In this document: piece by piece, positions 1 through 64,000 of the stretch | Layout: the number at the start of each line of letters is the position of its first letter | How positions within the stretch are numbered: the stretch's first letter is position 1 | From: Magnetococcales bacterium | GTDB lineage: Bacteria; Pseudomonadota; Magnetococcia; Magnetococcales; JADFZT01 | DNA length: 64,000 bases | Reading direction: 5' to 3' | NCBI GenBank assembly: GCA_015232395.1 | Contig: JADFZT010000003.1 | Coordinates: 1 to 64,000 of the forward strand | Notes under the pieces: generated by a model | Database searches by the model: none | The model's input: the letters and a program-made list of their open reading frames with translations, nothing else | Told to the model about the DNA's origin: nothing | Program-made: the position numbers and the translations under genes

Positions 1-26
1 GATCGCAAACCTGGCACTCTCCAGCC

Positions 27-1523
27 TCAAACTCTTCGTAGGCCTGCTCTCAGGCTCCCACGCACTCCTGGCCGACGACCATCTACTTTAAAAATGACAT
101 CCCCAGCCTGCAAACCAGCAACATCCGCCATGGAACCAGCCGTGACATCCTGGGCAAAGATACCTTCAGGATAAGGCGCTTGAACCTGCTGGGCAGTGTT
201 GCGATCCAGAGGCGCCAAAAGCGCTCCCAAACCACCAGCTGTGCCATCGTTCCAGGCAGCATTCAAACCAATCGCCCCACCTGGCCCAAAAGCAAAACCA
301 TCATTAAAACGACCCTGCCCCTGACCTTGACCTTGCCCCGCCCCCTGCCCCATATGCCGCTGGGGACCCTGCATGAACGCCACAGGATTGGCCGAAGGCA
401 AAATCTCATGACAACTCTCACACGGCCCCCGATCTTCATGAGGCAATGCCGCATTGGCAGCAATGGGCGGCGGAGGACGCGCAGCGATGGGACGGCCAGC
501 GGCTGTTTTGCCCAGGTTGGGTTCGATTCGGGGTAGCTCTACATTATCTTCAATAAACTCCATGGCTTTGGCGATGGAAACAGCAAACCCCACACCAGCA
601 AAAGCTTGGTTGGTGGTATAAATCGCTGTGTTAACGCCGATCACATAGCCTTTCAGGTTAGACAGAGGCCCACCGGAATTTCCACGATTGATGGCAGCAT
701 CGGTCTGGAGCAACCCCGAGTGCATGGTCCCACCAATATTGACCGCCTTGCGCTTGGCGGAAATAATGCCCTTACTCACGGTTTGGTCCAAGCCAAAGGG
801 CGAACCAATGGCAATCACCGGATCCCCAACATGGATCGGTTGACGACCTCCCAAAGGAGCAGGAATCAAAGGCTTGGCAGGCTCCACCTTCAAGATGGCC
901 AGATCCAAGGGTTCGTTCAAACGCAAAACATCCGCCACCAGACGTTGATTGCCCTTTTTGCCAAATACCGTGATAAAAACGTGCCGAGCCCCCTCCACCA
1001 CATGATAATTGGTCAGGATATGGCCCTGGGCAGTAATGATAATCCCGGAGCCGATACTCTCCATGGCGGTTTCAGCGCGGGGATTGGCAAAGTTAAGACC
1101 TGGAGCTTTGGGGTTTTCCGGTTTGATCTGGCTGGGTTGCGGCATGCTGGTGGCGCTGACGTTGACCACACTCGGCATGATCAGCTCAGCCACCGCCGAA
1201 AAAGGGCTGCGGCCCATCTCCCTGTTGACGCCATTGACCCCGGCGGGATTGACAGCAGCCACAGGAATCGCTACCGGAGTTGCTCCGGGACCGGCAAAAG
1301 TAGCCACGGGGACAGCTTCAGCACCTTGGGGAGCTTGGGAAGTAAACGGGGCAGGCTCGGTAAATCCAGTACGAAAATCGCTCGGCTTGATTTCGGTGGG
1401 CATTTCCAAAAAATAGGACATATACCAATAACTGCCGATCAACAGCAGTATGGCCGTTGCCGCTATCATGAAAAGATAGCCGAAACGATCCCCTTCCTGG
1501 TTTGGTTGAGAGTCGTCAACCAT
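27..1523 (-). CDS. mamE: Magnetosome protease MamE, magnetochrome-containing, frame-broken at the 3' end
   Basis: MamE is a membrane-anchored HtrA-like serine protease with haem-binding magnetochrome motifs that is needed for protein sorting and crystal maturation in magnetosomes. Seen here: a transmembrane segment at residues 15-35, a Pro/Ala-rich linker, and a trypsin-like domain at about 105-325 with the triad His174 (TNYHVV), Asp207 (LDLAIL) and Ser283 (GNSGGPL). One CXXCH motif (CESCH, 368-372) sits in the context GPCESCHEILP, typical of magnetochrome domains. A Gly/Gln-rich stretch follows (391-404) and then the start of a PDZ domain (from about 450). The open frame ends at 498 residues, while characterised MamE proteins are over 700. 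The last 20 or so codons do not look like PDZ sequence, but another frame (bases 1-45) reads EQAYEEFEAG, as a PDZ domain would. The start is ATG, 6 nt after the mamI stop. The mamI-mamE order matches known mamAB operons. Identity is confident; intactness is not. Confidence 0.9.
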   Translation of the reverse strand: MVDDSQPNQEGDRFGYLFMIAATAILLLIGSYWYMSYFLEMPTEIKPSDFRTGFTEPAPFTSQAPQGAEAVPVATFAGPGATPVAIPVAAVNPAGVNGVNREMGRSPFSAVAELIMPSVVNVSATSMPQPSQIKPENPKAPGLNFANPRAETAMESIGSGIIITAQGHILTNYHVVEGARHVFITVFGKKGNQRLVADVLRLNEPLDLAILKVEPAKPLIPAPLGGRQPIHVGDPVIAIGSPFGLDQTVSKGIISAKRKAVNIGGTMHSGLLQTDAAINRGNSGGPLSNLKGYVIGVNTAIYTTNQAFAGVGFAVSIAKAMEFIEDNVELPRIEPNLGKTAAGRPIAARPPPPIAANAALPHEDRGPCESCHEILPSANPVAFMQGPQRHMGQGAGQGQGQGQGRFNDGFAFGPGGAIGLNAAWNDGTAGGLGALLAPLDRNTAQQVQAPYPEGIFAQDVTAGSMADVAGLQAGDVIFKVDGRRPGVRGSLRAGLRRV

Positions 1524-1529
1524 GCTCTG

Positions 1530-1757
1530 CTACTCGTCCATCGGTCCGGCTTCACCCAAAACATCCCCACCCGGGGCAGAACTGTTTCGGCTCCCATCAC
1601 GCACCTTGGCCACTCCGGCTCCCAAAGCCACCATACCGAAAAGAATCAAAAAAATAGGCAAGACCCCCCGCAACACTTCGGCAACAGACCACCACCAGAC
1701 GGATAGTCCCCACAATCCCAGGGCCATGGCCACCAAGCCAAAAACGATATTAGCCAT
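1530..1757 (-). CDS. mamI: Magnetosome membrane protein MamI
   Basis: A 75-residue protein with two hydrophobic helices (about 3-25 and 29-50) joined by the short segment VWWWSVAEVLRG, then a polar tail. The length, the GLWGLSVWWWSV core and the position directly upstream of mamE match MamI, a small integral membrane protein required early in magnetosome membrane biogenesis and mineral nucleation in Magnetospirillum. ATG start with GGAG 7 nt upstream. It is the first gene of the magnetosome cluster visible here: mamH, which usually precedes mamI, is absent and gspE of a type II secretion system lies upstream instead. Confidence 0.87.
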   Translation of the reverse strand: MANIVFGLVAMALGLWGLSVWWWSVAEVLRGVLPIFLILFGMVALGAGVAKVRDGSRNSSAPGGDVLGEAGPMDE

Positions 1758-2068
1758 GCCGTATCTCCAGACAGTAAGCGGATAAAAAGAGTCTCAACCT
1801 GCGGATCATCCCGACCCACACCAAAAAATGCATTTTAAATACCAAAAAAAACGTTGTTACAGCTTAAAAACGCTCCCAAAGCCTCGTTTCGGCAAAAAAC
1901 GCTCTAAACTTAAATGGCTCCCCTCCCAGAGACTCTCTCCCGAAGAGAGACGCTCTGACAACAAACCCATTTTAGACAGCCTTCGCAAAACCTATAAAAC
2001 ATACCCCATGGGAAGCCAATTGGCAACGCCCATGAAAGAAACCGGCGATCTGGATTCTGCAGGAAAAC
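1758..2068. other. Intergenic region between gspE and mamI
   Basis: No credible gene. It holds a 12-bp palindrome (AAAATGCATTTT, 1825-1836), A/T-rich runs on either side of 1850, and an imperfect stem-loop at 1927-1957. It must contain either the gspE terminator and a mamI promoter or a read-through path into the magnetosome genes. I could not pick a convincing -35/-10 pair. Confidence 0.6.
1927..1957 (-). terminator. Possible stem-loop downstream of gspE
   Basis: Nested inverted repeats: CAGAG (1927-1931) pairs with CTCTG (1953-1957), and CTCTCT (1933-1938) pairs with AGAGAG (1944-1949) around a 5-nt loop. There is no immediate T run on either strand, so it could be a weak terminator, an mRNA 3' stabiliser or chance. 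Confidence 0.3.
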
Positions 2069-3601
2069 TCAATCTTCCTGACTCACCCGCAACACCTCCT
2101 TGGCCGTCGTGCGTCCCTCCTGAAGCAGACGCAAACCATCATCCCAGAGGCTTTTGGAGAAGGTTCTGGCATGAGCTGTGAGGCTATGCTCCCCGGCACC
2201 GTCATGAATTTTGCCCCGCATGACATCATCCAAAATGACCAACTCATAGATGCCGCTACGCCCCACAAATCCGGTCCGGGCGCACACATCACACCCTTGG
2301 GAACGATAGAGGGTAGATATCTCTTCGACGGAGACCCCCAAACTTCTCAATTCGGCATCACTTGCTGGATGAGGAGTTTTGCAGTGGGGACAGAGAAGCC
2401 GTACCAAGCGTTGGGCCAACACCCCCAAGAGACTGGAAGAGAGCAGATAAGGCTCAACCCCCATATCCTTGAGCCGAGCCACCGCCCCGATAGCGCTGTT
2501 GGTGTGCAGGGTGGAAAGCACCAAGTGACCCGTCAAACTCGCCTGCACCGCAATGCGGGCGGTCTCCAGATCCCGGATCTCCCCCACCATGACGATATCA
2601 GGATCCTGGCGCAAAATAGCCCGCAACCCCCGGGCAAAAGTCAGATCCACCTTGGTGTTGACGTGGGTCTGACCAATCCCTTCCAGGTTATACTCGATGG
2701 GATCTTCAACGGTCATGATGTTGCGGCTGGTTTTGTTGAGCCGCTTGAGGATGGCATAAAGAGTGGTGGTCTTACCGGAACCGGTGGGGCCGGTGACCAG
2801 AATAATCCCGTTGGGCTTGCGGATCACCTGATCCAGCTGGTTACGCATCTCCTCCGGCGTACCCAACTCTTCCAGATCGAGCCTGCCGGACTGTTTATCC
2901 AACAAACGCATCACCACCCGCTCACCATAGGCAGTGGGAATGGTGGAAACCCGCACATCCACCGGACGACCGGCAATCTTGAGAGAGATGCGGCCATCCT
3001 GGGGCAGGCGCTTTTCAGCAATATCCAATCGGGCCATCACCTTGACCCGGGAGGCGATCAGAGGAGCCAAAGCCCGCTTGGGCTCCAGCACCTTGCGCAA
3101 CACCCCATCCACCCGAAAACGTACCGACAAACGGTCTTCATAAGGCTCCAGGTGAATATCCGAAGCGTTCAACTTGACCGCCTCAGTTACCAAGGCGTTA
3201 ATCAAACGAATAATGGGAGCGTCATCAGCGCTTTCGGCCAGATCCTTCGGCTCTCCCAACTCCTCCGCCACCTGGACCAGATCCAGCTCCTCATCCAGCT
3301 CTTCCATCTCCTGGATGGCCTGGGAGGAGCCTTTTTCAAAAGCCTTTTGCAAATGATCATCGAACAGATCGTTCTCCACCCGTTCGATCAAGAGGGGTTT
3401 GCGAAAACAGCGGCGCAGCTCCACCAATGCAGGCAGAGAAGCATCCTCACGGCAGAGTACCCGCAAGGCTCCCTGGGCTCCCGGCTGCACCAATACCCCG
3501 TGACGCTTGGAAAAACCGAAGGAGAGGCCGTGATCCACCGAGGCCTCTACCAAAGCCTCCTCCCCCTGGCCACTACCAGTCTGCATAATCCTGGTATCCA
3601 T
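2069..3601 (-). CDS. gspE: Type II secretion system ATPase GspE
   Basis: The cytoplasmic hexameric ATPase that powers pseudopilus assembly in type II secretion. About 510 residues, with the bipartite DIHLEPYEDRLSVRFRVDG region of the GspE/PilB family, Walker A GPTGSGKTTTL, an Asp box (TVEDPIEY), Walker B region PDIVMVGEIRD, and the CPHC...CDVC tetracysteine zinc element near the C-terminus that marks GspE. ATG at 3601 has the purine-rich GGAGAGAGG upstream. An upstream TTG (3643) would add 14 unlikely residues. It overlaps the end of gspD by 29 nt, suggesting translational coupling. The genes normally downstream (gspF, gspG and so on) are not next; mamI follows. Confidence 0.92.
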   Translation of the reverse strand: MDTRIMQTGSGQGEEALVEASVDHGLSFGFSKRHGVLVQPGAQGALRVLCREDASLPALVELRRCFRKPLLIERVENDLFDDHLQKAFEKGSSQAIQEMEELDEELDLVQVAEELGEPKDLAESADDAPIIRLINALVTEAVKLNASDIHLEPYEDRLSVRFRVDGVLRKVLEPKRALAPLIASRVKVMARLDIAEKRLPQDGRISLKIAGRPVDVRVSTIPTAYGERVVMRLLDKQSGRLDLEELGTPEEMRNQLDQVIRKPNGIILVTGPTGSGKTTTLYAILKRLNKTSRNIMTVEDPIEYNLEGIGQTHVNTKVDLTFARGLRAILRQDPDIVMVGEIRDLETARIAVQASLTGHLVLSTLHTNSAIGAVARLKDMGVEPYLLSSSLLGVLAQRLVRLLCPHCKTPHPASDAELRSLGVSVEEISTLYRSQGCDVCARTGFVGRSGIYELVILDDVMRGKIHDGAGEHSLTAHARTFSKSLWDDGLRLLQEGRTTAKEVLRVSQED

Positions 3602-5735
3602 TGGCACCTCTCTCCACCCCCTCCTGCTGGGGAGATGGAACAAAGCTCTCCGAATCGGTTTCGGTCATGGCGCGGGTCAAGCCGGCTCCAGAATCAGCGG
3701 GCAAGGCTTCCGGCACCATCGGCTCTGTATCAAGGCGTTTATCCAGGCGTCCAGCCACCTCCTCAGCCTGACTGAACAGACCTCTGGCGGAATTATCGAT
3801 ATAGCTGTTCAACTCCGGTAACAGGGGACGATTGCGATCCATCTTCATCCACCCCCCCAGGGAAGGGGTATCGTTTTGCTGGGATCGGATATAGTCATAT
3901 TTGGACTGAGTCAGCAAAAACCCATCCTGCTCGTTGCGCAGGATGGTGGGCCGCAAAAAAACCAGTAGATTGGTCTTGACCTTGGTGTGGGTATCATAGC
4001 GAAACAGCCCTCCCAGCAGAGGTAGATCCCCCAAAACCGGCACCTTGTCGGCTGTTTCCACCAGGTCGTCCTTGATCAGTCCCCCCAACACCAATATCCG
4101 GGTGTGATCCACCATCACCACAGTCTTGATGGAGCGGGTGTTGGTCACCACATCCGCCGTACTGACCGTGCTGGGAGTCACCACCGAATCCTCAAATTCG
4201 ATATTCATGCGAATGGCATCCCCCTCGTTGATCTGGGGGGTTACCTTGAGAGAAAGCCCAACATCCTCCCGGGTGATGGTTTGGAAGGGGTTGCCCGCAT
4301 TATCCGTAGAGCTTGAGGTGATGAAGGGCACGTTCTGACCGACAATAATCTCCGCCTCTTCGTTGTCCATGGTGACCACGGTGGGCGTCGATAAAATATT
4401 GGTGGAGGTATCCTTGCGCAGGGCACGAATCAAGCCTGCAATGTGGGACGCATCGGTAAAACCGATGGAAAGCCCTTCCGGATCAAAAGAGACGCTGGAG
4501 GAGCCCTCACCCAGCTGGGCCGCCAGAGTGAAAAGCCCGGTGCCCGACCCGGAAAAGTTGGTCCCGGCGACAATTCCCTGCTCATCCCCCGAGCCCCCCA
4601 GGATTCCCCACTGGATACCCAATTCATCGTCCATCCCCGTAGAGACCTCAGCCACGACCGCCTCCACCTGCACCTGGGCGCGGCGGATGTCGAGTTTGCG
4701 GACCACATCCAAAAGGGTGCGGTTCATCCGGGGTGGGGCTGAAATCACCAACGCATTGGCAGATTCATAGGCCTGGACATTGACCACCACATCACTTTTG
4801 GCAGCCTGCCCCTTCTTGGCTTTTTCCTTCTGGACAAAATCCCGGCCCACATTGTTGAGCACCGGGGCCAGATCCTTGGCGTTGGCAAAGCGGAGATAGA
4901 TCACCTGGGTGTCCCCTGTAATTTCCACCGGGGTGTCCAGATGGGTGATGATGGCCCGCAATCGCAAGCGGGCACTCTTATCCCCACCGATCAAAATGGA
5001 GTTGGTGCGGTCATCCGCCACCAGCATGGGTTTGTCGTCCGAAGATTTATTCTTGGAACTGGTGTTGGATTTGAGCAGTGATCCCAACACCCGCACCAGA
5101 TCAGCTGCCGAGGCATGTTCCAGGCGCACCACCTCGATCTCACCACTGGAAGGACGGTCCACCCGACTAATGATCCGGGCGATTCGCCGCACCCCCGAAG
5201 CATAGTCCGAAACAATCAACATGTTGCTGGGACTGTAGGCTGCGAGATGACCCTTGGGGGTAATCATGGGACGCAACACCGCAACCAGGCGGGAGGCGTC
5301 CACATGCATCAGTTCAAACACCCGCACCACCACTTCATCCCCCCTGGCCTGGGCGATCTCCAGCTGGGAGGTGAGAGGCATACCGCTATATTTGATCCGG
5401 GTCTCCGGAACAATCTTGATGGCCCCATTGGTAGGGACCGTGATCAAATTGTGAACTTCCAGAATGGAGAGAAAGACCTGATAAAGCTCATCCACACTCA
5501 AGGAGTCCGCTGAAACCACCGTCACCTTGCCTTTGATACCGGGGTCGAGAATAAAATTGCGACCCGTCGCCTGGGAGACAGTCTCAATCAGGGTGGTGAT
5601 ATCAGCCCCCTTCAAATTCAGGGTATAGCTGCCGTCGGCAGCCGTCGCCTGCATGGGAGAAGCAACAATCAACCACCCCAACGCCAAGCCCAAAAGCCAA
5701 CCAGGGAAGCCGCTGAAATATGAGGGTTTTGCCAT
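3573..5735 (-). CDS. gspD: Type II secretion secretin GspD
   Basis: Outer-membrane secretin channel of the type II secretion system, about 720 residues. A signal peptide (LLGLALGWLIVASPMQATAA) is followed by an N0 domain (YTLNLKGADITTLIETVS...), N1-N3 ring domains, and the secretin core ending in VPVLGDLPLLGGLF and NLLVFLRPTI. A roughly 90-residue C-terminal extension may interact with a pilotin. The ATG at 5735 has AGGAG 6 nt upstream and is preferred over a TTG at 5753. It lies in the transcription order gspC-gspD-gspE; the gspC-gspD spacing of about 180 nt leaves room for an internal promoter. Confidence 0.94.
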   Translation of the reverse strand: MAKPSYFSGFPGWLLGLALGWLIVASPMQATAADGSYTLNLKGADITTLIETVSQATGRNFILDPGIKGKVTVVSADSLSVDELYQVFLSILEVHNLITVPTNGAIKIVPETRIKYSGMPLTSQLEIAQARGDEVVVRVFELMHVDASRLVAVLRPMITPKGHLAAYSPSNMLIVSDYASGVRRIARIISRVDRPSSGEIEVVRLEHASAADLVRVLGSLLKSNTSSKNKSSDDKPMLVADDRTNSILIGGDKSARLRLRAIITHLDTPVEITGDTQVIYLRFANAKDLAPVLNNVGRDFVQKEKAKKGQAAKSDVVVNVQAYESANALVISAPPRMNRTLLDVVRKLDIRRAQVQVEAVVAEVSTGMDDELGIQWGILGGSGDEQGIVAGTNFSGSGTGLFTLAAQLGEGSSSVSFDPEGLSIGFTDASHIAGLIRALRKDTSTNILSTPTVVTMDNEEAEIIVGQNVPFITSSSTDNAGNPFQTITREDVGLSLKVTPQINEGDAIRMNIEFEDSVVTPSTVSTADVVTNTRSIKTVVMVDHTRILVLGGLIKDDLVETADKVPVLGDLPLLGGLFRYDTHTKVKTNLLVFLRPTILRNEQDGFLLTQSKYDYIRSQQNDTPSLGGWMKMDRNRPLLPELNSYIDNSARGLFSQAEEVAGRLDKRLDTEPMVPEALPADSGAGLTRAMTETDSESFVPSPQQEGVERGANGYQDYADW

Positions 5736-5915
5736 CTGAACTCCTGGGCCCAAACCTTTGCCCGAGGGTATGTTAATAATGACCGTCCCACGCCCTTGAC
5801 GGCGTCAAATCGTCCTCAAATCCACACAGAGGGACACAATCCCCCAGCATTGCAAACGATTTCGCCTTGCCAGGAACCACAACCTGGCAATTGTTATCAC
5901 GCCCTGGGGCTGGAA

Positions 5916-6962
5916 TCAAAAAGTGAAATTGAATGATCGGGTCTTTTTGCCGCGTTTTACCTTGAGTTGCAAGTCGTTCTCTTCAGTCAAGCGGTTGAGC
6001 ACTTCCATTCCCTTCAGAGGATCGGTCATTTTGACCCCGTTGACGGAGGTGACCACATCACCCGCTCGCAAACCAAATTTTTTCATCAAATCGGGCCGCT
6101 GCCCAGGTTCCAGTTGAAACCCCATGAAACGGCCATCCTGGTAGGAAGGCTCCACCTGGACCAGTTCGAGGAGGCTTTCAGGGTTTTCCGCAAACCGCTG
6201 GCGCAAATCATCCAATTCCTCATCTGACAGGATATCCTGTTTATCGTCCCTGCCCTTCCTTTTGCCCCTCTTTTTACTTTTCTTTCTTTTATCCTTTTTG
6301 GCAGGCTGCTTTTTAGCCTTTTTCAATCCGTCCATCACCAGAGGTTCTCGGGGCAGGCGCAGGGTTTCGAATCGGCCACCACGCGCCAGAATCACCCGGT
6401 CGGCATGAATAGCGCTCACCTTGGCATTCCCCGGCAGGAGATCGCCGATCCCGTAGGGTTTTTCCCCCTCGGAAGGGCTATCAATCAAGGCCAGCCCCTC
6501 ATCCCCTTCCCCATCAAAGGCCACAATCCCAAGCAGGGTCAGATCCAGCTTGGTATCCGGGGCGTCCACCGGGGTAGCATTTTTCTTCCTGGCGGCAGAC
6601 TTGGGTTGATGGGCCTGACCGAAAAGATGCCAATCGGCTTTTTTGATGCGTTTTTTGGATCGGTTTCCAGATTTTTTTGGGTTGTTTTCAGGATCATCCA
6701 ACACTTCGGAGAGGGTCATGGCACCCGTGGTTTCCATGCCGACAGCCTCCCCCACCCAGGCCCAGGTCAAGCCCGCCAGATCGTGGCACAGCACCACAAT
6801 CAGTACCACGTTGAGCAACAGGGCCAAAGGACGCAACCACCCTCCCTCCAGCCCCGAAGTGACATCACGGCCCACGCTGCCAGCAGATGCAACCCCGGCT
6901 AATGAGGCTTTCCGCCAGCCAATCCGGCGCACACTCGCCAATGCCCCCTTGCCAAAACTCAC
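5916..6962 (-). CDS. gspC: Type II secretion inner-membrane protein GspC
   Basis: Inner-membrane clamp that connects the secretin to the inner-membrane platform. One transmembrane helix (LLLNVVLIVVL), the homology-region start WHLFGQ, a periplasmic HR domain (LDLTLLGIVAF...), a long Lys-rich linker (KKAKKQPAKKDKRKKSKKRG) and a C-terminal PDZ domain (GLRAGDVVTSVNGVKM). Length about 348 residues, slightly long for the family because of the basic linker. GTG at 6962 with GGAGGG upstream fits best; a TTG at 7007 would extend it by 15 residues with no ribosome site. The first gene of the gspCDE run. Confidence 0.88.
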   Translation of the reverse strand: MSFGKGALASVRRIGWRKASLAGVASAGSVGRDVTSGLEGGWLRPLALLLNVVLIVVLCHDLAGLTWAWVGEAVGMETTGAMTLSEVLDDPENNPKKSGNRSKKRIKKADWHLFGQAHQPKSAARKKNATPVDAPDTKLDLTLLGIVAFDGEGDEGLALIDSPSEGEKPYGIGDLLPGNAKVSAIHADRVILARGGRFETLRLPREPLVMDGLKKAKKQPAKKDKRKKSKKRGKRKGRDDKQDILSDEELDDLRQRFAENPESLLELVQVEPSYQDGRFMGFQLEPGQRPDLMKKFGLRAGDVVTSVNGVKMTDPLKGMEVLNRLTEENDLQLKVKRGKKTRSFNFTF

Positions 6963-7428
6963 GAACACCCCTCCAACTTTCGAATAGATGGGACCAGCTT
7001 GACCCAAACCGATTCATTATGCCACAAGGCATCAAAAAAACCCATCCCCTGTGCACCCTTCCCAACAGCAGGCCGGGAATGGCTGGCAGTAAAACAGGGA
7101 TACCTTACATTGAGAAAATACCGAAGTGTGGGCTGGAATGTAAAAACAACAGGTAGGATCTCTCCCCGGGATCCCCCCCCTTTTTTTGCGACCCTTGCCC
7201 CTGAAAACACCAAAAAAGCACCCTACCGAAGGTAGGCCACGCCTCCATATTACATGAAAGATACCAGCAGGCTGCAGAAAAAACGCCAACCATCCCCAAG
7301 AGCTGCGACCAAGCCCGGGAGTCCACCCAATGTCCACCAGCTCCAGTAAATAAGCCGCCTGGCTTCCCACCCAGTTCACAAGAGTGACAACAGACCACTC
7401 TCCGACAAAATTCAGCAAACCATCCCCT
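6963..7428. other. Region between the group II intron and gspC (3' exon side)
   Basis: No convincing gene on either strand. Overlapping ORFs on the minus strand here have no recognisable domains and low-complexity composition (runs of Trp, Gly and Cys). As the 3' exon of the group II intron, it should continue the intergenic sequence that lay after the dsrP terminator before insertion, and it should contain the gspC promoter. Confidence 0.5.
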
Positions 7429-9311
7429 ATCGGGTAGGAGGCGGGGTCACCCCCGCCGACCTCCCACACCACCGGGCATACGGTTCCGTACCACGACGGT
7501 TCATGTAGCACTTTGAAGTCGTTGCAATTGACCCAGCAGCGACACGAGTCCAAGCGCATTAAAGTATCGCTTCGGAAAAGCAGCATTCATGTGGCTGGCT
7601 CCAGCGTTCCACCACGGACCGCGTTGATTCTTGGCCGACCACCATGCTCGCTTTTCCTTCAGCCCTCGTTTCATCAGGTTTCTGGCCCTCGTGAAAGGAC
7701 GTTTCCATTGTCGCCAAAGAATGCAGCGGAGTTTCCTCCGTAACCACATATCCAGCGCTTCGAAGATGCCCTTCACCTCGGCGAGCTTGAAATAGTTCAC
7801 CCAACCTATGAGGGTCGGTCGAAGATCCGCAACAAATCGGCCAAGGTTGCGCCCCCGACCCTGGCAAAACGCTTCCCGGAGCTTTGCCTTCAGACGTTGC
7901 ACACTCGCCTTCGCCACCTTCAGGCGGGGTTTCATATGCCACGTCAGGCTATAACCCAGAAATTTACGCTTCCAGGGACGAGCAACCGCGCTCTTGTCCT
8001 GATTCACCTTGAGCTTCAACTTTTCCTCAAGATACCGTGTGAGTGATGCAAGAAGGCGTTCCCCAGCCTGCTTCGACGCAACATAAATGTTGCAATCATC
8101 CGCATACCGGCAGAACAGATGCCCCCTACGCTCAAGCTCCTTATCCAGGTCATCCAACAAAATGTTGGACAGCAAGGGGGATAGTGGACCGCCTTGCGGC
8201 GTACCCTGAGTGCGTTGGGATACCACACCCCCTTCCATCATCCCGGCCTCCAGGTATCGACGTATCAGCTTCAATACCTTTTGGTCCCCAATCTTACGGG
8301 CTACCCGCGACATCAAAACATCATGGTTAACCCGATCAAAGAATTTCTCCAGATCCATGTCTACAACCCAGCGCCGACCTGATGCCACATGTGATCGGGC
8401 TTGTCGTACCGCCTGATGAGCGCTACGGTTGGGCCTGAATCCATAGCTTGAGCTGGAAAATCCTTCGTCGAATATGGGTTGCAACACCTGATTCAACGCC
8501 TGCTGTACCAGACGATCCAAAACCGTCGGAATGCCCAACATACGCACCCCTTTCCCGCCGGGCTTCGGTATCTCAACCTTACGCACCGGTTGCGGTTCAT
8601 ACCGACCTGACAGCAGTTCCTCCTTGATGCGTGGCCAATGCTCCTTGAGATAAGCTCCCAGACCCGAAACGGGCATACCATCCACTCCCGCCGACCCCCG
8701 GTTGCTCTTCACACGATGCAAAGCCAACTTCATATTCTCGCGTTCGACCACTGCCTCCATCAACTGACAACTCTTCCGGTTCGGTTCTTCTCTCCTTGCC
8801 GTGACGTTTGACGCACCATCCAAGGGCCATAGCGGATTCCGTCCGTTGCCTCCCTCGGCGGTTCCGGGCATCTCAGACCGGACATCTGCTTCTCCTGTCG
8901 TCATCGAAATTCGAATCCCTTACCACGTACTACACGTTCGGGCCTTCAGTTCGGTCGAAAACCTACTATGCCCTCTGCTGACTTCTGCACGTCCATCCCG
9001 TCATCTCTCGATGGCGGTAGCACAAGGCAGACATGCAGATCTCCCCGGGTAATGCACACGCACCTTCGCGCTTATGTCCGCCGCATATACGTTCATGCCT
9101 TCCGCACAGGTTTCGGACTTTGAAGATATTGGCCTCCTCATCCGGCATGACCGCCTTGTATGCGATTCCTGTTCGTCAGACCAGCGCTTTGCCTTCGGCT
9201 TCCTTCAGATTCCAACTCACGATGGACACCCTTGCCGTTCGGCTAACAGTTCCCCCTGTCGGGCCTGTAGAGGACTTGCACCTCCAAGTACGTGCGCCCT
9301 GCCGGGCGCAC
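7429..9311 (-). mobile_element. Group II intron (bacterial class C type), complete
   Basis: A ribozyme-type retroelement on the minus strand. The 5' end reads GTGCGCCCGGC from 9311, matching the GUGYG intron start. The 3' end reads CCTACCCGAT, ending at 7429 (AY end). A domain V-like hairpin (ACCGTCGT ... CGGTGGT, closed around GTACGG-AA-CCGTAT) lies at about 7468-7500 and domain VI at 7429-7467. The maturase ORF occupies domain IV. The element lies 1-2 nt downstream of an intrinsic terminator stem-loop with its T run, the insertion preference of class IIC introns. Ends are set by motif, not alignment; 1-2 nt uncertainty. Confidence 0.85.
7501..8904 (-). CDS. ltrA: Group II intron reverse transcriptase/maturase
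   Basis: 467-residue intron-encoded protein that helps splice and reverse-transcribes its host intron. Reverse transcriptase blocks are evident: GVDGMPVS, PQPVRKVEIPKPGGKGVRMLGIPT, VDMDLEKFFDRVNHD, QGTPQGGPLSPLLSN and the catalytic CRYADD. A group II maturase (X) domain follows (TLIGWVNYFKLAEVKGIFEALD). There is no HNH endonuclease, as usual for class C. The reading frame is intact, so the intron may be active. ATG at 8904; the stop abuts domain V. Confidence 0.95.
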   Translation of the reverse strand: MTTGEADVRSEMPGTAEGGNGRNPLWPLDGASNVTARREEPNRKSCQLMEAVVERENMKLALHRVKSNRGSAGVDGMPVSGLGAYLKEHWPRIKEELLSGRYEPQPVRKVEIPKPGGKGVRMLGIPTVLDRLVQQALNQVLQPIFDEGFSSSSYGFRPNRSAHQAVRQARSHVASGRRWVVDMDLEKFFDRVNHDVLMSRVARKIGDQKVLKLIRRYLEAGMMEGGVVSQRTQGTPQGGPLSPLLSNILLDDLDKELERRGHLFCRYADDCNIYVASKQAGERLLASLTRYLEEKLKLKVNQDKSAVARPWKRKFLGYSLTWHMKPRLKVAKASVQRLKAKLREAFCQGRGRNLGRFVADLRPTLIGWVNYFKLAEVKGIFEALDMWLRRKLRCILWRQWKRPFTRARNLMKRGLKEKRAWWSAKNQRGPWWNAGASHMNAAFPKRYFNALGLVSLLGQLQRLQSAT

Positions 9312-9312
9312 C

Positions 9313-9346
9313 AAAAAAAAATCGGGCCGCGTCGCCGCAGCCCGAT
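9313..9346 (-). terminator. Intrinsic terminator of the dsr operon, at the intron insertion site
   Basis: On the minus strand ATCGGGC pairs with GCCCGAT (9346-9340 with 9327-9321), with an inner GCG/CGC pair and a GCGA tetraloop, followed by nine T (9321-9313). It lies about 115 nt beyond the dsrP stop. The group II intron begins at 9311, immediately after the T run. Confidence 0.88.
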
Positions 9347-9460
9347 TCATTCGTTCCTTCAATGGTCTACTTTCCAGGCTGGTTAGGTGGATTTCTCTAA
9401 AGAGAAGATCAACACCATTCCACAAAACACACCAGCACCGGAAGGGGCAAGCCCTCCTGC

Positions 9461-10657
9461 TCAAGGATTCCAGGGGACGTCCCAACCCTTGGGAACCACG
9501 GCTTTCTCAGGAAGAAGACGGAGAAAGCGAATGCCCAGAAGGTAGATCAAACCTGCAATCGCTACCCCACCCAGTCCCAACACCAACTCGGGAAGTGTGG
9601 GAGAGTAGGTGGCGGCCATACCGTCTTGAAAGACGCTCGACACCTCGTAGCCGGGAAACATGTTGAAGGGATAGGATTGGCCAGCGATCAGAACATGGGC
9701 CACAAAGGCAAACTCACCGATAACCGCCAGGGCCGAACCCCACATCACCCCTTTGACGGTATTGCCCAGAGTGCTGTTAAAAAGAATTCCCAGAGGCGCC
9801 ACAATACCTGCCAAAATCACCCCTCCCCAATAGAGCCACGCCAAGGGACCGGTGAGAATCCAGGTCTCTACATCGTAAAACGCCGGGGAGTAAAACTTGA
9901 CGAACTTTTCGACGAAGAGAAAATAGAGCACCAGCAGCAGGAAAAAGATGAGGGCGTTGCGCAGCCCAAACACCAGTTTTTTATCCATCTCCAACCCGGC
10001 TGCCTTGTAGGTGGCTACCAGGAGCAGGATGGAAACCGCTGTGCCCGAAGAGAGCGAAACCGCAATGAAGGTGGGGCCGGTGATGGCGGAGTGGAACACC
10101 TCACGGGCGTGGATGACGCCGAAGATGGATCCGGTACCGGTGGTGAGCACCAACCGCCAGAAAAAAGCTGCACTGCCGACGACCTTGGTATATTTCTGGG
10201 CTTCAAACATGGTCCAGAGGTAGAGCAGACAGAGCATCATGAACCCGGTGTAGAGGATCACGTTCCAGGAAAACATGGAGCTGAAGTTGTAGTACATCAT
10301 GGCGAGCAGCATTCGGTCGGGCCGCCCCAGATCAAAAAGCAGCACCGCCAAACCGCCGATCAAAAGAGCTACGGCCAGATAGGCGGAAAAACGACCGAAC
10401 TGCTTGAACTGCTTGGCCGCAAAAATGGTGGACATGGAGCCCAGGTTAAGCGCCCCGGAGGCCATCACCAACATGGCAATGGCAAAGATGTGGGGCAACC
10501 CCCAGACCACCTTGTTGTTCATTCCGGTGACGCCGTGGCCATAAATTTCCACATAGAAAAAGGCCGCAGCCGCCATTCCTACAAAACCGCCCAGGATGAT
10601 GAGCAGTGTGTAAAATGCGGGGAGGCGCCCCTCAACGGTGGTGAATTCGCTGATCAT
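9461..10657 (-). CDS. dsrP: Sulfur-oxidation membrane subunit DsrP (NrfD family)
   Basis: Polytopic quinone-interacting subunit of the DsrMKJOP transmembrane complex, 398 residues with about ten hydrophobic helices (for example LPAFYTLLIILGGFVGMAA and NALIFFLLLVLYFLFVEKF). NrfD/HybB-type family. It follows dsrO by 13 nt and is the last gene before a strong intrinsic terminator. DsrP exchanges electrons between the quinone pool and the periplasmic DsrJO subunits. Confidence 0.92.
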   Translation of the reverse strand: MISEFTTVEGRLPAFYTLLIILGGFVGMAAAAFFYVEIYGHGVTGMNNKVVWGLPHIFAIAMLVMASGALNLGSMSTIFAAKQFKQFGRFSAYLAVALLIGGLAVLLFDLGRPDRMLLAMMYYNFSSMFSWNVILYTGFMMLCLLYLWTMFEAQKYTKVVGSAAFFWRLVLTTGTGSIFGVIHAREVFHSAITGPTFIAVSLSSGTAVSILLLVATYKAAGLEMDKKLVFGLRNALIFFLLLVLYFLFVEKFVKFYSPAFYDVETWILTGPLAWLYWGGVILAGIVAPLGILFNSTLGNTVKGVMWGSALAVIGEFAFVAHVLIAGQSYPFNMFPGYEVSSVFQDGMAATYSPTLPELVLGLGGVAIAGLIYLLGIRFLRLLPEKAVVPKGWDVPWNP

Positions 10658-10670
10658 GCTATACCGCTCC

Positions 10671-11402
10671 CTACAATCCCTGGTAGTGCACGTGGGGTTT
10701 CAAACCGAGATCCTCACGGATGGCCTTGGTGGCAACTTCCCGCACCCGCTTGGAAATCTCTGAAGTGGGATCGTTGAGATCCCCAAAGAGCATCGCCCCT
10801 TCAGATGCCTTGTCACAGGCTTCCACACAAGCCGGGGCTAATCCTGCATCCACTCGATGGACACAGAAGGTACATTTTTCCACCACACCCTTGCCTCGAA
10901 TCGGCACGTCCGGATTACCGTCAGCAGGCAGTTCAGTGGGAAAATAGACCAAAGAGCGGGCCTTGTAAGGGCAGGCAATCATGCAGTAGCGACACCCGAT
11001 ACAACGGTGTTTATCCACCAGCACGATACCATCCTTGCGCACGAAAGAAGCCGCCGTTGGGCAGACGTGTACACAGGGTGGGTTTTCGCAGTGGTTGCAG
11101 AGAACCGGCAGGCTAACAGTGGGACGCCGCCCCTCTTTGTCGCGAATTTCAATCTTGCGGATCCAGTGTATATCCCGATCAGGATCCCCAAAGAGGGGTA
11201 CGTTGTTTTCCTTGCGGCAAGCATCGGTGCAGGCGTTGCAATCGCTTGAACATTTGTTCACGTCGATCAGCATCGCCCAGCGGCTGCTGCCGGAGGCTTC
11301 GGTGGTTTGTGTCGCTGCGATCAGGTGGACACCCGGGGCCAGCGCCACACCCGCGGCAACGGCTCCTCCCAGTCCAAGAACCGATCTTCTGTCCATCGTC
11401 AT
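10671..11402 (-). CDS. dsrO: Periplasmic iron-sulfur protein DsrO
   Basis: Ferredoxin-like electron carrier of the DsrMKJOP complex, 243 residues. The N-terminus has a twin-arginine signal (MDRRSVLGLGGAVAAGVALA) for Tat export of the folded protein. Four cysteine groups follow: CSSDCNACTDAC, CNHCENPPCVHVCP, CIGCRYCMIACP and CTFC...CVEAC, enough for several [4Fe-4S] clusters. Two in-frame ATGs exist; the second (11396) is better placed 8 nt after AGGA. Transcription order dsrJ-dsrO-dsrP is conserved with other sulfur oxidisers. Confidence 0.93.
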   Translation of the reverse strand: MTMDRRSVLGLGGAVAAGVALAPGVHLIAATQTTEASGSSRWAMLIDVNKCSSDCNACTDACRKENNVPLFGDPDRDIHWIRKIEIRDKEGRRPTVSLPVLCNHCENPPCVHVCPTAASFVRKDGIVLVDKHRCIGCRYCMIACPYKARSLVYFPTELPADGNPDVPIRGKGVVEKCTFCVHRVDAGLAPACVEACDKASEGAMLFGDLNDPTSEISKRVREVATKAIREDLGLKPHVHYQGL

Positions 11403-11423
11403 GTTCCTAAACCCCGTTGGTGG

Positions 11424-11771
11424 TCATTTGGGATAGTTGTGGCACTCAAAACAGTCCGGTTTCACACCGACATAGGTGTGACAGCGGTCGCAAAACTGCT
11501 CCCGGCTGGTGTGGCAAGTCCTGCAGTTGAGCAGACTCTCATCGGGAGCGCGATAACCCTCACGCACGGTGCGATCCCGCTTATGTTTCAGATAGTCCAT
11601 GTGATTGCGTCGCATCCAGGCGGTATCTTCGACGCAAGCCTCACCCTTGGCTTTTTGCAGAGTGACGGGAGGGCCTTCCTGGCCATGGGCGGGTTGCGGC
11701 AAAACAGCTGCAAACCCCACCACAATGAAGACGATCAATAGTGCTGCCGGTCGAAACCAAGCCACTGCCAT
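11424..11771 (-). CDS. dsrJ: Triheme cytochrome c DsrJ
   Basis: Small periplasmic triheme cytochrome of the DsrMKJOP complex. Three CXXCH sites are present: CRTCH, CDRCH and CFECH. The upstream Cys in KGEACVED corresponds to the cysteine known in Allochromatium DsrJ to act as an unusual axial haem ligand. A signal peptide (FRPAALLIVFIVVGFAAVLP) precedes it. The start is ambiguous: ATG 11771 sits too close to its GGAGGA, while GTG at 11765 has that same site at ideal spacing. The larger open frame runs back to 11876 but through an inverted repeat and is unlikely to be coding. Confidence 0.9.
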   Translation of the reverse strand: MAVAWFRPAALLIVFIVVGFAAVLPQPAHGQEGPPVTLQKAKGEACVEDTAWMRRNHMDYLKHKRDRTVREGYRAPDESLLNCRTCHTSREQFCDRCHTYVGVKPDCFECHNYPK

Positions 11772-11824
11772 TCCTCCGATTGCGGGAACGATCACGAAAA
11801 CCCCACCGTCATGGCGGGAACAGG

Positions 11825-11862
11825 AGAGATGGCCGACTTGAGCGGACCCAAGTCGGCCATCT
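11825..11862. repeat. Perfect 15-bp inverted repeat between dsrH and dsrJ
   Basis: GAGATGGCCGACTTG (11825-11839) and its exact reverse complement (11848-11862) around an 8-nt loop. It would form a very stable RNA hairpin in the dsrEFHJOP transcript. No T run follows, so it is more likely an mRNA processing/stability or attenuation element than a full terminator. Confidence 0.75.
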
Positions 11863-11885
11863 CTTCGCAACGTCAACCCTTGGGC

Positions 11886-12179
11886 TTAAAGCCAAGCGTG
11901 GGTCGTATGCTTTTCCACCAAGTCAACGAAGCCAGCATAGTCGATGACCTTGATGCCGGGGATCAGGTTGGTCAACCCCCGGGCTTTCAGGTCTGCGCTG
12001 ATGGCGTAGACTTCATTTTTGGCCATGGCCTGCTCGATGAGACCAACCATGGAGGTACCGGCAATGGCGCCGTTGACGCCATCCTCCAAAAGCAGAAGGA
12101 CATCCCCGGCATTCATAAAACGAAGGCAGCTTTCCAGCGAGCCGTTCCCAAAGGGGGATTTATTGACAGTATGGAGCAT
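11886..12179 (-). CDS. dsrH: Sulfur-transfer protein DsrH (TusB family)
   Basis: 97-residue subunit of the DsrE2F2H2 complex that relays persulfide sulfur to DsrC. The conserved Cys18 (SLESCLRFMNAGD) and the TusB fold signature VLLLEDGVNGAI are present. It follows dsrF by about 105 nt. In Allochromatium the next genes would be dsrC, dsrM, dsrK and dsrL; here dsrJ follows directly. Confidence 0.92.
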   Translation of the reverse strand: MLHTVNKSPFGNGSLESCLRFMNAGDVLLLLEDGVNGAIAGTSMVGLIEQAMAKNEVYAISADLKARGLTNLIPGIKVIDYAGFVDLVEKHTTHAWL

Positions 12180-12284
12180 TCTCGTTCTCTCCTACTCTTA
12201 CGCTTGATGATGTGAACGCAATTCCTGGCCTGCGGGGCCTGGGAATACCAGCCCCTGAAACATCAGGTTCTGGAGTACAACCCC

Positions 12285-12686
12285 CTAAAAAACAAGGATA
12301 TTGTGCTGCTCGCCCATCATGGCGGCGATCTCTTCGGCCTCCACAACCTTGGGCTTGACCGGCTCTTCGGTGTCTTCGTCCTCACCGATTACCAGCAGGT
12401 CATCTTCGGTCATGCCGCGATCTTCCATGGATTTGCGATCGACATACATTTTGCTGATCTCATAGTCCACCATCACGCCATAAGTAGCCGCGAAACCCTT
12501 GATACCCAGCTCCTTGGTGTCCTGACCCTGTTTCAGGGCAAAGACGCCATCGTCCATGAACACCACCGAAATATCGGCGTCATAGGCGGCCATGATGAGC
12601 TTGACCTCCAGCCCCTCATAGACATAGATGGAGCCGTGGGGAGGCTTTCGCACGGTGAACATGATTTTTTTGACTTCTTCCGACAT
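12285..12686 (-). CDS. dsrF: Sulfur-transfer protein DsrF (TusC family)
   Basis: 133-residue DsrF-like subunit of the DsrEFH hexamer. N-terminal KKIMFTVRKPPHGSIYVYEGLEV and FMDDGVFALKQGQD are characteristic. It has no cysteine, consistent with a structural rather than sulfur-binding role. The acidic tail GEDEDTEEP is slightly longer than usual. It starts 15 nt after dsrE. Confidence 0.92.
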   Translation of the reverse strand: MSEEVKKIMFTVRKPPHGSIYVYEGLEVKLIMAAYDADISVVFMDDGVFALKQGQDTKELGIKGFAATYGVMVDYEISKMYVDRKSMEDRGMTEDDLLVIGEDEDTEEPVKPKVVEAEEIAAMMGEQHNILVF

Positions 12687-12701
12687 CTTGACAGCCTCCC
12701 A

Positions 12702-13058
12702 TCAATCTCCGAAAACCACCATGCGTTCGGCCTCAATGGCCATCATGGTGAGTTGACCAAGCCCCGAAATCCGCACATTGGGTACCAACACATCGTCGAC
12801 AATACCCCGGCGCTTGGCCGCAGCAATGCAAACAACAATGTCGATCCCCTTACCGCCCAACTCCGACCAGCGGTTGGCGATGTGCCGATCATCCTGGGGG
12901 GGCTCCATCAGCTTGGTGACGTTGTACACGCCATCGTGATAGAAAAAGATCCCTTGGATTGTGTGCCCTTTTTCCAGCGCTGCCAGGATAAAATTGTAGG
13001 CGCTGTCCGATGCTTCGTGGTTGTAAGGGCCCTCATAAATGCATACAGCCAGTTTCAT
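12702..13058 (-). CDS. dsrE: Sulfur-transfer protein DsrE (TusD family)
   Basis: 118-residue sulfur-binding subunit of DsrEFH. Cys77 in IDIVVCIAAAKRRG corresponds to the active-site cysteine of Allochromatium DsrE (Cys78). Presence of dsrE together with dsrF and dsrH is a recognised marker for dsr systems working in the oxidative direction. First gene of the dsrEFHJOP unit, preceded by a good promoter at 13195-13222. Confidence 0.94.
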   Translation of the reverse strand: MKLAVCIYEGPYNHEASDSAYNFILAALEKGHTIQGIFFYHDGVYNVTKLMEPPQDDRHIANRWSELGGKGIDIVVCIAAAKRRGIVDDVLVPNVRISGLGQLTMMAIEAERMVVFGD

Positions 13059-13194
13059 GACGATACCATCCTCCGCAAAACGCCGTTGACCGATCTTGAC
13101 GTGGTTCCCGACTTGCCACCCCGCCGCCTCGACATCAGCCCAATACCGGGTCCTTCATAGAGTACATTACGAAATGTTCATATTAGAATGAGGT

Positions 13195-13222
13195 AATATA
13201 AGGTTCCTGGGCGGGGTGTCAA
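13195..13222 (-). promoter_or_regulatory. Sigma-70-type promoter of dsrEFHJOP
   Basis: TTGACA (13222-13217) and TATATT (13200-13195) are separated by 16 nt on the minus strand. The -35 box overlaps the dsrN stop codon. Immediately downstream is an A/T-rich stretch containing ATTCTAAT and an ATTAC...GTAAT pair that could be an operator. Confidence 0.7.
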
Positions 13223-14610
13223 GTGACGCCAACCCCCCTTTGCCAAAAATTCACCAGGAAGGTGGCCCACTGGGGCGCGCCATCCACATGAATATGGGCG
13301 TAAGAGGCCAAAACATTCCGATAAATCAAGCCATCCCGAACACCATCCACCCCGGATCCACGTTCAACCCGGTAGGCAAATTTAACTTTATCCGCACCCT
13401 TGACTACCTGAGAATAGTGAAACTCATGGCAGCGTATTTTTTTATCCTTCCCAGGCCAGGGCAAAGCACCGGTACCAGCGATCTCCATGTAACCATAGCC
13501 CTGAGGCCGTCGGTTCATCTCCACCTCTATGGGTAGAGCCCCAACCATCTGGGCAGCACGACCTTCCCAGTGAATTTTTTCCGCCAACACCATCAACCCG
13601 CCACACTCGGCATAGACTGGAAACCCCGCCTCCACAGCCCCTTTGATCTGCCCCATGAGCGCCCGGTTGGCGGAGAGGGATTCCATAAACATTTCCGGAA
13701 ACCCCCCGCCGATATAGAGCCCATCCACAGGGGGCAGGGCGGAATCCTTGAGAAAGGAGAAGGGAATCAGCTCAGCGCCAGCAGCCCGTAGCGCTGCCAG
13801 ATTTTCGGGATAATAGAAGGAAAAGGCCTGATCGGTGGCGATGGCGATACGCACCTTGGGGGGTGTAGCCACCGGCAAAACAGGGGAATTGGATGCCCCG
13901 GGCCAGCTGTAGGCGCCAGCCCCCTTGGCCAAATCCAAAATCTGGTCGAGATCGAGATGGCGGGCCACATGCTGACCGATGGCGGTAACCCGACTGGCCA
14001 GAGATTCCTTCTCCCCCACGGGCACCAGCCCCAGATGGCGCTCATCAATCACCACTTCGGAACTTCTGGGCAACACCCCCAACACCGGCACCCGGCTGTA
14101 TTGCTCCAGTACCCGGCGGAGTTTGTCCTCCTGACGGGGGGTGGCGACGTTATTGAGAATCACTCCACCAATCTGCTCCCCGCCGGGAAAATCCAGATGC
14201 CCCAAAACCAAAGGGGCGACACTGCGGGCCATCCCCTGACAATTCACCACCAGCAATATCGGACAATCCAACGCCTTGGCCAGAGCCGCCCCACTGTCTG
14301 AGCCGTCCATCTCCTGGCCATCGAAAAGCCCCATGTTGCCTTCGATCAGCGCCAGTTCGATCTCCTGGCTATAGCGGTGAAAATTGCGCTGGATACCCTC
14401 CCGGCCCATGACAAAAAAATCGAGATTATGGCACTCTCGCCCCCCGGCAACCCCCAGCCAGCGGGGATCGATATAGTCGAGCCCTTTTTTAAAAGTGCCT
14501 ACTTTCAAGCCCCGACTGGCAAAAGCCGCCGTCAGACCAATGGAAACCATGGTCTTGCCAGAGCTTTTCCGGGGAGCTGAAATCAATATGCGGGGAACCT
14601 GCCCGTTCAA
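13219..14610 (-). CDS. dsrN: DsrN, siroheme amidase-type cobyrinate a,c-diamide synthase homologue
   Basis: CobB/CbiA-family glutamine amidotransferase that, in dsr clusters, is thought to amidate sirohaem for DsrAB. About 463 residues: an ATP-binding N-terminal domain (ILISAPRKSSGKT P-loop, LIEGNMGLFDG) and a class I glutaminase C-terminal domain with nucleophile Cys in YAECGGLM and downstream His in HEFHYS. TTG at 14610 preceded by AAGGA gives MNGQVPRILISAP; the ATG at 14781 would add 57 residues unlike the family. Located upstream of dsrE, whereas in Allochromatium dsrN follows dsrP. Confidence 0.88.
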   Translation of the reverse strand: MNGQVPRILISAPRKSSGKTMVSIGLTAAFASRGLKVGTFKKGLDYIDPRWLGVAGGRECHNLDFFVMGREGIQRNFHRYSQEIELALIEGNMGLFDGQEMDGSDSGAALAKALDCPILLVVNCQGMARSVAPLVLGHLDFPGGEQIGGVILNNVATPRQEDKLRRVLEQYSRVPVLGVLPRSSEVVIDERHLGLVPVGEKESLASRVTAIGQHVARHLDLDQILDLAKGAGAYSWPGASNSPVLPVATPPKVRIAIATDQAFSFYYPENLAALRAAGAELIPFSFLKDSALPPVDGLYIGGGFPEMFMESLSANRALMGQIKGAVEAGFPVYAECGGLMVLAEKIHWEGRAAQMVGALPIEVEMNRRPQGYGYMEIAGTGALPWPGKDKKIRCHEFHYSQVVKGADKVKFAYRVERGSGVDGVRDGLIYRNVLASYAHIHVDGAPQWATFLVNFWQRGVGVT

Positions 14611-14951
14611 TGGTGCGATCCTTGAAAAGTGCGGTTTACCTCTTGGCCGTCGCCGAAGGTGCGCCCTGAAACGCCATTCGTCAACCCCGCATGACCACAA
14701 TCCCTGCGGAATTTGTTTGGTGCTTGGTTTCCATTGAATTATTCTGACGCAATAGAGGAACGCCCCGTAGGGCCATTCCATTGTGGACAGGGTGGTTTTT
14801 TTCCTTGTGGACAGGGTGGTTTTTTTCCTCGTCAGGATCCTTCGGTTGATTAAAAATAGCGACCATCAAAAACAATCGACTTGATCCAATCGGACACCCA
14901 TAGCCATAGATGCCAGCGTGGCGATCCGCCCCCTTTGAGGAATATGCCTCC
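14611..14951. other. Divergent intergenic region dsrN/hemH
   Basis: Contains a perfect tandem duplication of a 24-bp unit (14781-14804 and 14805-14828). Promoters for both divergent genes should lie here; none stands out. The minus-strand reading frame through it is probably not translated. Confidence 0.5.
14781..14828. repeat. 24-bp perfect tandem duplication
   Basis: The unit TTGTGGACAGGGTGG plus TTTTTTTCC occurs twice head to tail with no mismatch, upstream of hemH. Probably a replication-slippage duplication. Confidence 0.9.
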
Positions 14952-15932
14952 ATGTCCAACTCCCGCACCGGCCTGCTCCTCACCCAGCTGGGAACTCCAG
15001 ATGCCCCAACCCCTGCTGCCGTACGGCGCTATCTGAAACAGTTTCTTTCCGACCGCCGGGTGGTGGATCTCAACCGGGCGCTTTGGTGGCCCCTGCTCCA
15101 CGGCATCATTCTCAACACCCGTCCCAAGCGCTCTGCCGCCCTCTATCAAAAAATCTGGCGGAAGGATGGACAATCCCCCCTCCTCCACCATACCCGGGAA
15201 GTGACCCTCGCCCTGCAAAAGCGCCTGGGCGAGGGCATCCAGGTTCAATTTGCCATGCGTTATGGCAACCCCGGCATCCCCTCAGTATTGGCAAAAATGT
15301 TGGACCAAGGGGTGGAACGGCTCCTGCTTTTTCCCCTCTATCCCCAATTTTCCGCCTCCACCACCGCCTCCACCGCCGATGCTTTTCAGGCGGCCCTGGC
15401 TCATCGGCGTTTTATACCCGCCTTCCGCATGGCCTCCCCTTTTTATGCTGACCCGGGCTACATTGCCGCCCTGGCCCACCAGGTGCGGGCCACCCCTGGC
15501 TATACCCCCCACGCCTTGCATCTCTTTTCCTTCCACAGCCTGCCCCAACGCCATGTGGATGAAGGGGATCCCTATGGCGATCACTGCGCCGCCACCGCCC
15601 AGCGCCTGGCGAACGCCTTGGGACTGGCCGATGATGGCTGGCGGCTCACTTTTCAATCCCGCTTTGGCCGTGAGCCCTGGTTGACCCCCGGGACCGATAC
15701 CGTCCTGGAGGCCTTGCCCAAGGAAGGTGTCAAACGGGTGGTGGCGGTCTGCCCCGGCTTTGTGTCGGACTGCCTGGAAACCCTGGAAGAGATCGGTAAA
15801 ACGGAACGTCAGCGATTTTTGGCGGCGGGAGGAGAGTCGTTTCTCTATGTGCCCTGCCTGAATGAAAGCCCCCAATGGATCGATGCCCTCACCCGTATCG
15901 TTCGTCGGGAATTGTCTGGCTGGGAAAGCTGA
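14952..15932 (+). CDS. hemH: Ferrochelatase
   Basis: Inserts ferrous iron into protoporphyrin IX, the last step of protohaem synthesis. About 326 residues with GLLLTQLGTPDAPTPAAVRRYL at the N-terminus, the catalytic His region LFSFHSLPQRHV, SRFGREPWLTP and VVAVCPGFVSDCLETLEEI. ATG at 14952 has GAGGAA upstream; an earlier ATG at 14910 would add 14 residues. Transcribed divergently from dsrN. Haem supply suits the many cytochromes nearby (DsrJ, MamE, cytochrome c), though ferrochelatase is a housekeeping gene. Confidence 0.95.
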   Translation: MSNSRTGLLLTQLGTPDAPTPAAVRRYLKQFLSDRRVVDLNRALWWPLLHGIILNTRPKRSAALYQKIWRKDGQSPLLHHTREVTLALQKRLGEGIQVQFAMRYGNPGIPSVLAKMLDQGVERLLLFPLYPQFSASTTASTADAFQAALAHRRFIPAFRMASPFYADPGYIAALAHQVRATPGYTPHALHLFSFHSLPQRHVDEGDPYGDHCAATAQRLANALGLADDGWRLTFQSRFGREPWLTPGTDTVLEALPKEGVKRVVAVCPGFVSDCLETLEEIGKTERQRFLAAGGESFLYVPCLNESPQWIDALTRIVRRELSGWES

Positions 15933-16275
15933 ATCAGACGGACCAGCCCCCTGATCCAGTCTGGCTATACCCAATGTATCCCCTTCTGATTTGGATCAGG
16001 CATCCCAAGGAATACAGTAGAAATTCAGCTCTTTACAGACTAGATATTGTTAGATTTTTCCAGGAATTGCCTTGCAAAATGGGCTGCTGGGGGGGCTTGT
16101 TTCAGAGGAGAGGAAAAGGAACAACCCCTCGGGGGGAAACCGGATTTAAACTTCCCGTTGAAAAGCCAACGTAAAATCCTACCCATTCCGATCTGTTTTG
16201 GGGTAAACTTACGGGTCGATTACATTTAATAAGCAGTGAGAAACGGGATCCGCCCAGGGGAGAACGGCAAACACC
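15933..16275. other. Intergenic region upstream of the chemoreceptor fragment
   Basis: No gene found. Includes A/T-rich sequence around 16015-16065 and 16190-16230 that may carry a promoter; a near sigma-54 match around 16065-16080 has incorrect GG/GC spacing and was not accepted. Confidence 0.45.
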
Positions 16276-16797
16276 ATGAACAGCGCACCTCAAGCCCAGA
16301 CACTGGAAGAAGCCCAGTCACTGATCAACACCCTCTACCAAAAGGCCACCGAATCCGCCTCAGCCCTGGATCAAGCCAACCGTTTTACCCGGAAAAATAC
16401 CGACGTGATCAAAAAACTGGCCACCTCCGCCCAGGAGATTGGGCAGTCGGTCAAGATGATCAAAAACATCGCCGGGCAAACCAACATGCTGGCCCTGAAC
16501 GCCGCCATCGAAGCCGCAGGTGCCGGTGAAGCGGGTAAGGGATTTGCTGTGGTGGCCAACGAGGTCAAGGATCTCGCCCGGCAAACCGCCGAAGCCACCA
16601 ACCTGATCTCCCAACGGATGGATGAAATCCGCAAAAACACCGCTGAAGCCACCAATACAGCCAACGAAATCACCCAAAGCATTGGTGTGATTCGCCAATC
16701 CAACAGCGATGTTCTGCAAATTTCCAACAATCCCGGAGCCACTCCCGTTCCCATCGATTCCGACTTTGACGATGAAGAGCCCTACGAGCTGACCTGA
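16276..16797 (+). CDS. Minimal soluble chemoreceptor signalling domain protein
   Basis: 173 residues that are almost entirely the cytoplasmic signalling hairpin of methyl-accepting chemotaxis proteins. The tip sequence [28 protein letters not shown], which binds CheA/CheW, lies at about 75-102, flanked by coiled-coil heptads, and the tail is acidic ([13 protein letters not shown]). There is no transmembrane segment, HAMP or sensor domain. It could be a soluble scaffold or competitor of chemoreceptor arrays, or a degraded receptor with an intact open frame. No partner genes adjoin it. Confidence 0.85.
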
Positions 16798-16956
16798 TTC
16801 CCCCCCTTTCCCGCTCTTCTTCCACCGGCCCCAACCCCCGGAGGGAGTGCATGCAACACCTCTTCGGGGGGGGAACCCAACCGACCGCCCCATCCCTGCC
16901 GGTGATCGGTACAGGAGGAGCGATTGGGTTTGGGAATATAAGAAAATCCTTTCAGT

Positions 16957-18159
16957 TCAACTCTCGACGCGGCTCTCCCACGCTTCCCCATAGGTTTTGC
17001 GCACATAATCCAGGCTGGGTTTGAATCCCATGTCATAGAGAATCCGATCCCGCTCGGCCCGGGGGCGCAGATCAGGCTCTTGGGTCACCCGGCGGCGCAC
17101 CTTGGGTGGCAATGCCTTGGGAAAATTCCAAGTGGTGAGCCAGCGGACCACGCTGTTGTTGAAGCTGGCACAAACCAAATCGGAATCCGCCTTCACCACC
17201 TCGTTGCGCACCGCTTGATGAACATCGGATTTATACTGCCCCCCTGCGGCATCAGTGGTCAGGGTTTGGGAGAGGACCACCTTGGCGATGGCAGCGTTCA
17301 TCCGATCCAAAAACACCTCATAGCTGACACTCCCGGAACGGGCCGCCTCGATCAACTCCACCCGCATCCCTTCAGGCACGATGATGCCGGAATCGGTCTG
17401 AATCGCTCGAAGCGCCTCCAGGAGCCTGCGTTTTTCATCTTCCGTGGCGTGGGTCGGATAGGTGCCACGGGCCGTCGGCATGCCAAATTTATCCATAAAA
17501 ACCAGCCAAAGTTTCATGCCGTTGCGTTTAAAAAAGACCGGCCAGTAGAGCCAGTGGGCCAGCCCCAGGCCGTAGGGTTCATCGTCGTTATCGGCACCGG
17601 TTCGAAAATGCCAAAATTTTTGCTCGGGCAGCGCCTCTCCCTGAGAATTGTCCAGGGTGAGAAGCCGTAACCCTCCAGCGGGTTCAGGGTTACCGACCGA
17701 AGTGGAAGTGGCAAAGGCGAAACGACGCTGCTTGCGCACCTTGACTGCATTCAAAACAATCAAGTCATTTTCACGCCCCCAGAGGCACTCCGCCACTGAA
17801 AAGCCATAAAAAACCCCGTAGAGCATCTTGTCGGTCACATTGTCCCAGCCAATCCGCTCCAGGCTCTCACGCAGATAATCAGCGGCTTTCAGGCTTTCAG
17901 CATCCTCGGCCCCGGGAATCACCTCCCACTCCGATGAGGTGACGGCCAATCGGCGCTGTTGGAAGGTGGAGGCGACCTGATCGTCCCGAAGGATCTCCTC
18001 ATAAACGGCATAATCCCCTCCCCGATCCTGCAGGACCGAGTCCTGGGGGGTCATCAGTCCGGGAAAGACGGCATAACCTCGGGTGATATCCCGTCCATCG
18101 CTGGTGGTGGCCACCTCTTGGAACAGGTGAGATTGGGGGGCTTTGGTTGTTTTAGGCAT
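16957..18159 (-). CDS. Phage Mu-like portal protein (DUF935 family), orphan
   Basis: About 400 residues resembling the Mu gp29 portal family: ITRGYAVFPGLMTPQDSVL, YEEILRDDQVASTFQQRRLAV, VFYGFSVAECLW, FWHFRTGADNDDEPYGLGLAHWLYWP and VLSQTLTTDAAGG. Portals form the dodecameric gate for DNA packaging in phage heads. ATG at 18159 with AGGAG 8 nt upstream. Family members are usually near 500 residues, so the C-terminus is missing or short. No terminase, head or tail genes adjoin, so this is a prophage remnant or a domesticated gene. Confidence 0.82.
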   Translation of the reverse strand: MPKTTKAPQSHLFQEVATTSDGRDITRGYAVFPGLMTPQDSVLQDRGGDYAVYEEILRDDQVASTFQQRRLAVTSSEWEVIPGAEDAESLKAADYLRESLERIGWDNVTDKMLYGVFYGFSVAECLWGRENDLIVLNAVKVRKQRRFAFATSTSVGNPEPAGGLRLLTLDNSQGEALPEQKFWHFRTGADNDDEPYGLGLAHWLYWPVFFKRNGMKLWLVFMDKFGMPTARGTYPTHATEDEKRRLLEALRAIQTDSGIIVPEGMRVELIEAARSGSVSYEVFLDRMNAAIAKVVLSQTLTTDAAGGQYKSDVHQAVRNEVVKADSDLVCASFNNSVVRWLTTWNFPKALPPKVRRRVTQEPDLRPRAERDRILYDMGFKPSLDYVRKTYGEAWESRVES

Positions 18160-18328
18160 GGGGCAACTCCTGTAGAGGTCAAAAAAATGAGCGAAAAACA
18201 CACACTTCGCAGAAATCTGACCGCTATCCTAAAATCAACCGAACCCCCAGGAGAATGAGAAGCACTTCAGCAACTACCGCTTTTCTGTTAAAATGACCCA
18301 AAAAAAATCCATCTGGGGACTTTAAGAG

Positions 18329-21300
18329 ATGGCATCACCATCCACCACCCCGGCCGTCCATTCAAAAGCCACTTCCAGCGGCCCCGAAAGCATCCAAATC
18401 AGCCAAGTGTTTTTGACGACACTCCTGGCCGCCGCCGGTCTCGCTCTGGATCTGCTGCTGCCCCTGGGGGTGGCGGGTGGTGTGCTTTATGTGCCGGTGG
18501 TCTTTACCGGCTGGTGGTATCCTAAACGCCGCCACATCCTTTGGTTGGCCCTCTTCTCCTCCCTCCTGACCCTGGTAGGTTATCTCCACTCCCCCGAGGG
18601 GGGCGTCCCCTGGGTGGTGCTCACCAACCGACTCTACGCCCTCATCACCATCTGGGTCACCGCCTTTGTGCTGGGCATTGCCCATGAGAGCCTGGCCAAG
18701 CTGGAAAAGCAGGCGTTGGAGCTGAAAAAACTGTCGAGTGCCGTGGAGCAGAGCCCGGTATCGGTCATCATTACCGATACCCAGGGACGCATCGATTATG
18801 TCAATCCCCGCTTTTCGGAATTGACCGGCTACAGCCCCCAGGAGGTGATGGGAAAAAACCCCAATCTGCTCAAGTCGGGAGAGCACCCACCGGCTGTCTA
18901 TACCCAACTTTGGCAGCAGATCCTGTCGGGCAAGGATTGGCGCGGAGAATTTCTCAACAAAAAAAAATCGGGAGAACTTTACTGGGCATCGATCTCCATC
19001 AAAGGCGTCCGGGACAGTGAGGGAAAAATCAGCCATTTCGTTGGGGTTCAGGAAGATGACACCCAACGCAAACAGGCGGAAAAAAAACTCTCTCAAGCCA
19101 ATCGTATTCTGCGAACCCGTTACCACTTTTCTGAAATTTTAGCCTCTGCCACCCAGGAAGCGGAAACGCTGAACCAGTTTTGCCAAGCCATCGTCGAAGA
19201 GGCTGATTTTATGGTGGCCTGGGTGGAATTTGCCGAAAGAGAAGCTGGTGGACAGACCATTCCCGTTGCCCTTTACGGCTTGGAAAAAAAGGCCTTCGAA
19301 GCCATGCAAGGGGCCTGGAAATCCCGTAGCCAGGATTGGGAACCCGGAGTGATGGCCCTCCTGACCGGGATGCCAGCTCTGACCAACCATATTTTCCAGG
19401 ATCCGCTGTTTGCAGCCTATCGGAAGGATGCGCGTCAGTGGGGGTTTGCCTCAGTGATCTCCCTCCCTCTGAAAAACCGAGGGATTCCTTTTGGTGTGCT
19501 CAATCTCCTCTCCCGGCATACCGAGCAGTTCGATGATCTGGAGATTCAATTTTTAACCACCCTTTCCCACCAAATATCAGAAACCATTCTCCGCTTGCGG
19601 GAGGCGGAAGCCCACCAGCGAACCGAAAACGCCTTGAGAACCAGTGAACGGCGCTTTCGCATGCTGTTCGACACCATGGTCAGTGGTGTAGCGATCTACG
19701 AACCGGTCAATGATGGGGAAGATTTCGTTATTAAAGACCTCAACAAGTCAGGCCAAGCCATCAGCAATGTCAAACGCGAGGACGTACTGGGCCGACGCGT
19801 GACCGAGGCCTTTCCTGGAGTCAAGGAGTTCGGCCTGTTTCAGGTCTTTCAGAAGGTCCATCGCACGGGGAAACCCACCCATCATCCCATCACCTACTAT
19901 ACTGACGACAATCTTAAGAGTTGGCTGGAAAACGATGTTTACAAACTGGAATCCGGTGAAATCGTCGCTATCTATAATGACCTCACTGCACGCAAACAGG
20001 CTGAAGAGACCCTGAGTCGCTATGCCAGCATCGTTTCCGCCTCAACGGACCACATGTCCTTTCTTGATCAAAATCTGGTCTATCTGGCTGTGAATGACGC
20101 CTACCTCCGTCACCACGCCAAAAAACGGGAGGAGATTGTCGGTCATTCGGTCATTGAACTCCTTGGCGAGGCCATTTTTGAGAACATCAAGGGAAATCTG
20201 GAGAAATGCCTGGCTGGAAATACCGTCCACTATCAGGCCTGGTTTGATTTTTCCGGAACGGGTCGCTTGTGGATGGATGTCTCCTATTTTCCCCATCTGG
20301 AAACGGATGGCACGGTTGGTGGCATCGTTGTGGTGGCCCGAGACGTGACTGAAAACAAGCAGATGGAAGATGCCCTGCGCATGAGCGAAAAAGCGGCTCG
20401 GGCAGCCAACAGGGCCAAGGGGGAATTTTTGGCCAACATGAGCCACGAAATCCGCACCCCCATGAACACCATCATCGGCATGAGCTATCTGGTGCGCCAG
20501 ACCGAGCTTGAAGAGCAGCAAAAAAATTATCTCAACAAGATCGATCTTTCCGCCAAATCCCTGCTGCGTATCATCGACGATATTCTGGATATTTCCAAAA
20601 TCGAAGCGGGACAGTTGGAGCTGGAAAGTGCCCCCTTTAACCTGGAGGAGGTGCTCAACCAGCTGATTGACACCACCCTGGCCCAGGCAGACAGCAAGGG
20701 GATCGAAATATTGGTCTCCGCCCCAATCGATCTTCCCCGGGATCTGGTGGGAGATGCCACCCGCTTGGGACAGGTGCTCTCCAATCTTTGCGGCAATGCC
20801 ATTAAATTTACCGAACGGGGTGAAATCGTCCTTTCCATCACCCAAGTGGAAACCGCTCCCAACAAAACCCTCCTCTCCTTTACGGTCCGGGATACCGGTA
20901 TCGGTATGAACCCGGAGCAGGTCAAGCGGCTTTTGGAACCCTTCCAGCAGGCCGATGCTTCCACGACCCGTCGCTATGGCGGAACGGGTTTGGGGCTCTC
21001 CATCTGTAATAATCTGGTGGGGATGATGGGGGGGCATATCGATATCCAAAGCGAACCGGGACAAGGCACCTCGATCTCCTTCACGGCCCGTTTTCCCTGT
21101 CAACTCCAAGGGGATGAAAAACGTTTCAATACGCCAGCAGAGCTTTCAGGATTGCGGATCCTGGTAGTGGATGATAACCCCACCTCCCGGGACATATTGG
21201 CAAAATTCATCACCTCCCTGGGCTTTTTCTGCCAGACTGTCGGTTCGGGAGAGAAGGCGATTGGTGAGCTGCAGCGGGGGATGCAAGTTGGGGAAGGCCC

Positions 21301-22678
21301 TTATGAACTGATCCTGGTGGATTGGCTGATGGGGGCTGAAAACGGCTTGGAGATCGCACGCACCATCCGAGAGCTGACAGATATTCCCCAGCCCCCCATT
21401 CTGCTGATGGCCTCCGCCTTGAAACAAAATGTGGTGATGGGACCGGCCAAGGATATGGGATTGGCGGGAATTTTAAGCAAACCGGTCTGTCTCTCCACGC
21501 TGTTCAACGCCATCCTGAATGTATTCGAGCAGGGTGCAACGGATGCGATACCCGCACTCCCCCCCCAGGCAACACTCCAGGGGCTGATGATGTTTGAGGG
21601 TGCCCAAATATTGTTGGTGGAGGATATCAAGACCAATCAAGAGTTGGCCCAGGAAATTTTGACCCGCCGGGGAATCCGCGTCACCTTGGCCCGAAACGGT
21701 CGGGAAGCGGTGGAAACCATGGAGATGTCCGGGGAACTGATTGATGCGGTACTCATGGATATCCAGATGCCGGAAATGGATGGCTTCGAGGCCACCCGGA
21801 TCATTCGCAGCCATGGGAAATTTCAGGAGCTACCGATCATCGCCATGACCGCCAGCGCCATGACCCAGGATGTGGAACGCTGCCTCAAGGCTGGCATGAA
21901 CGACCATATCGCCAAACCCCTGGAAATCAAAGCGCTCTTCGACACCCTCAGCAGATGGGTCACCCCCAGCAATCAGAGGGATGAAAGGACAGAATCGACC
22001 GAAAACACCCCCGACAAGGCCACCGCTCCCGGAGATGATCATCCCACCTTCCCCGATCACCTGCCAGGCATCGACATCCCCCGAGGCCTACAGAGGTGTG
22101 AGGGCAATCACACATTTCTGGCTCGCATCATCACTGATTTTGCCAAAGAGGCCCAGGGGCTCTACAAAACACTGGCAGAAGCCCTCAACCAGGAAGATAC
22201 CGAAACAGCCCTCTCCCTGGCCCATGGTCTGAAAGGTTCGGCAGCCAATATCGCCGCCATGGATCTCGCAACAACCGCTGGCCAAATCGAAGATATTTTG
22301 TGGCAGGGAAAAGCTGAAATGGCCGCTGACAAGTTGCCCCGATTGAATACAAACCTGGCTGCTCTGGAGCAGTCGGCTCATATCCTGGTCGGGTACAACG
22401 AACAGACCACTCCGACGCAAGTGAAAGGGAACCATTCCGAAAACACCATCGATATTGAAGAGTCCTTGTGTCGCTCACGGGAACTGGCCATATTTCTCGC
22501 AGCCCGGGATATGCAGACTGACAGTCACCTGGAACTCCTCAAAAAAGAGCTCAAGGCAGATCCCCGCTTTCAAGTACTTCTGGACAGGCTTGAAAGCAGC
22601 ATTCATCAGCTGGACCATGATGGCGCCTTGAAACCCTTGAACGATCTCATCCAGCAACTGGAAGCTTTATCCCGGTAA
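18329..22678 (+). CDS. Large membrane-bound hybrid histidine kinase with PAS, GAF, two receivers and HPt
   Basis: 1449-residue phosphorelay kinase. Order: about four membrane helices (residues 28-130), PAS (about 140-255), GAF (about 265-425), two PAS domains (about 430-550 and 560-680), HisKA with phosphoacceptor His706 (ANMSHEIRTPMN), HATPase (GNAIKFTERGE, DTGIGM, GGTGLGLSI), receiver 1 with Asp998 (LILVDWLMG), receiver 2 with Asp1144 (VLMDIQMPEMDG), and HPt with His1299 (LAHGLKGSA). All relay steps are thus on one chain. It is followed 3 nt later by a REC-GGDEF gene, its probable output through cyclic di-GMP. The signal is unknown. Confidence 0.95.
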   Translation: MASPSTTPAVHSKATSSGPESIQISQVFLTTLLAAAGLALDLLLPLGVAGGVLYVPVVFTGWWYPKRRHILWLALFSSLLTLVGYLHSPEGGVPWVVLTNRLYALITIWVTAFVLGIAHESLAKLEKQALELKKLSSAVEQSPVSVIITDTQGRIDYVNPRFSELTGYSPQEVMGKNPNLLKSGEHPPAVYTQLWQQILSGKDWRGEFLNKKKSGELYWASISIKGVRDSEGKISHFVGVQEDDTQRKQAEKKLSQANRILRTRYHFSEILASATQEAETLNQFCQAIVEEADFMVAWVEFAEREAGGQTIPVALYGLEKKAFEAMQGAWKSRSQDWEPGVMALLTGMPALTNHIFQDPLFAAYRKDARQWGFASVISLPLKNRGIPFGVLNLLSRHTEQFDDLEIQFLTTLSHQISETILRLREAEAHQRTENALRTSERRFRMLFDTMVSGVAIYEPVNDGEDFVIKDLNKSGQAISNVKREDVLGRRVTEAFPGVKEFGLFQVFQKVHRTGKPTHHPITYYTDDNLKSWLENDVYKLESGEIVAIYNDLTARKQAEETLSRYASIVSASTDHMSFLDQNLVYLAVNDAYLRHHAKKREEIVGHSVIELLGEAIFENIKGNLEKCLAGNTVHYQAWFDFSGTGRLWMDVSYFPHLETDGTVGGIVVVARDVTENKQMEDALRMSEKAARAANRAKGEFLANMSHEIRTPMNTIIGMSYLVRQTELEEQQKNYLNKIDLSAKSLLRIIDDILDISKIEAGQLELESAPFNLEEVLNQLIDTTLAQADSKGIEILVSAPIDLPRDLVGDATRLGQVLSNLCGNAIKFTERGEIVLSITQVETAPNKTLLSFTVRDTGIGMNPEQVKRLLEPFQQADASTTRRYGGTGLGLSICNNLVGMMGGHIDIQSEPGQGTSISFTARFPCQLQGDEKRFNTPAELSGLRILVVDDNPTSRDILAKFITSLGFFCQTVGSGEKAIGELQRGMQVGEGPYELILVDWLMGAENGLEIARTIRELTDIPQPPILLMASALKQNVVMGPAKDMGLAGILSKPVCLSTLFNAILNVFEQGATDAIPALPPQATLQGLMMFEGAQILLVEDIKTNQELAQEILTRRGIRVTLARNGREAVETMEMSGELIDAVLMDIQMPEMDGFEATRIIRSHGKFQELPIIAMTASAMTQDVERCLKAGMNDHIAKPLEIKALFDTLSRWVTPSNQRDERTESTENTPDKATAPGDDHPTFPDHLPGIDIPRGLQRCEGNHTFLARIITDFAKEAQGLYKTLAEALNQEDTETALSLAHGLKGSAANIAAMDLATTAGQIEDILWQGKAEMAADKLPRLNTNLAALEQSAHILVGYNEQTTPTQVKGNHSENTIDIEESLCRSRELAIFLAARDMQTDSHLELLKKELKADPRFQVLLDRLESSIHQLDHDGALKPLNDLIQQLEALSR

Positions 22679-22681
22679 CTC

Positions 22682-23593
22682 ATGGACGTATACAAAAAAC
22701 TCCCCAAGCAGACCATTTTGGTGGTCGATGATTCCCCCAACAACGTGCGCATCTTGAGCGAAATACTTCGCCAGGATCATCGGATTCTCTATGCCACCAA
22801 CGGACCCGATGCCCTGGAGACCGCCAAAACACAACTACCAGACCTCATTCTCCTGGATATCATGATGCCGGAGATGGACGGTTATGAAACCTGCACCAAA
22901 CTCAAGGCGGATCCCCGCACCCAGGAAATTCCGATCATTTTCATTACCGCCCTGGATCGGGAGCAGCACGAAACCGTCGGCTTGGAGTTGGGAGGAATTG
23001 ACTATCTCACCAAGCCCATCAATCCCTACATCGTGCGTTTGAGAGTCCGCAATCATCTGGAACTGAAAGCGCTACGGGATCACTATAAAAATCTCTCCGC
23101 CATCGACGGACTGACCGGCATCGCCAATCGCCGCCGCTTCGAAGAGTTTTTAAACCAGGAGTGGAATCGCGCTGTGCGTTCCCACTCCGAAATATCCCTC
23201 ATCATGATGGATATCGACTGTTTCAAACCTTATAACGACCATTATGGCCATCTGGCAGGGGACGACACCTTGCGCCGTATCGCCACCACGTTGAAGGATA
23301 CTTTGGATCGTCCGGCAGATCTTTTGGCGCGCTATGGGGGGGAAGAGTTTGTCTGTGTGCTTCCGGAAACCGGTCGAGAGGGGGCGGTTCTACTCGGTGA
23401 AAAACTGCGCTGTCAGGTTGTGGAACAAAAAATTGCCCATATTTACTCTGCAGCCGCCGACCATGTCACCCTGAGTCTGGGGCTTGCCACGGCGATTCCC
23501 TCCCAGACAAACACCCCTCAGGAGCTGATCGAATTCGCTGATAAAAATCTCTATCTGGCCAAGGAGCAGGGCCGCAACCGCCTGGTTTCCTGA
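22682..23593 (+). CDS. Response regulator diguanylate cyclase (REC-GGDEF)
   Basis: 303 residues: receiver domain with phosphoacceptor Asp59 (LILLDIMMPEMDG), then a GGDEF domain with the active-site motif GGEEF (residues 219-223), predicted to make cyclic di-GMP when phosphorylated. The motif DIDCFKPYNDHYGHLAGDD for nucleotide and metal binding is intact. An RxxD inhibitory site is not evident just before GGEEF. It starts 3 nt after the large hybrid kinase, so the two are very likely cotranscribed and functionally paired. Confidence 0.95.
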   Translation: MDVYKKLPKQTILVVDDSPNNVRILSEILRQDHRILYATNGPDALETAKTQLPDLILLDIMMPEMDGYETCTKLKADPRTQEIPIIFITALDREQHETVGLELGGIDYLTKPINPYIVRLRVRNHLELKALRDHYKNLSAIDGLTGIANRRRFEEFLNQEWNRAVRSHSEISLIMMDIDCFKPYNDHYGHLAGDDTLRRIATTLKDTLDRPADLLARYGGEEFVCVLPETGREGAVLLGEKLRCQVVEQKIAHIYSAAADHVTLSLGLATAIPSQTNTPQELIEFADKNLYLAKEQGRNRLVS

Positions 23594-23621
23594 TTAAACT
23601 GGTATAGCCATTCGAATCAAG

Positions 23622-23827
23622 AATTGGACATATGCCGTTGCATTTTTACCGTCATTCTCGCGAATGCAGGAATCCAGGGAGTGTGGCGCAAACCTTTCCA
23701 AATCTTGCATCACTTTCAGCAAAATACCGGCCTTTCTTGAAGATTTGGTTTTTTCCTTGAGGGCAATCATCAGCTCACTGGATCCCCGCCTTCGCGGGGA
23801 TGACGAGTCAGGGAAGAGTGTCCAATT
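23622..23827. repeat. 206-bp inverted-repeat element (twin REP/MITE-like)
   Basis: Ends carry AATTGGACA (23622-23630) and its inverse TTGTCCAATT-type end (23819-23827). Inside each, after about 20 nt, is a REP-like palindrome of the CGTCATTCTCGCGAA type, in opposite orientations (around 23649-23680 and 23780-23808). This arrangement resembles paired REP sequences or a small non-autonomous element. It lies downstream of the REC-GGDEF gene and may also act as its terminator. Confidence 0.7.
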
Positions 23828-23928
23828 TTGAGATAGAACTGCTATATGCAAAAACGCGATCTTCACCTCAAGTGTTAACAGGCCCTAATTAAACAGATGA
23901 AGGGATCATCGCCTAACGGTATTGGCTT

Positions 23929-25719
23929 TTATCGGTGCCTGGCGGGCTTCAATGTCCAGCTGGTACCGGGATAGCGGGGCTCCTGAACAGCCACCAGCAG
24001 CTCATGAATTCCAGCCACCCCCGCAAGTGGCGCCACCCGCACCATCCCCCCCAGGCCTGACTCGCTCTCTGGGGACCATTCGCTGATTCGCACCAACACC
24101 CGGGCCACAGCCTGTAGATATTCAGCGGCATTGATATTCCCCCCCGGGAGCGTCACCTGGGCAGGAATGATGTTTTGGGGCATGGGAAAGCCAGAACCCG
24201 CTTCCAGTTTGAGGCTTTCCCCTTGAGCCGCCTGCAAAAGATCCGACATCGCCACAAGCCGTGATTGGGAGATGGCCGGCGTGCTGGCAAGAGGCCCATA
24301 GACCGGCTTTAGCAAAACCCCATCGGGCAGCTCCCCCAGTTTGTCATAGGTGGCCAGGGCCTGGACCAACAACGACCAACACTCCGCCAGAGAATAATAG
24401 TATCCCCGGGCCACCACAAAATCGGGCAAAGCCCCGTCTACCGTCTGCAACAGGGCGCGGGCCACTCTCTCCACACGCTCCAGGGGAATTTCCTCCCCCG
24501 ATTCATCGACGAAAAGGTCCACCAAATCCCGAGGGGAGACAAATCGGCTGCCATCCATCCCGGAAAGCATCTCAGCAGCCAAATATTTCAGATTGGCAGC
24601 CGTGGTCTGATAACGCCCCTCCCGCGCCTCCTCGCTCCAAAGATCGGCCTCTGTCAGTTCCGGGGCTTCGGGGTGATCGTAGGCATAGTCGGTGGGGCTC
24701 TCCTTGGCGTAGAGATATTTGCTGGCCAGATGGGCGTTGATCACCTGGAGCCGGGCCGGATCAAGGAGCGCCAACTCCCCGGCCAGGGTTTCACTGCTTT
24801 CGATCAGGTTTAACGCCCCCACCCCATCCAGGGGGTTGCCGTCGTTGATACGCAGGTGGCCGTTCATCCAAAAGAGCCCGGCAGGGGTGCGGTGCTCCGG
24901 GGTCAGACGAGAGATCAGGCGCTTGAGAGCCGCCCCATAGTCTGGATTGGAGAGGGGGCCGTGGTCGGGAAAGCCGAACATGACAAAATCCCCCAGCAAC
25001 CGATCCAGGGTAAAAACCAGGGCCTGGTCGAGAGCCAGACCACTCACCACCTGGATCTCTCCCCACACCTCTTCGACCTTTTTGACCCCTCCCGTACGAC
25101 TGGGATCCACCCCTCCCAAGAGAGGATCCTTGCCCAGGGTCAGATAGGCCAGCGCCCCTTGCACCGTGCGCTCCCAATCGGCCTGATCTCCCTCCAGGGA
25201 AGTCAGGGCATTGTTGGTATAGGTGGGTTCGTGAGCGCCGTGGTAACCAAAATGGAGAACACCCCCCTGGGAAGCATCCTCCCCCTGCAAAACCTTGAGC
25301 AAGCCGGTTTCAGGGTGACGCTCTGCCAGGGTTTCAGCGTCCGCCCCCATAAATGCCAGGGTCCAGGATGGCGTAAGATCGGGATAATCACGGCTCAAGT
25401 CTGTGACTGTGGGCAGGAGCCTTTGAAAACGCTCTTCGCTCAGAGTGTGATTGATGTGATCTTCGGTGTGGGTAAAAAGAAACAGATAGAGCGGAGGGAG
25501 TTGGCACTGGTTGATCAGACAGGCTTGATCCACCGGGCACTGGGAATCTGCACGACATGCCAACCCCTCCTCCCCCTGGGCTTCCTGAAAGGGCCAAACC
25601 AAGCTCCCCACCATCAGCCAAGAGAGCAGCAGAAACCCATACCAAGGAAGAGATAGAAACCTCCCCCTCCCGGAATCTCTCAGCCTACCTGAAAACTTCA
25701 GAAAAGGGAGAGCCACCAT
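23929..25719 (-). CDS. Exported protein of unknown function
   Basis: About 596 residues. A signal peptide (LPWYGFLLLSWLMVGSLVWP) precedes a Cys-rich segment (CRADSQCPVDQACLINQC, like a small disulfide knot) and then a region starting LYLFLFTHTEDHIN with DYPDLTPSWTLAFMGADAETL and HFGYHGAHEPTY. The His/Asp spacing recalls polysaccharide-deacetylase-like folds, but I cannot assign the family. ATG at 25719 with AGGAGG 5 nt upstream is clearly better than the upstream in-frame start. No obvious operon partner; the next minus-strand gene upstream is about 400 nt away. Confidence 0.75.
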   Translation of the reverse strand: MVALPFLKFSGRLRDSGRGRFLSLPWYGFLLLSWLMVGSLVWPFQEAQGEEGLACRADSQCPVDQACLINQCQLPPLYLFLFTHTEDHINHTLSEERFQRLLPTVTDLSRDYPDLTPSWTLAFMGADAETLAERHPETGLLKVLQGEDASQGGVLHFGYHGAHEPTYTNNALTSLEGDQADWERTVQGALAYLTLGKDPLLGGVDPSRTGGVKKVEEVWGEIQVVSGLALDQALVFTLDRLLGDFVMFGFPDHGPLSNPDYGAALKRLISRLTPEHRTPAGLFWMNGHLRINDGNPLDGVGALNLIESSETLAGELALLDPARLQVINAHLASKYLYAKESPTDYAYDHPEAPELTEADLWSEEAREGRYQTTAANLKYLAAEMLSGMDGSRFVSPRDLVDLFVDESGEEIPLERVERVARALLQTVDGALPDFVVARGYYYSLAECWSLLVQALATYDKLGELPDGVLLKPVYGPLASTPAISQSRLVAMSDLLQAAQGESLKLEAGSGFPMPQNIIPAQVTLPGGNINAAEYLQAVARVLVRISEWSPESESGLGGMVRVAPLAGVAGIHELLVAVQEPRYPGTSWTLKPARHR

Positions 25720-26113
25720 CACCCCTCCTGAACAGCCCCCACCGCCCACAGTTTCTTTTGGCGATGGCGGGTGTGGTCGGGGTTGGAATCATCTGTGGGA
25801 CAGTCCAGAAAAACCAGCAAAATCGGAAGATGGGAAAAACTTCTAACGCTGAACGCTCTTTTGGCTGGGATCGAAGGAGACATGGGGATCCATTGGGATC
25901 AAGGGGAATATCACGATTGAAGATCCATCATAACATGACCAAACCGGGGAGGTGGAAAAATAGCCGAGAGACACAACATCCATCCGGGAGGAAACCTGCC
26001 CCACCCTGAGGCAGGGGAAAAATCCTACTGGAGAAACATCTCTTCAGCAGGTACGCGCTACCGGGAAAGCGCCTACGAAGTGACTGCAAAACAGATCGTT
26101 TTCCGGGAATTGA
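25720..26113. other. Intergenic region without recognised features
   Basis: No gene, repeat or clear terminator recognised on either strand. It should hold the promoter of the exported protein and the end of the upstream operon. Confidence 0.5.
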
Positions 26114-27124
26114 CTACAACAGTGTCAACATCCAGGGGACATAATAGATCTGCAGGGAGACTGAAACAGCGAGGGCCACAAAAGCCACCAGGGCCAGAGG
26201 CATCACCCCCAAAAAGACCTTCAAAAGCCGTCTCTCCTTCAGCCGATAGCGCACCAATCCCTTGGAGAGAAAAATCGCCACCAGGCAGGTGAGGACGTAG
26301 GCAGCACACATGAAGAAAAGATGGGGAAAAAAGGTGGCAAAAGCCCCGGCATAGCTGAATACCGTCAGGGACTCCCCCGCCGCCAAATCACCATGGATCA
26401 AACGAATCAGGGAGATCGCCCAAAAACTGACATTGAGAACGATCACCAACATCGCACCGAAGGTTTTATAGAGAAAAGCCAACAGCAGGGCGGCCAAAAA
26501 ACCCACCACATGACCGAGTAAAATCAGACTGGATTCAAACCGCCACTCCAAAAAGGCACTTCCCAAAGGCCCAACGGCAAAGATTTCCCCCAGCTCCGAT
26601 TCCAAGGTGCCGGTTTCAATCACCGACCCCATCAACAGCCACCCCACGAAAACCCCGATGGCGATGGACATGATGGCGGTAAAGGTGCGCCAATTGGCCA
26701 CCAGGGGAGATTTTTTTTCCACCCAGATGTGGTGACGGTTGAGGTCGAGAATTTGGTTCATGCGGGGGGTCATGGCCCCGGTTATCAAAAACAGCGCCAA
26801 GGTTCCGGCTTTAGGGGCGATAAACATAAACCCCACATAGAGGCTCGCTATGGTCAAAATCAGGGCTTCGACATAGAGGATAAAATCCCACTGATAGCGG
26901 TCGCCGGAGAGTCCCAACTTGTCGGTGATAAAGTTACCCACCTCCCCCTTGGGGATAAAACGGTCCCCTTCATATTCGGGAAACAACTCCTCATCAGAAA
27001 CCTTCACCGGGCGGGAAGCCTCGGAGTGGCTCTCTTCCCGGCGGGAGACCTTGGGAGGAGATGCCTCGGCAGGCGATTCCACCGGGGGGGATTGGGGCTC
27101 CTCGGGGGGGGCATCGGGGTTCAT
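26114..27124 (-). CDS. Polytopic membrane protein of unknown function
   Basis: 336 residues: a charged Pro/Glu/Ser-rich cytoplasmic N-terminus (1-75), then six or more membrane helices (for example FILYVEALILTIASLYVGFM, LILLGHVVGFLAALLLAFLY, VFLGVMPLALVAFVALAVSV). No family recognised; the helix pattern loosely recalls SpoIIM-like proteins but without conserved motifs. Third gene of a three-gene minus-strand operon, 54 nt after the preceding gene. ATG with AGGAG about 10 nt upstream. Confidence 0.75.
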   Translation of the reverse strand: MNPDAPPEEPQSPPVESPAEASPPKVSRREESHSEASRPVKVSDEELFPEYEGDRFIPKGEVGNFITDKLGLSGDRYQWDFILYVEALILTIASLYVGFMFIAPKAGTLALFLITGAMTPRMNQILDLNRHHIWVEKKSPLVANWRTFTAIMSIAIGVFVGWLLMGSVIETGTLESELGEIFAVGPLGSAFLEWRFESSLILLGHVVGFLAALLLAFLYKTFGAMLVIVLNVSFWAISLIRLIHGDLAAGESLTVFSYAGAFATFFPHLFFMCAAYVLTCLVAIFLSKGLVRYRLKERRLLKVFLGVMPLALVAFVALAVSVSLQIYYVPWMLTLL

Positions 27125-27178
27125 ATCAATAAGGCTCCTGATGTCAAAAGGGGCTTCGGGAAAAATATGTACCGGGGG

Positions 27179-29026
27179 TTAGCGTTCCGGTGGCAACAGT
27201 TCCCGAATCATGATTTCCGGCCCCCCATAGGTGATTTGACCGAGTTTGAACTTATAGTGTTTATCGTTAAAAGGGATCGAAACGGTCTCTCCCATCCGCA
27301 ACAGGGGATGATAGCCCGGCAGACGGGGATAGAGACAAAACATCCGCTTGCCCTTTCTGAAGTGAATGATTTTCAGGGGATCCCCCGCTTCATCTTCCTC
27401 AAAAAGCCGATGGATGAGCGAAGGCTGAGAGTCGGCGCTCAAAAGACGCACCGAAAAATCGACCAAATTTTCCTCTTCCCGAACGATCCGGGAAACGTAG
27501 CCCACGCTGAAAGTGTAGTCAGGGGGACGGGCAAAGGCGACCATGGTGCCGATACGAAAAGGTCGGGTGGCGTAGCCCTCGATCAGGTGCAGCTGAATCT
27601 CTCCCCGCCCCGTCACCTCGGGATCGATCTGCCACTGGTTGATCTCCTCCAGATCCCGCTTATCCTCCACATTGGTCAGCACCGATGAGGAACGGGCCAG
27701 GGTGAGATGAAAGGAGGACTCTTCACGAAATTTTTCCGCCCCCTTTTCCCTCCGGTTGCGAATCATGGCGTAGGCGTTCATAAAGCCAAAAAAGAGGTGA
27801 AGATCGGGATCCTTGCGGAAATGGGGCCGTTTGATGCCAACGCTTCCCAGAGAAAAATCCCGTTTCAGCCCCTGCAACAGGTGGGGCCGCTCCATGGGAT
27901 GCAGTCTGAAGAGGGGCTCCCCTTCCGTGACACCATTTCCCCCACCCGACACCTCCCCCAAACCCCCTTTGAGATACCCCTCCAGAACGTTGCGGATTGC
28001 CTCCAGGCTGAAAAGATAATCCCGTTTTTTGCCAGGCTCACCCTGACCCAAAACAGGTGGAATTTCCTGTCCAAAAGCGATGAGAGCCTCCCCTTTGCCA
28101 GGCGCTTGTCCGTCACAGGGATCAATCCGGACCTGATTTTTATGGCTCTCCAAAAAGGCCGTCAAGAAATGCAGATCACTGGGAGACCAGCGCTGTGAAT
28201 CGAGCATGGACCACAGCTGGATCTTGATATAGAGAGACTCGAAGCTGTCAGTACCCAAATGAGGCACGCTGAAACCGGCAAGACCGGTCTCCAGGCCGAG
28301 CCCGGATGAGGAGAGGTGATGGTAACGCTCCTCCACCGATTCATAGCTCCTGAGCATAAAATAGAGCTTGTTGGCCATCCCCAGATAGACCGGAGGCAGG
28401 TTGCGATAGAGCAGGCCGTTGAGGTGTTGCAGCAACCAAATCAGCTCCAGAATGTGAAAGGCGGTTTCAGGCACCTGGTCGCGTATTTTGGCATAGCGAT
28501 AGTTGGGACGGCGATAATAGAGATCGAACAGATTGCCATAGCCCTTCAGGAGAGCCTCCGCAGCCTGGATGGCCCCGTTGAGCATGGCGGAATAGGCATC
28601 GCTGGCGGGAATGGTGACCTTTTTGCGATAACGAAAATAGATGTTTTCCATCACCGGGAAGGCGTAGAGCAGGGCCATTTTAAGGCGATTGGACCGCTCC
28701 TCCAGGGTGAGATTGGAGGCTTTGAGCATCTTGGTCAGATAAGCCGCGATATCCCCCAAAAGAGTCGCCATCTCCCCGGCTTCAAACTGGCGATTCCAAC
28801 GCTGGCTGAGTTCCTCGGCCCCGGGCAGCTGCATTTTATAGCGCCCCGGCACCCAAACGAGGGTAATTTTTTGATCTCGCTTGGGGAGTCCAATGCCGAA
28901 AATGTGGCGCTTTTTAATGGGTGCCAACACCCCCCCATCCCCCTTGGGGCTATCGACCGGATCGGTGGGGATCGGTTTTGCAGGAGGTTCGGTTCCGGTT
29001 GGAAAATCAGGAGGCGAGGCGGACAT
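27179..29026 (-). CDS. Large cytoplasmic protein of unknown function, possible PilZ-like C-terminus
   Basis: 615 residues with no membrane segment. The N-terminal half (60-260) is helical (EERSNRLKMALLYAFPVMENIYFRYRKK). The C-terminal 180 residues are beta-rich and basic (FRIGTMVAFARPPDYTFSVGYVSRIVREEENLVDFSVRLL), which could be a PilZ-like or similar beta-barrel ligand-binding module, but the RxxxR and DxSxxG signatures are not clear. Its start overlaps the end of the upstream repeat-protein gene by 20 nt, so translation is probably coupled. The function probably depends on the two neighbouring proteins. Confidence 0.7.
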   Translation of the reverse strand: MSASPPDFPTGTEPPAKPIPTDPVDSPKGDGGVLAPIKKRHIFGIGLPKRDQKITLVWVPGRYKMQLPGAEELSQRWNRQFEAGEMATLLGDIAAYLTKMLKASNLTLEERSNRLKMALLYAFPVMENIYFRYRKKVTIPASDAYSAMLNGAIQAAEALLKGYGNLFDLYYRRPNYRYAKIRDQVPETAFHILELIWLLQHLNGLLYRNLPPVYLGMANKLYFMLRSYESVEERYHHLSSSGLGLETGLAGFSVPHLGTDSFESLYIKIQLWSMLDSQRWSPSDLHFLTAFLESHKNQVRIDPCDGQAPGKGEALIAFGQEIPPVLGQGEPGKKRDYLFSLEAIRNVLEGYLKGGLGEVSGGGNGVTEGEPLFRLHPMERPHLLQGLKRDFSLGSVGIKRPHFRKDPDLHLFFGFMNAYAMIRNRREKGAEKFREESSFHLTLARSSSVLTNVEDKRDLEEINQWQIDPEVTGRGEIQLHLIEGYATRPFRIGTMVAFARPPDYTFSVGYVSRIVREEENLVDFSVRLLSADSQPSLIHRLFEEDEAGDPLKIIHFRKGKRMFCLYPRLPGYHPLLRMGETVSIPFNDKHYKFKLGQITYGGPEIMIRELLPPER

Positions 29027-31010
29027 CTTCCACGTTCTCCCTTTCTATTTCGAATTGTAGGAAGCCACCAAAAATCTTTTTTTCCAGATAGAGCATTTCC
29101 GGATCGGTATTTCTCAGGATCCCTTTTTTGGTGAAACCCTGTTTGAGTTTGACCCGAACCCGCCGGTCGACATAAAGCACCAGAGGATCGGCCAGCGGCT
29201 CAATAGTGGTGATGGCAGAGAGGGGAATCTCCATGGGGGGCAGATAATCATCCGGGGTACGGATGGCCCGGACAGACTCGCCGTCAATGGATTTGAGATA
29301 GAGCTGCTGGAAGGTCTCTGTATCCAGATGGATACGCACGGCAGAATCGATCAGGGGCGTCCATTTTTGTTGGCGGGCTGCGGCCTCCTGGGCAGAAAGC
29401 GCTCGGGTTTGGTAGACGACTCCCCCCGTACTGCCACTCCTGCTGACACCACGCTCCCCCCCTGAAGCACTTTCAGCTACCAGGGCACTCCCGGCAGCCC
29501 CGGCACTCAAAGTAGCGGAAGCGCCAGCAGAGGTTGAGGAAAATACGGAAGCCCCTGCACCGGCAGAACCACCCCCATCGCCAGTGGCAACGCCCGGCGT
29601 CTTGACCCCCATCTCATCCACACGGGCCAACGCTTCATCGGTGGACATTCCGTCACGGGGAGCGGGTATGCCAGAATCACTCCCCGAAGCACCGACACCC
29701 GACACCGAAGCGGCAGCATCTCCAGCAGCTGAAGCCCCAGAACTGGAACCGCCAGCCCCTCCCTCACCAGGCACCTTCACCCCCATCTCATCGATGCGGG
29801 CCAACGCCTCTTCTGTGGAAATCCCATCCCGGGGAGCGGGTATCTCAGGGGCACCATCCGTGGCAGTCGAAGCGCCTCCAGCCGAAGCCATCCCTGGGGA
29901 AGCGTCGGCAGGCCCGGTCGACCCTGAACCAGCACCGCCACCCCCCTCCGGCACCTTCACCCCCAGATCCTCAATGCGCGCCAACGCTTCCTCAGAGGTG
30001 AGGCCATCCCGGGGAGCAGGAATCTCCATATCCACCCCACCCCCGACAGTCGAGCCCCCTGGCATCTGCCCGGAGTCAGCCCCCGGACTCGAAGCTGCTC
30101 CGGAAGCGGCGTTGCCGACCCCGGAGCTTTGGCTTTCACCATCAGCCGTGGCCTCAACCGCCACCGGCCCCCCTTCACCCATGGCCACTTCGCCGGTCAC
30201 CAGGCTCAATATTTTTTGTGGACGAATGGCTTCATATTTAAACAGCACCACCCCCACCAGGCAGACCGCCAGCAGAAGGGTAAGCAGGTAGGTTTTGCTT
30301 TTCTGTTTTTTTCCGGAAAAGGATTTCAGCAGGGCGGCTTCCGGGGAGGGCAGCGCCAGTGGCTCTCCACTCCAGTTGCCCTTGGCTTTGGGGGCGCTCC
30401 CGGCACCTTTGCCATCATTCCCGGCAGCACCCAATTCCGCAACAAACCGCTGGGCTTTGGTGAGGGCCGACTCGATGGTTGGATCTTTGGGCTTTAAGCG
30501 GCTGGCCTCTTCCAGTTGAGTGAGTGCTGTGGTGAGCAGAGGCAGATGGGCCTGCTCCAGTTTGCCCCCATCTTTGCCATCCCCCAGGAGAGAGCGCACG
30601 GAGTTGATGGCTTTTTCCGCCAGGGTTTCGCCCAACAATCGGCGCAGAGCCGGAGAGACCGGTGAACCGGAAAAAGCCACCGCCTTGCGCAGCAGCTCAA
30701 GCTTGGTATTTAAATTGCCCTGATCACCAAATTTATTGGCAGCCTGAAGGATTTCCCGACAGACCGGGGAGAGGTCATAGAGCTGGCTGGCATCCACCAA
30801 AAGCTCCCGGGCCTCCTTGGCGGCTGCGGCCATCTGTTTCCGGCTCTCCGGGGTTCCCTCCCCCTTTTGACTCTGCCGGACGGTTTGGTCCAACCCCAAC
30901 AGCAAGCCCATGGAGAGATGCCCCGGCTCCTGGAGCAGGGCCTGTCTGGCCAGTGCCACGGGGTTACTTCCGCTCTCGGGGGAAGGCGATAAATCTGTGG
31001 GATTTGCCAT
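29007..31010 (-). CDS. Single-span membrane protein with three near-identical repeats
   Basis: 667 residues. The N-terminal helical part (1-225) includes TPR-like pieces (LTTALTQLEEASRLKPKDPTIESALTKAQ). One membrane helix follows (YLLTLLLAVCLVGVVLF, about 238-255). The outer region carries three copies of IPAPRDG(L/I/M)(S/T)(S/T)(E/D)EALAR(I/V) ending GVK(V/T)P, at about 327-352, 387-413 and 447-472, separated by Gly/Ala/Ser linkers. A conserved-looking C-terminal domain (RIHLDTETFQQLYLKSIDGESV ...) ends the protein. No family recognised. First gene of a three-gene operon whose products are all unassigned; the topology suggests a cell-envelope or trans-membrane sensing role. Confidence 0.75.
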   Translation of the reverse strand: MANPTDLSPSPESGSNPVALARQALLQEPGHLSMGLLLGLDQTVRQSQKGEGTPESRKQMAAAAKEARELLVDASQLYDLSPVCREILQAANKFGDQGNLNTKLELLRKAVAFSGSPVSPALRRLLGETLAEKAINSVRSLLGDGKDGGKLEQAHLPLLTTALTQLEEASRLKPKDPTIESALTKAQRFVAELGAAGNDGKGAGSAPKAKGNWSGEPLALPSPEAALLKSFSGKKQKSKTYLLTLLLAVCLVGVVLFKYEAIRPQKILSLVTGEVAMGEGGPVAVEATADGESQSSGVGNAASGAASSPGADSGQMPGGSTVGGGVDMEIPAPRDGLTSEEALARIEDLGVKVPEGGGGAGSGSTGPADASPGMASAGGASTATDGAPEIPAPRDGISTEEALARIDEMGVKVPGEGGAGGSSSGASAAGDAAASVSGVGASGSDSGIPAPRDGMSTDEALARVDEMGVKTPGVATGDGGGSAGAGASVFSSTSAGASATLSAGAAGSALVAESASGGERGVSRSGSTGGVVYQTRALSAQEAAARQQKWTPLIDSAVRIHLDTETFQQLYLKSIDGESVRAIRTPDDYLPPMEIPLSAITTIEPLADPLVLYVDRRVRVKLKQGFTKKGILRNTDPEMLYLEKKIFGGFLQFEIERENVEDVRLAS

Positions 31011-31345
31011 GATGAGGAACCCAAGCTTGCCGATGGCCGATAAATAATCCCCAACTGGCAGTGAAAAAAACAGCTGTCGAGGAAGCCCAAGGGATGGGTC
31101 GATCCAGTTGAGTCAGCTCACCAATTGGCAACGAGGTCTCAGTGGATATGGCAAGAATGGGATGAACCCGTTGATCCAGTCAAAACGGTCCAACCCAACG
31201 ATATGAATGATACAAAAAATCCAACCCCTCCCAGCAATCAAGCATACACCCTTTTCCCGCCAGGATAAAACGATTCCAAAACCGCTTTTCACCTCTTCTG
31301 CAAAACGCCCCCTTGCCACCAGTCAGCCGCTCACCAATGGACAAG
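31011..31345. other. Intergenic region between recQ and the repeat-protein operon
   Basis: No credible gene. Expected to contain the recQ 3' end signals and the promoter of the three-gene operon; no strong -35/-10 or sigma-54 match was seen. Confidence 0.45.
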
Positions 31346-33298
31346 TCAGAACTCCGACGACAGATCAGGATCACCTTTGGCCTTCACCGGATCTCTCCCT
31401 GGGGGAGCCCTCTCCTCGGAAAGGTTGAGCAGCTTTAAAAAAACTTCTCCATAGCGTTTCAGTTTGAAAGCCCCAATCCCCGGAATTCCAGCCATCTCAT
31501 CCAAAGATTTTGGCATATGGTGGATCATTTCCCGGAGGGTGGCATCATGAAAAATGACGTAGGGAGGCACTTCCTGCTCCTTGGCAATCCTCAGACGCAT
31601 CTCCCGCAGCCGCTCCCAAAGGGTTGCGCTTTCTGAAGAATCAAACGCCGTCTCAGAATTCCTGGACTTCCAGGCGGTTGGTTTTCCCGATGAATCAAAC
31701 GCCGCCCCGGAGGCTCTGGCTTTCCGGGTGCGAACAGGATCCTTCCGCAACCTCACCTGTTTTTCCCCCTTGAGCACCGGGCGGCAGGACTCCTCCAGTT
31801 TGAGCCCCCCATGGCCTTCATAATCGACCCGCAAAAACCCCGCTGCCACCAACTGCCGAAAGATGGAGCGCCACGCCTTGGCTCCCAAATGCTTACCGAT
31901 GCCGTAGGTGGATAGACGGTGGTGGCGAAACGAAACCACCCGATCATTTTCCACCCCCCGAAGCACATCCACCAGATAGTTCACCCCAAAACGCTGATCC
32001 GTGCGATAGACACAGGAGAGAGCCATCTGCGCTTCCCGCGTACCATCCCACCCTTCAACCGGCTCCAGGCAGGTGTCACAGTTGCCGCAAGGCTCGGCCA
32101 ACACCTCATCAAAATATTCCAGCAACACCTGGCGACGGCAGCGAATGGTTTCGCAATAGCCCAAAAATGTGGAGAGCTTTTGCCGCTCCAGCCGCTTCTG
32201 CTCCTCGCCAGCAACCGATTGATCGATAAAAAATCCCAGGGTCGCCACATCCTGCATGCCGTAGATCATGAAGGCGTTGGCCGGTTCACCATCCCGCCCC
32301 GCCCGACCGGTTTCCTGATAATAGGCCTCCAGGCTTTTGGGCAGATCCAGATGCGCCACAAAACGCACATCCGGCTTATCGATGCCCAAGCCAAAGGCGA
32401 TGGTGGCCACCATCACCACCCCCTCCTCCTTCAAAAAACGATCCTGATGCAGCTGGCGCTCCTCCCCGGGCAATCCGGCATGGTAGGGAAAGGCATTGAA
32501 CCCCTTATCCACCAACCACCGAGCGGTCTCCTCCACCTTTTTCCGGGAGATGCGATAGACAATACCGGACTCCCCCTGATGCTCCCCCTTTAAAAAGGCA
32601 AGCAGCTGCTTGTGGGCATTATCCTTGGGAGCGACGTGATAGCGAATGTTGGGGCGGTCAAATCCACCGAGAAAAACCCGGGCATGCCCCAAACCCAGCC
32701 GCTCCACAATCTCCTCCCGGGTGCGGGGATCGGCTGTGGCGGTCAAGGCGATGCGGGGTACGCCCGGAAAACGCTCCCCCAACACCCCCAACCCCATATA
32801 ATCGGGACGAAAATCATGGCCCCACTGGGAGACACAATGGGCCTCATCAATGGCAAACAGGGCAACATCAAGCCCCGCGAGAAAATCGAGGGAGGTTTCC
32901 CGGGTGAGCCGCTCCGGAGCCACATACAGAAGATCGAGATCCCCCTGGGAGGCCCGTTGGATCACCTGCCAGCGCTCCTCGCTGGTTTGGGTGGCATTGA
33001 TACAGGCGGCCCGCACCCCGGCCAGCCTGAGGGCGTTCACCTGATCCCGCATAAGCGCAATCAAGGGGGTCACCACCACCCCGATACCGGGCCTGACGAG
33101 AGCCGGTATCTGATAGCAGAGAGATTTCCCCCCCCCCGTCGGCATCAACACCAGGGCATCCCCTCCCCCGATGAGATGGTCGATGACCGCTTGTTGATCA
33201 CCCCGAAAGGCCTCATAACCAAAAACGGTATTCAGGCAGGTGAGGGCGGAAGAATCGGCTGGATGGAGCTGGTTGGTTACGTGAGACACGAAGAGCAC
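31346..33298 (-). CDS. recQ: ATP-dependent DNA helicase RecQ
   Basis: 650-residue 3'-5' helicase of recombinational repair. Superfamily 2 motifs: [13 protein letters not shown] (motif 0), [17 protein letters not shown] (Walker A), [20 protein letters not shown] (DEAH plus aromatic loop), ALTATAD, and [10 protein letters not shown] (motif VI). RecQ-C zinc cysteines ([12 protein letters not shown]...CGNCDTC) and winged helix follow, then an HRDC domain ([25 protein letters not shown]). The linker before HRDC contains a duplicated AAFDSS/TAFDSS motif. Start GTG at 33298; no strong ribosome site, so the start could vary slightly. Confidence 0.95.
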
Positions 33299-33382
33299 CG
33301 GAAAAGATAAAAGAACAGGAGGATGTCGTTAAACCTTTATGTTACGATAGCGCGTCACAATGATCAAACAAGGGAGCCTAAC

Positions 33383-33598
33383 ATGGTCTGTGGAATCGAT
33401 CGAATTCTGACGGATGCGAAAAAAACCATTCAAGATGCCGAGACACGTCTGATCCAGGAGTTGGCAGCGGATTTCGACCTGGAAGTGGAAACCGAGGAGA
33501 TCCTGCAATCCCGGGAAGCCCGGGAGCTGAAGGGAGCTATGGAGACCTTTGCGGTCTGGCTTGCCCACGGCAGAGAGTTGACCAAGGAAGAGGAGTAA
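33383..33598 (+). CDS. Small acidic protein of unknown function
   Basis: 71 residues, helical and acidic (AKKTIQDAETRLIQELAADFDLEVETEEIL). The start ATG at 33383 has GGGAG about 7 nt upstream; an earlier ATG at 33323 would add 20 residues of different character. No family recognised. Divergent from recQ. The start signal and codon use support it being real, but modestly. Confidence 0.55.
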   Translation: MVCGIDRILTDAKKTIQDAETRLIQELAADFDLEVETEEILQSREARELKGAMETFAVWLAHGRELTKEEE

Positions 33599-33685
33599 GG
33601 CCTCTTCTGCTGGATGACACTTTTCTGAAAAAGACAGAATAAACGCTTACAGGGTTGTTCCAGGAGAAAATAATCCATCAGCCCT

Positions 33686-33777
33686 GATGGATGTGGTTTG
33701 CGCTGCTCACCACATCCATCAAGGTCACATGACCCATCAGCCTTGATGGATGCGGTTCGCGTTGCTCACCACATCCT
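33686..33777. repeat. Two tandem REP-like hairpin repeats
   Basis: Copy 1 (33686-33720) pairs GGATGTGG with CCACATCC around TTTGCGCTGCTCA. Copy 2 (33745-33777) has GGATGCGG ... CCACATCC around TTCGCGTTGCTCA. Each is preceded by a small CATCAG...TGATG hairpin. A third copy lies at 53856-53890. Dispersed hairpins of this GATGCGGTTCGC type are common in proteobacterial genomes. Confidence 0.8.
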
Positions 33778-33910
33778 ATAGGCTCCCACGGTTTTTGGCG
33801 TACCGGTTCAGCAGGTGCGCCTTTTCCGTTGGCACGGCTATATTTCAGGGGAGTTGAAAAAGAAGAGGCTGGAAAAAAACGTCGGTCAAACAGGAAAAGC
33901 CGGGGGGATA

Positions 33911-33941
33911 TTCGGGGGGGCCGGTGATCAGCCCCCCCGAA
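33911..33941 (-). terminator. Strong GC hairpin downstream of dsrL
   Basis: TTCGGGGGGGC (33911-33921) and GCCCCCCCGAA (33931-33941) form an 11-bp perfect stem with a 9-nt loop, about 23 nt after the dsrL stop. No T run follows on the minus strand, so it is an mRNA 3' stabiliser or a non-canonical terminator. Confidence 0.6.
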
Positions 33942-33963
33942 GAGTCTTGCTACATCTTACAGA

Positions 33964-35856
33964 TTACATACCCATACCCATCTGGATATAGGAGCAGGGG
34001 CAGACTTCCTGACAGATGTGACAACCGATACAGCGGGTGTAATCGGTAAACATCACACGACCCTGGGGCCGCTTCAGGTTGCGATGGATCGCTTCCTGAG
34101 GACAGTAGATCCGACACTGGTCACAGACAAAACAGAGACCACAGGAGAGGCACCGCTTGGCTTCAGCGATTCCCTCGGAAATGCTGAGGGTTTGGTTGAT
34201 CTCCCGGAAATCCTTGGTCGCTTCTTCCACCGGGATCTGCTTCTCTTCGTTACGAGGAGCAGCCGGATAGATGCCCAAGCGCATTTCCGTATGACGCACC
34301 GGACGGCCCTTGTGGGGAAGTTGATATCTTTTCCCTTTAAGGTAACCATCAATAGCCCGGGCAGCGATACGGCCCTGACCCACGGAGCGGGTGGAGATAC
34401 CCAGTCCCAACACATCACCACCGGCAAAGATGCCGTTTTCCTTGGTCTGCATGGTGGAACTGGCACCAATGAAGCCCCACTTGTTGGCAAGGTCTTCCAT
34501 CCCCTGCTCCAGCTCCGGCACCTGACCGATACCAACAATCACGGTATCCACCGGCAGGGTGAATTCGGAACCTTCGATGGGTACCGGGCGGCGACGACCG
34601 GACTTGTCCGGCTCACCCAGCTCCATGCGGATGCACTTGATGGCGGTGGCCCGGCCCCCTTCGGTCTCGAAACCGATGGGTGCAGAGAGAAACTCAAACT
34701 TGATACCCTCGTGAACCGCCTCATCCACATCCTTGGAGATGGCGGGCATCTCTTCCCGGGTACGGCGATAGAGGATGGTGACCTGGGAATATTTGGAAAC
34801 CCGTTTGGCCACCCGGGCGGAGTCCATGGCGGGCTTTTCAGCAGCGATGGTGGCTCCAGAGCGTTCGACTTCCTCATCAATCGCCTTGCTGGCCGCTTCC
34901 ATGGCCGCAGTATCACCACTCTTTTCAGCCTTTTCCCAGGCTTCTTCGTTATCCGAGTGAAGGCGAAGAGAAACGCGGGCGGCGTCAACGGCGGAGTCAC
35001 CACCACCGATCACCACCACCCGAGCGCCGATTTCCACTTGTGCACCGGTATTGACCCGGTTGAGAAATCCAGCACCCGTAAAAACGTTGGCGGAATTTTC
35101 ACCTTCAACGTTCAGGTTGGTACCCTTGTGTGCACCGATGCCCAGATAGACGGCATCGTACTGGTCTTTGAGATCCTGGTAGGAGATATCTCGACCCACG
35201 CGGGTGTTGTATTTGATCTCAACGCCCAGATCCAAGATGTTCTGGATTTCAGCATCAAGGACTTTTTCGGGCAGACGGTAGGAGGGGATGCCGTAACGCA
35301 GCATACCGCCACCCTTTTCGAAGGCTTCGAAAATGGTGACGTCATAGCCCCTGCGAACCAGCTGATAAGCGCAGGAGAGACCCGTGGGACCGGAACCGAT
35401 GACGGCAATCTTCTTGCCCTTCTTCTCATCGGTCAGCATCTTGAGTTTCAACCCACGGTCAATCCCGTGATCGCCGATCAACCGTTCCATGTTGTTAATG
35501 GCAACGGCCCCATCTTCCATGTGCTGTCTGTTACATCCTGATTCGCAAGGGTGTGGGCAGACCCGACCATGGATGGCCGGCATGGGATTTTTATCGGTCA
35601 GGGTGTACCACGCCTTGTCCAAGGCATCCTCGATGGGAGTCTTGAACATGTCCGCCTGAGCGATGGACGTCAGATAGCCACGAATATCCTCACTGGAAGG
35701 ACATTCGTTACGACAAGGGGGCATACGTTGGACGTATGTGGGGCATTTATAGCTTCGGGCGTTGCGGACGATGATCTCCTCCGCATCCGGCAACTTCAGC
35801 CCGGCCTCCACGTCTTCCCGAGACTGCCTCTTGAGGATAGTTGTTTCTTTACTCAT
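33964..35856 (-). CDS. dsrL: Iron-sulfur flavoprotein DsrL
   Basis: 630-residue NAD(P)H:acceptor oxidoreductase that works with DsrAB in sulfur oxidation; homologous to the small subunit of glutamate synthase with extra iron-sulfur domains. N-terminal cysteine motif (CPTYVQRMPPCRNECP), CPHPCESGC, FAD-binding VIGSGPTGLSCAY, NAD(P)-binding VVIGGGDSAVDAARV, then CLSCGLCFVCDQCRIYCP and a ferredoxin motif CIGCHICQEVCP. Last gene of dsrA-dsrB-dsrL (37 nt after dsrB). In Allochromatium dsrL lies between dsrK and dsrJ, so its position beside dsrAB is a rearrangement. Its presence supports the oxidative direction. Confidence 0.93.
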   Translation of the reverse strand: MSKETTILKRQSREDVEAGLKLPDAEEIIVRNARSYKCPTYVQRMPPCRNECPSSEDIRGYLTSIAQADMFKTPIEDALDKAWYTLTDKNPMPAIHGRVCPHPCESGCNRQHMEDGAVAINNMERLIGDHGIDRGLKLKMLTDEKKGKKIAVIGSGPTGLSCAYQLVRRGYDVTIFEAFEKGGGMLRYGIPSYRLPEKVLDAEIQNILDLGVEIKYNTRVGRDISYQDLKDQYDAVYLGIGAHKGTNLNVEGENSANVFTGAGFLNRVNTGAQVEIGARVVVIGGGDSAVDAARVSLRLHSDNEEAWEKAEKSGDTAAMEAASKAIDEEVERSGATIAAEKPAMDSARVAKRVSKYSQVTILYRRTREEMPAISKDVDEAVHEGIKFEFLSAPIGFETEGGRATAIKCIRMELGEPDKSGRRRPVPIEGSEFTLPVDTVIVGIGQVPELEQGMEDLANKWGFIGASSTMQTKENGIFAGGDVLGLGISTRSVGQGRIAARAIDGYLKGKRYQLPHKGRPVRHTEMRLGIYPAAPRNEEKQIPVEEATKDFREINQTLSISEGIAEAKRCLSCGLCFVCDQCRIYCPQEAIHRNLKRPQGRVMFTDYTRCIGCHICQEVCPCSYIQMGMGM

Positions 35857-35893
35857 TGCTGCAAATTCCTCCGGTATTTAAGGCGCTTGGGCA

Positions 35894-36967
35894 TCAGAGG
35901 CGGACGTGGCTTGACCGGTTCAGGGTCTGAAGGGCTTCTGGGCCATCGTCAATGTGGTAGCGGGTGAAGGGGAAGCCGGTCTTTTCGAAGAAACGCTGCC
36001 AGCCAATCCGATCGATCCACTCGCCGATCCGCTCCCAAGGCTTACCACCTTCTCTGTAGGCCTCGATGATCTTCTTCACCGCCTCACCCACTTCGGGCCA
36101 ACGGGGAGGATTGTTGGGCAGACCCCAAACAGCCAGCTTTTGCAGGGCAGGGCCGCCGCGGGTGTTGGCCATTTTACCACCCACCCAGATGGAGAGCGTG
36201 TCGGTATCGGAGTCGCGGATTTCCATGCTGGGGCACTGGCCGTGGCAGGCGCCGCAATACATGCATTTTTCCTCAACCACCTCAACGGTCTGGTTGCCGT
36301 CCACAACTGTCGGACGAATCGCCGCAGCCGGACAGATGGCGACCACCTTGGGCAACTCACAGATCTGCATGTTGTTGTGGTCGATGCGCGGGGGATGATG
36401 GTGCTGCACGATGATGGAGATATCCCCTTGGCTGGCGCAGTTGATCTGGCAGCAGGAGGTGGAAATTTTCACCCGGTTGGGGAGATTTTCGTTCTTGAAG
36501 TCGTCGATCAACTCATCCAACAGCGCCTTCACCGCACCAGCGGCGTCGGAGCCAGGCAGGTTGCAGTGGAGCCAACCCTGGGTGCAGACCACGTTGGAGA
36601 CCGAAGGACCGGTACCACCGATGGGAAAGCCCAGCTCCTTTTCGACGGCATTGATCAGGTCATCCAGCTGGCTTTCGTCGTCACACAAAAACTCGACGTT
36701 GCTGCGGGTGGTGAAACGGATGAAGCCCTTGGAATATTTATCAGCGATGTCACACATATGGCGGACAGTGGCTGCACTCAATGTCCGGGGGGAACCACCA
36801 CGTACGGTATAGAGCTTGTCGCCGCTCTCGGCTACATGCACCAGAACGCCGGGACGAACCCGCTCATGATAGTCCCATTTGCCATAGTTCGCGGTCATGG
36901 CAGGATGGAGCATTTTGGTATAGTCGGGAGCACCTTGATCCCGAGGTGCCATTTGCGTATTGCTCAT
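35894..36967 (-). CDS. dsrB: Dissimilatory sulfite reductase beta subunit DsrB
   Basis: 357 residues. Sirohaem/[4Fe-4S] binding region with CTQGWLHCNLPGSD and STSCCQINCASQGD, an inserted ferredoxin domain (CPAAAI and EEKCMYCGACHGQCPSM), and the conserved core GGKMANTRGGPALQKLA. Partner of DsrA in the alpha2-beta2 enzyme that, in this genomic context, oxidises protein-bound sulfur to sulfite. 59 nt downstream of dsrA. Confidence 0.96.
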   Translation of the reverse strand: MSNTQMAPRDQGAPDYTKMLHPAMTANYGKWDYHERVRPGVLVHVAESGDKLYTVRGGSPRTLSAATVRHMCDIADKYSKGFIRFTTRSNVEFLCDDESQLDDLINAVEKELGFPIGGTGPSVSNVVCTQGWLHCNLPGSDAAGAVKALLDELIDDFKNENLPNRVKISTSCCQINCASQGDISIIVQHHHPPRIDHNNMQICELPKVVAICPAAAIRPTVVDGNQTVEVVEEKCMYCGACHGQCPSMEIRDSDTDTLSIWVGGKMANTRGGPALQKLAVWGLPNNPPRWPEVGEAVKKIIEAYREGGKPWERIGEWIDRIGWQRFFEKTGFPFTRYHIDDGPEALQTLNRSSHVRL

Positions 36968-37026
36968 GTTTTCTCAGTCCTCTTAATGTTCATGAATACT
37001 GGCTAACCGATTCGGTACCCCTGGAA

Positions 37027-38310
37027 TCAGGAGGCCGCCTCGGTGGATTCCACTTCACGGTTCCAGACGGGAGGATCCTGATTCTGCTCTCCATCGAAAC
37101 GGCCGGGAGCCAGCTCCTCGAACTTGATGTAGGTGCTGGTACGGGGGGCGCGGACCATCTGTACGTCGGGCTCAATGCCAACACCCTTGAGGAAGGTGGC
37201 CATACCAACGCGCTTGATGAACTCACCAATCCGCTCGTGATCCATACCGTTGTCGTTCCAGAATTCCCAAATCCGATCAATGAAGTCGGTGAGGGCCACC
37301 AAGTCTTCGTCGGTTTCCAACTTCATGAAGGGCACCAGCACCGAACCCAGGGTGTCACCCACGATCAGGGTACGCTTGCCGCCCAACAGCACGGTTACGC
37401 CACGATCCTTACCGGGTTTCAGGGCCTTGTGCATGACGTTGATGCAGTGCATGCAGCGGACGCACTCGTCGTTGTCAACCAAAAGCTCTTTTTTGTCGGT
37501 GTCGACGGAGAGGCAGTTGGTGGGGCAGCGGGTGAGGACGTTGTCGATGAGATATTTGATACCCTTGTCATCGATAAACTCAGCCACTTTCTCCTGATTG
37601 ACCTGCATCGGCCCGCGCCAGGTACCCATGAGGGGCATGTCGGAGCGCTGCATGGAGTTGGCGCAGTCGTTGGCGCAACCGGAGAGTTTGAATTTGAACT
37701 TGTAGACGAACTCGGGACGATGGAGATACTCAATGAAGGTGTCGGTGATGTGCTTGGTGGCTTTCAGGGTGTCGTAGCAAGCCATCTCACAGCGGGCCGG
37801 ACCCACACAGCACTGCAGGGTACGCATGGCGGCACCGGAGCCACCCATATCCCAACCGTCGTTCATCAGCGCTTCGGAGGCTTTGAAGGTGTTTTCGTTG
37901 TCAAAGCCCAAGAGCAGAATGTCGCCACTCATGCCGTGGAGCTGAAGGATGCCTGCACCAAATTCTTCACTGTGGTCAGCCAGGTTGCGCAGGGCAGCGG
38001 TGGAATAGTGCCAGCCGGAAGGCTCAATGATGCGGATGGTGTGGAACTGGGCGATGTCAGGATATTTATCCGCCTTTTCGGAGAGACGCGCAATCACGCC
38101 GCCGCCGTAGCCAGGCACGTTCAGGATGGTGCCCTGCCAATAGTTCCAACGGTTTTGATAAGACTCTTCCAGCTGATTGAGAAGCTGACCCACTTGGGGA
38201 CGCGTCTCAGACCAATTTTTCAGATCGGTCACGAAGCTCGGCCAGGGACCGGACTCCAATTCGTTCAACATCGGGGTGTTCAAAGGCTGTTTCTGGGCAT
38301 TCTGGGTCAT
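37027..38310 (-). CDS. dsrA: Dissimilatory sulfite reductase alpha subunit DsrA
   Basis: About 427 residues: LNELESGPWPSFVTDLKNW at the N-terminus, sirohaem-cluster cysteines in CCVGPARCEMACYD and FKLSGCANDCANSMQRSD, a ferredoxin domain (CPTNCLS and CVRCMHCINVM), and LLGGKRTLIVGDTLGSVLVPFMKL. ATG at 38310 has GAGGAG 7 nt upstream; the longer frame to 38355 lacks family similarity. First gene of dsrABL, about 550 nt from the divergent ankyrin gene, with an A/T-rich upstream region (38440-38510) that probably holds the promoter. Confidence 0.96.
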   Translation of the reverse strand: MTQNAQKQPLNTPMLNELESGPWPSFVTDLKNWSETRPQVGQLLNQLEESYQNRWNYWQGTILNVPGYGGGVIARLSEKADKYPDIAQFHTIRIIEPSGWHYSTAALRNLADHSEEFGAGILQLHGMSGDILLLGFDNENTFKASEALMNDGWDMGGSGAAMRTLQCCVGPARCEMACYDTLKATKHITDTFIEYLHRPEFVYKFKFKLSGCANDCANSMQRSDMPLMGTWRGPMQVNQEKVAEFIDDKGIKYLIDNVLTRCPTNCLSVDTDKKELLVDNDECVRCMHCINVMHKALKPGKDRGVTVLLGGKRTLIVGDTLGSVLVPFMKLETDEDLVALTDFIDRIWEFWNDNGMDHERIGEFIKRVGMATFLKGVGIEPDVQMVRAPRTSTYIKFEELAPGRFDGEQNQDPPVWNREVESTEAAS

Positions 38311-38725
38311 GTGACACTCCTCTAGATCGTCTCTTGGCGGACTGGGGACCGCCAACTTCTCCCTCTATCCGGAACGCTTCTCTCTCGGATTACGAAACAA
38401 AATTCAGACAAATTCAGGGGATCTTACCTGGGGATTGGCCCTCAGACAATATGAAAATAACGATATTCTAATTTAATTTTGCAAATATAAGAATAAAATA
38501 AATTAATCATGAGAAGAGATCCTGTATCCAGCAACCACCCGACACCTCTTCAGAATCGTGACTCACCCCTTCCCCAGCCCCCTCCCTTCCCCTGACCAAA
38601 CCGGAAAAATCAGCCCCACCCTGGTCCATTTTGCCCCCTCACCCCCTCTTCCCCCTCTGCTCAGGCAATAGATATAATCTTGCAATACATTGAAATATAT
38701 CATTAAATTCAAACACAAAAGAGCC
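38311..38725. other. Divergent regulatory region between dsrA and the ankyrin gene
   Basis: No gene. 38440-38515 is very A/T-rich with TATTCT ... AGAATA arms (about 38464-38495) and an ATTCTAAT motif that also occurs just downstream of the dsrE promoter. The right part leads into a sigma-54 promoter. Confidence 0.5.
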
Positions 38726-38741
38726 CGGCACACCCTTTGCA
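38726..38741 (+). promoter_or_regulatory. Sigma-54 promoter upstream of the ankyrin-repeat gene
   Basis: CGGCACACCCTTTGCA matches TGGCACGNNNNTTGCA at 14 of the 16 positions counting N as matching, with exact GG-GC spacing. It lies about 125 nt before the ATG of the exported ankyrin protein. The A/T-rich tract just upstream would suit IHF bending. Sigma-54 use implies an enhancer-binding activator. Confidence 0.72.
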
Positions 38742-38865
38742 TTAAAACAGACATATCCAGCCATCAATCCAATTAACCCACACCGGATCCGGCCACGACA
38801 GCCGATCATGTCGAATCCGAATTTTGGCGATATTTGCCAAGCTGGTAGCCGCAAGGAGACAGAAC

Positions 38866-39255
38866 ATGAAGAGGATAACCGGACTGCTCTTGATCATTCC
38901 AGGCCTGATGCTCTCAAGCTTTGTCAGTCTCAAAGCCGATGAACAACCCAATCAGACCAATGAGCGAACGGTTCCTATTGAACGGGCCTCGGCTCTCTCT
39001 CTCGATTCGGAGATGGTGGAAACCCTCCTGACTCGCGGCGGGGATCCCGATACCGTTGATCTCAGGGGTAGAACACCTCTGATGTGGGCAGCGGAAAACG
39101 GTCGGGCTGAGTTGGCCAACCGTCTGATCAATGCCGGGGCGGATGTGCATCTACGAGATTGGTGGGGCCATAACGCCCTCAGCCTCGCCATCGGCAACAA
39201 TCACCGGGAGGTGATCACCCTGCTTTTAGAGCATTCTGCGGATTTTTCCGCCTGA
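38866..39255 (+). CDS. Exported ankyrin-repeat protein
   Basis: 129 residues: signal peptide (MKRITGLLLIIPGLMLSSFV) cleaved near LKA-DEQ, then about three ankyrin repeats (DLRGRTPLMWAAENGRAELANRLINAGADV and HNALSLAIGNNHREVITLLLEH). Ankyrin repeats bind proteins; in bacterial periplasm small ones often pair with catalase- or oxidase-type enzymes, but no partner is adjacent. ATG with AAGGAGA 7 nt upstream. Preceded by a sigma-54 promoter and followed by a strong intrinsic terminator, so it is monocistronic. Confidence 0.9.
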   Translation: MKRITGLLLIIPGLMLSSFVSLKADEQPNQTNERTVPIERASALSLDSEMVETLLTRGGDPDTVDLRGRTPLMWAAENGRAELANRLINAGADVHLRDWWGHNALSLAIGNNHREVITLLLEHSADFSA

Positions 39256-39295
39256 CTTGCCTCATTTCCAAAGTCGTAACCCATGACCCCTCCGA

Positions 39296-39340
39296 GGGGG
39301 CCATCAGGTGAAGTCGTGCCGGGTGGCCCCCTTTTTATTT
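39296..39340 (+). terminator. Intrinsic terminator of the ankyrin gene
   Basis: GGGGGCCA (39296-39303) pairs with TGGCCCCC (39324-39331), followed by TTTTTATTT. About 40 nt after the stop codon. Confidence 0.88.
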
Positions 39341-39418
39341 CCCTCTCCTGCCAAACAGCCCCTCCCCTCTCTCTTTAAATCTCTCCTCTGATCTCTGACC
39401 TTTTCCATCTCTCCCCTG

Positions 39419-40030
39419 TCAAAGCCATCCCTGGCGAATGAGGGTGCCCTGCCACTTGAGACCGGTTTGTCCCACTTTCAGAACACTGTTCATCAGGTAC
39501 GGCACCGGTTCGGTCTCACCATGGGGAAGGAGGTGGATATGCTTGCGCCGCAACGTACCGGTCTCCCCCGTCGCCTTCAGATCCTCGATCAGATGGCTGG
39601 CTATGCGCTCCCGCTCCGTGGGATCAGCCAGATAGACGCCATCCAAAACCTCCTGATTCAACAACACCTCTTCAGGCTGTTGAAGGTGACGGCTCGCGCT
39701 TTTACTCAACATATCGGGATAGGTGGAAAGGAGGGATTTAACCGCCAGCTCTTTAGGAAAGGCCACGAACACCAACGGCTCGGCATCCTTGATAAAATCA
39801 TATTCCGCCCGCCGCTGATTGATCCGCTTGGCAGCCCGGGTGATAAAAAAAGGCGGTATAAAGGGCACAATCCAGGTCAAATAGTGAATCTCAGGCCACG
39901 GCCCGGAAGCTTCGGCAATGGCAAACTGCAACAACAAAATCGACCCCCCCACCACCACCGTTGCGACCGGTGGATTGCTGACAACCGCTTCCAGCAATGA
40001 GGCGGAACCAGATTTATTACGCTCACTCAT
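39419..40030 (-). CDS. Small membrane protein of unknown function
   Basis: 203 residues with two membrane helices (VATVVVGGSILLLQFAIAEA and YLTWIVPFIPPFFIT) and a soluble C-terminus ending KHIHLLPHGETEPVPYLMNSVLKVGQTG. No family recognised. Its ATG overlaps the stop of the GGDEF/EAL gene by 4 nt (ATGA), so the two are translationally coupled and probably act together. Confidence 0.7.
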   Translation of the reverse strand: MSERNKSGSASLLEAVVSNPPVATVVVGGSILLLQFAIAEASGPWPEIHYLTWIVPFIPPFFITRAAKRINQRRAEYDFIKDAEPLVFVAFPKELAVKSLLSTYPDMLSKSASRHLQQPEEVLLNQEVLDGVYLADPTERERIASHLIEDLKATGETGTLRRKHIHLLPHGETEPVPYLMNSVLKVGQTGLKWQGTLIRQGWL

Positions 40031-42237
40031 TTGCGCGCCCCATGCTTTGCCAAAAAGGCTTCGAAGGCCTCTTCAGCCAGGGGACGGCTATAATGATAAC
40101 CCTGAATCTGGTCACACCCCATCCCCCGGAGCAGCTCCAGCTGAGGGGCCTCCTCCACCCCCTCGGCAATCACCTTGAGACGGATGGCATGACCCAACTG
40201 CACCACGGCGTTGCAGATGGCCCCACTCTCCGAATCCTCTCCCAGATCCCGGACAAAGGATTGATCGATCTTGACCTTGTCCACCGGAAACCGTTTGAGA
40301 TAGGCCAGAGAGGAATAACCGGTGCCAAAATCGTCGATGGAGAGCCTGAGCCCCAAGCTGTGGAGGGCTTTCAGAGTGGCGATGGTGGTATTGGCGTCGT
40401 GCATGGCAACACTTTCGGTAATCTCCAACTCCAAATAGTCCGGATCAAGCCCACTCTCCTCAAGGATACGTCCAACCCCTTTCACCAGATCCGCCTCACC
40501 AAACTGCACCGAGGAAAGATTGACCGCCACCCGCAACGGCTTAAGTCCCTGCCTTTGCCAGGATTTGTTATGGCGACAGGCGGTCTTGAGCACCCACCAC
40601 CCCAAAGGCACGATCAATCCGCTCTCTTCCGCCAGGGGAATAAACCGCCCCGGGGAAATCATGCCTCTTTCCGGATGCTGCCAACGCACCAGAGCTTCCA
40701 TCCCGGAAAGCTGACCTGTCGCCAGATCCATCTGGGGTTGATAGTGGACCCGAAACTGCTCTTCCTCCAAAGCCCGGCGCAGATCCCCCAGCAGTTTGTG
40801 CCGCTCCCGGGCCTCCTCGTCCATTCCCCCTTCATAAAAACGATAGCCGTCACGGCTGTCAGCCTTGGCACGAAACATGGCAAGGTCGGCAAAATGGACC
40901 AGACGCCCCCCCTCCCGGTGATCGCTGGGGTAGACGCTGACCCCGATGGAAAAGGCCACGTCCAGGGGATTGTCCCGAATCAGAAAGGATTCCGAGAGGT
41001 GATCGCGTATTTCCTGTACCCGATCGACAATTTCGGCAATCGAGCCCAGCCCGGAAAGAATGCCTGCAAAGACATCGCCGCTGTGACGGGCCACAGTGGT
41101 GGCCGCCGGAAAGCTCTCCTTCAGGCGCACAGCCACCGCTTTGAGCAGATCATCCCCCCCATCCCGACCCAAGGCCTGGTTGACCTCCTTGAATCGATCC
41201 AGGCCAATAAACAAAATCGCCACCAGCTTTTGGCCACTGCGCGCCGCCACCAAAGCCCGATCCAGACGATCCTGAAACAGTGCCCGGTTGGGCAGTTCCG
41301 TCAGGGTATCGAAGTTGGATTGTTTAAGAAGCTGCTCCTCATAATATTTTCGCTCCGTCACATCCAGACCATAAAGATTGAGATAGCCCGACTCAGTCAC
41401 CGGAGCCAGCTGGATGGAAAAGGTCCGCTCCCCACAAATCAACTCCAGCTCCTTACCGGAGCCACATTTAAGACAATCCTCCGCCACCCAACGCCACTCT
41501 CCGGGAAGACACTCCCCCTCCTGGACTTTCCAGGTGTCCAGCAGTGGGGCACTGGCACCATTGGCAAAAATCAGCCGCCCCTCTCCATCCACCCGCAAGA
41601 CCGGATTGGCGTTCTCCTCGGGAAACCGCGCCAGACTACGAATTTCCGCTTCAGCTCGGGCCTTTTCGGTTATATCCGAGCCATACACATTGACATAATC
41701 GGCATCCAGAACCGACACCAAGTGGAGGGAATAGAGCCGATCATCGCAGGATACCGATAGCTCCTGACTCTTTCTGGAACCAAAGGCTGCCACCACCGCT
41801 TCCAAAAATGCCCCCGAAACCTTCTCCCCTTGAGCCGCCTTCAAGGTGCGCAACAACAAATCACTGGCGGAGTTGGCATAAAGCAAAATGCCATCGCTTC
41901 CCACACGCAGAACCGGATTGGTGTTTTCCTCGGGAAACCGGGCCAAACTCTGAATGCGCTCTTCCGCCACACCCCGACTTTCGATTTCTGCATCCAGAAC
42001 ATCGGTGGTGACTGTCAAGGCGACCTGTTTCTTTTGGACTTTGCGAAACAGACGCAAAATCTGCAAAACCAGGAGTATCACCCCCCCCGCAATCACCACC
42101 AAAGAGCTCATCAGAGCGGTATGGACCTCCTCAAGCCAAGCCGGATGGATGGGCCAGGCCGCCAGCCAAGCCACCACCGCAGCCACCCCGATCACCCCGA
42201 GAATCATCAATACCCACCACACCTGACGGCGCATCAT
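40027..42237 (-). CDS. Membrane PAS-PAS-GGDEF-EAL protein, probable cyclic di-GMP phosphodiesterase
   Basis: About 736 residues. Two membrane helices (10-30 and 45-65) are followed by two PAS domains that share the repeated entry RFPEEN(T/A)NPVLRV, then a GGDEF domain with the degenerate active site HSGDVFAG and an intact EAL domain (EALVRW, NLSSVQF, ELEITES, DDFGTGYSS, IDQSFV, AEGVE). The degenerate GGDEF is unlikely to make cyclic di-GMP and may regulate; the EAL should hydrolyse it. ATG at 42237 with GGAG 6 nt upstream. Translationally coupled to a small membrane protein. Confidence 0.93.
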   Translation of the reverse strand: MMRRQVWWVLMILGVIGVAAVVAWLAAWPIHPAWLEEVHTALMSSLVVIAGGVILLVLQILRLFRKVQKKQVALTVTTDVLDAEIESRGVAEERIQSLARFPEENTNPVLRVGSDGILLYANSASDLLLRTLKAAQGEKVSGAFLEAVVAAFGSRKSQELSVSCDDRLYSLHLVSVLDADYVNVYGSDITEKARAEAEIRSLARFPEENANPVLRVDGEGRLIFANGASAPLLDTWKVQEGECLPGEWRWVAEDCLKCGSGKELELICGERTFSIQLAPVTESGYLNLYGLDVTERKYYEEQLLKQSNFDTLTELPNRALFQDRLDRALVAARSGQKLVAILFIGLDRFKEVNQALGRDGGDDLLKAVAVRLKESFPAATTVARHSGDVFAGILSGLGSIAEIVDRVQEIRDHLSESFLIRDNPLDVAFSIGVSVYPSDHREGGRLVHFADLAMFRAKADSRDGYRFYEGGMDEEARERHKLLGDLRRALEEEQFRVHYQPQMDLATGQLSGMEALVRWQHPERGMISPGRFIPLAEESGLIVPLGWWVLKTACRHNKSWQRQGLKPLRVAVNLSSVQFGEADLVKGVGRILEESGLDPDYLELEITESVAMHDANTTIATLKALHSLGLRLSIDDFGTGYSSLAYLKRFPVDKVKIDQSFVRDLGEDSESGAICNAVVQLGHAIRLKVIAEGVEEAPQLELLRGMGCDQIQGYHYSRPLAEEAFEAFLAKHGARK

Positions 42238-42595
42238 GTCACACTCCACTGGGCTAAAAGGGATTTATCCAAATGCATCATTGGGTTCCACCGCACAAAA
42301 AATAGTGACAAAAAGCAATCTGCAAACTTTTCGACCATACTATACCGGATGACAAAAACGAAACAGGCTCCAAGAAGATTGAAAAACCAACGAACAGGAT
42401 TTATCCCGCTGGAATCATCATCAATAGAGGTGGAGCAAACTGGATTGGCTGGGAAGGGAGGGAGCCAAGGAAAGGATAGAGCGATCCATCGGCTGGACCC
42501 GAGGGAAAGAGTCTGGCGACGACGGCAGCCATCCCTATAGAGAGATAGAGAGCTGCTGAGGGTGAAAATCAAAACCAGTGAGGGAGGAATCTCCG
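42238..42595. other. Intergenic region between two signalling genes
   Basis: No gene recognised on either strand and no clear promoter picked. Confidence 0.45.
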
Positions 42596-45067
42596 CTACA
42601 GCTGGCTCAATCCATCACTCTTGGGTGATGGATTTTTTTTAAAGGTGGCCAAATGACGCTCCAACACCGGCATCAGCTCAGCCAGATCCACTGGTTTGAC
42701 CAAAAAATCGACCATTCCCGCTGCCAATGCCTCCCGCCGCCGCTCTGGAAAGGCATCGGCGGAAATACCCACGATGGGAATTTTGGCGGTAGACTCTTCG
42801 GCTTGAATTTTTCGGGTAGCGGAAAGACCATCCATCTGGGGCAGATGAATATCCATCAATATCAAATGGGGTTTCAGCTCCCGGGCCATCGCCACCCCCT
42901 GGAGGCCGTTTTCAGCCACTTCAGCCCCCAAACCCACCTCCCCAAGCACCGCCAGCATCATCTCCCGGTTCATGGGATGATCTTCCACCAGCAGCAAACG
43001 AACATCCGAGCTGAATTGCAGGCCACTCCAGTCAGGCTCTCCAGACCCTTCCATCACCCCCAGTCCGGGAATCAAGGGTAGCTGCACGCTGAAGGTGGTG
43101 CCACGACCCAACTGACTCTCCACCGCCACCGTACCACCCAACACCCGGGCCAGGTTTTTGACAATGGCCAGCCCCAGCCCCACCCCGGCCTCTCCCCGGG
43201 TGATGGAGCCATCCACCTGTTCAAAAGGCTCGAAGATGGTTTCCAGACGGTCCGGCGGAATACCCTTGCCGGTATCCCGAACCACAAGATTCATCAGCCG
43301 ATCTTCTGCCCGGCTCACTTCAATCACCACCTCGCCACCAATGCCGGTAAATTTGACGGCATTACCCACCAGGTTCATGAATATCTGGTTGATTTTGGTT
43401 CGGTCGCTACGAATGGCCGAAGGAAATCCCGGATCGAGGTTAAACCCCAGGCGCACCCCTTTTTCCGCTGCCTTGGATTTATGGACATGAAGCAGGCTCT
43501 GCACCAATAATTGCAGATCCAGCTCCTCTTCCACCACCGCCACCTTGCCCGCTTCGATCTTGGAAAGATCCAGCACATTGCTGATAATTTCGGTGAGATT
43601 GATACCGGAGACCCGAATATTTTCCAGATATTGATGGAATCGATCCGGAATCAACCCCTTGTTTTTGAGTAAAATCTGGGAAAAACCGACAATGGCGTTG
43701 AGGGGTGTGCGAATTTCGTGGCTGACATTGGCCAAAAAGAAGGATTTGGCCCGGTTGGCCGCTTCCGCTGCATCTTTGGCTTCCTTCAAGGCGAGATCCA
43801 CCCGCAGGCGTTCGGTAATATCCCGAAACACCACCACCGCACCCGTGATCTTCCCCTCCTCCCGAACCGGGGTGGAGGTATAGGCGACGGGAAACGAGGT
43901 ACCATCCTTTCGCCAAAACACCTCATCGTCCACATGACGCACAATGCCATCCTTAAATGCCAGATGGATGGGGCACTCGTCCGGTGGATAGGGTCGGCCA
44001 TCGGGATGGGAGTGGTGCATCACCTTATGGGAAAATTGACCCACCAGATCCTCTGTCTGCCAGCCGGTCATCCGCAGAGAGGCGGGATTGACGAATGTGG
44101 TGCGCCCCAACCGATCCACGCCATAGATGCCATCCCCCGCCGCATCCAGCAGCAACTTGTTGCCGTGACTCAACCGCCGGATGGTCTCTTCAGCCTGTTT
44201 GCGTTCGATGAGGCCAGCCAGGGTGTTGGCCATGGAGTGGAGAAAATCTTCTTCCTGGGGATCCCGGATGTGGCCATCCTGGAGATAGAGATTGATCACG
44301 CCATAGAGCTTGTCGCCGGAAAGAATGGGCACACAATAGTGACCGTGGTCCTGCATCCCTTCATATTGGACATCGTGGCGGTGGTCGAGACCATCGGCAA
44401 AAACCAGCTTGCGCTCCTGGGCCGCCCGACCACAGAGACAATAGCCCATGGGAACCCGGGCACAATGGGAAAGCAGGCCAACGTTCAACCCCCGCTGAAC
44501 CGACAGCACCAGCTCGTCACTTTCACAGTCCATCAAAAAAATGGAGCCTCGGGACTGGATGGCAAGCCAGGGAATGGCCAAAATCAGATCCAGCGCCCGC
44601 TTCAGCTGTTCCGTCAGAGTCAGGGGTTCCAGGGCGGTGCGTAACAGGGCGCTGATGGCGATGGTGGATTGCTGAACCTGCTCATTGCGCTCATCCGACC
44701 GTTTGTGCCTGGAAATATCCCGGCAAACAAAGAGAGTGGCCCCCTCCATGGAGGCAAAACGCCGCACATCCACCAGCAGAGTGCGCACCCCCCCGGCTCG
44801 ATCCACAATGCGGGTTTCGATGTTGGCATGATTGCCCTGCTTGAAAGGCCCCTCCTGGTGGGCAAACTCCTGCCCCAGAAGACCAGACACCTTCCCGATG
44901 GCCATGGCCTCTTCCGTTGTGCAGCCAAACACCTCCAGAACATTGGGGCTGACAAAGGTCAAACGGCCTTCGCCGTCGGTCAACAGGAAGGTATCGGAAG
45001 CGTGACTCAGCAACTCCCGGATCAGATCGTTCCCTTCCCCGGCAACATGGGTGACAGACCGGTTCAT
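42596..45067 (-). CDS. Soluble hybrid histidine kinase (PAS-GAF-PAS-HisKA-HATPase-REC)
   Basis: 823 residues, no membrane helix. PAS (about 10-125), GAF (about 145-290, with a Cys/His-rich segment MGYCLCGRAAQ ... HDVQYEGMQDHGHYCVP that could bind a ligand or haem), PAS (300-430, VFWRKDGTSFPVAYTSTP), HisKA with His450 (ANVSHEIRTPLN), HATPase (NLVGNAVKF, DTGKGIP, GVGLGLAIV), and a C-terminal receiver with Asp739 (LILMDIHLPQMDG). No HPt on the chain, so a separate HPt protein is needed. The final codons overlap a terminator-like hairpin. Confidence 0.94.
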   Translation of the reverse strand: MNRSVTHVAGEGNDLIRELLSHASDTFLLTDGEGRLTFVSPNVLEVFGCTTEEAMAIGKVSGLLGQEFAHQEGPFKQGNHANIETRIVDRAGGVRTLLVDVRRFASMEGATLFVCRDISRHKRSDERNEQVQQSTIAISALLRTALEPLTLTEQLKRALDLILAIPWLAIQSRGSIFLMDCESDELVLSVQRGLNVGLLSHCARVPMGYCLCGRAAQERKLVFADGLDHRHDVQYEGMQDHGHYCVPILSGDKLYGVINLYLQDGHIRDPQEEDFLHSMANTLAGLIERKQAEETIRRLSHGNKLLLDAAGDGIYGVDRLGRTTFVNPASLRMTGWQTEDLVGQFSHKVMHHSHPDGRPYPPDECPIHLAFKDGIVRHVDDEVFWRKDGTSFPVAYTSTPVREEGKITGAVVVFRDITERLRVDLALKEAKDAAEAANRAKSFFLANVSHEIRTPLNAIVGFSQILLKNKGLIPDRFHQYLENIRVSGINLTEIISNVLDLSKIEAGKVAVVEEELDLQLLVQSLLHVHKSKAAEKGVRLGFNLDPGFPSAIRSDRTKINQIFMNLVGNAVKFTGIGGEVVIEVSRAEDRLMNLVVRDTGKGIPPDRLETIFEPFEQVDGSITRGEAGVGLGLAIVKNLARVLGGTVAVESQLGRGTTFSVQLPLIPGLGVMEGSGEPDWSGLQFSSDVRLLLVEDHPMNREMMLAVLGEVGLGAEVAENGLQGVAMARELKPHLILMDIHLPQMDGLSATRKIQAEESTAKIPIVGISADAFPERRREALAAGMVDFLVKPVDLAELMPVLERHLATFKKNPSPKSDGLSQL
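42610..42640 (+). terminator. Terminator-like hairpin on the plus strand inside the kinase 3' end
   Basis: ATCCATCAC (42610-42618) pairs with GTGATGGAT (42625-42633) and is followed by eight T on the plus strand. It lies within the last codons of the minus-strand kinase gene, so it would block antisense plus-strand transcription. No plus-strand gene ends here. Confidence 0.5.
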
Positions 45068-45604
45068 GATTCAAACTCCCCCAAAGCCATACGCCTCAAC
45101 CGGCAACCATATTCCCAATGATACAGATAGAGTGTCGGTGGAGAGCTGGAACCTGCCGAGCGCCGCACTTGTGCCCAAACCGCCACGGGAAGAGGATTCC
45201 GGCCCCTGCCGGCGAGGTAAATCTCTGGTATATTGTCGGTTGGATAATAACAAGGAGTACAATCTGGTAGACTGGATGAGGTTAAAAAAAACCGAAAACA
45301 GGACACCGTTCAAAAAACAGGGCACCGTTCAATAGAAGTGGAAGCGCGAAAAAAAACAACCTACCACCGAATATTTGCTGGTGATCAGCCAGTGGGAATC
45401 AATCCCATTCAAAAAATCAAACCCCATTTTTTGCCCTGCCAACCCCTTTCACAACCACTTAACTCTATTCAATTTTTTTATTTAATCAAATGCTATTTTT
45501 AACTATAAAATTTTCCTCGTCCCCAACCGGGATCCTCTCATCACTCTCACATTTCGACACTTTTCCCAACCCAACCATCCCCGAGCCCAACCATTGGTCA
45601 AACC
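45068..45604. other. Divergent intergenic region
   Basis: No gene. An imperfect direct repeat of ACAGG(A/G)CACCGTTCAA occurs around 45298-45331. The strongly A/T-rich stretch 45470-45515 should hold the ABC-F gene promoter. Confidence 0.5.
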
Positions 45605-47602
45605 ATGATCCATATTGAAAATCTTCACAAAAACTATGGCCACCAAACCATCCTGGAGGGGGCCTCTCTGGTGGTACACCCTGGGGAAAAGGTGGGGCTG
45701 GTGGGCCGCAACGGCACGGGAAAATCCACTCTGTTCCGATTGATCGAAGGGTTGGAAGAGATGGATGAAGGGGAGATTCGCCTCCAGGGACGCCTGCAAA
45801 TGGGCAGCCTGCGGCAGGAACTCGCCCCTTCGGAGCGGCCCATCCTGGAAGAGGTGCTCCACGGCCACCGGGAGATGATGGCGTTGCGTTTGGAGCGAGA
45901 AAGCCTGCATGAACAACTGGAGAGCCTCCCCGCCGACAGCGACCACCATACCGCCCTCACCCAACGCTGGGGAGAGGTGGATCATCGTCTGGAGGAGCTG
46001 GACTCCTTTTCCGCCGAAGGGCGCGCCGGGGCGATTCTCATGGGCTTGGGTTTTACCCGGGCGGAGCTTGATCGGCCTCTGAGCGCCTTTTCAGGAGGGT
46101 GGCGGATGCGGGTGGCGTTGGCCGGGCTGCTTTTTTTTGGTCCGGAGTTGCTGCTGCTGGATGAACCGACCAACCATCTGGATCTGGAATCGGTGGCCTG
46201 GCTGGAGGGCCATCTTTCCCGACTTCCCGGCACGGTGGTGATCATCTCCCATCAACGGGCTTTTTTGAATCGGGTCACCCGCATCACGGTGGAGTTGGAA
46301 GAGGGTGTTCTGACCCGCTATGCCGCCCCGTTTGATCGTTTTTTGGAGCTGAAGGCGGCAGCCATTGAGCTGACTGAAAAAAATGCCGACAAGCAGGCCC
46401 GCAAAATCGCCGAGCTGGATCGCTTCATCCGCCGTTTTCGGGCCAAGGCCACCAAAGCCCGTCAGGTGCAAAGCCGCGTCAAGGCTCGGGAGCGCATCGA
46501 ACCCATAGAGCGCCACCGCTCCCCGAAGCAGGCCCCCAAAATCCGCTTGCCCAAGCCCAACCCCTGTGCCCGGGAGACTTTGACCGCTCACGATCTGGCA
46601 AAATCATTCAACGGGGCTCTCGTGTTCAAAAACGCCTCTGTCGAGATGCAACGGGGGGATAAGGTGGGGCTGTTGGGGCCTAATGGTGCGGGAAAATCGA
46701 CCTTACTGAAGCTCCTGGCCAGCGCACTGACCCCGGATACCGGCACCATCACCCTGGGTGACCGGGTGAAGAGCGCCCTTTTTACCCAGCACGCCATGGA
46801 TAGCTTGAATCTCAACCACACGGTGCTTGCTTCAGCCACCGAGACTGCCCGCCCCAACACCAAGGAAACCGATATTCGCACGCTGCTGGGGGGGTTTCTC
46901 TTTTCCGGGGATGCGGTTTTCAAGGAGATCCCGGTGCTTTCCGGGGGAGAAAAGGCGCGGTTGGCTTTGGCGCGGCTGTTTTTGACCGGGGCCAATCTGC
47001 TCCTGTTGGATGAGCCCACCAACCATCTGGATATGGAAGCCAGGACGGCTCTTGAAGAGGCTTTGGAAGAGTATGGCGGAACGCTGGTGTTGGTTTCCCA
47101 TGACCGGGATTTACTGGAAGCGGCCTGCACCCGTTATCTGGTGGTTTCGGGGGGGCGGGTGGAAGCTTTGGATGGTTCGTTGGATGACTATCTGGAGCGG
47201 GTGACCAGCCAAAGGGGCACGGTGGGATCAGCCCGCAGCGATGGCTCGGATGTCTCCAAGCCGGACACGGGTAGCCGGGCCAAAGCCAAGGAGAACAAAC
47301 GCCTCGCCGCCCAAATCCGTAACAAGCTCCACCAGGAGACCAAACGCTTGCGGCAAAAGGCGGATAAGATGGAAGGTCGCATCCAGGAGTTGGAAGAAAA
47401 AAAAGAGAACATCGACACCCGCCTCACCGACCCGGGCCTCTATGAGGAGTCCCAAAAGTCGCACCTGACGGAGCTTCTCGATCAAAACCGAATCGTCGCC
47501 CAGGAGTTGGAGCAAACCATGAACGATTGGGAAGGGGCTTCCATGGAGATCGAAGAAAAAGAGGAAGCTGCCCGGAAGGCGCTGGAAGGGTTGGAGGGGT
47601 GA
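45605..47602 (+). CDS. ABC-F family ATP-binding protein (YheS/Uup-like)
   Basis: 665-residue soluble protein with two ABC domains: Walker A GRNGTGKST and GPNGAGKST, signatures FSGGWRMRVALA and LSGGEKARLALA, and Walker B LLLLDEPTNHLD twice. A charged linker lies between them and a coiled-coil tail follows (KRLAAQIRNKLHQETKRLRQKADKMEGRIQELEEKK). There are no membrane domains. ABC-F proteins act on ribosomes (translation factors or antibiotic protection) rather than transport; the C-terminal coiled coil fits the YheS/Uup groups. Converges on the TOPRIM gene with only 11 nt between stops. Confidence 0.93.
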   Translation: MIHIENLHKNYGHQTILEGASLVVHPGEKVGLVGRNGTGKSTLFRLIEGLEEMDEGEIRLQGRLQMGSLRQELAPSERPILEEVLHGHREMMALRLERESLHEQLESLPADSDHHTALTQRWGEVDHRLEELDSFSAEGRAGAILMGLGFTRAELDRPLSAFSGGWRMRVALAGLLFFGPELLLLDEPTNHLDLESVAWLEGHLSRLPGTVVIISHQRAFLNRVTRITVELEEGVLTRYAAPFDRFLELKAAAIELTEKNADKQARKIAELDRFIRRFRAKATKARQVQSRVKARERIEPIERHRSPKQAPKIRLPKPNPCARETLTAHDLAKSFNGALVFKNASVEMQRGDKVGLLGPNGAGKSTLLKLLASALTPDTGTITLGDRVKSALFTQHAMDSLNLNHTVLASATETARPNTKETDIRTLLGGFLFSGDAVFKEIPVLSGGEKARLALARLFLTGANLLLLDEPTNHLDMEARTALEEALEEYGGTLVLVSHDRDLLEAACTRYLVVSGGRVEALDGSLDDYLERVTSQRGTVGSARSDGSDVSKPDTGSRAKAKENKRLAAQIRNKLHQETKRLRQKADKMEGRIQELEEKKENIDTRLTDPGLYEESQKSHLTELLDQNRIVAQELEQTMNDWEGASMEIEEKEEAARKALEGLEG

Positions 47603-47613
47603 ATCCGCGGTTA

Positions 47614-48276
47614 TCAGGAGGTGGATTTCACAGCTGGATAGATCGAAAGTTCCCGACGGTGACGCCCAGCCAGCCAGAGGAGGGTTTTTTCAAAATGTTG
47701 GAAGGAGCGGGAGTTGGATCGCAACCGCTCCCAATCCAATCCGGCCAATAATCGAGTCTGATCCCGGGTTGGTTTGTAGCGCTTACTGGACCCCATCAAA
47801 CCACTCAACTGCTCCTTGGCTCCCCGGATCTCCTCCATATCCTTTTCGACATCAAACGATTCCAATTGCCAACGATAATCCGGGAATTGCTCGGCAAGAG
47901 TCGGCAGGGAAAAAAGAAACAGGGTTTCAAACTCCCGGTGGAAAAAAACGATCCCGACCGGTTTTTCTTCTGGCCGGTGCATCCGCTGGATACGCTGAGA
48001 AAACGCCCGGACCACCTCCAAAGGGCAGGCGTCGTCACAATCCACCACCAGCAACACCGAATCTCCATCCCGCCTGGTACAGGCATAGTGAACAAATTTT
48101 TCCAGCTCCCCTTCCCGCTCCAGCTTGGGGATATCCCCTACCTTGATGGGATTTCTGGCCGGATGGATCCCTTTGATACCAAGCTGGTTCAAGGTGAGAG
48201 GAATGAGCTTACCCACCGCCTCCTTATCCCCCTCCCCCTCCACCAGGAGCACCGGCTTGTGGAAGGGCCTGCTCAT
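47614..48276 (-). CDS. TOPRIM-like DUF4276-type protein, partner of an AAA ATPase
   Basis: 220 residues. Glu13 in LLVEGEGDKEAV and the DxD pair Asp79/Asp81 in LLVVDCDDACP are the metal-binding pattern of TOPRIM nucleases. The C-terminal helical part carries KRYKPTRDQTRLLAGLDWERLRS, typical of DUF4276. It overlaps the end of the upstream ATPase gene by 4 nt. AAA plus TOPRIM gene pairs related to OLD, PARIS and Gabija act in phage defence through nucleic-acid cleavage; assignment here is by architecture only. Confidence 0.8.
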   Translation of the reverse strand: MSRPFHKPVLLVEGEGDKEAVGKLIPLTLNQLGIKGIHPARNPIKVGDIPKLEREGELEKFVHYACTRRDGDSVLLVVDCDDACPLEVVRAFSQRIQRMHRPEEKPVGIVFFHREFETLFLFSLPTLAEQFPDYRWQLESFDVEKDMEEIRGAKEQLSGLMGSSKRYKPTRDQTRLLAGLDWERLRSNSRSFQHFEKTLLWLAGRHRRELSIYPAVKSTS

Positions 48277-49427
48277 TCGCTGTAGAGCCCTTCCCGGCTC
48301 ATCAACTCCCCAAGTGAAAACAACCGGTTCCGAACCGCATCCACCTGGGCTTGATTGATGGGACCAACCTTCGTCACCCCATCCACCATCTCCACGGCAT
48401 GAATATGCTCTGGATCAAAATGATCCACCAGATCCGGGCTGTGGGTGGTGACGATAATCTGGGTCTGGTCGCTCACCTCTTTGATGGCATCGGCAATTAC
48501 CGCCAACACGCCTGGATGAACGGTTTGCTCCGGCTCTTCCAGGGCTATCGTTCCAGTTTTCTCCGGCTGATAAAGAGCGGTCAGCAGCCCCAATACCCGA
48601 AGTGTGCCATCCGAGAGTTGAGAAACCTGGAAATCATGCCCCTTGCCATCACTCTCCCTAACTCGGAAAACGGGTACCATCATCCCACCAAGACTCTGAA
48701 TCCGAATAGCCTCCAAGCTGGGCATGATACGTTGTAGAGCAGATATGATCTCCTGCTTCGCTTCCTTCCCACTATCCAGCTTGGGCATCATTTTGAAGAT
48801 GGAAGTCAAATTGCTTCCATCGGAGTTCAACTGCTTGTCATTGGAAGGGTTTTGAGGTGCTCGGAGGGTATTTGGGAAAATTGAATAAGTATCACAACGA
48901 ACCAAACTACCATGAAGCGCAGAAAATGGACCAACATGCAAATTGAAAAACAAATCGCTCTTATCTCTAAGAATGTATCTATCCGTTATTTCGCTATTGG
49001 AAGACTTTATTGTTCCTTTTTTATCACGAAAAAATTCAACAAAACCATCACAAGGAAATTCATAATCAAGCTCAAATCCCACAGATTGTGCCAATAAAAA
49101 ACCTTCTTCTTTGATAACCGAGTAATCACCTTTAAAGGATCCTAGAGAAAATTTAAGCCCACCTTGAAGAAAATCATTTTTAACATGCACTTCAAAGGAA
49201 ACTTGCTTCGCCCCCCGGGGAGTCCACTGCCGAATAGTATCAATCCCATGCCGATCTGAAACAGCCCGATCCAGCCCAAAACGCAGCGCATCCCGAACAA
49301 ATTTCAGGGCGTCCACCACGTTGCTTTTGCCGGAGCCGTTGGGGCCCACCAAAATATTGATGGGTCCGAGTTTCAGATCCAGATGCTCAATGCTTTTATA
49401 GTGTTTGATGATGAGGCGGGTAATCAT
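48273..49427 (-). CDS. OLD/SMC-like AAA ATPase (AAA_21 type)
   Basis: 384 residues: Walker A LVGPNGSGKSNVVDAL at the N-terminus, ABC-type signature region VSQLSDGTLRVLGLLTAL, Walker B TIALEEPEQTVHPG and H-loop TTHSPDLVDHF. The middle part (about 120-220) is A/T-richer than the surrounding genes and more variable, as seen in defence ATPases. Coupled by a 4-nt overlap to a TOPRIM protein. Together they form a likely two-gene anti-phage module. Confidence 0.88.
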   Translation of the reverse strand: MITRLIIKHYKSIEHLDLKLGPINILVGPNGSGKSNVVDALKFVRDALRFGLDRAVSDRHGIDTIRQWTPRGAKQVSFEVHVKNDFLQGGLKFSLGSFKGDYSVIKEEGFLLAQSVGFELDYEFPCDGFVEFFRDKKGTIKSSNSEITDRYILRDKSDLFFNLHVGPFSALHGSLVRCDTYSIFPNTLRAPQNPSNDKQLNSDGSNLTSIFKMMPKLDSGKEAKQEIISALQRIMPSLEAIRIQSLGGMMVPVFRVRESDGKGHDFQVSQLSDGTLRVLGLLTALYQPEKTGTIALEEPEQTVHPGVLAVIADAIKEVSDQTQIIVTTHSPDLVDHFDPEHIHAVEMVDGVTKVGPINQAQVDAVRNRLFSLGELMSREGLYSE

Positions 49428-49540
49428 GAAAATCCGCTCCTGACAGCAAGATGAAACAGGACATGGGGAAACATTGCCCCAAAATCAGGAGGGTTGGCAA
49501 GCTGAGAAGATAACTTTATCCGTACCGAAGAGAAAAACCG

Positions 49541-50371
49541 CTAATCCAACAACTCCAACACCATCTGCGGTTGCAGGTTGGCTTGGGCCAATATCGCTAC
49601 CCCCGCTTGTTGCAAGATCGCATTGCGCGCCAGCCCCGTAGTCTCCTCGGCGATGTCGGCGTCGATGATTCGGGAGCGGGCCATGTCGGTGTTGTCGGAA
49701 ATGTTTTCCAGGTTGGATATAATCGACTCAAAGCGGTTTTGCGCCGCACCCAACGTCGCCCGGATCGAAGTCACCGAATCCAAAGCGTTATCCACCAAGC
49801 CAATCGCCGTGGAAGCCGAACCCGTGGTGGAAACGTTGACCTTTTCACCACCCGTGGAAAAACCCAAAGCACTCGCACCCGCATCATCAATGGAGATGGT
49901 GATGGTCTGACCCGCGTTCGCCCCCACATGGAAGGTCTTTCCGGTAAAAGTGCCGCTGAGGAGTACCGTGTCGTTAAACTCGGTATATTCGGCAATCCGG
50001 TCGATCTCCGAAACCAAGTCCGCCACCTGAACCTGCAAATCATAGCGGTCGTTGTCGGTGAGGGTCGAAGTGCTCGCCTGCACCGCCATATCGCGGATAT
50101 CCTGAAGGGCGGCAGTGGTCTCTTCCAAGGCGTCGTCGGCAATCTGAGCCAGAGAAAGCCCATCATTGGCGTTGGCGACCGCTTGGTTCAAGCCACGAAT
50201 CTGTGCTGTCAGGCGGGTGCTGACCGAAAGTTCGGCAGCTCCATCCTTGGCGCCGTTGATTCTGAGACCGGAAGAAAGGCGTTCGAAATTAACGTTGAGG
50301 GCGCTGGTAGACGAGCGCAGATAGCGCTGCACCAGCAACGATGCAGAGTTGCTGTTGATCGAGAGAGCCAT
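49541..50371 (-). CDS. fliC: Flagellin
   Basis: 276-residue flagellar filament protein. The conserved N-terminal D0/D1 helices (INSNSASLLVQRYLRSSTSALN, RLSSGLRINGAKDGAAELSVS) and C-terminal helix (MARSRIIDADIAEETTGLARNAILQQAG ...) are present, with a short central region (about 130-190), so D2/D3 domains are essentially absent. ATG with GGAGA upstream and a sigma-70-like promoter at 50476-50504. No flagellar assembly genes adjoin, and there may be other flagellin copies elsewhere, as is usual in magnetotactic cocci. Confidence 0.95.
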   Translation of the reverse strand: MALSINSNSASLLVQRYLRSSTSALNVNFERLSSGLRINGAKDGAAELSVSTRLTAQIRGLNQAVANANDGLSLAQIADDALEETTAALQDIRDMAVQASTSTLTDNDRYDLQVQVADLVSEIDRIAEYTEFNDTVLLSGTFTGKTFHVGANAGQTITISIDDAGASALGFSTGGEKVNVSTTGSASTAIGLVDNALDSVTSIRATLGAAQNRFESIISNLENISDNTDMARSRIIDADIAEETTGLARNAILQQAGVAILAQANLQPQMVLELLD

Positions 50372-50475
50372 GTCAAAGTCTCCAACTTATACGTCAGGGA
50401 GTGGGTTGCCCCATACCTCGTCAGGATGACGGGGGAGCGTGTGCCTTTTCGGCTTTATACTCCTCTGATCATCCC

Positions 50476-50504
50476 AATTTAGTGGACACAAAGCCCACTG
50501 TCAA
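50476..50504 (-). promoter_or_regulatory. Sigma-70-like promoter of the flagellin gene
   Basis: TTGACA (50504-50499) and TAAATT (50481-50476) are 17 nt apart on the minus strand, about 105 nt before the flagellin ATG. No convincing sigma-28 or sigma-54 site was seen, which is unusual for a flagellin gene. Confidence 0.55.
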
Positions 50505-50639
50505 GCAGCTGTAGAGGTTCGCACTCCACCTCTTCATATTCTCTTCGGCTGGTCAGCGCGTTTGGTTGAATGAAAAATTTGGGCAGGGTGAAAAAAAATG
50601 ACAAGGAAGGATGAAGGGTGTGGTCACCTTGGCAGCTTG

Positions 50640-50882
50640 TAAATTGAAAAAGGGAAAATCACAAAGATAAAAAAGGAAAAATCAAAAGATAAAATCAAAA
50701 GATAAAATCAAAAGAAAAACCGTGGGGGCTCGCCCCCACACCCCCAGGGGGTTGTAAAGCAAAATCAAAAGATAAAATCAAAAAATTGAAAACAAAATCA
50801 AAGGATTGAAAGCAAAATCAAGATCAAAGGAAAAACCTTGGAGGGAAAGAATTCCCCCCAATCCCCCCATCTTTTTTTTTAA
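50640..50882 (+). repeat. Noncoding hairpin plus A-rich tandem-repeat element, copy A
   Basis: Contains AAAATCAAAAGAT-type tandem repeats (50640-50715 and 50760-50835), the palindrome GTGGGGGC-TC-GCCCCCAC (50722-50739), CCCCCAGGGGG (50741-50751), TTGTAAAGC, and an end block AAGGAAAAACCTT ... AAGAATTCCCCC followed by a T run (to 50882). A second copy in inverted orientation is at 53545-53800. No coding potential. Downstream of the UPF0104 gene on the minus strand. Confidence 0.85.
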
Positions 50883-50912
50883 TAGTTTAAATTCAAAAGA
50901 CTAAAAAAAACA

Positions 50913-51953
50913 TCACCCTTCAGCCTCCTTCAATGCACTCTCCACATCATCACGGTAAAAAAGATACGCCGCCAACCCCGGCAACGACGCCAACACCACA
51001 CTAATCCGATAAACGAAAAAAATAGTGCCATACGCCGCACCACTCACAACCGGCTCCACCCAACGACATACCTGATCAAATGCCGCCTCCCCAACCCCAA
51101 TCCCACCCGGACTCACAGGCAACACATTCGCCAACCACGTCCAAGGCGTAACAAACGCATACCCCAAAGGCGAAACCCCATCAATCCCCACCAAAATCGC
51201 CAACACCACCAAACTCAAAATCCCCAAAATCTGCATCAATAACGACACCCCAAACACCCCAACCAAACGCCAACCACCCCGCCGATATAAAACAATCGCC
51301 TCCTCCACACGACGCAAAATCCCCACCCGACCAAATAATTCCCGAAGCCTCTCACTCCGACGCCACACCAAATGAATCACCACCACCCCCAACGGCGCGC
51401 CAACCACCAACACCACCGCCACCAAACCCAATAACTGCAACGGACGATTGGCCAACACCTCCCCAGGGTTCAAAACCATCACAACAACACACAAAACAAA
51501 CAACGTATAAAGCCCAACCAAACGATCCACAAAAATGGAAATCACCGCCGCCGAACGCCTATCCGGTGCCGCCCGCACCCCATAAGCAATCCGCAAAGCA
51601 TCCCCCCCCACCCCACCACCCGGCAGAAAAGAATTAAAAAACAATCCGATAAACGTAATCTGAATGGTCTTGAAAAAAGGCAGACATATCCCCTGACACT
51701 CCAACAACAAGCGCCAACGATAAGCCGCCACCACAATCACCCCCAAATTAAACACCACCACCCCAGCAAACAGCCAAGGATGAATACCAGTAGCCAAAAG
51801 CATCCCCGGATCCAACTTCCCCCGCTGCACCAACCAAGTCACAATACCAACAGCAACAGCCAACTTAAGGCCAAACCAAAATCCAGCGCGTGCGCGCTTG
51901 CCCCCAGCAGAAAAATTTTCCTGGGGGTCGGATGGAACCTCTGGCTTATCCAC
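50913..51953 (-). CDS. UPF0104/lysylphosphatidylglycerol synthetase-type membrane protein
   Basis: 346 residues with seven or eight membrane helices and the family hallmarks YRWRLLLECQG, FFNSFLPGGGVGGDALRI, VDRLVGLYTL and LPVSPGGIGVGEAAF. Related proteins are lipid flippases or glycolipid-associated (the AglD/MprF membrane domain). There is no attached aminoacyl-transferase domain, so the role is uncertain. Its codon use is strongly G/T-biased compared with neighbouring genes, which hints at a different history. Lies inside the segment bracketed by two inverted repeat elements. Confidence 0.88.
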   Translation of the reverse strand: MDKPEVPSDPQENFSAGGKRARAGFWFGLKLAVAVGIVTWLVQRGKLDPGMLLATGIHPWLFAGVVVFNLGVIVVAAYRWRLLLECQGICLPFFKTIQITFIGLFFNSFLPGGGVGGDALRIAYGVRAAPDRRSAAVISIFVDRLVGLYTLFVLCVVVMVLNPGEVLANRPLQLLGLVAVVLVVGAPLGVVVIHLVWRRSERLRELFGRVGILRRVEEAIVLYRRGGWRLVGVFGVSLLMQILGILSLVVLAILVGIDGVSPLGYAFVTPWTWLANVLPVSPGGIGVGEAAFDQVCRWVEPVVSGAAYGTIFFVYRISVVLASLPGLAAYLFYRDDVESALKEAEG

Positions 51954-51981
51954 GAGAGATTGGCCTGGACAGGGCTTCAGG

Positions 51982-52410
51982 CTATTGCAGGGTTTTCAGG
52001 TAGGAAATCAAATCCTGACGATTTTCCGCACTGGTGACGCCATCGAAGGAAATAGGATGGTCGGAATCCTTTTTGGCCATGCGGGTGTCAGGTATGAACT
52101 GGCTGGGGTCAGTGATGAAGGCTTCCAGATTTTTGTCATCCCAGACGAAAGGATCCATCTCGACCATTTTGGTGAAAGCCGGGCTGTAGGCAAATCCGGT
52201 GATGCCCGCAGGACGATTATAAATCCCCCAGAGGAACGGCCCCTTTTCATGGATCTGCTCAACGGTCAGATCGTGACACACCTCGCAGTTGTTTTCTGCA
52301 AGCCGCTTGCCGATGGCCACATCCCCCGAAAACCAACGCATCCCAGCCACCAACAGCAGGGTAACGCCCAGAATGGACATGATGGTGATAAATATCTTGA
52401 CCGTATTCAC
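51982..52410 (-). CDS. Membrane-anchored class I cytochrome c
   Basis: 142 residues: N-terminal signal-anchor helix (VKIFITIMSILGVTLLLVAG), haem site CEVCH (NNCEVCHDLTVEQIHEKGPFLWGI), and distal methionine in IPDTRMA, ending with the helix NRQDLISYLKTL. Resembles CycM/cytochrome c552-type periplasmic electron carriers. ATG at 52410. Followed 28 nt later by the UPF0104 gene. Probably carries electrons between the bc1 complex and a terminal oxidase. Confidence 0.92.
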   Translation of the reverse strand: MNTVKIFITIMSILGVTLLLVAGMRWFSGDVAIGKRLAENNCEVCHDLTVEQIHEKGPFLWGIYNRPAGITGFAYSPAFTKMVEMDPFVWDDKNLEAFITDPSQFIPDTRMAKKDSDHPISFDGVTSAENRQDLISYLKTLQ

Positions 52411-52659
52411 AGGATGGCGGGCCTTTTTTAATCGGAAGGACTGGGGACGTTTTTCACCCTACGATTAACGTGAAAAATCAACAGAAAGTCAAGCTCAAAG
52501 TAACCCCTTCCCAACGCTCTGACAGCGGCCTCCACAGATCCTGGACAACAGTTTGAAGCAAAGCACGATCAAAAAATCGCCCTGGGGGAGGAATAACGCC
52601 CTCAAACCAAAGCCGCCAAGCCCTTTTTTCCAAATCCGCTCACCCTGGGAAATCAAGCC

Positions 52660-53499
52660 TCAATCCCGGTCACGATCTGGCAGGGTAATGCGTTTGCTGA
52701 TGCCGCGTTTTTTGGGTGCGGTGGGTGTGGTCAGTTCTGGCGGCATGGTTTGGGCAGTGGGCGGCGGGGGTGCTGGGGTTTGGGGCATGGGGGGATGATG
52801 GTTTGGAGTCTGGTGTGAGTTTGGCAGTTGTTGTGGGGGATGTGGGGGTTGTTGTTGTGTTGGTGGCCAGGGGGGTTGAGCGGGTGTTGGGGATCCTCCG
52901 CCGAACCAGCCTGCGATTTTGCTGAACAGGGATGAAATGCCTCGCCACAAGCGGGGTAGCAGCCAGATGAGAAACAGCAGAAAAACGAACAGTCCGATTA
53001 AAAACAGCACGGGGTGTTGCAGCGCTGCCCACAAGCCGCCGATAACTGCCAAATCTTCGGCAAAGGAGGCGGTCCAGTTGGAGAAGGGTTCCGGGGAGGT
53101 GTTGATCATCACCCGGCTGCCTGCTTTGGTGACGTGGCTGGTGGTTGCCAGTGTACCCCCGACGATACCGGCTGCGATGACCCCGGCTTGGGAGACATCT
53201 CCCACGGCTCCGGCGGCCATCACCACGCCTGCGGGAATTCGCACGAAGGTGTGCAGGGTATCCCAGGCGGTATCGACTCCCGGGGTTTTATCGGCGAAGA
53301 ATTCCACTGCATACATTAATCCGGCAGCTCCGATGACCAGGGGATTGCCCAGCACTTCCAGGTCTGGGGGCAGGACCATGTTATCGGTCATGCTCATAAA
53401 TCCCAGGGTAAGCATGGTGGCGTAGAGGTTGATGCCACTGGCCCATCCTACTCCCATGGCGAGTGCTATGGCGGTAATAAGCTCTTGATAGGCTTCCAA
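52660..53499 (-). CDS. DUF4126 membrane protein with Pro/His/Gln-rich tail
   Basis: 279 residues. The N-terminal 195 residues match the DUF4126 pattern: AIALAMGVGWASGINLYATML, EFFADKTPGVDTAWDTLHTF, RIPAGVVMAAGAV and two C-terminal helices. The remaining 75 residues are a Pro/Gln/His/Thr-rich low-complexity tail with no recognised function, G/T-rich at the DNA level on the plus strand. Function of DUF4126 proteins is unknown. First gene of the bracketed segment. Confidence 0.85.
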   Translation of the reverse strand: MEAYQELITAIALAMGVGWASGINLYATMLTLGFMSMTDNMVLPPDLEVLGNPLVIGAAGLMYAVEFFADKTPGVDTAWDTLHTFVRIPAGVVMAAGAVGDVSQAGVIAAGIVGGTLATTSHVTKAGSRVMINTSPEPFSNWTASFAEDLAVIGGLWAALQHPVLFLIGLFVFLLFLIWLLPRLWRGISSLFSKIAGWFGGGSPTPAQPPWPPTQQQPPHPPQQLPNSHQTPNHHPPMPQTPAPPPPTAQTMPPELTTPTAPKKRGISKRITLPDRDRD

Positions 53500-53544
53500 T
53501 TCCCAGCTCCCGGGTCAAATGATATGGTTTTGACTCTAACTATT

Positions 53545-53800
53545 AAAAAAAAAGATGGGGGCTTGGGGGAATTCTTTCCCCCAAAGGTTTTTCCTTTGAT
53601 CTTATCCTTTGATCTTATCCTTTGATCTTATCCTTTGATCTTATGATCTTATCCTTTGATCTTATCCTTTGATCTTATGATCTTATCCTTTGATCTTATC
53701 CTTTGATCTTATAATCTTATCCTTTGATCTTATCCTTTGATTTTGCTTTACAACCCCCTGGGGGTGTGGGGGCTTGCCCCCACGGTCTTGTCTTTGATCT
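53545..53800 (-). repeat. Noncoding hairpin plus 13-bp tandem-repeat element, copy B (inverted)
   Basis: Inverted relative to copy A. Order on the plus strand: A run, GGGGG block with AATTC, then 13-bp CCTTTGATCTTAT units from 53592 to 53732 arranged as 4, 2, 2 and 2 units separated by 8-bp partial units (GATCTTAT or AATCTTAT), then GCTTTACAA, CCCCCTGGGGG (53754-53764) and GTGGGGGC-TT-GCCCCCAC (53766-53783). The tandem part is a variable-number repeat candidate. Confidence 0.88.
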
Positions 53801-53855
53801 TAGTCGTTCTATCTATATTCTTAGTCATTCCAAATAAAAATGGCACATCAGGCTT

Positions 53856-53890
53856 GATTGATGCGGTTCGCGTTGCTCACCACATCCTAC
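53856..53890. repeat. REP-like hairpin, third copy
   Basis: GATGCGGTTCGCGTTGCTCA followed by CCACATCCTA, nearly identical to the second copy at 33745-33777. Confidence 0.78.
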
Positions 53891-54057
53891 GCAAATTTCC
53901 TCCCGGAAATGCCATATCGGGGTAAAGCGTGCGTGCCATTCTAAAGTTGGAATGACGATATCCTTTGGCCTTGTTTTTGGTCTTGGATCTTTCCCCTCGA
54001 AGCGTCAAACGCATGAAATATAACGCTTTCAGCCCCCCTCTTAGACACCCAATGACA

Positions 54058-54585
54058 TCAGATCCGTTCGCCCCCCACGGATGTCTCCGAGCTTTCCCCA
54101 TCGTCATTATTATCATCTTCGGAGAGGGATGAGGGGATACCGATGCGTCCGACTTTGTCGAAGGGGATGGATCCGGCCAGGGGCAGGTCGATATCCACGT
54201 CGCCGTAGATATTATAATCCAGGTAGGTTTTACGATCCTTGATGATTTTGGCAATGCGGCTGATGGTGCTGAAAAGATCGGTGGTCACCTCGACGCTCAG
54301 GCGAATTTCGCCATAGGAGGGAACGGTAAAGGGTTCGGAGCGGATGCCTTTGGCGATGGGCTCGTCATCAAGATCAAGTTGAAACTTCATGGCGCTCACA
54401 GGCAGGGGCACGGCGTTGGGGTTTTCCACCAGGAGCTTTAGCCGATAGCGCTGCTCAAAAAAATTGGCTTTGACGATATTGAGTCCTGCCAGAGAGATCT
54501 CCGGGGGATCCAGCACCTTGGGCGCTGTGGCACAACCGGCCAACATCAACGAAAGAAGCACCACCAACCATTTTTTAATCCCCAT
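54058..54585 (-). CDS. LEA14/WHy-domain lipoprotein
   Basis: About 175 residues. Lipoprotein signal KKWLVVLLSLMLAGC with the lipobox LAGC, then a WHy (water stress and hypersensitive response) domain: ISLAGLNIVKANFFEQRYRLKLLVENPNAVPLPVSAMKFQL. The tail is acidic (SEDDNNDDGESSE). Such LEA-type 2 lipoproteins are envelope proteins of poorly known function. Two adjacent ATGs; 54585 has GGAGG at 6 nt, 54588 is the alternative. Lies 74 nt downstream of the DUF523 gene. Confidence 0.86.
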   Translation of the reverse strand: MGIKKWLVVLLSLMLAGCATAPKVLDPPEISLAGLNIVKANFFEQRYRLKLLVENPNAVPLPVSAMKFQLDLDDEPIAKGIRSEPFTVPSYGEIRLSVEVTTDLFSTISRIAKIIKDRKTYLDYNIYGDVDIDLPLAGSIPFDKVGRIGIPSSLSEDDNNDDGESSETSVGGERI

Positions 54586-54659
54586 CATCCGCCTCCAAGA
54601 TTCCAAACACCCGGCCCCGTTTAGCCATCTGTTCTGCTTACCATTGATTCTCCATCCAT

Positions 54660-55229
54660 TCAACCGCCTGCCAGTTGCTTGAGAAAGGTTTCCAGGGCAT
54701 CTCCCTTCTGCAACGCTTCGGATTCAGCCAGGAGGGGTATTGATTGCCCCCCATGCGAGGGGGATTGGTTCTGTACCAACATGGCAAAGAGCCCCCTCCC
54801 CACCCAGGAAACCACTTCGCCGTTACGTTGATGGACTGCCACCTTCAAGCCACAGGAGGGGGAGCGGGCTTTGAGGATATAGCCATCCACATGGGCCAAC
54901 TCTACCAGGCGTTTATTTCCCCAAGCCATGAAGCGTTCGGTATCATCCACACCCTCTTCCACGGTGACCATTCGGGGAGCGTGGGGATCTCCTTCCAGGC
55001 GGCGGGTTGGACGGGGTACCCCAAAGCCGCACTCCACCTCCGGGCAGATCGTGATCAGGGTGGCCCTGGGGAGGAGAACCTGCACCAAGGCGTGATCCAG
55101 CTGATGGCCGCCATCGTAGCGAACCGGCTCCCCCAGGAGGCAGGCACTGATACCGATGGTAATTTTTTTGTTGGAATTCACGCGCTCCGGTTTCCCATCG
55201 GGCCATATCGGTTTTGTAAGGTGTCGCAC
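54660..55229 (-). CDS. DUF523 family protein
   Basis: 189 residues with the DUF523 cysteine motifs ISACLLGEPVRYDGG, ICPEVECGFGVPRP and KARSPSCGLK. The family (YbbK) is of unknown function, with conserved cysteines that could bind metal or react with thiols. GTG start 4 nt after the stop of the upstream dehydrogenase gene with GAGAGA before it, so it is probably translationally coupled. Confidence 0.88.
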   Translation of the reverse strand: MRHLTKPIWPDGKPERVNSNKKITIGISACLLGEPVRYDGGHQLDHALVQVLLPRATLITICPEVECGFGVPRPTRRLEGDPHAPRMVTVEEGVDDTERFMAWGNKRLVELAHVDGYILKARSPSCGLKVAVHQRNGEVVSWVGRGLFAMLVQNQSPSHGGQSIPLLAESEALQKGDALETFLKQLAGG

Positions 55230-55233
55230 TCTC

Positions 55234-56199
55234 TCATGGCTTGACCAAAACTTTCAGGGCGCCTTTTTTTCCGGCTTTTTTGAAAGCGGCCAAGCCCTGA
55301 TCCAAGCCATACACTTCTTCGATCAGGGAATCCACCGCCACCAGCCCTTGAGCCAAAAGACGCAAGGCCGGGGCAAAGGGGCCGCAGCGGGAGCCTGCCA
55401 GGGTAACCTCGCCCACCACCAGATCAGTGAAGGATATTTCGCTCAGAGCCCGGAAGGTGCTCTTCAAAATGATTTTTCCCCGGGGTTGCACCAGCTTTTG
55501 GGCCAGGGTCAATCCCGAAGCGCTCCCGGAACATTCCACCACCACGTCGGATGGGGGTAAATCTTCCGCTTCTTCCGCCATCAACACATCGACCCCCAAG
55601 GGGGCCAAGGTTTGGAGCTTATGGGTATGCCGCCCCACCACCTGTAGCTGGCAACCGCTCAAGCGCAGCACCCGAACAATCAATCCCCCCAGCTTGCCAT
55701 CCCCAATCACCGTGACCTTATCCGAGGGCCGCAGATGGATGCGATCCAATATTTCCAGGGCGGCGGCCAGGGGCTCCACAAAGACCGCCTGCTCATCCCT
55801 CACCCCAGAAGGAACACGGTGGAGATTTTCTACCGGCATCACGCAATAGTCCGCCAACGCCCCATCCCAACCATGAATCCCCAGCACCCGCCGTTGGGCA
55901 CAGTGCCCCCCCTCTCCTTTCAGACAGGTGTCACACCTCCCACAGCCGTGGTTGATTTCCCCCACTACCCGGCTGCCCACCAGATCGCTGGCACCATCGG
56001 CAACGGCTTCCACCACGCCGATAAATTCATGACCCAACACCCCCCGAAACCCTTTATACCCTCCCACCAACTCCTGATCAGTGCGGCAGATACCGGCCAG
56101 GATCACTCTAATAAGCGCCTCCCCCCCGGCAGGTTGGGGTTTTGGGGCATCCTCCCGCAAGGCCAACCCCCCTTTTTCATCCACCACCAGCGCCCGCAT
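55234..56199 (-). CDS. Zinc-dependent alcohol dehydrogenase (MDR superfamily)
   Basis: About 321 residues. Catalytic zinc ligands in GICRTDQEL (Cys) and GHEFIG (His-Glu); structural zinc cysteines in CGRCDTCLKGEGGHC; NAD(P)-binding VIGDGKLGGLIVRVL (GxGxxG variant GDGKLGG). Slightly short for the family. ATG at 56199 follows AGAGGA; the frame to 56217 adds six residues. The substrate cannot be told. Upstream of DUF523 in a two- or three-gene minus-strand unit. Confidence 0.92.
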   Translation of the reverse strand: MRALVVDEKGGLALREDAPKPQPAGGEALIRVILAGICRTDQELVGGYKGFRGVLGHEFIGVVEAVADGASDLVGSRVVGEINHGCGRCDTCLKGEGGHCAQRRVLGIHGWDGALADYCVMPVENLHRVPSGVRDEQAVFVEPLAAALEILDRIHLRPSDKVTVIGDGKLGGLIVRVLRLSGCQLQVVGRHTHKLQTLAPLGVDVLMAEEAEDLPPSDVVVECSGSASGLTLAQKLVQPRGKIILKSTFRALSEISFTDLVVGEVTLAGSRCGPFAPALRLLAQGLVAVDSLIEEVYGLDQGLAAFKKAGKKGALKVLVKP

Positions 56200-56294
56200 T
56201 CCTCTTCTCCCAGCCAAAAACCTGTACGACCATCATCGAAACCCGACCATTTGTGCGACTGATCCAAGGCACCAATCAAACGTCATGACCAAAT

Positions 56295-56313
56295 ATCTGA
56301 CGATCTGTCAGAT
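56295..56313. promoter_or_regulatory. Perfect dyad, candidate enhancer-binding site
   Basis: ATCTGAC-GATCT-GTCAGAT with outer TGACC/GGTCA arms at 56286-56290 and 56323-56327. It lies 160 nt upstream of the sigma-54 promoter, the usual distance for an activator-binding site. Confidence 0.55.
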
Positions 56314-56465
56314 TTCCGACCGGGTCATCATCGACAAAATAATGCCCATCCGGCAAAAAATACCCCCATAGAAAAAACCATCTCTTCCAGCCCACCGGGA
56401 ATGATTCGAAATTTTTCTTTTTATTTCATTGTCTTATAAAAACCAATTACGATCAATTTTGAAGT

Positions 56466-56481
56466 TGGCCCACCCCTTGCA
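56466..56481 (+). promoter_or_regulatory. Sigma-54 promoter with no annotated downstream gene
   Basis: TGGCCCACCCCTTGCA matches TGGCACGNNNNTTGCA with two mismatches and exact spacing; invariant GG and GC are present. Preceded by an A/T-rich tract suited to IHF. The transcript would start near 56493. Confidence 0.7.
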
Positions 56482-56492
56482 GTAAACCAGAC

Positions 56493-56660
56493 AACTCACA
56501 TATTGCGGTCATCCCTGGTATGCTTTCCATGAAAAACACGAAGACAGGGACATCTTTGAAAACTGGTTCTGGCAAAGACGTAGCGGGATTTCCCGGAGTA
56601 TGAGAGAGAAACTACCTTCCAGAGCCCCCGTCCCTGACTAAAGTGGACGGGGGTCTGCTA
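56493..56660 (+). ncRNA. Candidate small transcript from the sigma-54 promoter
   Basis: Inferred from promoter and hairpin positions: starts about 12 nt after the TTGC box and ends at the 9-bp stem CCCCCGTCC/GGACGGGGG (56625-56653), which lacks a T run. Within it is a 24-codon open frame (56529-56603, MKNTKTGTSLKTGSGKDVAG...) with no good ribosome site. It could be a small RNA, a small peptide mRNA, or a leader. Confidence 0.35.
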
Positions 56661-56916
56661 GGGTAACCCGATCAAGCTGATACCCCTTCGAACCATTCCG
56701 ATCGATCCATTCAGAAACTCCCCCGGATTCACACTTCCGACTTATAAAATTTGAACGATCTGCCAATCCGCCCACTGTTATTCAGCTGGAGCTGCCGATT
56801 CGTTTCATACGCTCTGGAAGATGAGTGATCCCAAGGGAGAAAAATGTTCCCGACTCTGTTCCCTGATCATCCAAAACCGCCACATCTCCACCATTGAGCC
56901 ACTTATCCGACCCCAT

Positions 56917-57954
56917 TCATCTTTTACCAACCACTCCCCCCGGGGTGTAATCCACCGGCCACGCCCATTGGGACAGCTTTTCAGGGGGGGTATGAAAACG
57001 ATCCCCCACTTTGATTTTTTTCAGGATATCCTCCCCATCGTTACTGTAAATTTCCTCGACCACCAACACCCCCCCCGGGACCGCAATAGAGAGCCATCGG
57101 GAATTTTTCCGAAAAACGATACCGCCCTGAAAAGGATGAAATCCCCCCTCCCCACCGCTCAGCATGGCCTTTTTCAGGCGCACCGGCTCCTCTTCCAAAT
57201 AAGTACCGGCCCCCGGATGGGGATCGTCGAAGGCACAGATAAACCGCTCGATCATCTCCCCCGACCACGACCAATCGAGCCAAGCGTGGGTGGGGGTGTG
57301 GAGCCGGGGCCACTGGCTGGCGAGATAGTCGGGCTGGGGATGGGGGGTAAAAGAGAGCGACTTTTTGAGGAGATGTTTGAGAATTTCCGTCACCAGACGA
57401 AAATCCCATGTTTCCTGGAGGGCCTGATAATCCTGAGGGGTTCGGCAGCTGGGGGGGAAGAGAAATTCCTGAAATGCCACCACCTCCCCCATATCCATCT
57501 CCCTGCCCATATGCCCTTCCATCCGTTGCAGGAGGGAAAGGCCAAACCGATCCCCGGCCAAAATCCGCCAGGAAAAGCCCCCACCCCCCCGATCCCTGGG
57601 CAGACGCGTGCCGTGGAGGTTGAAAAGGCGATCATCAAAACGTTGGGCAATGGTTTGCCGATCCAGGGTCCAGGGCGCCCAGATCGACAGGGCAAAAGTA
57701 TCGTGCATAGAACCGATGGCTTGATCTGCCAACGCCCCGTCCAGGCTCTCCAAAACAACAAAATCAACGTCAAGCTTCCCAAGCGCTTCCACCAGGGTTT
57801 GCCCTTCAGCCACCGGGGATTGGGCATGCCGGGGAGCGGTTATCACCTGCACCTCAAAGCCCACCTCCAGACCCCAACGGGCAAGCCTTAACACCATCCC
57901 ACCTCCACCCAGGAGAAGCAGGCGCTTACAGGGGGGCAAACTCAGCGTAGCCAT
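56917..57954 (-). CDS. Formyltransferase-like protein
   Basis: 345 residues with features of the methionyl-tRNA/sugar formyltransferase fold: the LFNLHGTRLPRDRG segment carries the Asn and His of the catalytic Asn-His-Asp set, and MDMGEVV carries the Asp. An N-terminal nucleotide-like segment LLLLGGGGMVLRLARWG and a C-terminal beta domain (GGIVFRKNSRWLSIAVPGGVLVVEEIYSNDG) flank it. Substrate unknown; resembles formyltransferases acting on amino sugars rather than Fmt. No neighbouring glycan genes. ATG at 57954. Confidence 0.8.
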   Translation of the reverse strand: MATLSLPPCKRLLLLGGGGMVLRLARWGLEVGFEVQVITAPRHAQSPVAEGQTLVEALGKLDVDFVVLESLDGALADQAIGSMHDTFALSIWAPWTLDRQTIAQRFDDRLFNLHGTRLPRDRGGGGFSWRILAGDRFGLSLLQRMEGHMGREMDMGEVVAFQEFLFPPSCRTPQDYQALQETWDFRLVTEILKHLLKKSLSFTPHPQPDYLASQWPRLHTPTHAWLDWSWSGEMIERFICAFDDPHPGAGTYLEEEPVRLKKAMLSGGEGGFHPFQGGIVFRKNSRWLSIAVPGGVLVVEEIYSNDGEDILKKIKVGDRFHTPPEKLSQWAWPVDYTPGGVVGKR

Positions 57955-58011
57955 CTTTTTTTTCCTTCAGCCAAAGAGTGCCGACAACCCCTCGACCCCA
58001 GTTTCAGGCCC

Positions 58012-58677
58012 TTATTCAAGCCCCAGCAGAGGCAGCAATTGATCAAGGCGCTCGACCCAATAGTCGGGTTTGGAGCGGGCCAGCTGTTGGCGGTCGTGGC
58101 AGCCGTAGGTCACCGCACAGGTCGCTATCCCCGCTTCCCGACCCATCAGGATGTCATAGTCGGTATCCCCCACGATCAGGGTTTTGCTTGCATCGATCCC
58201 GGTCTGTTCCAAAACCAACTCGACCATCCGGGGATGGGGCTTGGATGGGGCATCGTCGGCGGTGGTGAGAACTTGAAAATAGTGACCCAGATCGTGGTCG
58301 CTGAGAGATCGCAACAGCCCCTTGCGGGATTTACCGGTGGCAATGGCCATGGGCAAATCGGCCTGGTGAATCGCTTCCAGGGTTTCCCGCACCCCTGGAA
58401 AGAGAGGGGGGGTCAACTCGCCGCTTTCGACCATCTGTTTATAGTGAAACTTATAGCGCTGCACCCCCTGGGTAATGGTCTCCTCCGAGGCCCCCGGCAG
58501 CAACACACTCACCGCTTCGTGGAGGGAGAGCCCCACCACCTGGGCCACCTGGGAGTGGGGTATTGCCTCTGTATGACCCACATCCGCCAACCCCAGATTG
58601 GCCGCCCGGGCAATGGCCGCCAAGCTATCCACCAGAGTGCCGTCACAGTCAAAAATCACCAATTCACACTGTTTCAT
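58012..58677 (-). CDS. HAD-superfamily phosphatase, phosphoglycolate phosphatase-like
   Basis: 221 residues. Motif I DCDGTLVDS with nucleophile Asp9 and Asp11, motif II IATGKS, motif III Lys in PSKPHPRM, and motif IV GDTDYDILMGREAG. Resembles Gph/YrfG. Start overlaps the stop of the pseudouridine synthase gene by 4 nt. In many proteobacteria a HAD phosphatase follows rluC in this same arrangement. Confidence 0.92.
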   Translation of the reverse strand: MKQCELVIFDCDGTLVDSLAAIARAANLGLADVGHTEAIPHSQVAQVVGLSLHEAVSVLLPGASEETITQGVQRYKFHYKQMVESGELTPPLFPGVRETLEAIHQADLPMAIATGKSRKGLLRSLSDHDLGHYFQVLTTADDAPSKPHPRMVELVLEQTGIDASKTLIVGDTDYDILMGREAGIATCAVTYGCHDRQQLARSKPDYWVERLDQLLPLLGLE

Positions 58678-59726
58678 GATCGTTTTCTCCGGGAACCAGA
58701 GCGGTTTTTCCGCACTGGCATGTCACAATTACCGCTGATAGAGCAGCTGTTTTCCCTGTTGGAAAGCGCCTCCAGAACCTTTTGCAGGGGGGCATCAAGG
58801 GGGGCTTCCACCTGGATGGATGTCTTCAAAATCGGGTGAGTGAAAGAGAGCCTCCCCGCATGCAGGAAGATCCGTTTGAGCCCCAACTCCCGCAAGGAAC
58901 GGTTAAAATCCCGGTCCCCATATTTGGAATCCCCGGCCAGGGGATGCTTCAACCACTGAAAGTGGACCCGGATCTGGTGGGTGCGGCCGGTATCGAGCCC
59001 CACCGCTACCAGAGAGGAGTCGGCAAAACGTTTCACCACCCGATAGCGGGTTTGGGCAGAGGAGCCTTCCTCCCCAGCCACCACCATCCGCTCTCCGGAG
59101 CGGGTGACGCCCTTGACCAGATTGAGATCAATACGCCCCTGCCCCGGCTTCAAGTGTCCTCGAATCAGGGTCAGATATTCCTTTTTGATCCGCCCCTCCC
59201 GGAACGATTCCGCCAAAGCCCGAACCGTGGGGCGATCCAGGCCGAAGAGGAGACATCCGGAGGTGCCTTTATCCAGGCGATGGACCAGCTCCGGCTGGCC
59301 TGCCCCGGATTCGTTGGCAAAAATTTCCCGCAGGCCGTCCACTACCCCCCAAGGCTGTCCGCTGCCCCCATGGACCGGCAGGCCAGCGGGTTTATTCAAA
59401 ACCAATAGATGAGGATCCCGATAGATAATGCCCGCTTCAAGTTTCTGCAAAACCCCTTTGGGGAGGCCCCGGGGACGGGTATCCGGAAGAGGTTCCAGAT
59501 GCACCGGAGGCAAGCGTACCTCTTCCCCGGTTTCAAGGCGACGATGACCCTTGACCCGTCCGCCGTTGACCCGCACCTGCCCGGTGCGCAAAAAACGCTG
59601 AATCGCCCCCATGGGCACGCCTGGGAGCTGCTCCCGGATAAAACGATCCAGGCGCATGCCCGCCACATCCGCCTCTACCCGGATACGCTGCACTTCCCGG
59701 CGTTCACCCTTATTTTTTTCAGTCAT
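58674..59726 (-). CDS. rluC: Ribosomal large subunit pseudouridine synthase, RluC type
   Basis: 350 residues: N-terminal S4 RNA-binding domain (LDRFIREQLPGVPMGAIQRFLRTGQVRVNGGR), catalytic motif HRLDKGTSGCLLFG with the nucleophilic Asp, GLDTGRTHQIRVHFQWLKHPLAGDSKYG, and LKRIFLHAGRLSFTHP. Predicted to convert specific 23S rRNA uridines to pseudouridine. A 35-residue Ser/Arg-rich tail is unusual. First gene of an rluC-phosphatase pair, divergent from rne, an arrangement common in proteobacteria. Confidence 0.93.
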   Translation of the reverse strand: MTEKNKGERREVQRIRVEADVAGMRLDRFIREQLPGVPMGAIQRFLRTGQVRVNGGRVKGHRRLETGEEVRLPPVHLEPLPDTRPRGLPKGVLQKLEAGIIYRDPHLLVLNKPAGLPVHGGSGQPWGVVDGLREIFANESGAGQPELVHRLDKGTSGCLLFGLDRPTVRALAESFREGRIKKEYLTLIRGHLKPGQGRIDLNLVKGVTRSGERMVVAGEEGSSAQTRYRVVKRFADSSLVAVGLDTGRTHQIRVHFQWLKHPLAGDSKYGDRDFNRSLRELGLKRIFLHAGRLSFTHPILKTSIQVEAPLDAPLQKVLEALSNRENSCSISGNCDMPVRKNRSGSRRKRS

Positions 59727-59944
59727 ACGTTTTTCTCGCCATTGTTCACCATCAGGTTTTCACTCCTTGAGTCAGGGAGGCCATTTTTGTTTCCAGGGAG
59801 GAGCCATGATTGTTTGTTGGGGCTGATTATGGCTCCCATCCAAGCCAAAAACAGCCTGATTCAGCCCGTTTAGTCCATTCACCCCTCTCTTTTGGGGGCT
59901 GATTTGCCCCCGCACGATGGATTCATTTCATTTCCCGGGCGACT

Positions 59945-59973
59945 TTGCTTCCTCTGGCAAAATCCCGTATGAT
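59945..59973 (+). promoter_or_regulatory. Sigma-70 promoter of rne
   Basis: TTGCTT (59945-59950) and TATGAT (59968-59973) with 17-nt spacing. It gives a 5' untranslated region of about 150 nt before the rne ATG, compatible with the feedback control by RNase E of its own mRNA known in Escherichia coli. The rest of 59727-60133 holds no gene. Confidence 0.72.
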
Positions 59974-60133
59974 AAATGAATATCGAAATAATTTTTTAAT
60001 GCTTTGTCAGGCATCACACGAAACCCAACACACATTTTTATAAACCCAATGAACCCAGCCGTTCCCAATTTTAAAGTGGCCCCCAACAGGGACGCGCCGC
60101 GAACGGCTGTCAAGACAGGAGTCAACACACCGC

Positions 60134-62980
60134 ATGACCAAACGCATGGTTATGGACGCGACCCATCCGGAAGAAGTCCGGGTGGCGATTGTTCAGGATA
60201 ATCGCCTTCTCGACCTCGATATTGAAACAGCCACCAAGGAACAGATCAAAGGTAACATATATCTGGGCCGGGTCACCCGGGTAGAACCCTCTCTCCAGGC
60301 CGCCTTTGTCGATTTCAACGGAGGTCGGCAAGGATTTCTTTCCGTATCGGATTTGCATCCCAAACTCTATCCCGTCGATGAAAAAAAAGGCCGGGACACC
60401 CCTCCCCCCCCTCCCGAACCCCTTGCCGCTGAAGAACCCACACCCTGGGATGAGGTGGAAGCGGACGAAGATGAAGAGGAAGAGGACGAAAATAACGAGC
60501 CTGGGAATGAAAACAAGGAAGAGGAAACCAAGGAAAAGCCTACTCCCTCCAAAACACCCCGCCCACCCAAATCTCAACACCGGCGGCGGCGACTACCCAT
60601 CCAAAAAATTCTTTCCGCCAACCAGACCCTGCTTGTTCAGGTGGTCAAGGAAGCCCGGGGAGGCAAAGGGGCCTCTCTCACCACCAACATTTCCCTGGCC
60701 GGTCGCTATACCGTCCTGCTGCCTGAAAATCATGGTGGTGGTGGCATCTCCCGAAAAATCCAGGATCCTCAAGAGCGCAAAGAGCTGAAAAAAGTCGTCA
60801 GCTCCATGGAAGTCCCACCAGAGGTGAGCCTCATTATCCGCACCGCTGGCCTGGGCCATACCAAGCGGGACATCTCCCGGGACATGAAATATCTGCTGCG
60901 TCTGTGGCGGATGATCCAAGAAAAATCAGCCAAAATCAATGCCCCTGCCCTGATCCACGAGGAGGGAGATCTGATCATTCGCACCATTCGGGATCTCTAC
61001 TCTTCCGATATGACGGAAATTCTCATCGAAGGCAAAGAGGGTTACCGTCGGGGCAAGGATTTCATGCGGCTGCTCATGCCCCGCTATGTCAAGGTGGTCC
61101 AACAATATAAAGACCCCCTGCCCCTCTTTTCCCGGTTTCAGGTAGAAAACCAGATCGAGTTGATGCACGAGCGTAACATTCAACTGCGCTCCGGCGGCTA
61201 TCTGGTGATCGACATCACCGAAGCCCTGGTCACCATCGATATCAACTCCGGTCGGGCCACCCGGGAAAAAGATGTCGAAACCACCGCCTTCAAGACCAAC
61301 CTCCAGGCAGTAGACGAAATTGCCCGACAGCTGCGCCTGCGGGATCTGGGCGGGCTGGTGGTGATCGATTTTATCGACATGGAGGAAAAAAAGCACAACC
61401 TGGAGGTCGAAAAACGGCTCAAGGAAGCCTTCAAGCAGGATCGAGCCAAAATCCAATTGGGCCGAATTTCCCAGTTTGGACTGTTCGAGCTTTCCCGCCA
61501 GCGGCTGAAACCCACCTTTAGTGAAACCAACCGCCAGGAGTGCCCCCGCTGTCAGGGTCTGGGCACCATCCGCTCGGTGGACTCCTCCGCCATCCACATC
61601 TTTCGCCTGATCGAAGAAGAAGCTGGCAGCGGCAAACAAGGGCAAATTTATTTCCGAACACCCCAGGATGTGGCCAATTTTCTTCTCAACCGCAAACGCA
61701 ACCAGTTGGTACAGCTGGAAGAAACCTTCAAGGTTGAAATCATCATCCAGGGGGATGCAAACCTGGAGACCCCACTGTTCAAACGGGACCGCCCCAAGGG
61801 TGATGCAACCAACGGCTCCGGCGACCAAAAAAGCAATAAAGACAGAAAAGGCAACAAGGATAACCGGGGAGAAAAAGCCAACAAGGATAACCGGGGAGAA
61901 AAAGCCAACAAGGATAACCGGGGAGAAAAAGGCAGCAAGGGCAACAAGGGCAACAAAGGGGAAAAAGGCAACAAGTCCAATCGTAAAGAAAACCCTGCTC
62001 CCCAGCAGCCCGATGCCCCCGAAGAGAACAAAGAGGGCACCTCGGCGGAACAGGAAGAAAAGAGCGGTCGTAAACGCAGACGCAGGCGCAGGCGGAAAAA
62101 ATCCTCTGGGGAAAGTAAGGATGGCGGCCAAAACAGCCAGTCACAATCCGATCAGGCCAATCAGCAGCCCAACCAAGAGAGCCCGTCATCGGAGCCAAAC
62201 GCGCCAGAGGCCAACCAGCCCCCGGCACACCCCGGTTCCGGCCCCCAACCTGTCACACCCCTGGGAGATCCGTCCCCACCCCCCCTCCCTGTCAGCAAGG
62301 ATTCTGAGCAGGCTGATGGAAAGTCGGATAGTGCTGCTCCCCCAGCTGCCAACAATGAAGCAGCTGCCCCACCTCCGAGCCCGGCTAAAACCACTGGAGT
62401 TCCCGGGCTTTATGTACTCAACACCCCGGACAAACCCGTAGCCGATGCGCCTCCCTCGGCCCCGCCTGACGATGAAGCGGCCAGCCCCGATGCGCCTCCC
62501 TCGGCCCCGCCTGACGATGAAGCGGCCAGCACCGAGGCAGAAGATACAGAAGCCAAACCCCGCACCGCCTCCCGCTCCAGACGTCGGCGTCGGCGCAAAC
62601 CGGCTCGGGAGCGCACAGAGGCAGAAGCAACGGACTCTTCACAGCCATCCTCATCGGAAAATAGCGAGCAGACCTCAGGGGATTCCAGCAATAAAGAGCC
62701 CCCTCAAGAAGCGTCTCCAGAGCAGACCCCTCAAGAAGCGCCTCCAGAGCAGACCCCTCAGGTAGCTGACAAAACAACAGCCCCTCAGGAAGCGCCTCGT
62801 GAGCAGACCCCTCAGGAAGCCGCCAAGGAACAGGCCCCTCAGGTAGCACCTCGTGAGCAGGCTCCTGAAGAAGCCACCCAGACCCTGGAACAAGCCCCTC
62901 AGGTAGCTGCCAAGGAACAGGCCCCTTCTGGGAAGCCTTCCCCTGCTATTGAGATAGATGACGATCCACCACCCTTCTGA
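60134..62980 (+). CDS. rne: Ribonuclease E
   Basis: 948-residue endoribonuclease, core of the RNA degradosome. S1 domain (about 35-170) interrupted by a long acidic then basic insert (EADEDEEEEDENNEPGNE ... HRRRR, about 100-155). Catalytic Asp369 (VTIDINSGR) and Asp412 (VIDFIDM), and the zinc-link CPRCQG (Cys470, Cys473). The C-terminal half from about 555 is disordered: repeats of KANKDNRGE (three in a row), Arg patches (KRRRRRRRKK), two copies of PDAPPSAPPDDEAAS-like sequence and many PQEA.(P/R)EQTPQ(E/V)A repeats. Tails of this kind scaffold partner proteins and RNA. ATG at 60134. Confidence 0.94.
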   Translation: MTKRMVMDATHPEEVRVAIVQDNRLLDLDIETATKEQIKGNIYLGRVTRVEPSLQAAFVDFNGGRQGFLSVSDLHPKLYPVDEKKGRDTPPPPPEPLAAEEPTPWDEVEADEDEEEEDENNEPGNENKEEETKEKPTPSKTPRPPKSQHRRRRLPIQKILSANQTLLVQVVKEARGGKGASLTTNISLAGRYTVLLPENHGGGGISRKIQDPQERKELKKVVSSMEVPPEVSLIIRTAGLGHTKRDISRDMKYLLRLWRMIQEKSAKINAPALIHEEGDLIIRTIRDLYSSDMTEILIEGKEGYRRGKDFMRLLMPRYVKVVQQYKDPLPLFSRFQVENQIELMHERNIQLRSGGYLVIDITEALVTIDINSGRATREKDVETTAFKTNLQAVDEIARQLRLRDLGGLVVIDFIDMEEKKHNLEVEKRLKEAFKQDRAKIQLGRISQFGLFELSRQRLKPTFSETNRQECPRCQGLGTIRSVDSSAIHIFRLIEEEAGSGKQGQIYFRTPQDVANFLLNRKRNQLVQLEETFKVEIIIQGDANLETPLFKRDRPKGDATNGSGDQKSNKDRKGNKDNRGEKANKDNRGEKANKDNRGEKGSKGNKGNKGEKGNKSNRKENPAPQQPDAPEENKEGTSAEQEEKSGRKRRRRRRRKKSSGESKDGGQNSQSQSDQANQQPNQESPSSEPNAPEANQPPAHPGSGPQPVTPLGDPSPPPLPVSKDSEQADGKSDSAAPPAANNEAAAPPPSPAKTTGVPGLYVLNTPDKPVADAPPSAPPDDEAASPDAPPSAPPDDEAASTEAEDTEAKPRTASRSRRRRRRKPARERTEAEATDSSQPSSSENSEQTSGDSSNKEPPQEASPEQTPQEAPPEQTPQVADKTTAPQEAPREQTPQEAAKEQAPQVAPREQAPEEATQTLEQAPQVAAKEQAPSGKPSPAIEIDDDPPPF

Positions 62981-63502
62981 TCGAAACAAAATGCTCGACA
63001 GCTTATCCAGTCACTGTTGATTCGGTGGGGGAGGAGATAAAATACCCTCCCCCACCCTGCTGAAAACCAAATCTTCCTGACCTCGCTGAATTTCCTGCCT
63101 TTCTGACCGATGATAAATTTTATAAATGGTGGCTACCGCCCATTTCCAGGCATCAAAAAAACAGATCCCTTTCAGAGTTGTCACCAAACCTGCTCCCTTG
63201 GTTGCCGCTGGAGCTATGATCAATAAAGTGATTTAAGTCAAAAAGAACTCAATCCCTGAACATTCAACTGTCCGATATCGAACTATTTCGAAAAAAACAA
63301 AGAAACTCCATGCCAAGCCAGGAAAAATAAAATATCCTTTCCAGCTTAAAGTACCACTCTCTCCATCCACCTTAGGTAAAACCTGGCTGTACACCCTCAG
63401 GATGAGTACGCCAAACAGCTGATTGCCAACATGGATCCAGATCCATTTACCGGCTGCCGGGCTTGCCTTCCATAAGCTGCCAATACCGATGGAAACCAAT
63501 CC
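62981..63502. other. Intergenic region between rne and the response regulator
   Basis: No gene. Contains a GC hairpin just after rne (63024-63056) and otherwise ordinary A/T-leaning sequence. Confidence 0.5.
63024..63056 (+). terminator. Strong hairpin downstream of rne
   Basis: GGTGGGGGAGG (63024-63034) and CCTCCCCCACC (63046-63056) form an 11-bp perfect stem about 45 nt after the rne stop. No T run, so it is a probable 3' stabiliser or non-canonical terminator. Confidence 0.6.
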
Positions 63503-64000
63503 ATGAACATCCTCGTCGTTGAGGACAGCATCACCCAGGGGCTCCTGCTCAAAGCCATTTTACAAAAGGCCGGGTATAGGGTCACTCTGGCCAGAGATGG
63601 TGATGAGGGGCTGCGCCTCCTCCACACCCTCTCCCTTCCGGATCTGGTCATCACCGATATCCGGATGCCGGGTATCGATGGCTATGAACTCTGCCATCGC
63701 ATCAAAAGCGACCCGAAGCTCATGCAAATCCCGGTGATGCTGCTCTCGGGACTGGCTGAAACAGAAGATATCCTCCTCGGCCTCGAAGCCAATGCCGACA
63801 GCTATATCATCAAACCCTTCGACGAAGAGGAAATAGTCCGCAACGTAGCCCAACTGGTGGCTGTCAACACCGAGGAACAGGCCGAAGAGAGCGCAAGCCG
63901 CCCCCCCCTGTCGGTCCAGCTCCATTCCGGGGAGCACCAGATCCGATCCAGTCGCCGACAAATTCTCAACTTTTTGCTCTCCATCTACGATAACGCCATC
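63503..64000 (+). CDS. Response regulator receiver protein, cut by the window end
   Basis: At least 166 residues, open at the right edge. An N-terminal receiver domain begins MNILVVEDSITQGLLLKAIL; the acceptor Asp is in LVITDIRMPGIDGYE and the Lys in IIKPFDEEE. After a polar linker, RSSRRQILNFLLSIYDNAI starts a second domain, typical of receiver-led hybrid kinases (PAS or kinase next). ATG at 63503 has only a weak GGAAA upstream. Confidence 0.88.
   Translation, partial: MNILVVEDSITQGLLLKAILQKAGYRVTLARDGDEGLRLLHTLSLPDLVITDIRMPGIDGYELCHRIKSDPKLMQIPVMLLSGLAETEDILLGLEANADSYIIKPFDEEEIVRNVAQLVAVNTEEQAEESASRPPLSVQLHSGEHQIRSSRRQILNFLLSIYDNAI

Follow-up and report, generated by a model that had tools for sequence, protein, structure and literature searches.

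A second, diverged mamI–mamE pair beside gspE in a draft genome of a Magnetococcales bacterium

The window analysed here, a stretch of 64,000 nucleotides of contig JADFZT010000003.1 of a Magnetococcales bacterium (GCA_015232395.1), begins with a second copy of the magnetosome genes mamI and mamE (mamI2 and mamE2), which stands beside gspE and is not the edge of the canonical magnetosome cluster. Taking all parts of this reading together, we consider it probable that the diverged pair, directly downstream of gspC–gspD–gspE, is the product of a duplication inside its own lineage and most likely forms the start of a cassette between gspE and gspF.

Identity of the mamI and mamE genes

Profile searches showed that the mamI and mamE named by the original prediction, which was made from the sequence alone, are both real and lie on the minus strand, which the prediction had not specified. 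The mamI copy (1530–1757) encodes 75 residues with two hydrophobic helices and a WWWS motif, was aligned with 10 relatives, and scored 85.4 bits against the NCBIfam model NF040963 (MamI), above the curated cut-off of 80. The same model matched 45 of the 48 genomes of Magnetococcales and 0 of 14 control genomes. For the open reading frame at 27–1523 the top model was MamE (NF040960, E 4e-99, 333 bits), with DegP/HtrA lower at 233 bits. The score of 333 bits is below the NF040960 cut-off of 800, as is that of the mamE on contig C6 of the same genome, because both genes are cut by contig ends.

The mamE2 sequence (78–1523, minus strand), truncated by the contig end, encodes an N-terminal hydrophobic segment, a trypsin-like protease, one magnetochrome and the first PDZ domain. 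The protease domain (Trypsin_2, PF13365; 633–1052, residues 158–297; 103.3 bits) contains the catalytic His-Asp-Ser motifs TNYHVV, LDLAIL and GNSGGP, as read in the translation, and the PDZ domain, located by domain profile search at 75–188, is itself cut by the contig end. The CXXCH motif that had been claimed for the protease was found as CESCH in a magnetochrome (MCR) domain at 393–470 (PF18509, 39.9 bits, cut-off 30.4). In the tree, MamE2 sits inside MamE, apart from the DegP/HtrA proteins of the same genome (support 100/99). Contig C98 was considered as a third mamE locus and rejected; it carries ordinary DegP/HtrA proteases.

The contig end at bases 1–78

Base 1 of the window is base 1 of contig C3 (153,073 bp), and mamE2 is consequently cut off. 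Genuine mamE2 sequence stops at about base 78: bases 1–77 are 77 bp of mamM (plus strand, about codons 13–38), running opposite to mamE and matching the mamM of contig C54 exactly until the two diverge at base 78. The final residues of the open reading frame 27–1523 (about GRRPGVRGSLRAGLRRV) are these 77 bp of mamM read backwards, so neither its length of 498 aa nor its stop codon belongs to a natural MamE. Other contig ends of this assembly also overlap exactly over 77 bp (C1:1–77 with C126:1–77, C17:1–77 with C40:1–77, and C9:1–77 with C46:3896–3972), and the end of contig C83 shares one with mamB of C54; bases 1–77 are therefore an assembly-graph overlap (k = 77). Other genomes in the order are reported to derive from amplified DNA of magnetically collected cells (PMC5955933).

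The mamM/mamE2 join is probably chimeric, and possibly a real inversion. Under the latter explanation, which we hold to be the less likely of the two, one breakpoint would lie in mamE2 and the other in a copy of mamM that agrees with the C54 gene at all 77 bases, and mamE2 would be broken. The geometry, with mamE2 forward and then mamM reversed, fits such a junction, C3 shows no branch for a native continuation of mamE2, and inverted duplications of mamAB operons occur in Terasakiella SH-1, PR-1 and MV-1 (PMC6819731). However, the sole mamM found is intact, the exact 77-bp overlaps are general in this assembly, and the end of C54 is formed by 71 bp from contig C96, part of an unrelated gene for a sugar acyltransferase, from which it follows that non-homologous joins do occur; a reading of that end as mamK was rejected for the same reason. 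Since MamE2 is incomplete, it may be a pseudogene.

Magnetosome genes elsewhere in the genome

The genome (G000) is a draft of 170 contigs with a completeness of 99.06% and a contamination of 1.21%. Contig C6 (108 kb) ends in mamH–mamI–mamE, its mamE being cut within the second magnetochrome, and contig C54 carries one complete set of mamM, mamO, mamP, mamA, mamQ and mamB. The genome has a single mamQ and two mamK, one on C36 and one on C5. Contig C83 carries the 3′ end of a second mamB (mamB2), which shares 77 identical bases with mamB of C54 and then shows 8 differences in the next 105, together with a mamS (197.8 bits, cut-off 200). Within this single genome, duplicate mam genes lie apart from the main cluster. 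Hence, the gene identities, their order and the magnetotactic origin stand as originally predicted, whereas the view that the window starts at the edge of the canonical cluster does not, given the arrangements on C6 and C54. Magnetosome genes do appear to follow mamE2 to the left, as the mamM tail at bases 1–77 and the second mamB–mamS on the gspF side (C83) suggest.

It is unlikely that C3 is nevertheless the edge of the main cluster, its mamI–mamE leading into mamM–O–P–A–Q–B of C54 and the mamH–I–E of C6 being the satellite. Such a layout is favoured by the position of the edge k-mer within the mamM of C54 and by the fact that C54 reaches only 0.9 kb beyond mamM on the upstream side and includes no mamE there; moreover, inverted amplification chimeras tend to join neighbouring sequence, which counts in the same direction. 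On the other hand, it is C6 that has the usual mamH–I–E order, the C6 MamE has at least two magnetochromes, like the mamH-linked copies of the duplicated relatives in family f6, and the downstream flank of C54 is its own and differs from that of C83.

Two further genes adjoin the magnetosome genes of C54: one for an HSP70/DnaK-type protein of 847 aa whose long tail is acidic and repetitive (L008:7567–10110), and one for a ZorB-like protein after mamB (L008:10177–11478). Dozens of copies of one family of short repeats are spread over the genome, upstream of mamM (C54:34299–34985), around C3:50691–53801 and on many other contigs.

The type II secretion operon

The minus-strand order is gspC, gspD, gspE, a 311-bp spacer, mamI and mamE. 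The gspC gene (5916–7007) matched TIGR01713 with 115.1 bits (cut-off 101.6), the secretin gene gspD (3573–5753) scored 532.9 bits (cut-off 351), and gspE (2069–3643), the only copy in the genome above its cut-off of 630, scored 689.7 bits. The spacer between gspE and mamI (1758–2068) occurs once in the genome, and a repeat-driven misjoin at this point is therefore unlikely. The search for promoter-like matches on the minus strand of 1500–2300 returned three, where 0.5 were expected.

The only above-cut-off gspF of the genome lies on C83, where one strand reads mamB2 3′ end, mamS, ZorA-like (1994 aa), ZorB-like, gspF, G, H, K, L, M and N (gspM and gspN were named from their position and from matches in G030). 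Thus, each half of the genome's single type II secretion operon borders on mam genes, at the place where relatives have gspE beside gspF: in ten of these (G001–G004, G006, G013, G039, G040, G041 and G043) the two genes are consecutive within 500 bp, as read in the DNA for several. Magnetosome genes at both broken gsp ends were found in G000 only, among the genomes seen, and a search resting on gspC and gspD matched no gsp genes beside the mamI loci of relatives.

Both gspE (C3) and gspF (C83) are flanked by mam genes, and no contig bridges mamE2 and mamB2. The simplest model would place C3 and C83 in one cassette, with the content mamI2–mamE2–...–mamB2–mamS–zorA-like–zorB-like, that would separate gspE from gspF in the genome's one type II secretion operon. 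Against this, gspE and gspF also stand apart in G026, G029, G030, G042 and G044, with unrelated genes beside them and no magnetosome genes between, and a split operon need not equal one insertion. We regard as quite improbable a further reading in which the mam genes entered the operon, share its transcript and link a magnetosome protease and a ZorAB-like motor with the secretion apparatus. We did not find the gspE-side location of mam genes described in the literature, and the titles and abstracts of papers on magnetosomes and type II secretion present no such arrangement.

The genes between mamS and gspF (L134:7606–15026, C83) encode a ZorA-like protein of the MotA/ExbB type (E 4e-19) and a ZorB-like protein (E 2.5e-33), both related to a motor of phage defence and here encoded within magnetosome clusters. 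Weaker ZorB-like matches stand beside mam genes in G006, G017 and G018. According to the translations, the gsp operon of the window is adjoined by a reverse transcriptase open reading frame of the group II intron type (7501–8904), and positions 9461–14781 contain genes resembling dsrP, dsrO, dsrJ, dsrE/F/H and a cobB/dsrN-type gene, which point to sulfur oxidation.

Duplication history of the pair

The MamE tree placed the C3 and C6 copies as sisters (support 99/97), and mamE2 is therefore a lineage-specific duplicate, with some caution on the sister placement, as MamE2 has a branch of 0.73 against 0.36 for the C6 copy, twice the length. The two proteins share 68% of their residues over the protease domain, and the DNA is about 70% identical. 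For this domain dN was 0.24 and dS 1.0, and for the two mamI copies the values were 0.20 and 0.92, which fits purifying selection acting on the copies taken together, an average that would be compatible also with recent decay of one of them. A stretch of 77 bp at the magnetochrome (415–491, minus strand) is identical at 76 of 77 positions to the start of C6, i.e. to the second magnetochrome of its mamE, compared with about 70% elsewhere in the gene, suggesting gene conversion between the mamE copies.

A draft of 170 contigs, and magnetosome genes that vary between strains, could accommodate a second pair from another strain mixed into the bin, but this origin is very improbable and was set aside on contamination and synteny: the contamination is 1.21%, C3 bears the only above-cut-off gspE and C6 other housekeeping genes, the two contigs are long (153 and 108 kb) with unlike flanking genes, and the identity of the copies is uneven by gene (about 92% for the 3′ end of mamB after the 77 identical bases, about 70% for mamE).

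Duplicates and magnetochrome number across Magnetococcales

More than one stand-alone MamI above the cut-off was present in six of the 48 genomes (G000, G004, G009, G010, G011 and G042). The mamE gene is doubled as well in G004, G009, G010 and G011, with two CXXCH motifs in the main copy and one in the other; in G000, the mamE of C3 has one, and that of C6 has one complete motif and the start of a second. The main copy of G004 was defined by the mamM downstream of its two-CXXCH copy, and neither of its copies has a mamH neighbour. The duplications of G000, G004 and family f6 fall in separate lineages in the protease tree, and those of G004 and f6 also in the C-terminal tree, which for these two gave no support for an ancient paralogy of one- and two-magnetochrome forms common to all satellites. 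A single magnetochrome in the additional MamE, against at least two in the main copy, is seen in three duplications of separate origin; this is a lead drawn from few cases, and single-copy genomes with one magnetochrome also exist.

A search of genome contigs with the MamI alignment returned 37 loci, nearly all from Magnetococcales, and a search of genome contigs with the MamE protein returned no matches. On C6 (29132–30670; L007:9132–10670), a MamI-like N-terminal domain (NF040963, E 4e-13) is joined to a putative sulfate exporter of the YeiH type (PF03601). The fusion occurs in 8 of the 48 genomes (G000, G005, G006, G008, G009, G010, G015 and G039), stands just before mamX-like and mamZ-like genes in G006, and may bear on the origin of MamI.

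Discussion

In Magnetospirillum, formation or maturation of the magnetosome membrane requires MamI; MamE, a protease bound to the membrane, carries magnetochromes that bind haem and promote the growth of crystals. By analogy, MamI2 would act in the magnetosome membrane like MamI. MamE2 would be an HtrA-type protease anchored in the membrane and binding haem at its one magnetochrome, beside a C6 MamE with at least two magnetochromes. We infer that mamI2–mamE2 is expressed and functional; most likely, the second pair would do the same job in the same compartment, with MamE2 adding protease activity and a single haem site. The mamE-like gene of the magnetotaxis islet (MIS) of Magnetospirillum magneticum AMB-1 is transcribed (PMC2818848), and satellite copies can therefore be active.

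The C3 pair resembles mamI and mamE in the mamAB operon of Magnetococcus marinus MC-1 (G037) in gene order, protein families and the combination of protease, magnetochrome and PDZ domains. However, the single mamE of MC-1 lies downstream of mamH and has three CXXCH motifs, whereas the C3 gene is an additional copy, lies downstream of gspE and has one such motif. The AMB-1 islet likewise has a second mamE outside the main cluster; it contains mamK-like and mamQ-like genes, with mamI unmentioned in the text of PMC2818848, whereas C3 has mamI2–mamE2 with gspE adjoining, and its origin is independent. In the satellite mam clusters of the Magnetococcales genomes nwagbin5, nJSWbin3 and nJSWbin1 (G009–G011), a second mamI–mamE, also with one magnetochrome, is followed by mamK, a short open reading frame, mamM (G010) and mamQ; gsp genes were not matched in the vicinity. 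In Terasakiella SH-1 and other Alphaproteobacteria several mam genes occur twice, mamI and mamE included, as here (PMC6819731), but these duplicated mamAB operons belong to another class of bacteria, and the text of that paper contains neither Magnetococcus nor Magnetococcales. The duplication of magnetosome genes is thus already known; the present case lies outside the main cluster and has gspE beside it.

The results indicate that the duplication of mamI–mamE known from Alphaproteobacteria recurs in Magnetococcales. The pattern of one versus two magnetochromes makes the role of magnetochrome number testable, and the location on the gspE side means that magnetosome and secretion genes may share transcription.

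Follow-up and report, generated by a model that had tools for sequence, protein, structure and literature searches.

A rare, conserved gene pair in Magnetococcales encoding a remote PilZ-like family protein and its putative membrane-anchored partner

Within a 64,000-nt stretch of Magnetococcales DNA (hereafter the window), two genes, designated A and B, constitute a genuine conserved module, albeit a rare one, since their homologues also lie side by side, in unchanged order, in a distant genome with otherwise different surroundings. As A and B are neighbours in this second, distant genome, the module is likely to be membrane-anchored through A. Profile comparisons place B as a remote member of a widespread proteobacterial family that combines a helical N-terminus with a PilZ-like double barrel. 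A third gene, C, is optional or foreign to the module, given that it was found in the home genome only and is missing beside the second A-B pair.

The features of the locus are collected in Table 1. The sequence-only reading had described three genes, three repeats on Gly/Ser linkers in a single-span A, a soluble B with a beta-rich end and a polytopic C, and these descriptions were confirmed: the open reading frames are as proposed, hydropathy yielded 1, 0 and about 6-7 spans for A, B and C, respectively, the repeats start at residues 330, 390 and 448 of A within a Gly/Ala/Ser-rich stretch, and the AlphaFold model of B has two C-terminal barrels, the C-terminus of A being beta-rich as well. 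The same reading took all three genes to be coupled, which held for A and B, whose reading frames share 20 bp, with a purine-rich AAAGGGAGAACGTGGAAGATG preceding gene B, but not for C, which follows after a gap of 54 bp and has an AGGAG-like ribosome site of its own before its start; strict coupling is therefore restricted to A-B. The recQ gene is located upstream of the three genes at a distance of approximately 335 bases. Some 365 bases downstream of C lies a 606-residue orphan (window 23929-25749, minus strand), probably a secreted protein, with a signal-like N-terminus, a short Cys-rich segment and no significant Pfam or PADLOC match. Promoter and terminator scans of the locus returned scores equal to background and were uninformative.

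Table 1. Positions in the window of the three genes and of the features recognised in their products.
Feature	Position	Strand	Basis or description
Gene A	29007..31010	minus	ORF; 667 aa bitopic membrane protein
A transmembrane span, residues 239-257	30240..30296	minus	Hydropathy; sole span in A
A repeat 1, IPAPRDGLTSEEALARIEDLGVK	29955..30023	minus	Starts at residue 330
A repeat 2, IPAPRDGISTEEALARIDEMGVK	29775..29843	minus	Starts at residue 390
A repeat 3, IPAPRDGMSTDEALARVDEMGVK	29601..29669	minus	Starts at residue 448
A first Sm/SH3-like barrel, residues about 552-604	29199..29357	minus	Internal duplication; LSm6 weak
A second Sm/SH3-like barrel, residues about 612-665	29016..29177	minus	Weak LSM, DUF150_C and LSm7 matches
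Gene B	27179..29026	minus	ORF; 615 aa soluble PilZ-like family protein
B mainly helical domain, residues about 70-446	27689..28819	minus	AlphaFold, pLDDT mostly 80-93 in first half; family match
B PilZ-like beta barrel, residues about 476-541	27404..27601	minus	Profile and AlphaFold model; without c-di-GMP motifs
B second C-terminal beta barrel, residues about 551-611	27194..27376	minus	AlphaFold model
Gene C	26114..27124	minus	ORF; 336 aa polytopic membrane protein, orphan

Elsewhere in the window, the contig edge carries a fragment of a MamE-like protease with a magnetochrome domain (27-1523, minus strand), which scored 333 bits against the NCBIfam MamE model, below its cut-off of 800, and which is adjoined by the type II secretion genes gspE, gspD and gspC (2069-7007, minus strand). 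A group II intron reverse transcriptase/maturase gene (7501-8904, minus strand) is situated between gspC and an NrfD/DsrP-like gene. Dissimilatory sulfite reductase-type genes are found in two blocks (9461-11876 and 33964-38355, minus strand), comprising NrfD/DsrP-like, DsrO-like ferredoxin and DsrJ-like cytochrome genes, and genes for two NIR_SIR subunits and an FAD oxidoreductase. A portal gene of Mu phage type (16957-18201, minus strand; E 4e-108) is flanked by a ferrochelatase gene and one for a large hybrid histidine kinase, and an AAA ATPase gene paired with a DUF4276 gene (47614-49427, minus strand), the ATPase resembling the MAD3 and PtuA effector ATPases, represents a candidate defence pair.

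The order-wide scan covered 48 genomes, namely the home genome and 47 others. B and the C-terminus of A were each significant in two of these, the same two in both cases, and the genes were adjacent in both; if A and B were distributed independently, the chance of such coincidence would be about 9e-4, a figure that ignores phylogeny. The second pair is encoded by a Magnetococcales MAG of a different family (contig JADGBX010000084.1, with the A homologue at 8347-10170 of locus L005), where A (607 aa) and B (595 aa) occur in the gene order seen in the window and are 26-30% identical to their counterparts. Here the pair is flanked by a DUF748 gene upstream and by a 103-residue gene and a glycosyltransferase-like gene downstream, and the surroundings of the two pairs otherwise differ. 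Matches to the A barrels in other genomes were weak (E 0.02 and worse) and none was significant. A scan of the genome collection with B alone found nothing, whilst a two-sequence B alignment retrieved the second Magnetococcales MAG only; searches for A in viral contigs and for C in plasmids also found nothing. The expectation that homologues of the three genes would co-occur was thus upheld for A and B but not for C, which is confined to the home genome. A further suggested check was whether the operon tracks with magnetotactic genomes; despite the MamE-like fragment in the window, A-B is present in just two of the 48 genomes of this magnetotactic order, and the pair does not track magnetotaxis or the order as a whole.

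No match of B above cut-off was obtained in Pfam, NCBIfam, PHROGs or PADLOC, a PDB sequence search with B or its family found nothing, and hydropathy showed no transmembrane span. After the initial query that led to the family, all steps used proteins read from genomes. When the two B proteins were aligned with the family profile by hhalign, an E-value of 5.9e-10 was obtained over 409 columns (residues 91-586), compared with 0.17 or worse for shuffled and reversed controls against the full family profile, and 0.05 or worse for controls across the full-length and separate-part profile tests. The N-terminal and C-terminal parts of B also matched the family separately (E 9.3e-10 and 9.7e-7, respectively). 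The family is present in other Proteobacteria and in 48 of 74 genomes of another family, designated f18; in a phylum sample, it occurred in 28 of 399 genomes. Relative to these proteins, B is co-linear over residues 91-586 and shares the helical N-terminus and C-terminal double barrel, but it is only about 10-17% identical to them, is paired with A and is not beside FimX.

The PilZ label of B is reached via the family, since the direct match of the B pair to PilZ gave E 0.21 and no Foldseek match of the B model passes 0.001. The C-terminus of the family, with B left out, matched PilZ at E 1.4e-6, and PilZ was the sole Pfam family to match more than one of 34 family members (7/34, best 2.2e-4), the match being below the curated cut-off in the case inspected. 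With 34 family sequences, the AlphaFold model of B improved from a pLDDT of 37.8 (two sequences) to 73.7, with a pTM of 0.67. Amongst PDB structures, the nearest meaningful folds were MrkH and PlzA, two-barrel PilZ proteins whose tandem barrels resemble those of B, though the match is not significant (E about 0.04) and B differs in its large helical domain in front and its lack of c-di-GMP motifs. Matches of the first model to 14-3-3-like folds were discarded, as the two-sequence model was too poor.

The motif RxxxR followed by [D/N]xSxxG is absent from both B and its homologue, which makes classical c-di-GMP binding by B unlikely. A relaxed form, [D/N]x[S/D]xxG, occurs in 26 of the 34 family members, RxxxR preceding it in just 7 of those 26, whereas both motifs were found in 18 of 27 ordinary PilZ domains used for comparison; B thus differs from most of its own family in lacking the [D/N]xSxxG motif. 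In the home genome, which is rich in c-di-GMP signalling, PilZ was matched 15 times.

The N-terminal part of A is helical-looking and weakly TPR-like. The part beyond the single span is predicted to be periplasmic, because basic residues are commoner on the N-terminal side of the span, with four Lys/Arg against three in the window copy, where the bias is weak, and four against one in the homologue; all comparisons of A are based on these two sequences. The three repeats share the consensus IPAPRDG[L/I/M]-S/T-rich-EALAR[I/V]-x-x-[L/M]GVK, of which the window has no further copy on either strand. Of their 23 residues, 3-8 differ between copies, as do 10-14 of the 23 third codon positions; the repeats hence look older than any fresh duplication and appear constrained at the protein level. 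The surrounding linker is rich in Gly, Ala and Ser (59, 53 and 40, respectively, per 287 residues). The homologue has a single copy of the motif, IPPARDGISMQEAVQR, and its linker is likewise of low complexity (Ser/Gly/Gln/Ala/Pro).

Searches with A against Pfam, NCBIfam, PHROGs and PADLOC gave no match above cut-off, those in NCBIfam being confined to the repeats and the low-complexity linker. It was found that the last 120 residues comprise two barrels of about 55 residues each, the halves matching one another at E 3.9e-6 (score 31.8, compared with at most 14 in 40 shuffles). Weak similarities to Sm and RimP-SH3 barrels were recovered at this C-terminus: A matched Pfam LSM at E 0.031 (14.4 bits, cut-off 23.4), its second barrel matched LSm7 at 0.013, and the homologue matched DUF150_C in two stretches at E 3.2e-5 (24.5 bits, cut-off 26.3). 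In having two short barrels with weak LSM and DUF150_C matches, the A C-terminus resembles Sm/LSm proteins and the C-terminal SH3-like barrel of RimP, but the barrels of A are in tandem, on a membrane protein, predicted to be periplasmic and without RNA context. The earlier view that none of the three proteins fits a known system consequently no longer applies to B, which is a remote member of the helical and PilZ-like family, or to A, which appears to end in two Sm/SH3-like barrels.

We regard the chances as roughly even that A and B make up an adaptor module anchored in the inner membrane, in which B is a PilZ-like non-binder, A its transmembrane partner and C an accessory of the lineage. 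B, as a cytoplasmic divergent PilZ-like protein, would act by protein-protein contact, as does the non-binding PilZ of type IV pilus systems, a mode that is probable because the c-di-GMP binding motifs are absent. The helical cytoplasmic domain of A would dock B; past its span, A would continue as a flexible arm, probably periplasmic, bearing three short binding motifs, and the two Sm/SH3-like barrels may hold an envelope partner. C would be an accessory membrane protein gained in this lineage. More tentatively, and at well below even chances, A-B may be a module for transmembrane signalling: a PilZ-like protein that has lost c-di-GMP binding would be linked to an envelope structure through a dedicated bitopic partner, the triple motif providing multivalent periplasmic docking sites.

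The neighbourhoods of the B family bear on a possible link to pili. Of 20 contexts sampled outside f18, 10 had the family gene directly beside a PAS-GGDEF-EAL gene, which we take to be of FimX type; a phosphatidylserine decarboxylase gene lay on the opposite side in the one case that was tested. This family gene presumably corresponds to PA4958 in Pseudomonas aeruginosa, in the order psd - PA4958 - fimX. PA4958 has been listed among swarming-related Anr-regulated genes. No FimX-type gene was beside the family gene at any of 20 sampled f18 loci, where it has other neighbours, and none adjoins either Magnetococcales A-B pair. In one f18 genome (L076, G268:C163, 908-4145), inspected by eye, the family gene follows a small gene resembling a Rab-like GTPase and a 343-residue gene. 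As FimX adjacency is absent from both A-B pairs, from the f18 loci and from half of the other contexts, no function can be transferred to A-B, and since the f18 gene has other neighbours, a pilus role for the B family is best treated as a hypothesis.

An unlikely reading is that B controls the motor of a type IV pilus or of a type II secretion system, in the way that PilZ and FimX control PilB, A being the membrane anchor that keeps B at the machine. This reading would fit the 10 FimX-type adjacencies, the 13 and 9 PilB/GspE-type ATPase matches in the two A-B genomes and the presence of gspC, gspD and gspE in the window, but such ATPases are found everywhere (matched in 14 of 14 control genomes), no pilus or secretion gene adjoins A-B in either genome, and the f18 family gene is not beside FimX. 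As with the PilZ that acts with FimX and PilB, B is of the PilZ superfamily, is unlikely to bind c-di-GMP and has relatives that adjoin FimX-type genes; the type IV pilus PilZ, however, is a small single-domain protein, unlike B. Similarly, FimV-type proteins are bitopic pilus assembly proteins, and A likewise appears to join a helical, TPR-like cytoplasmic part to a periplasmic arm, but in the opposite orientation and without LysM, and A had no sequence match to FimV-type proteins in Pfam or NCBIfam.

It is doubtful that A, B and C form a three-part envelope complex, in which A-B would regulate C and C would be a channel, transporter or scaffold. The three genes are on one strand with no intervening gene, C being only 54 bp away with its own ribosome site, but C does not accompany the second A-B pair, where the contig spans its expected position (genome 80% complete), and no homologue was detected in the 47 other genomes of the order, so the three-gene system originally envisaged was not sustained. 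C had no family match in Pfam, NCBIfam, PHROGs or PADLOC, and none of the three proteins matched a PADLOC anti-phage model (0 families). SpoIIM, the only family suspected for C, by eye, was rejected because its hhalign score (E 0.36) was no better than that of shuffled C (0.018-0.63). Least probable is a nearly neutral, lineage-specific, horizontally spread pair without an important role. Presence in 2 of 48 genomes from different families would suit this reading, but neither protein is disrupted, and every domain and the motif have been retained at an identity of only 26-30%, which requires that A-B has long been under selection; its GC content is also near that of neighbouring genes.

The B family has no NCBIfam match and no Pfam match above cut-off, and B is now placed within this widespread family. 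Under the adaptor reading, which we prefer, a dedicated membrane partner of a B-type protein would be a handle on what the B family docks to, and the three motif copies on A suggest that there is a receptor for them, probably in the periplasm.
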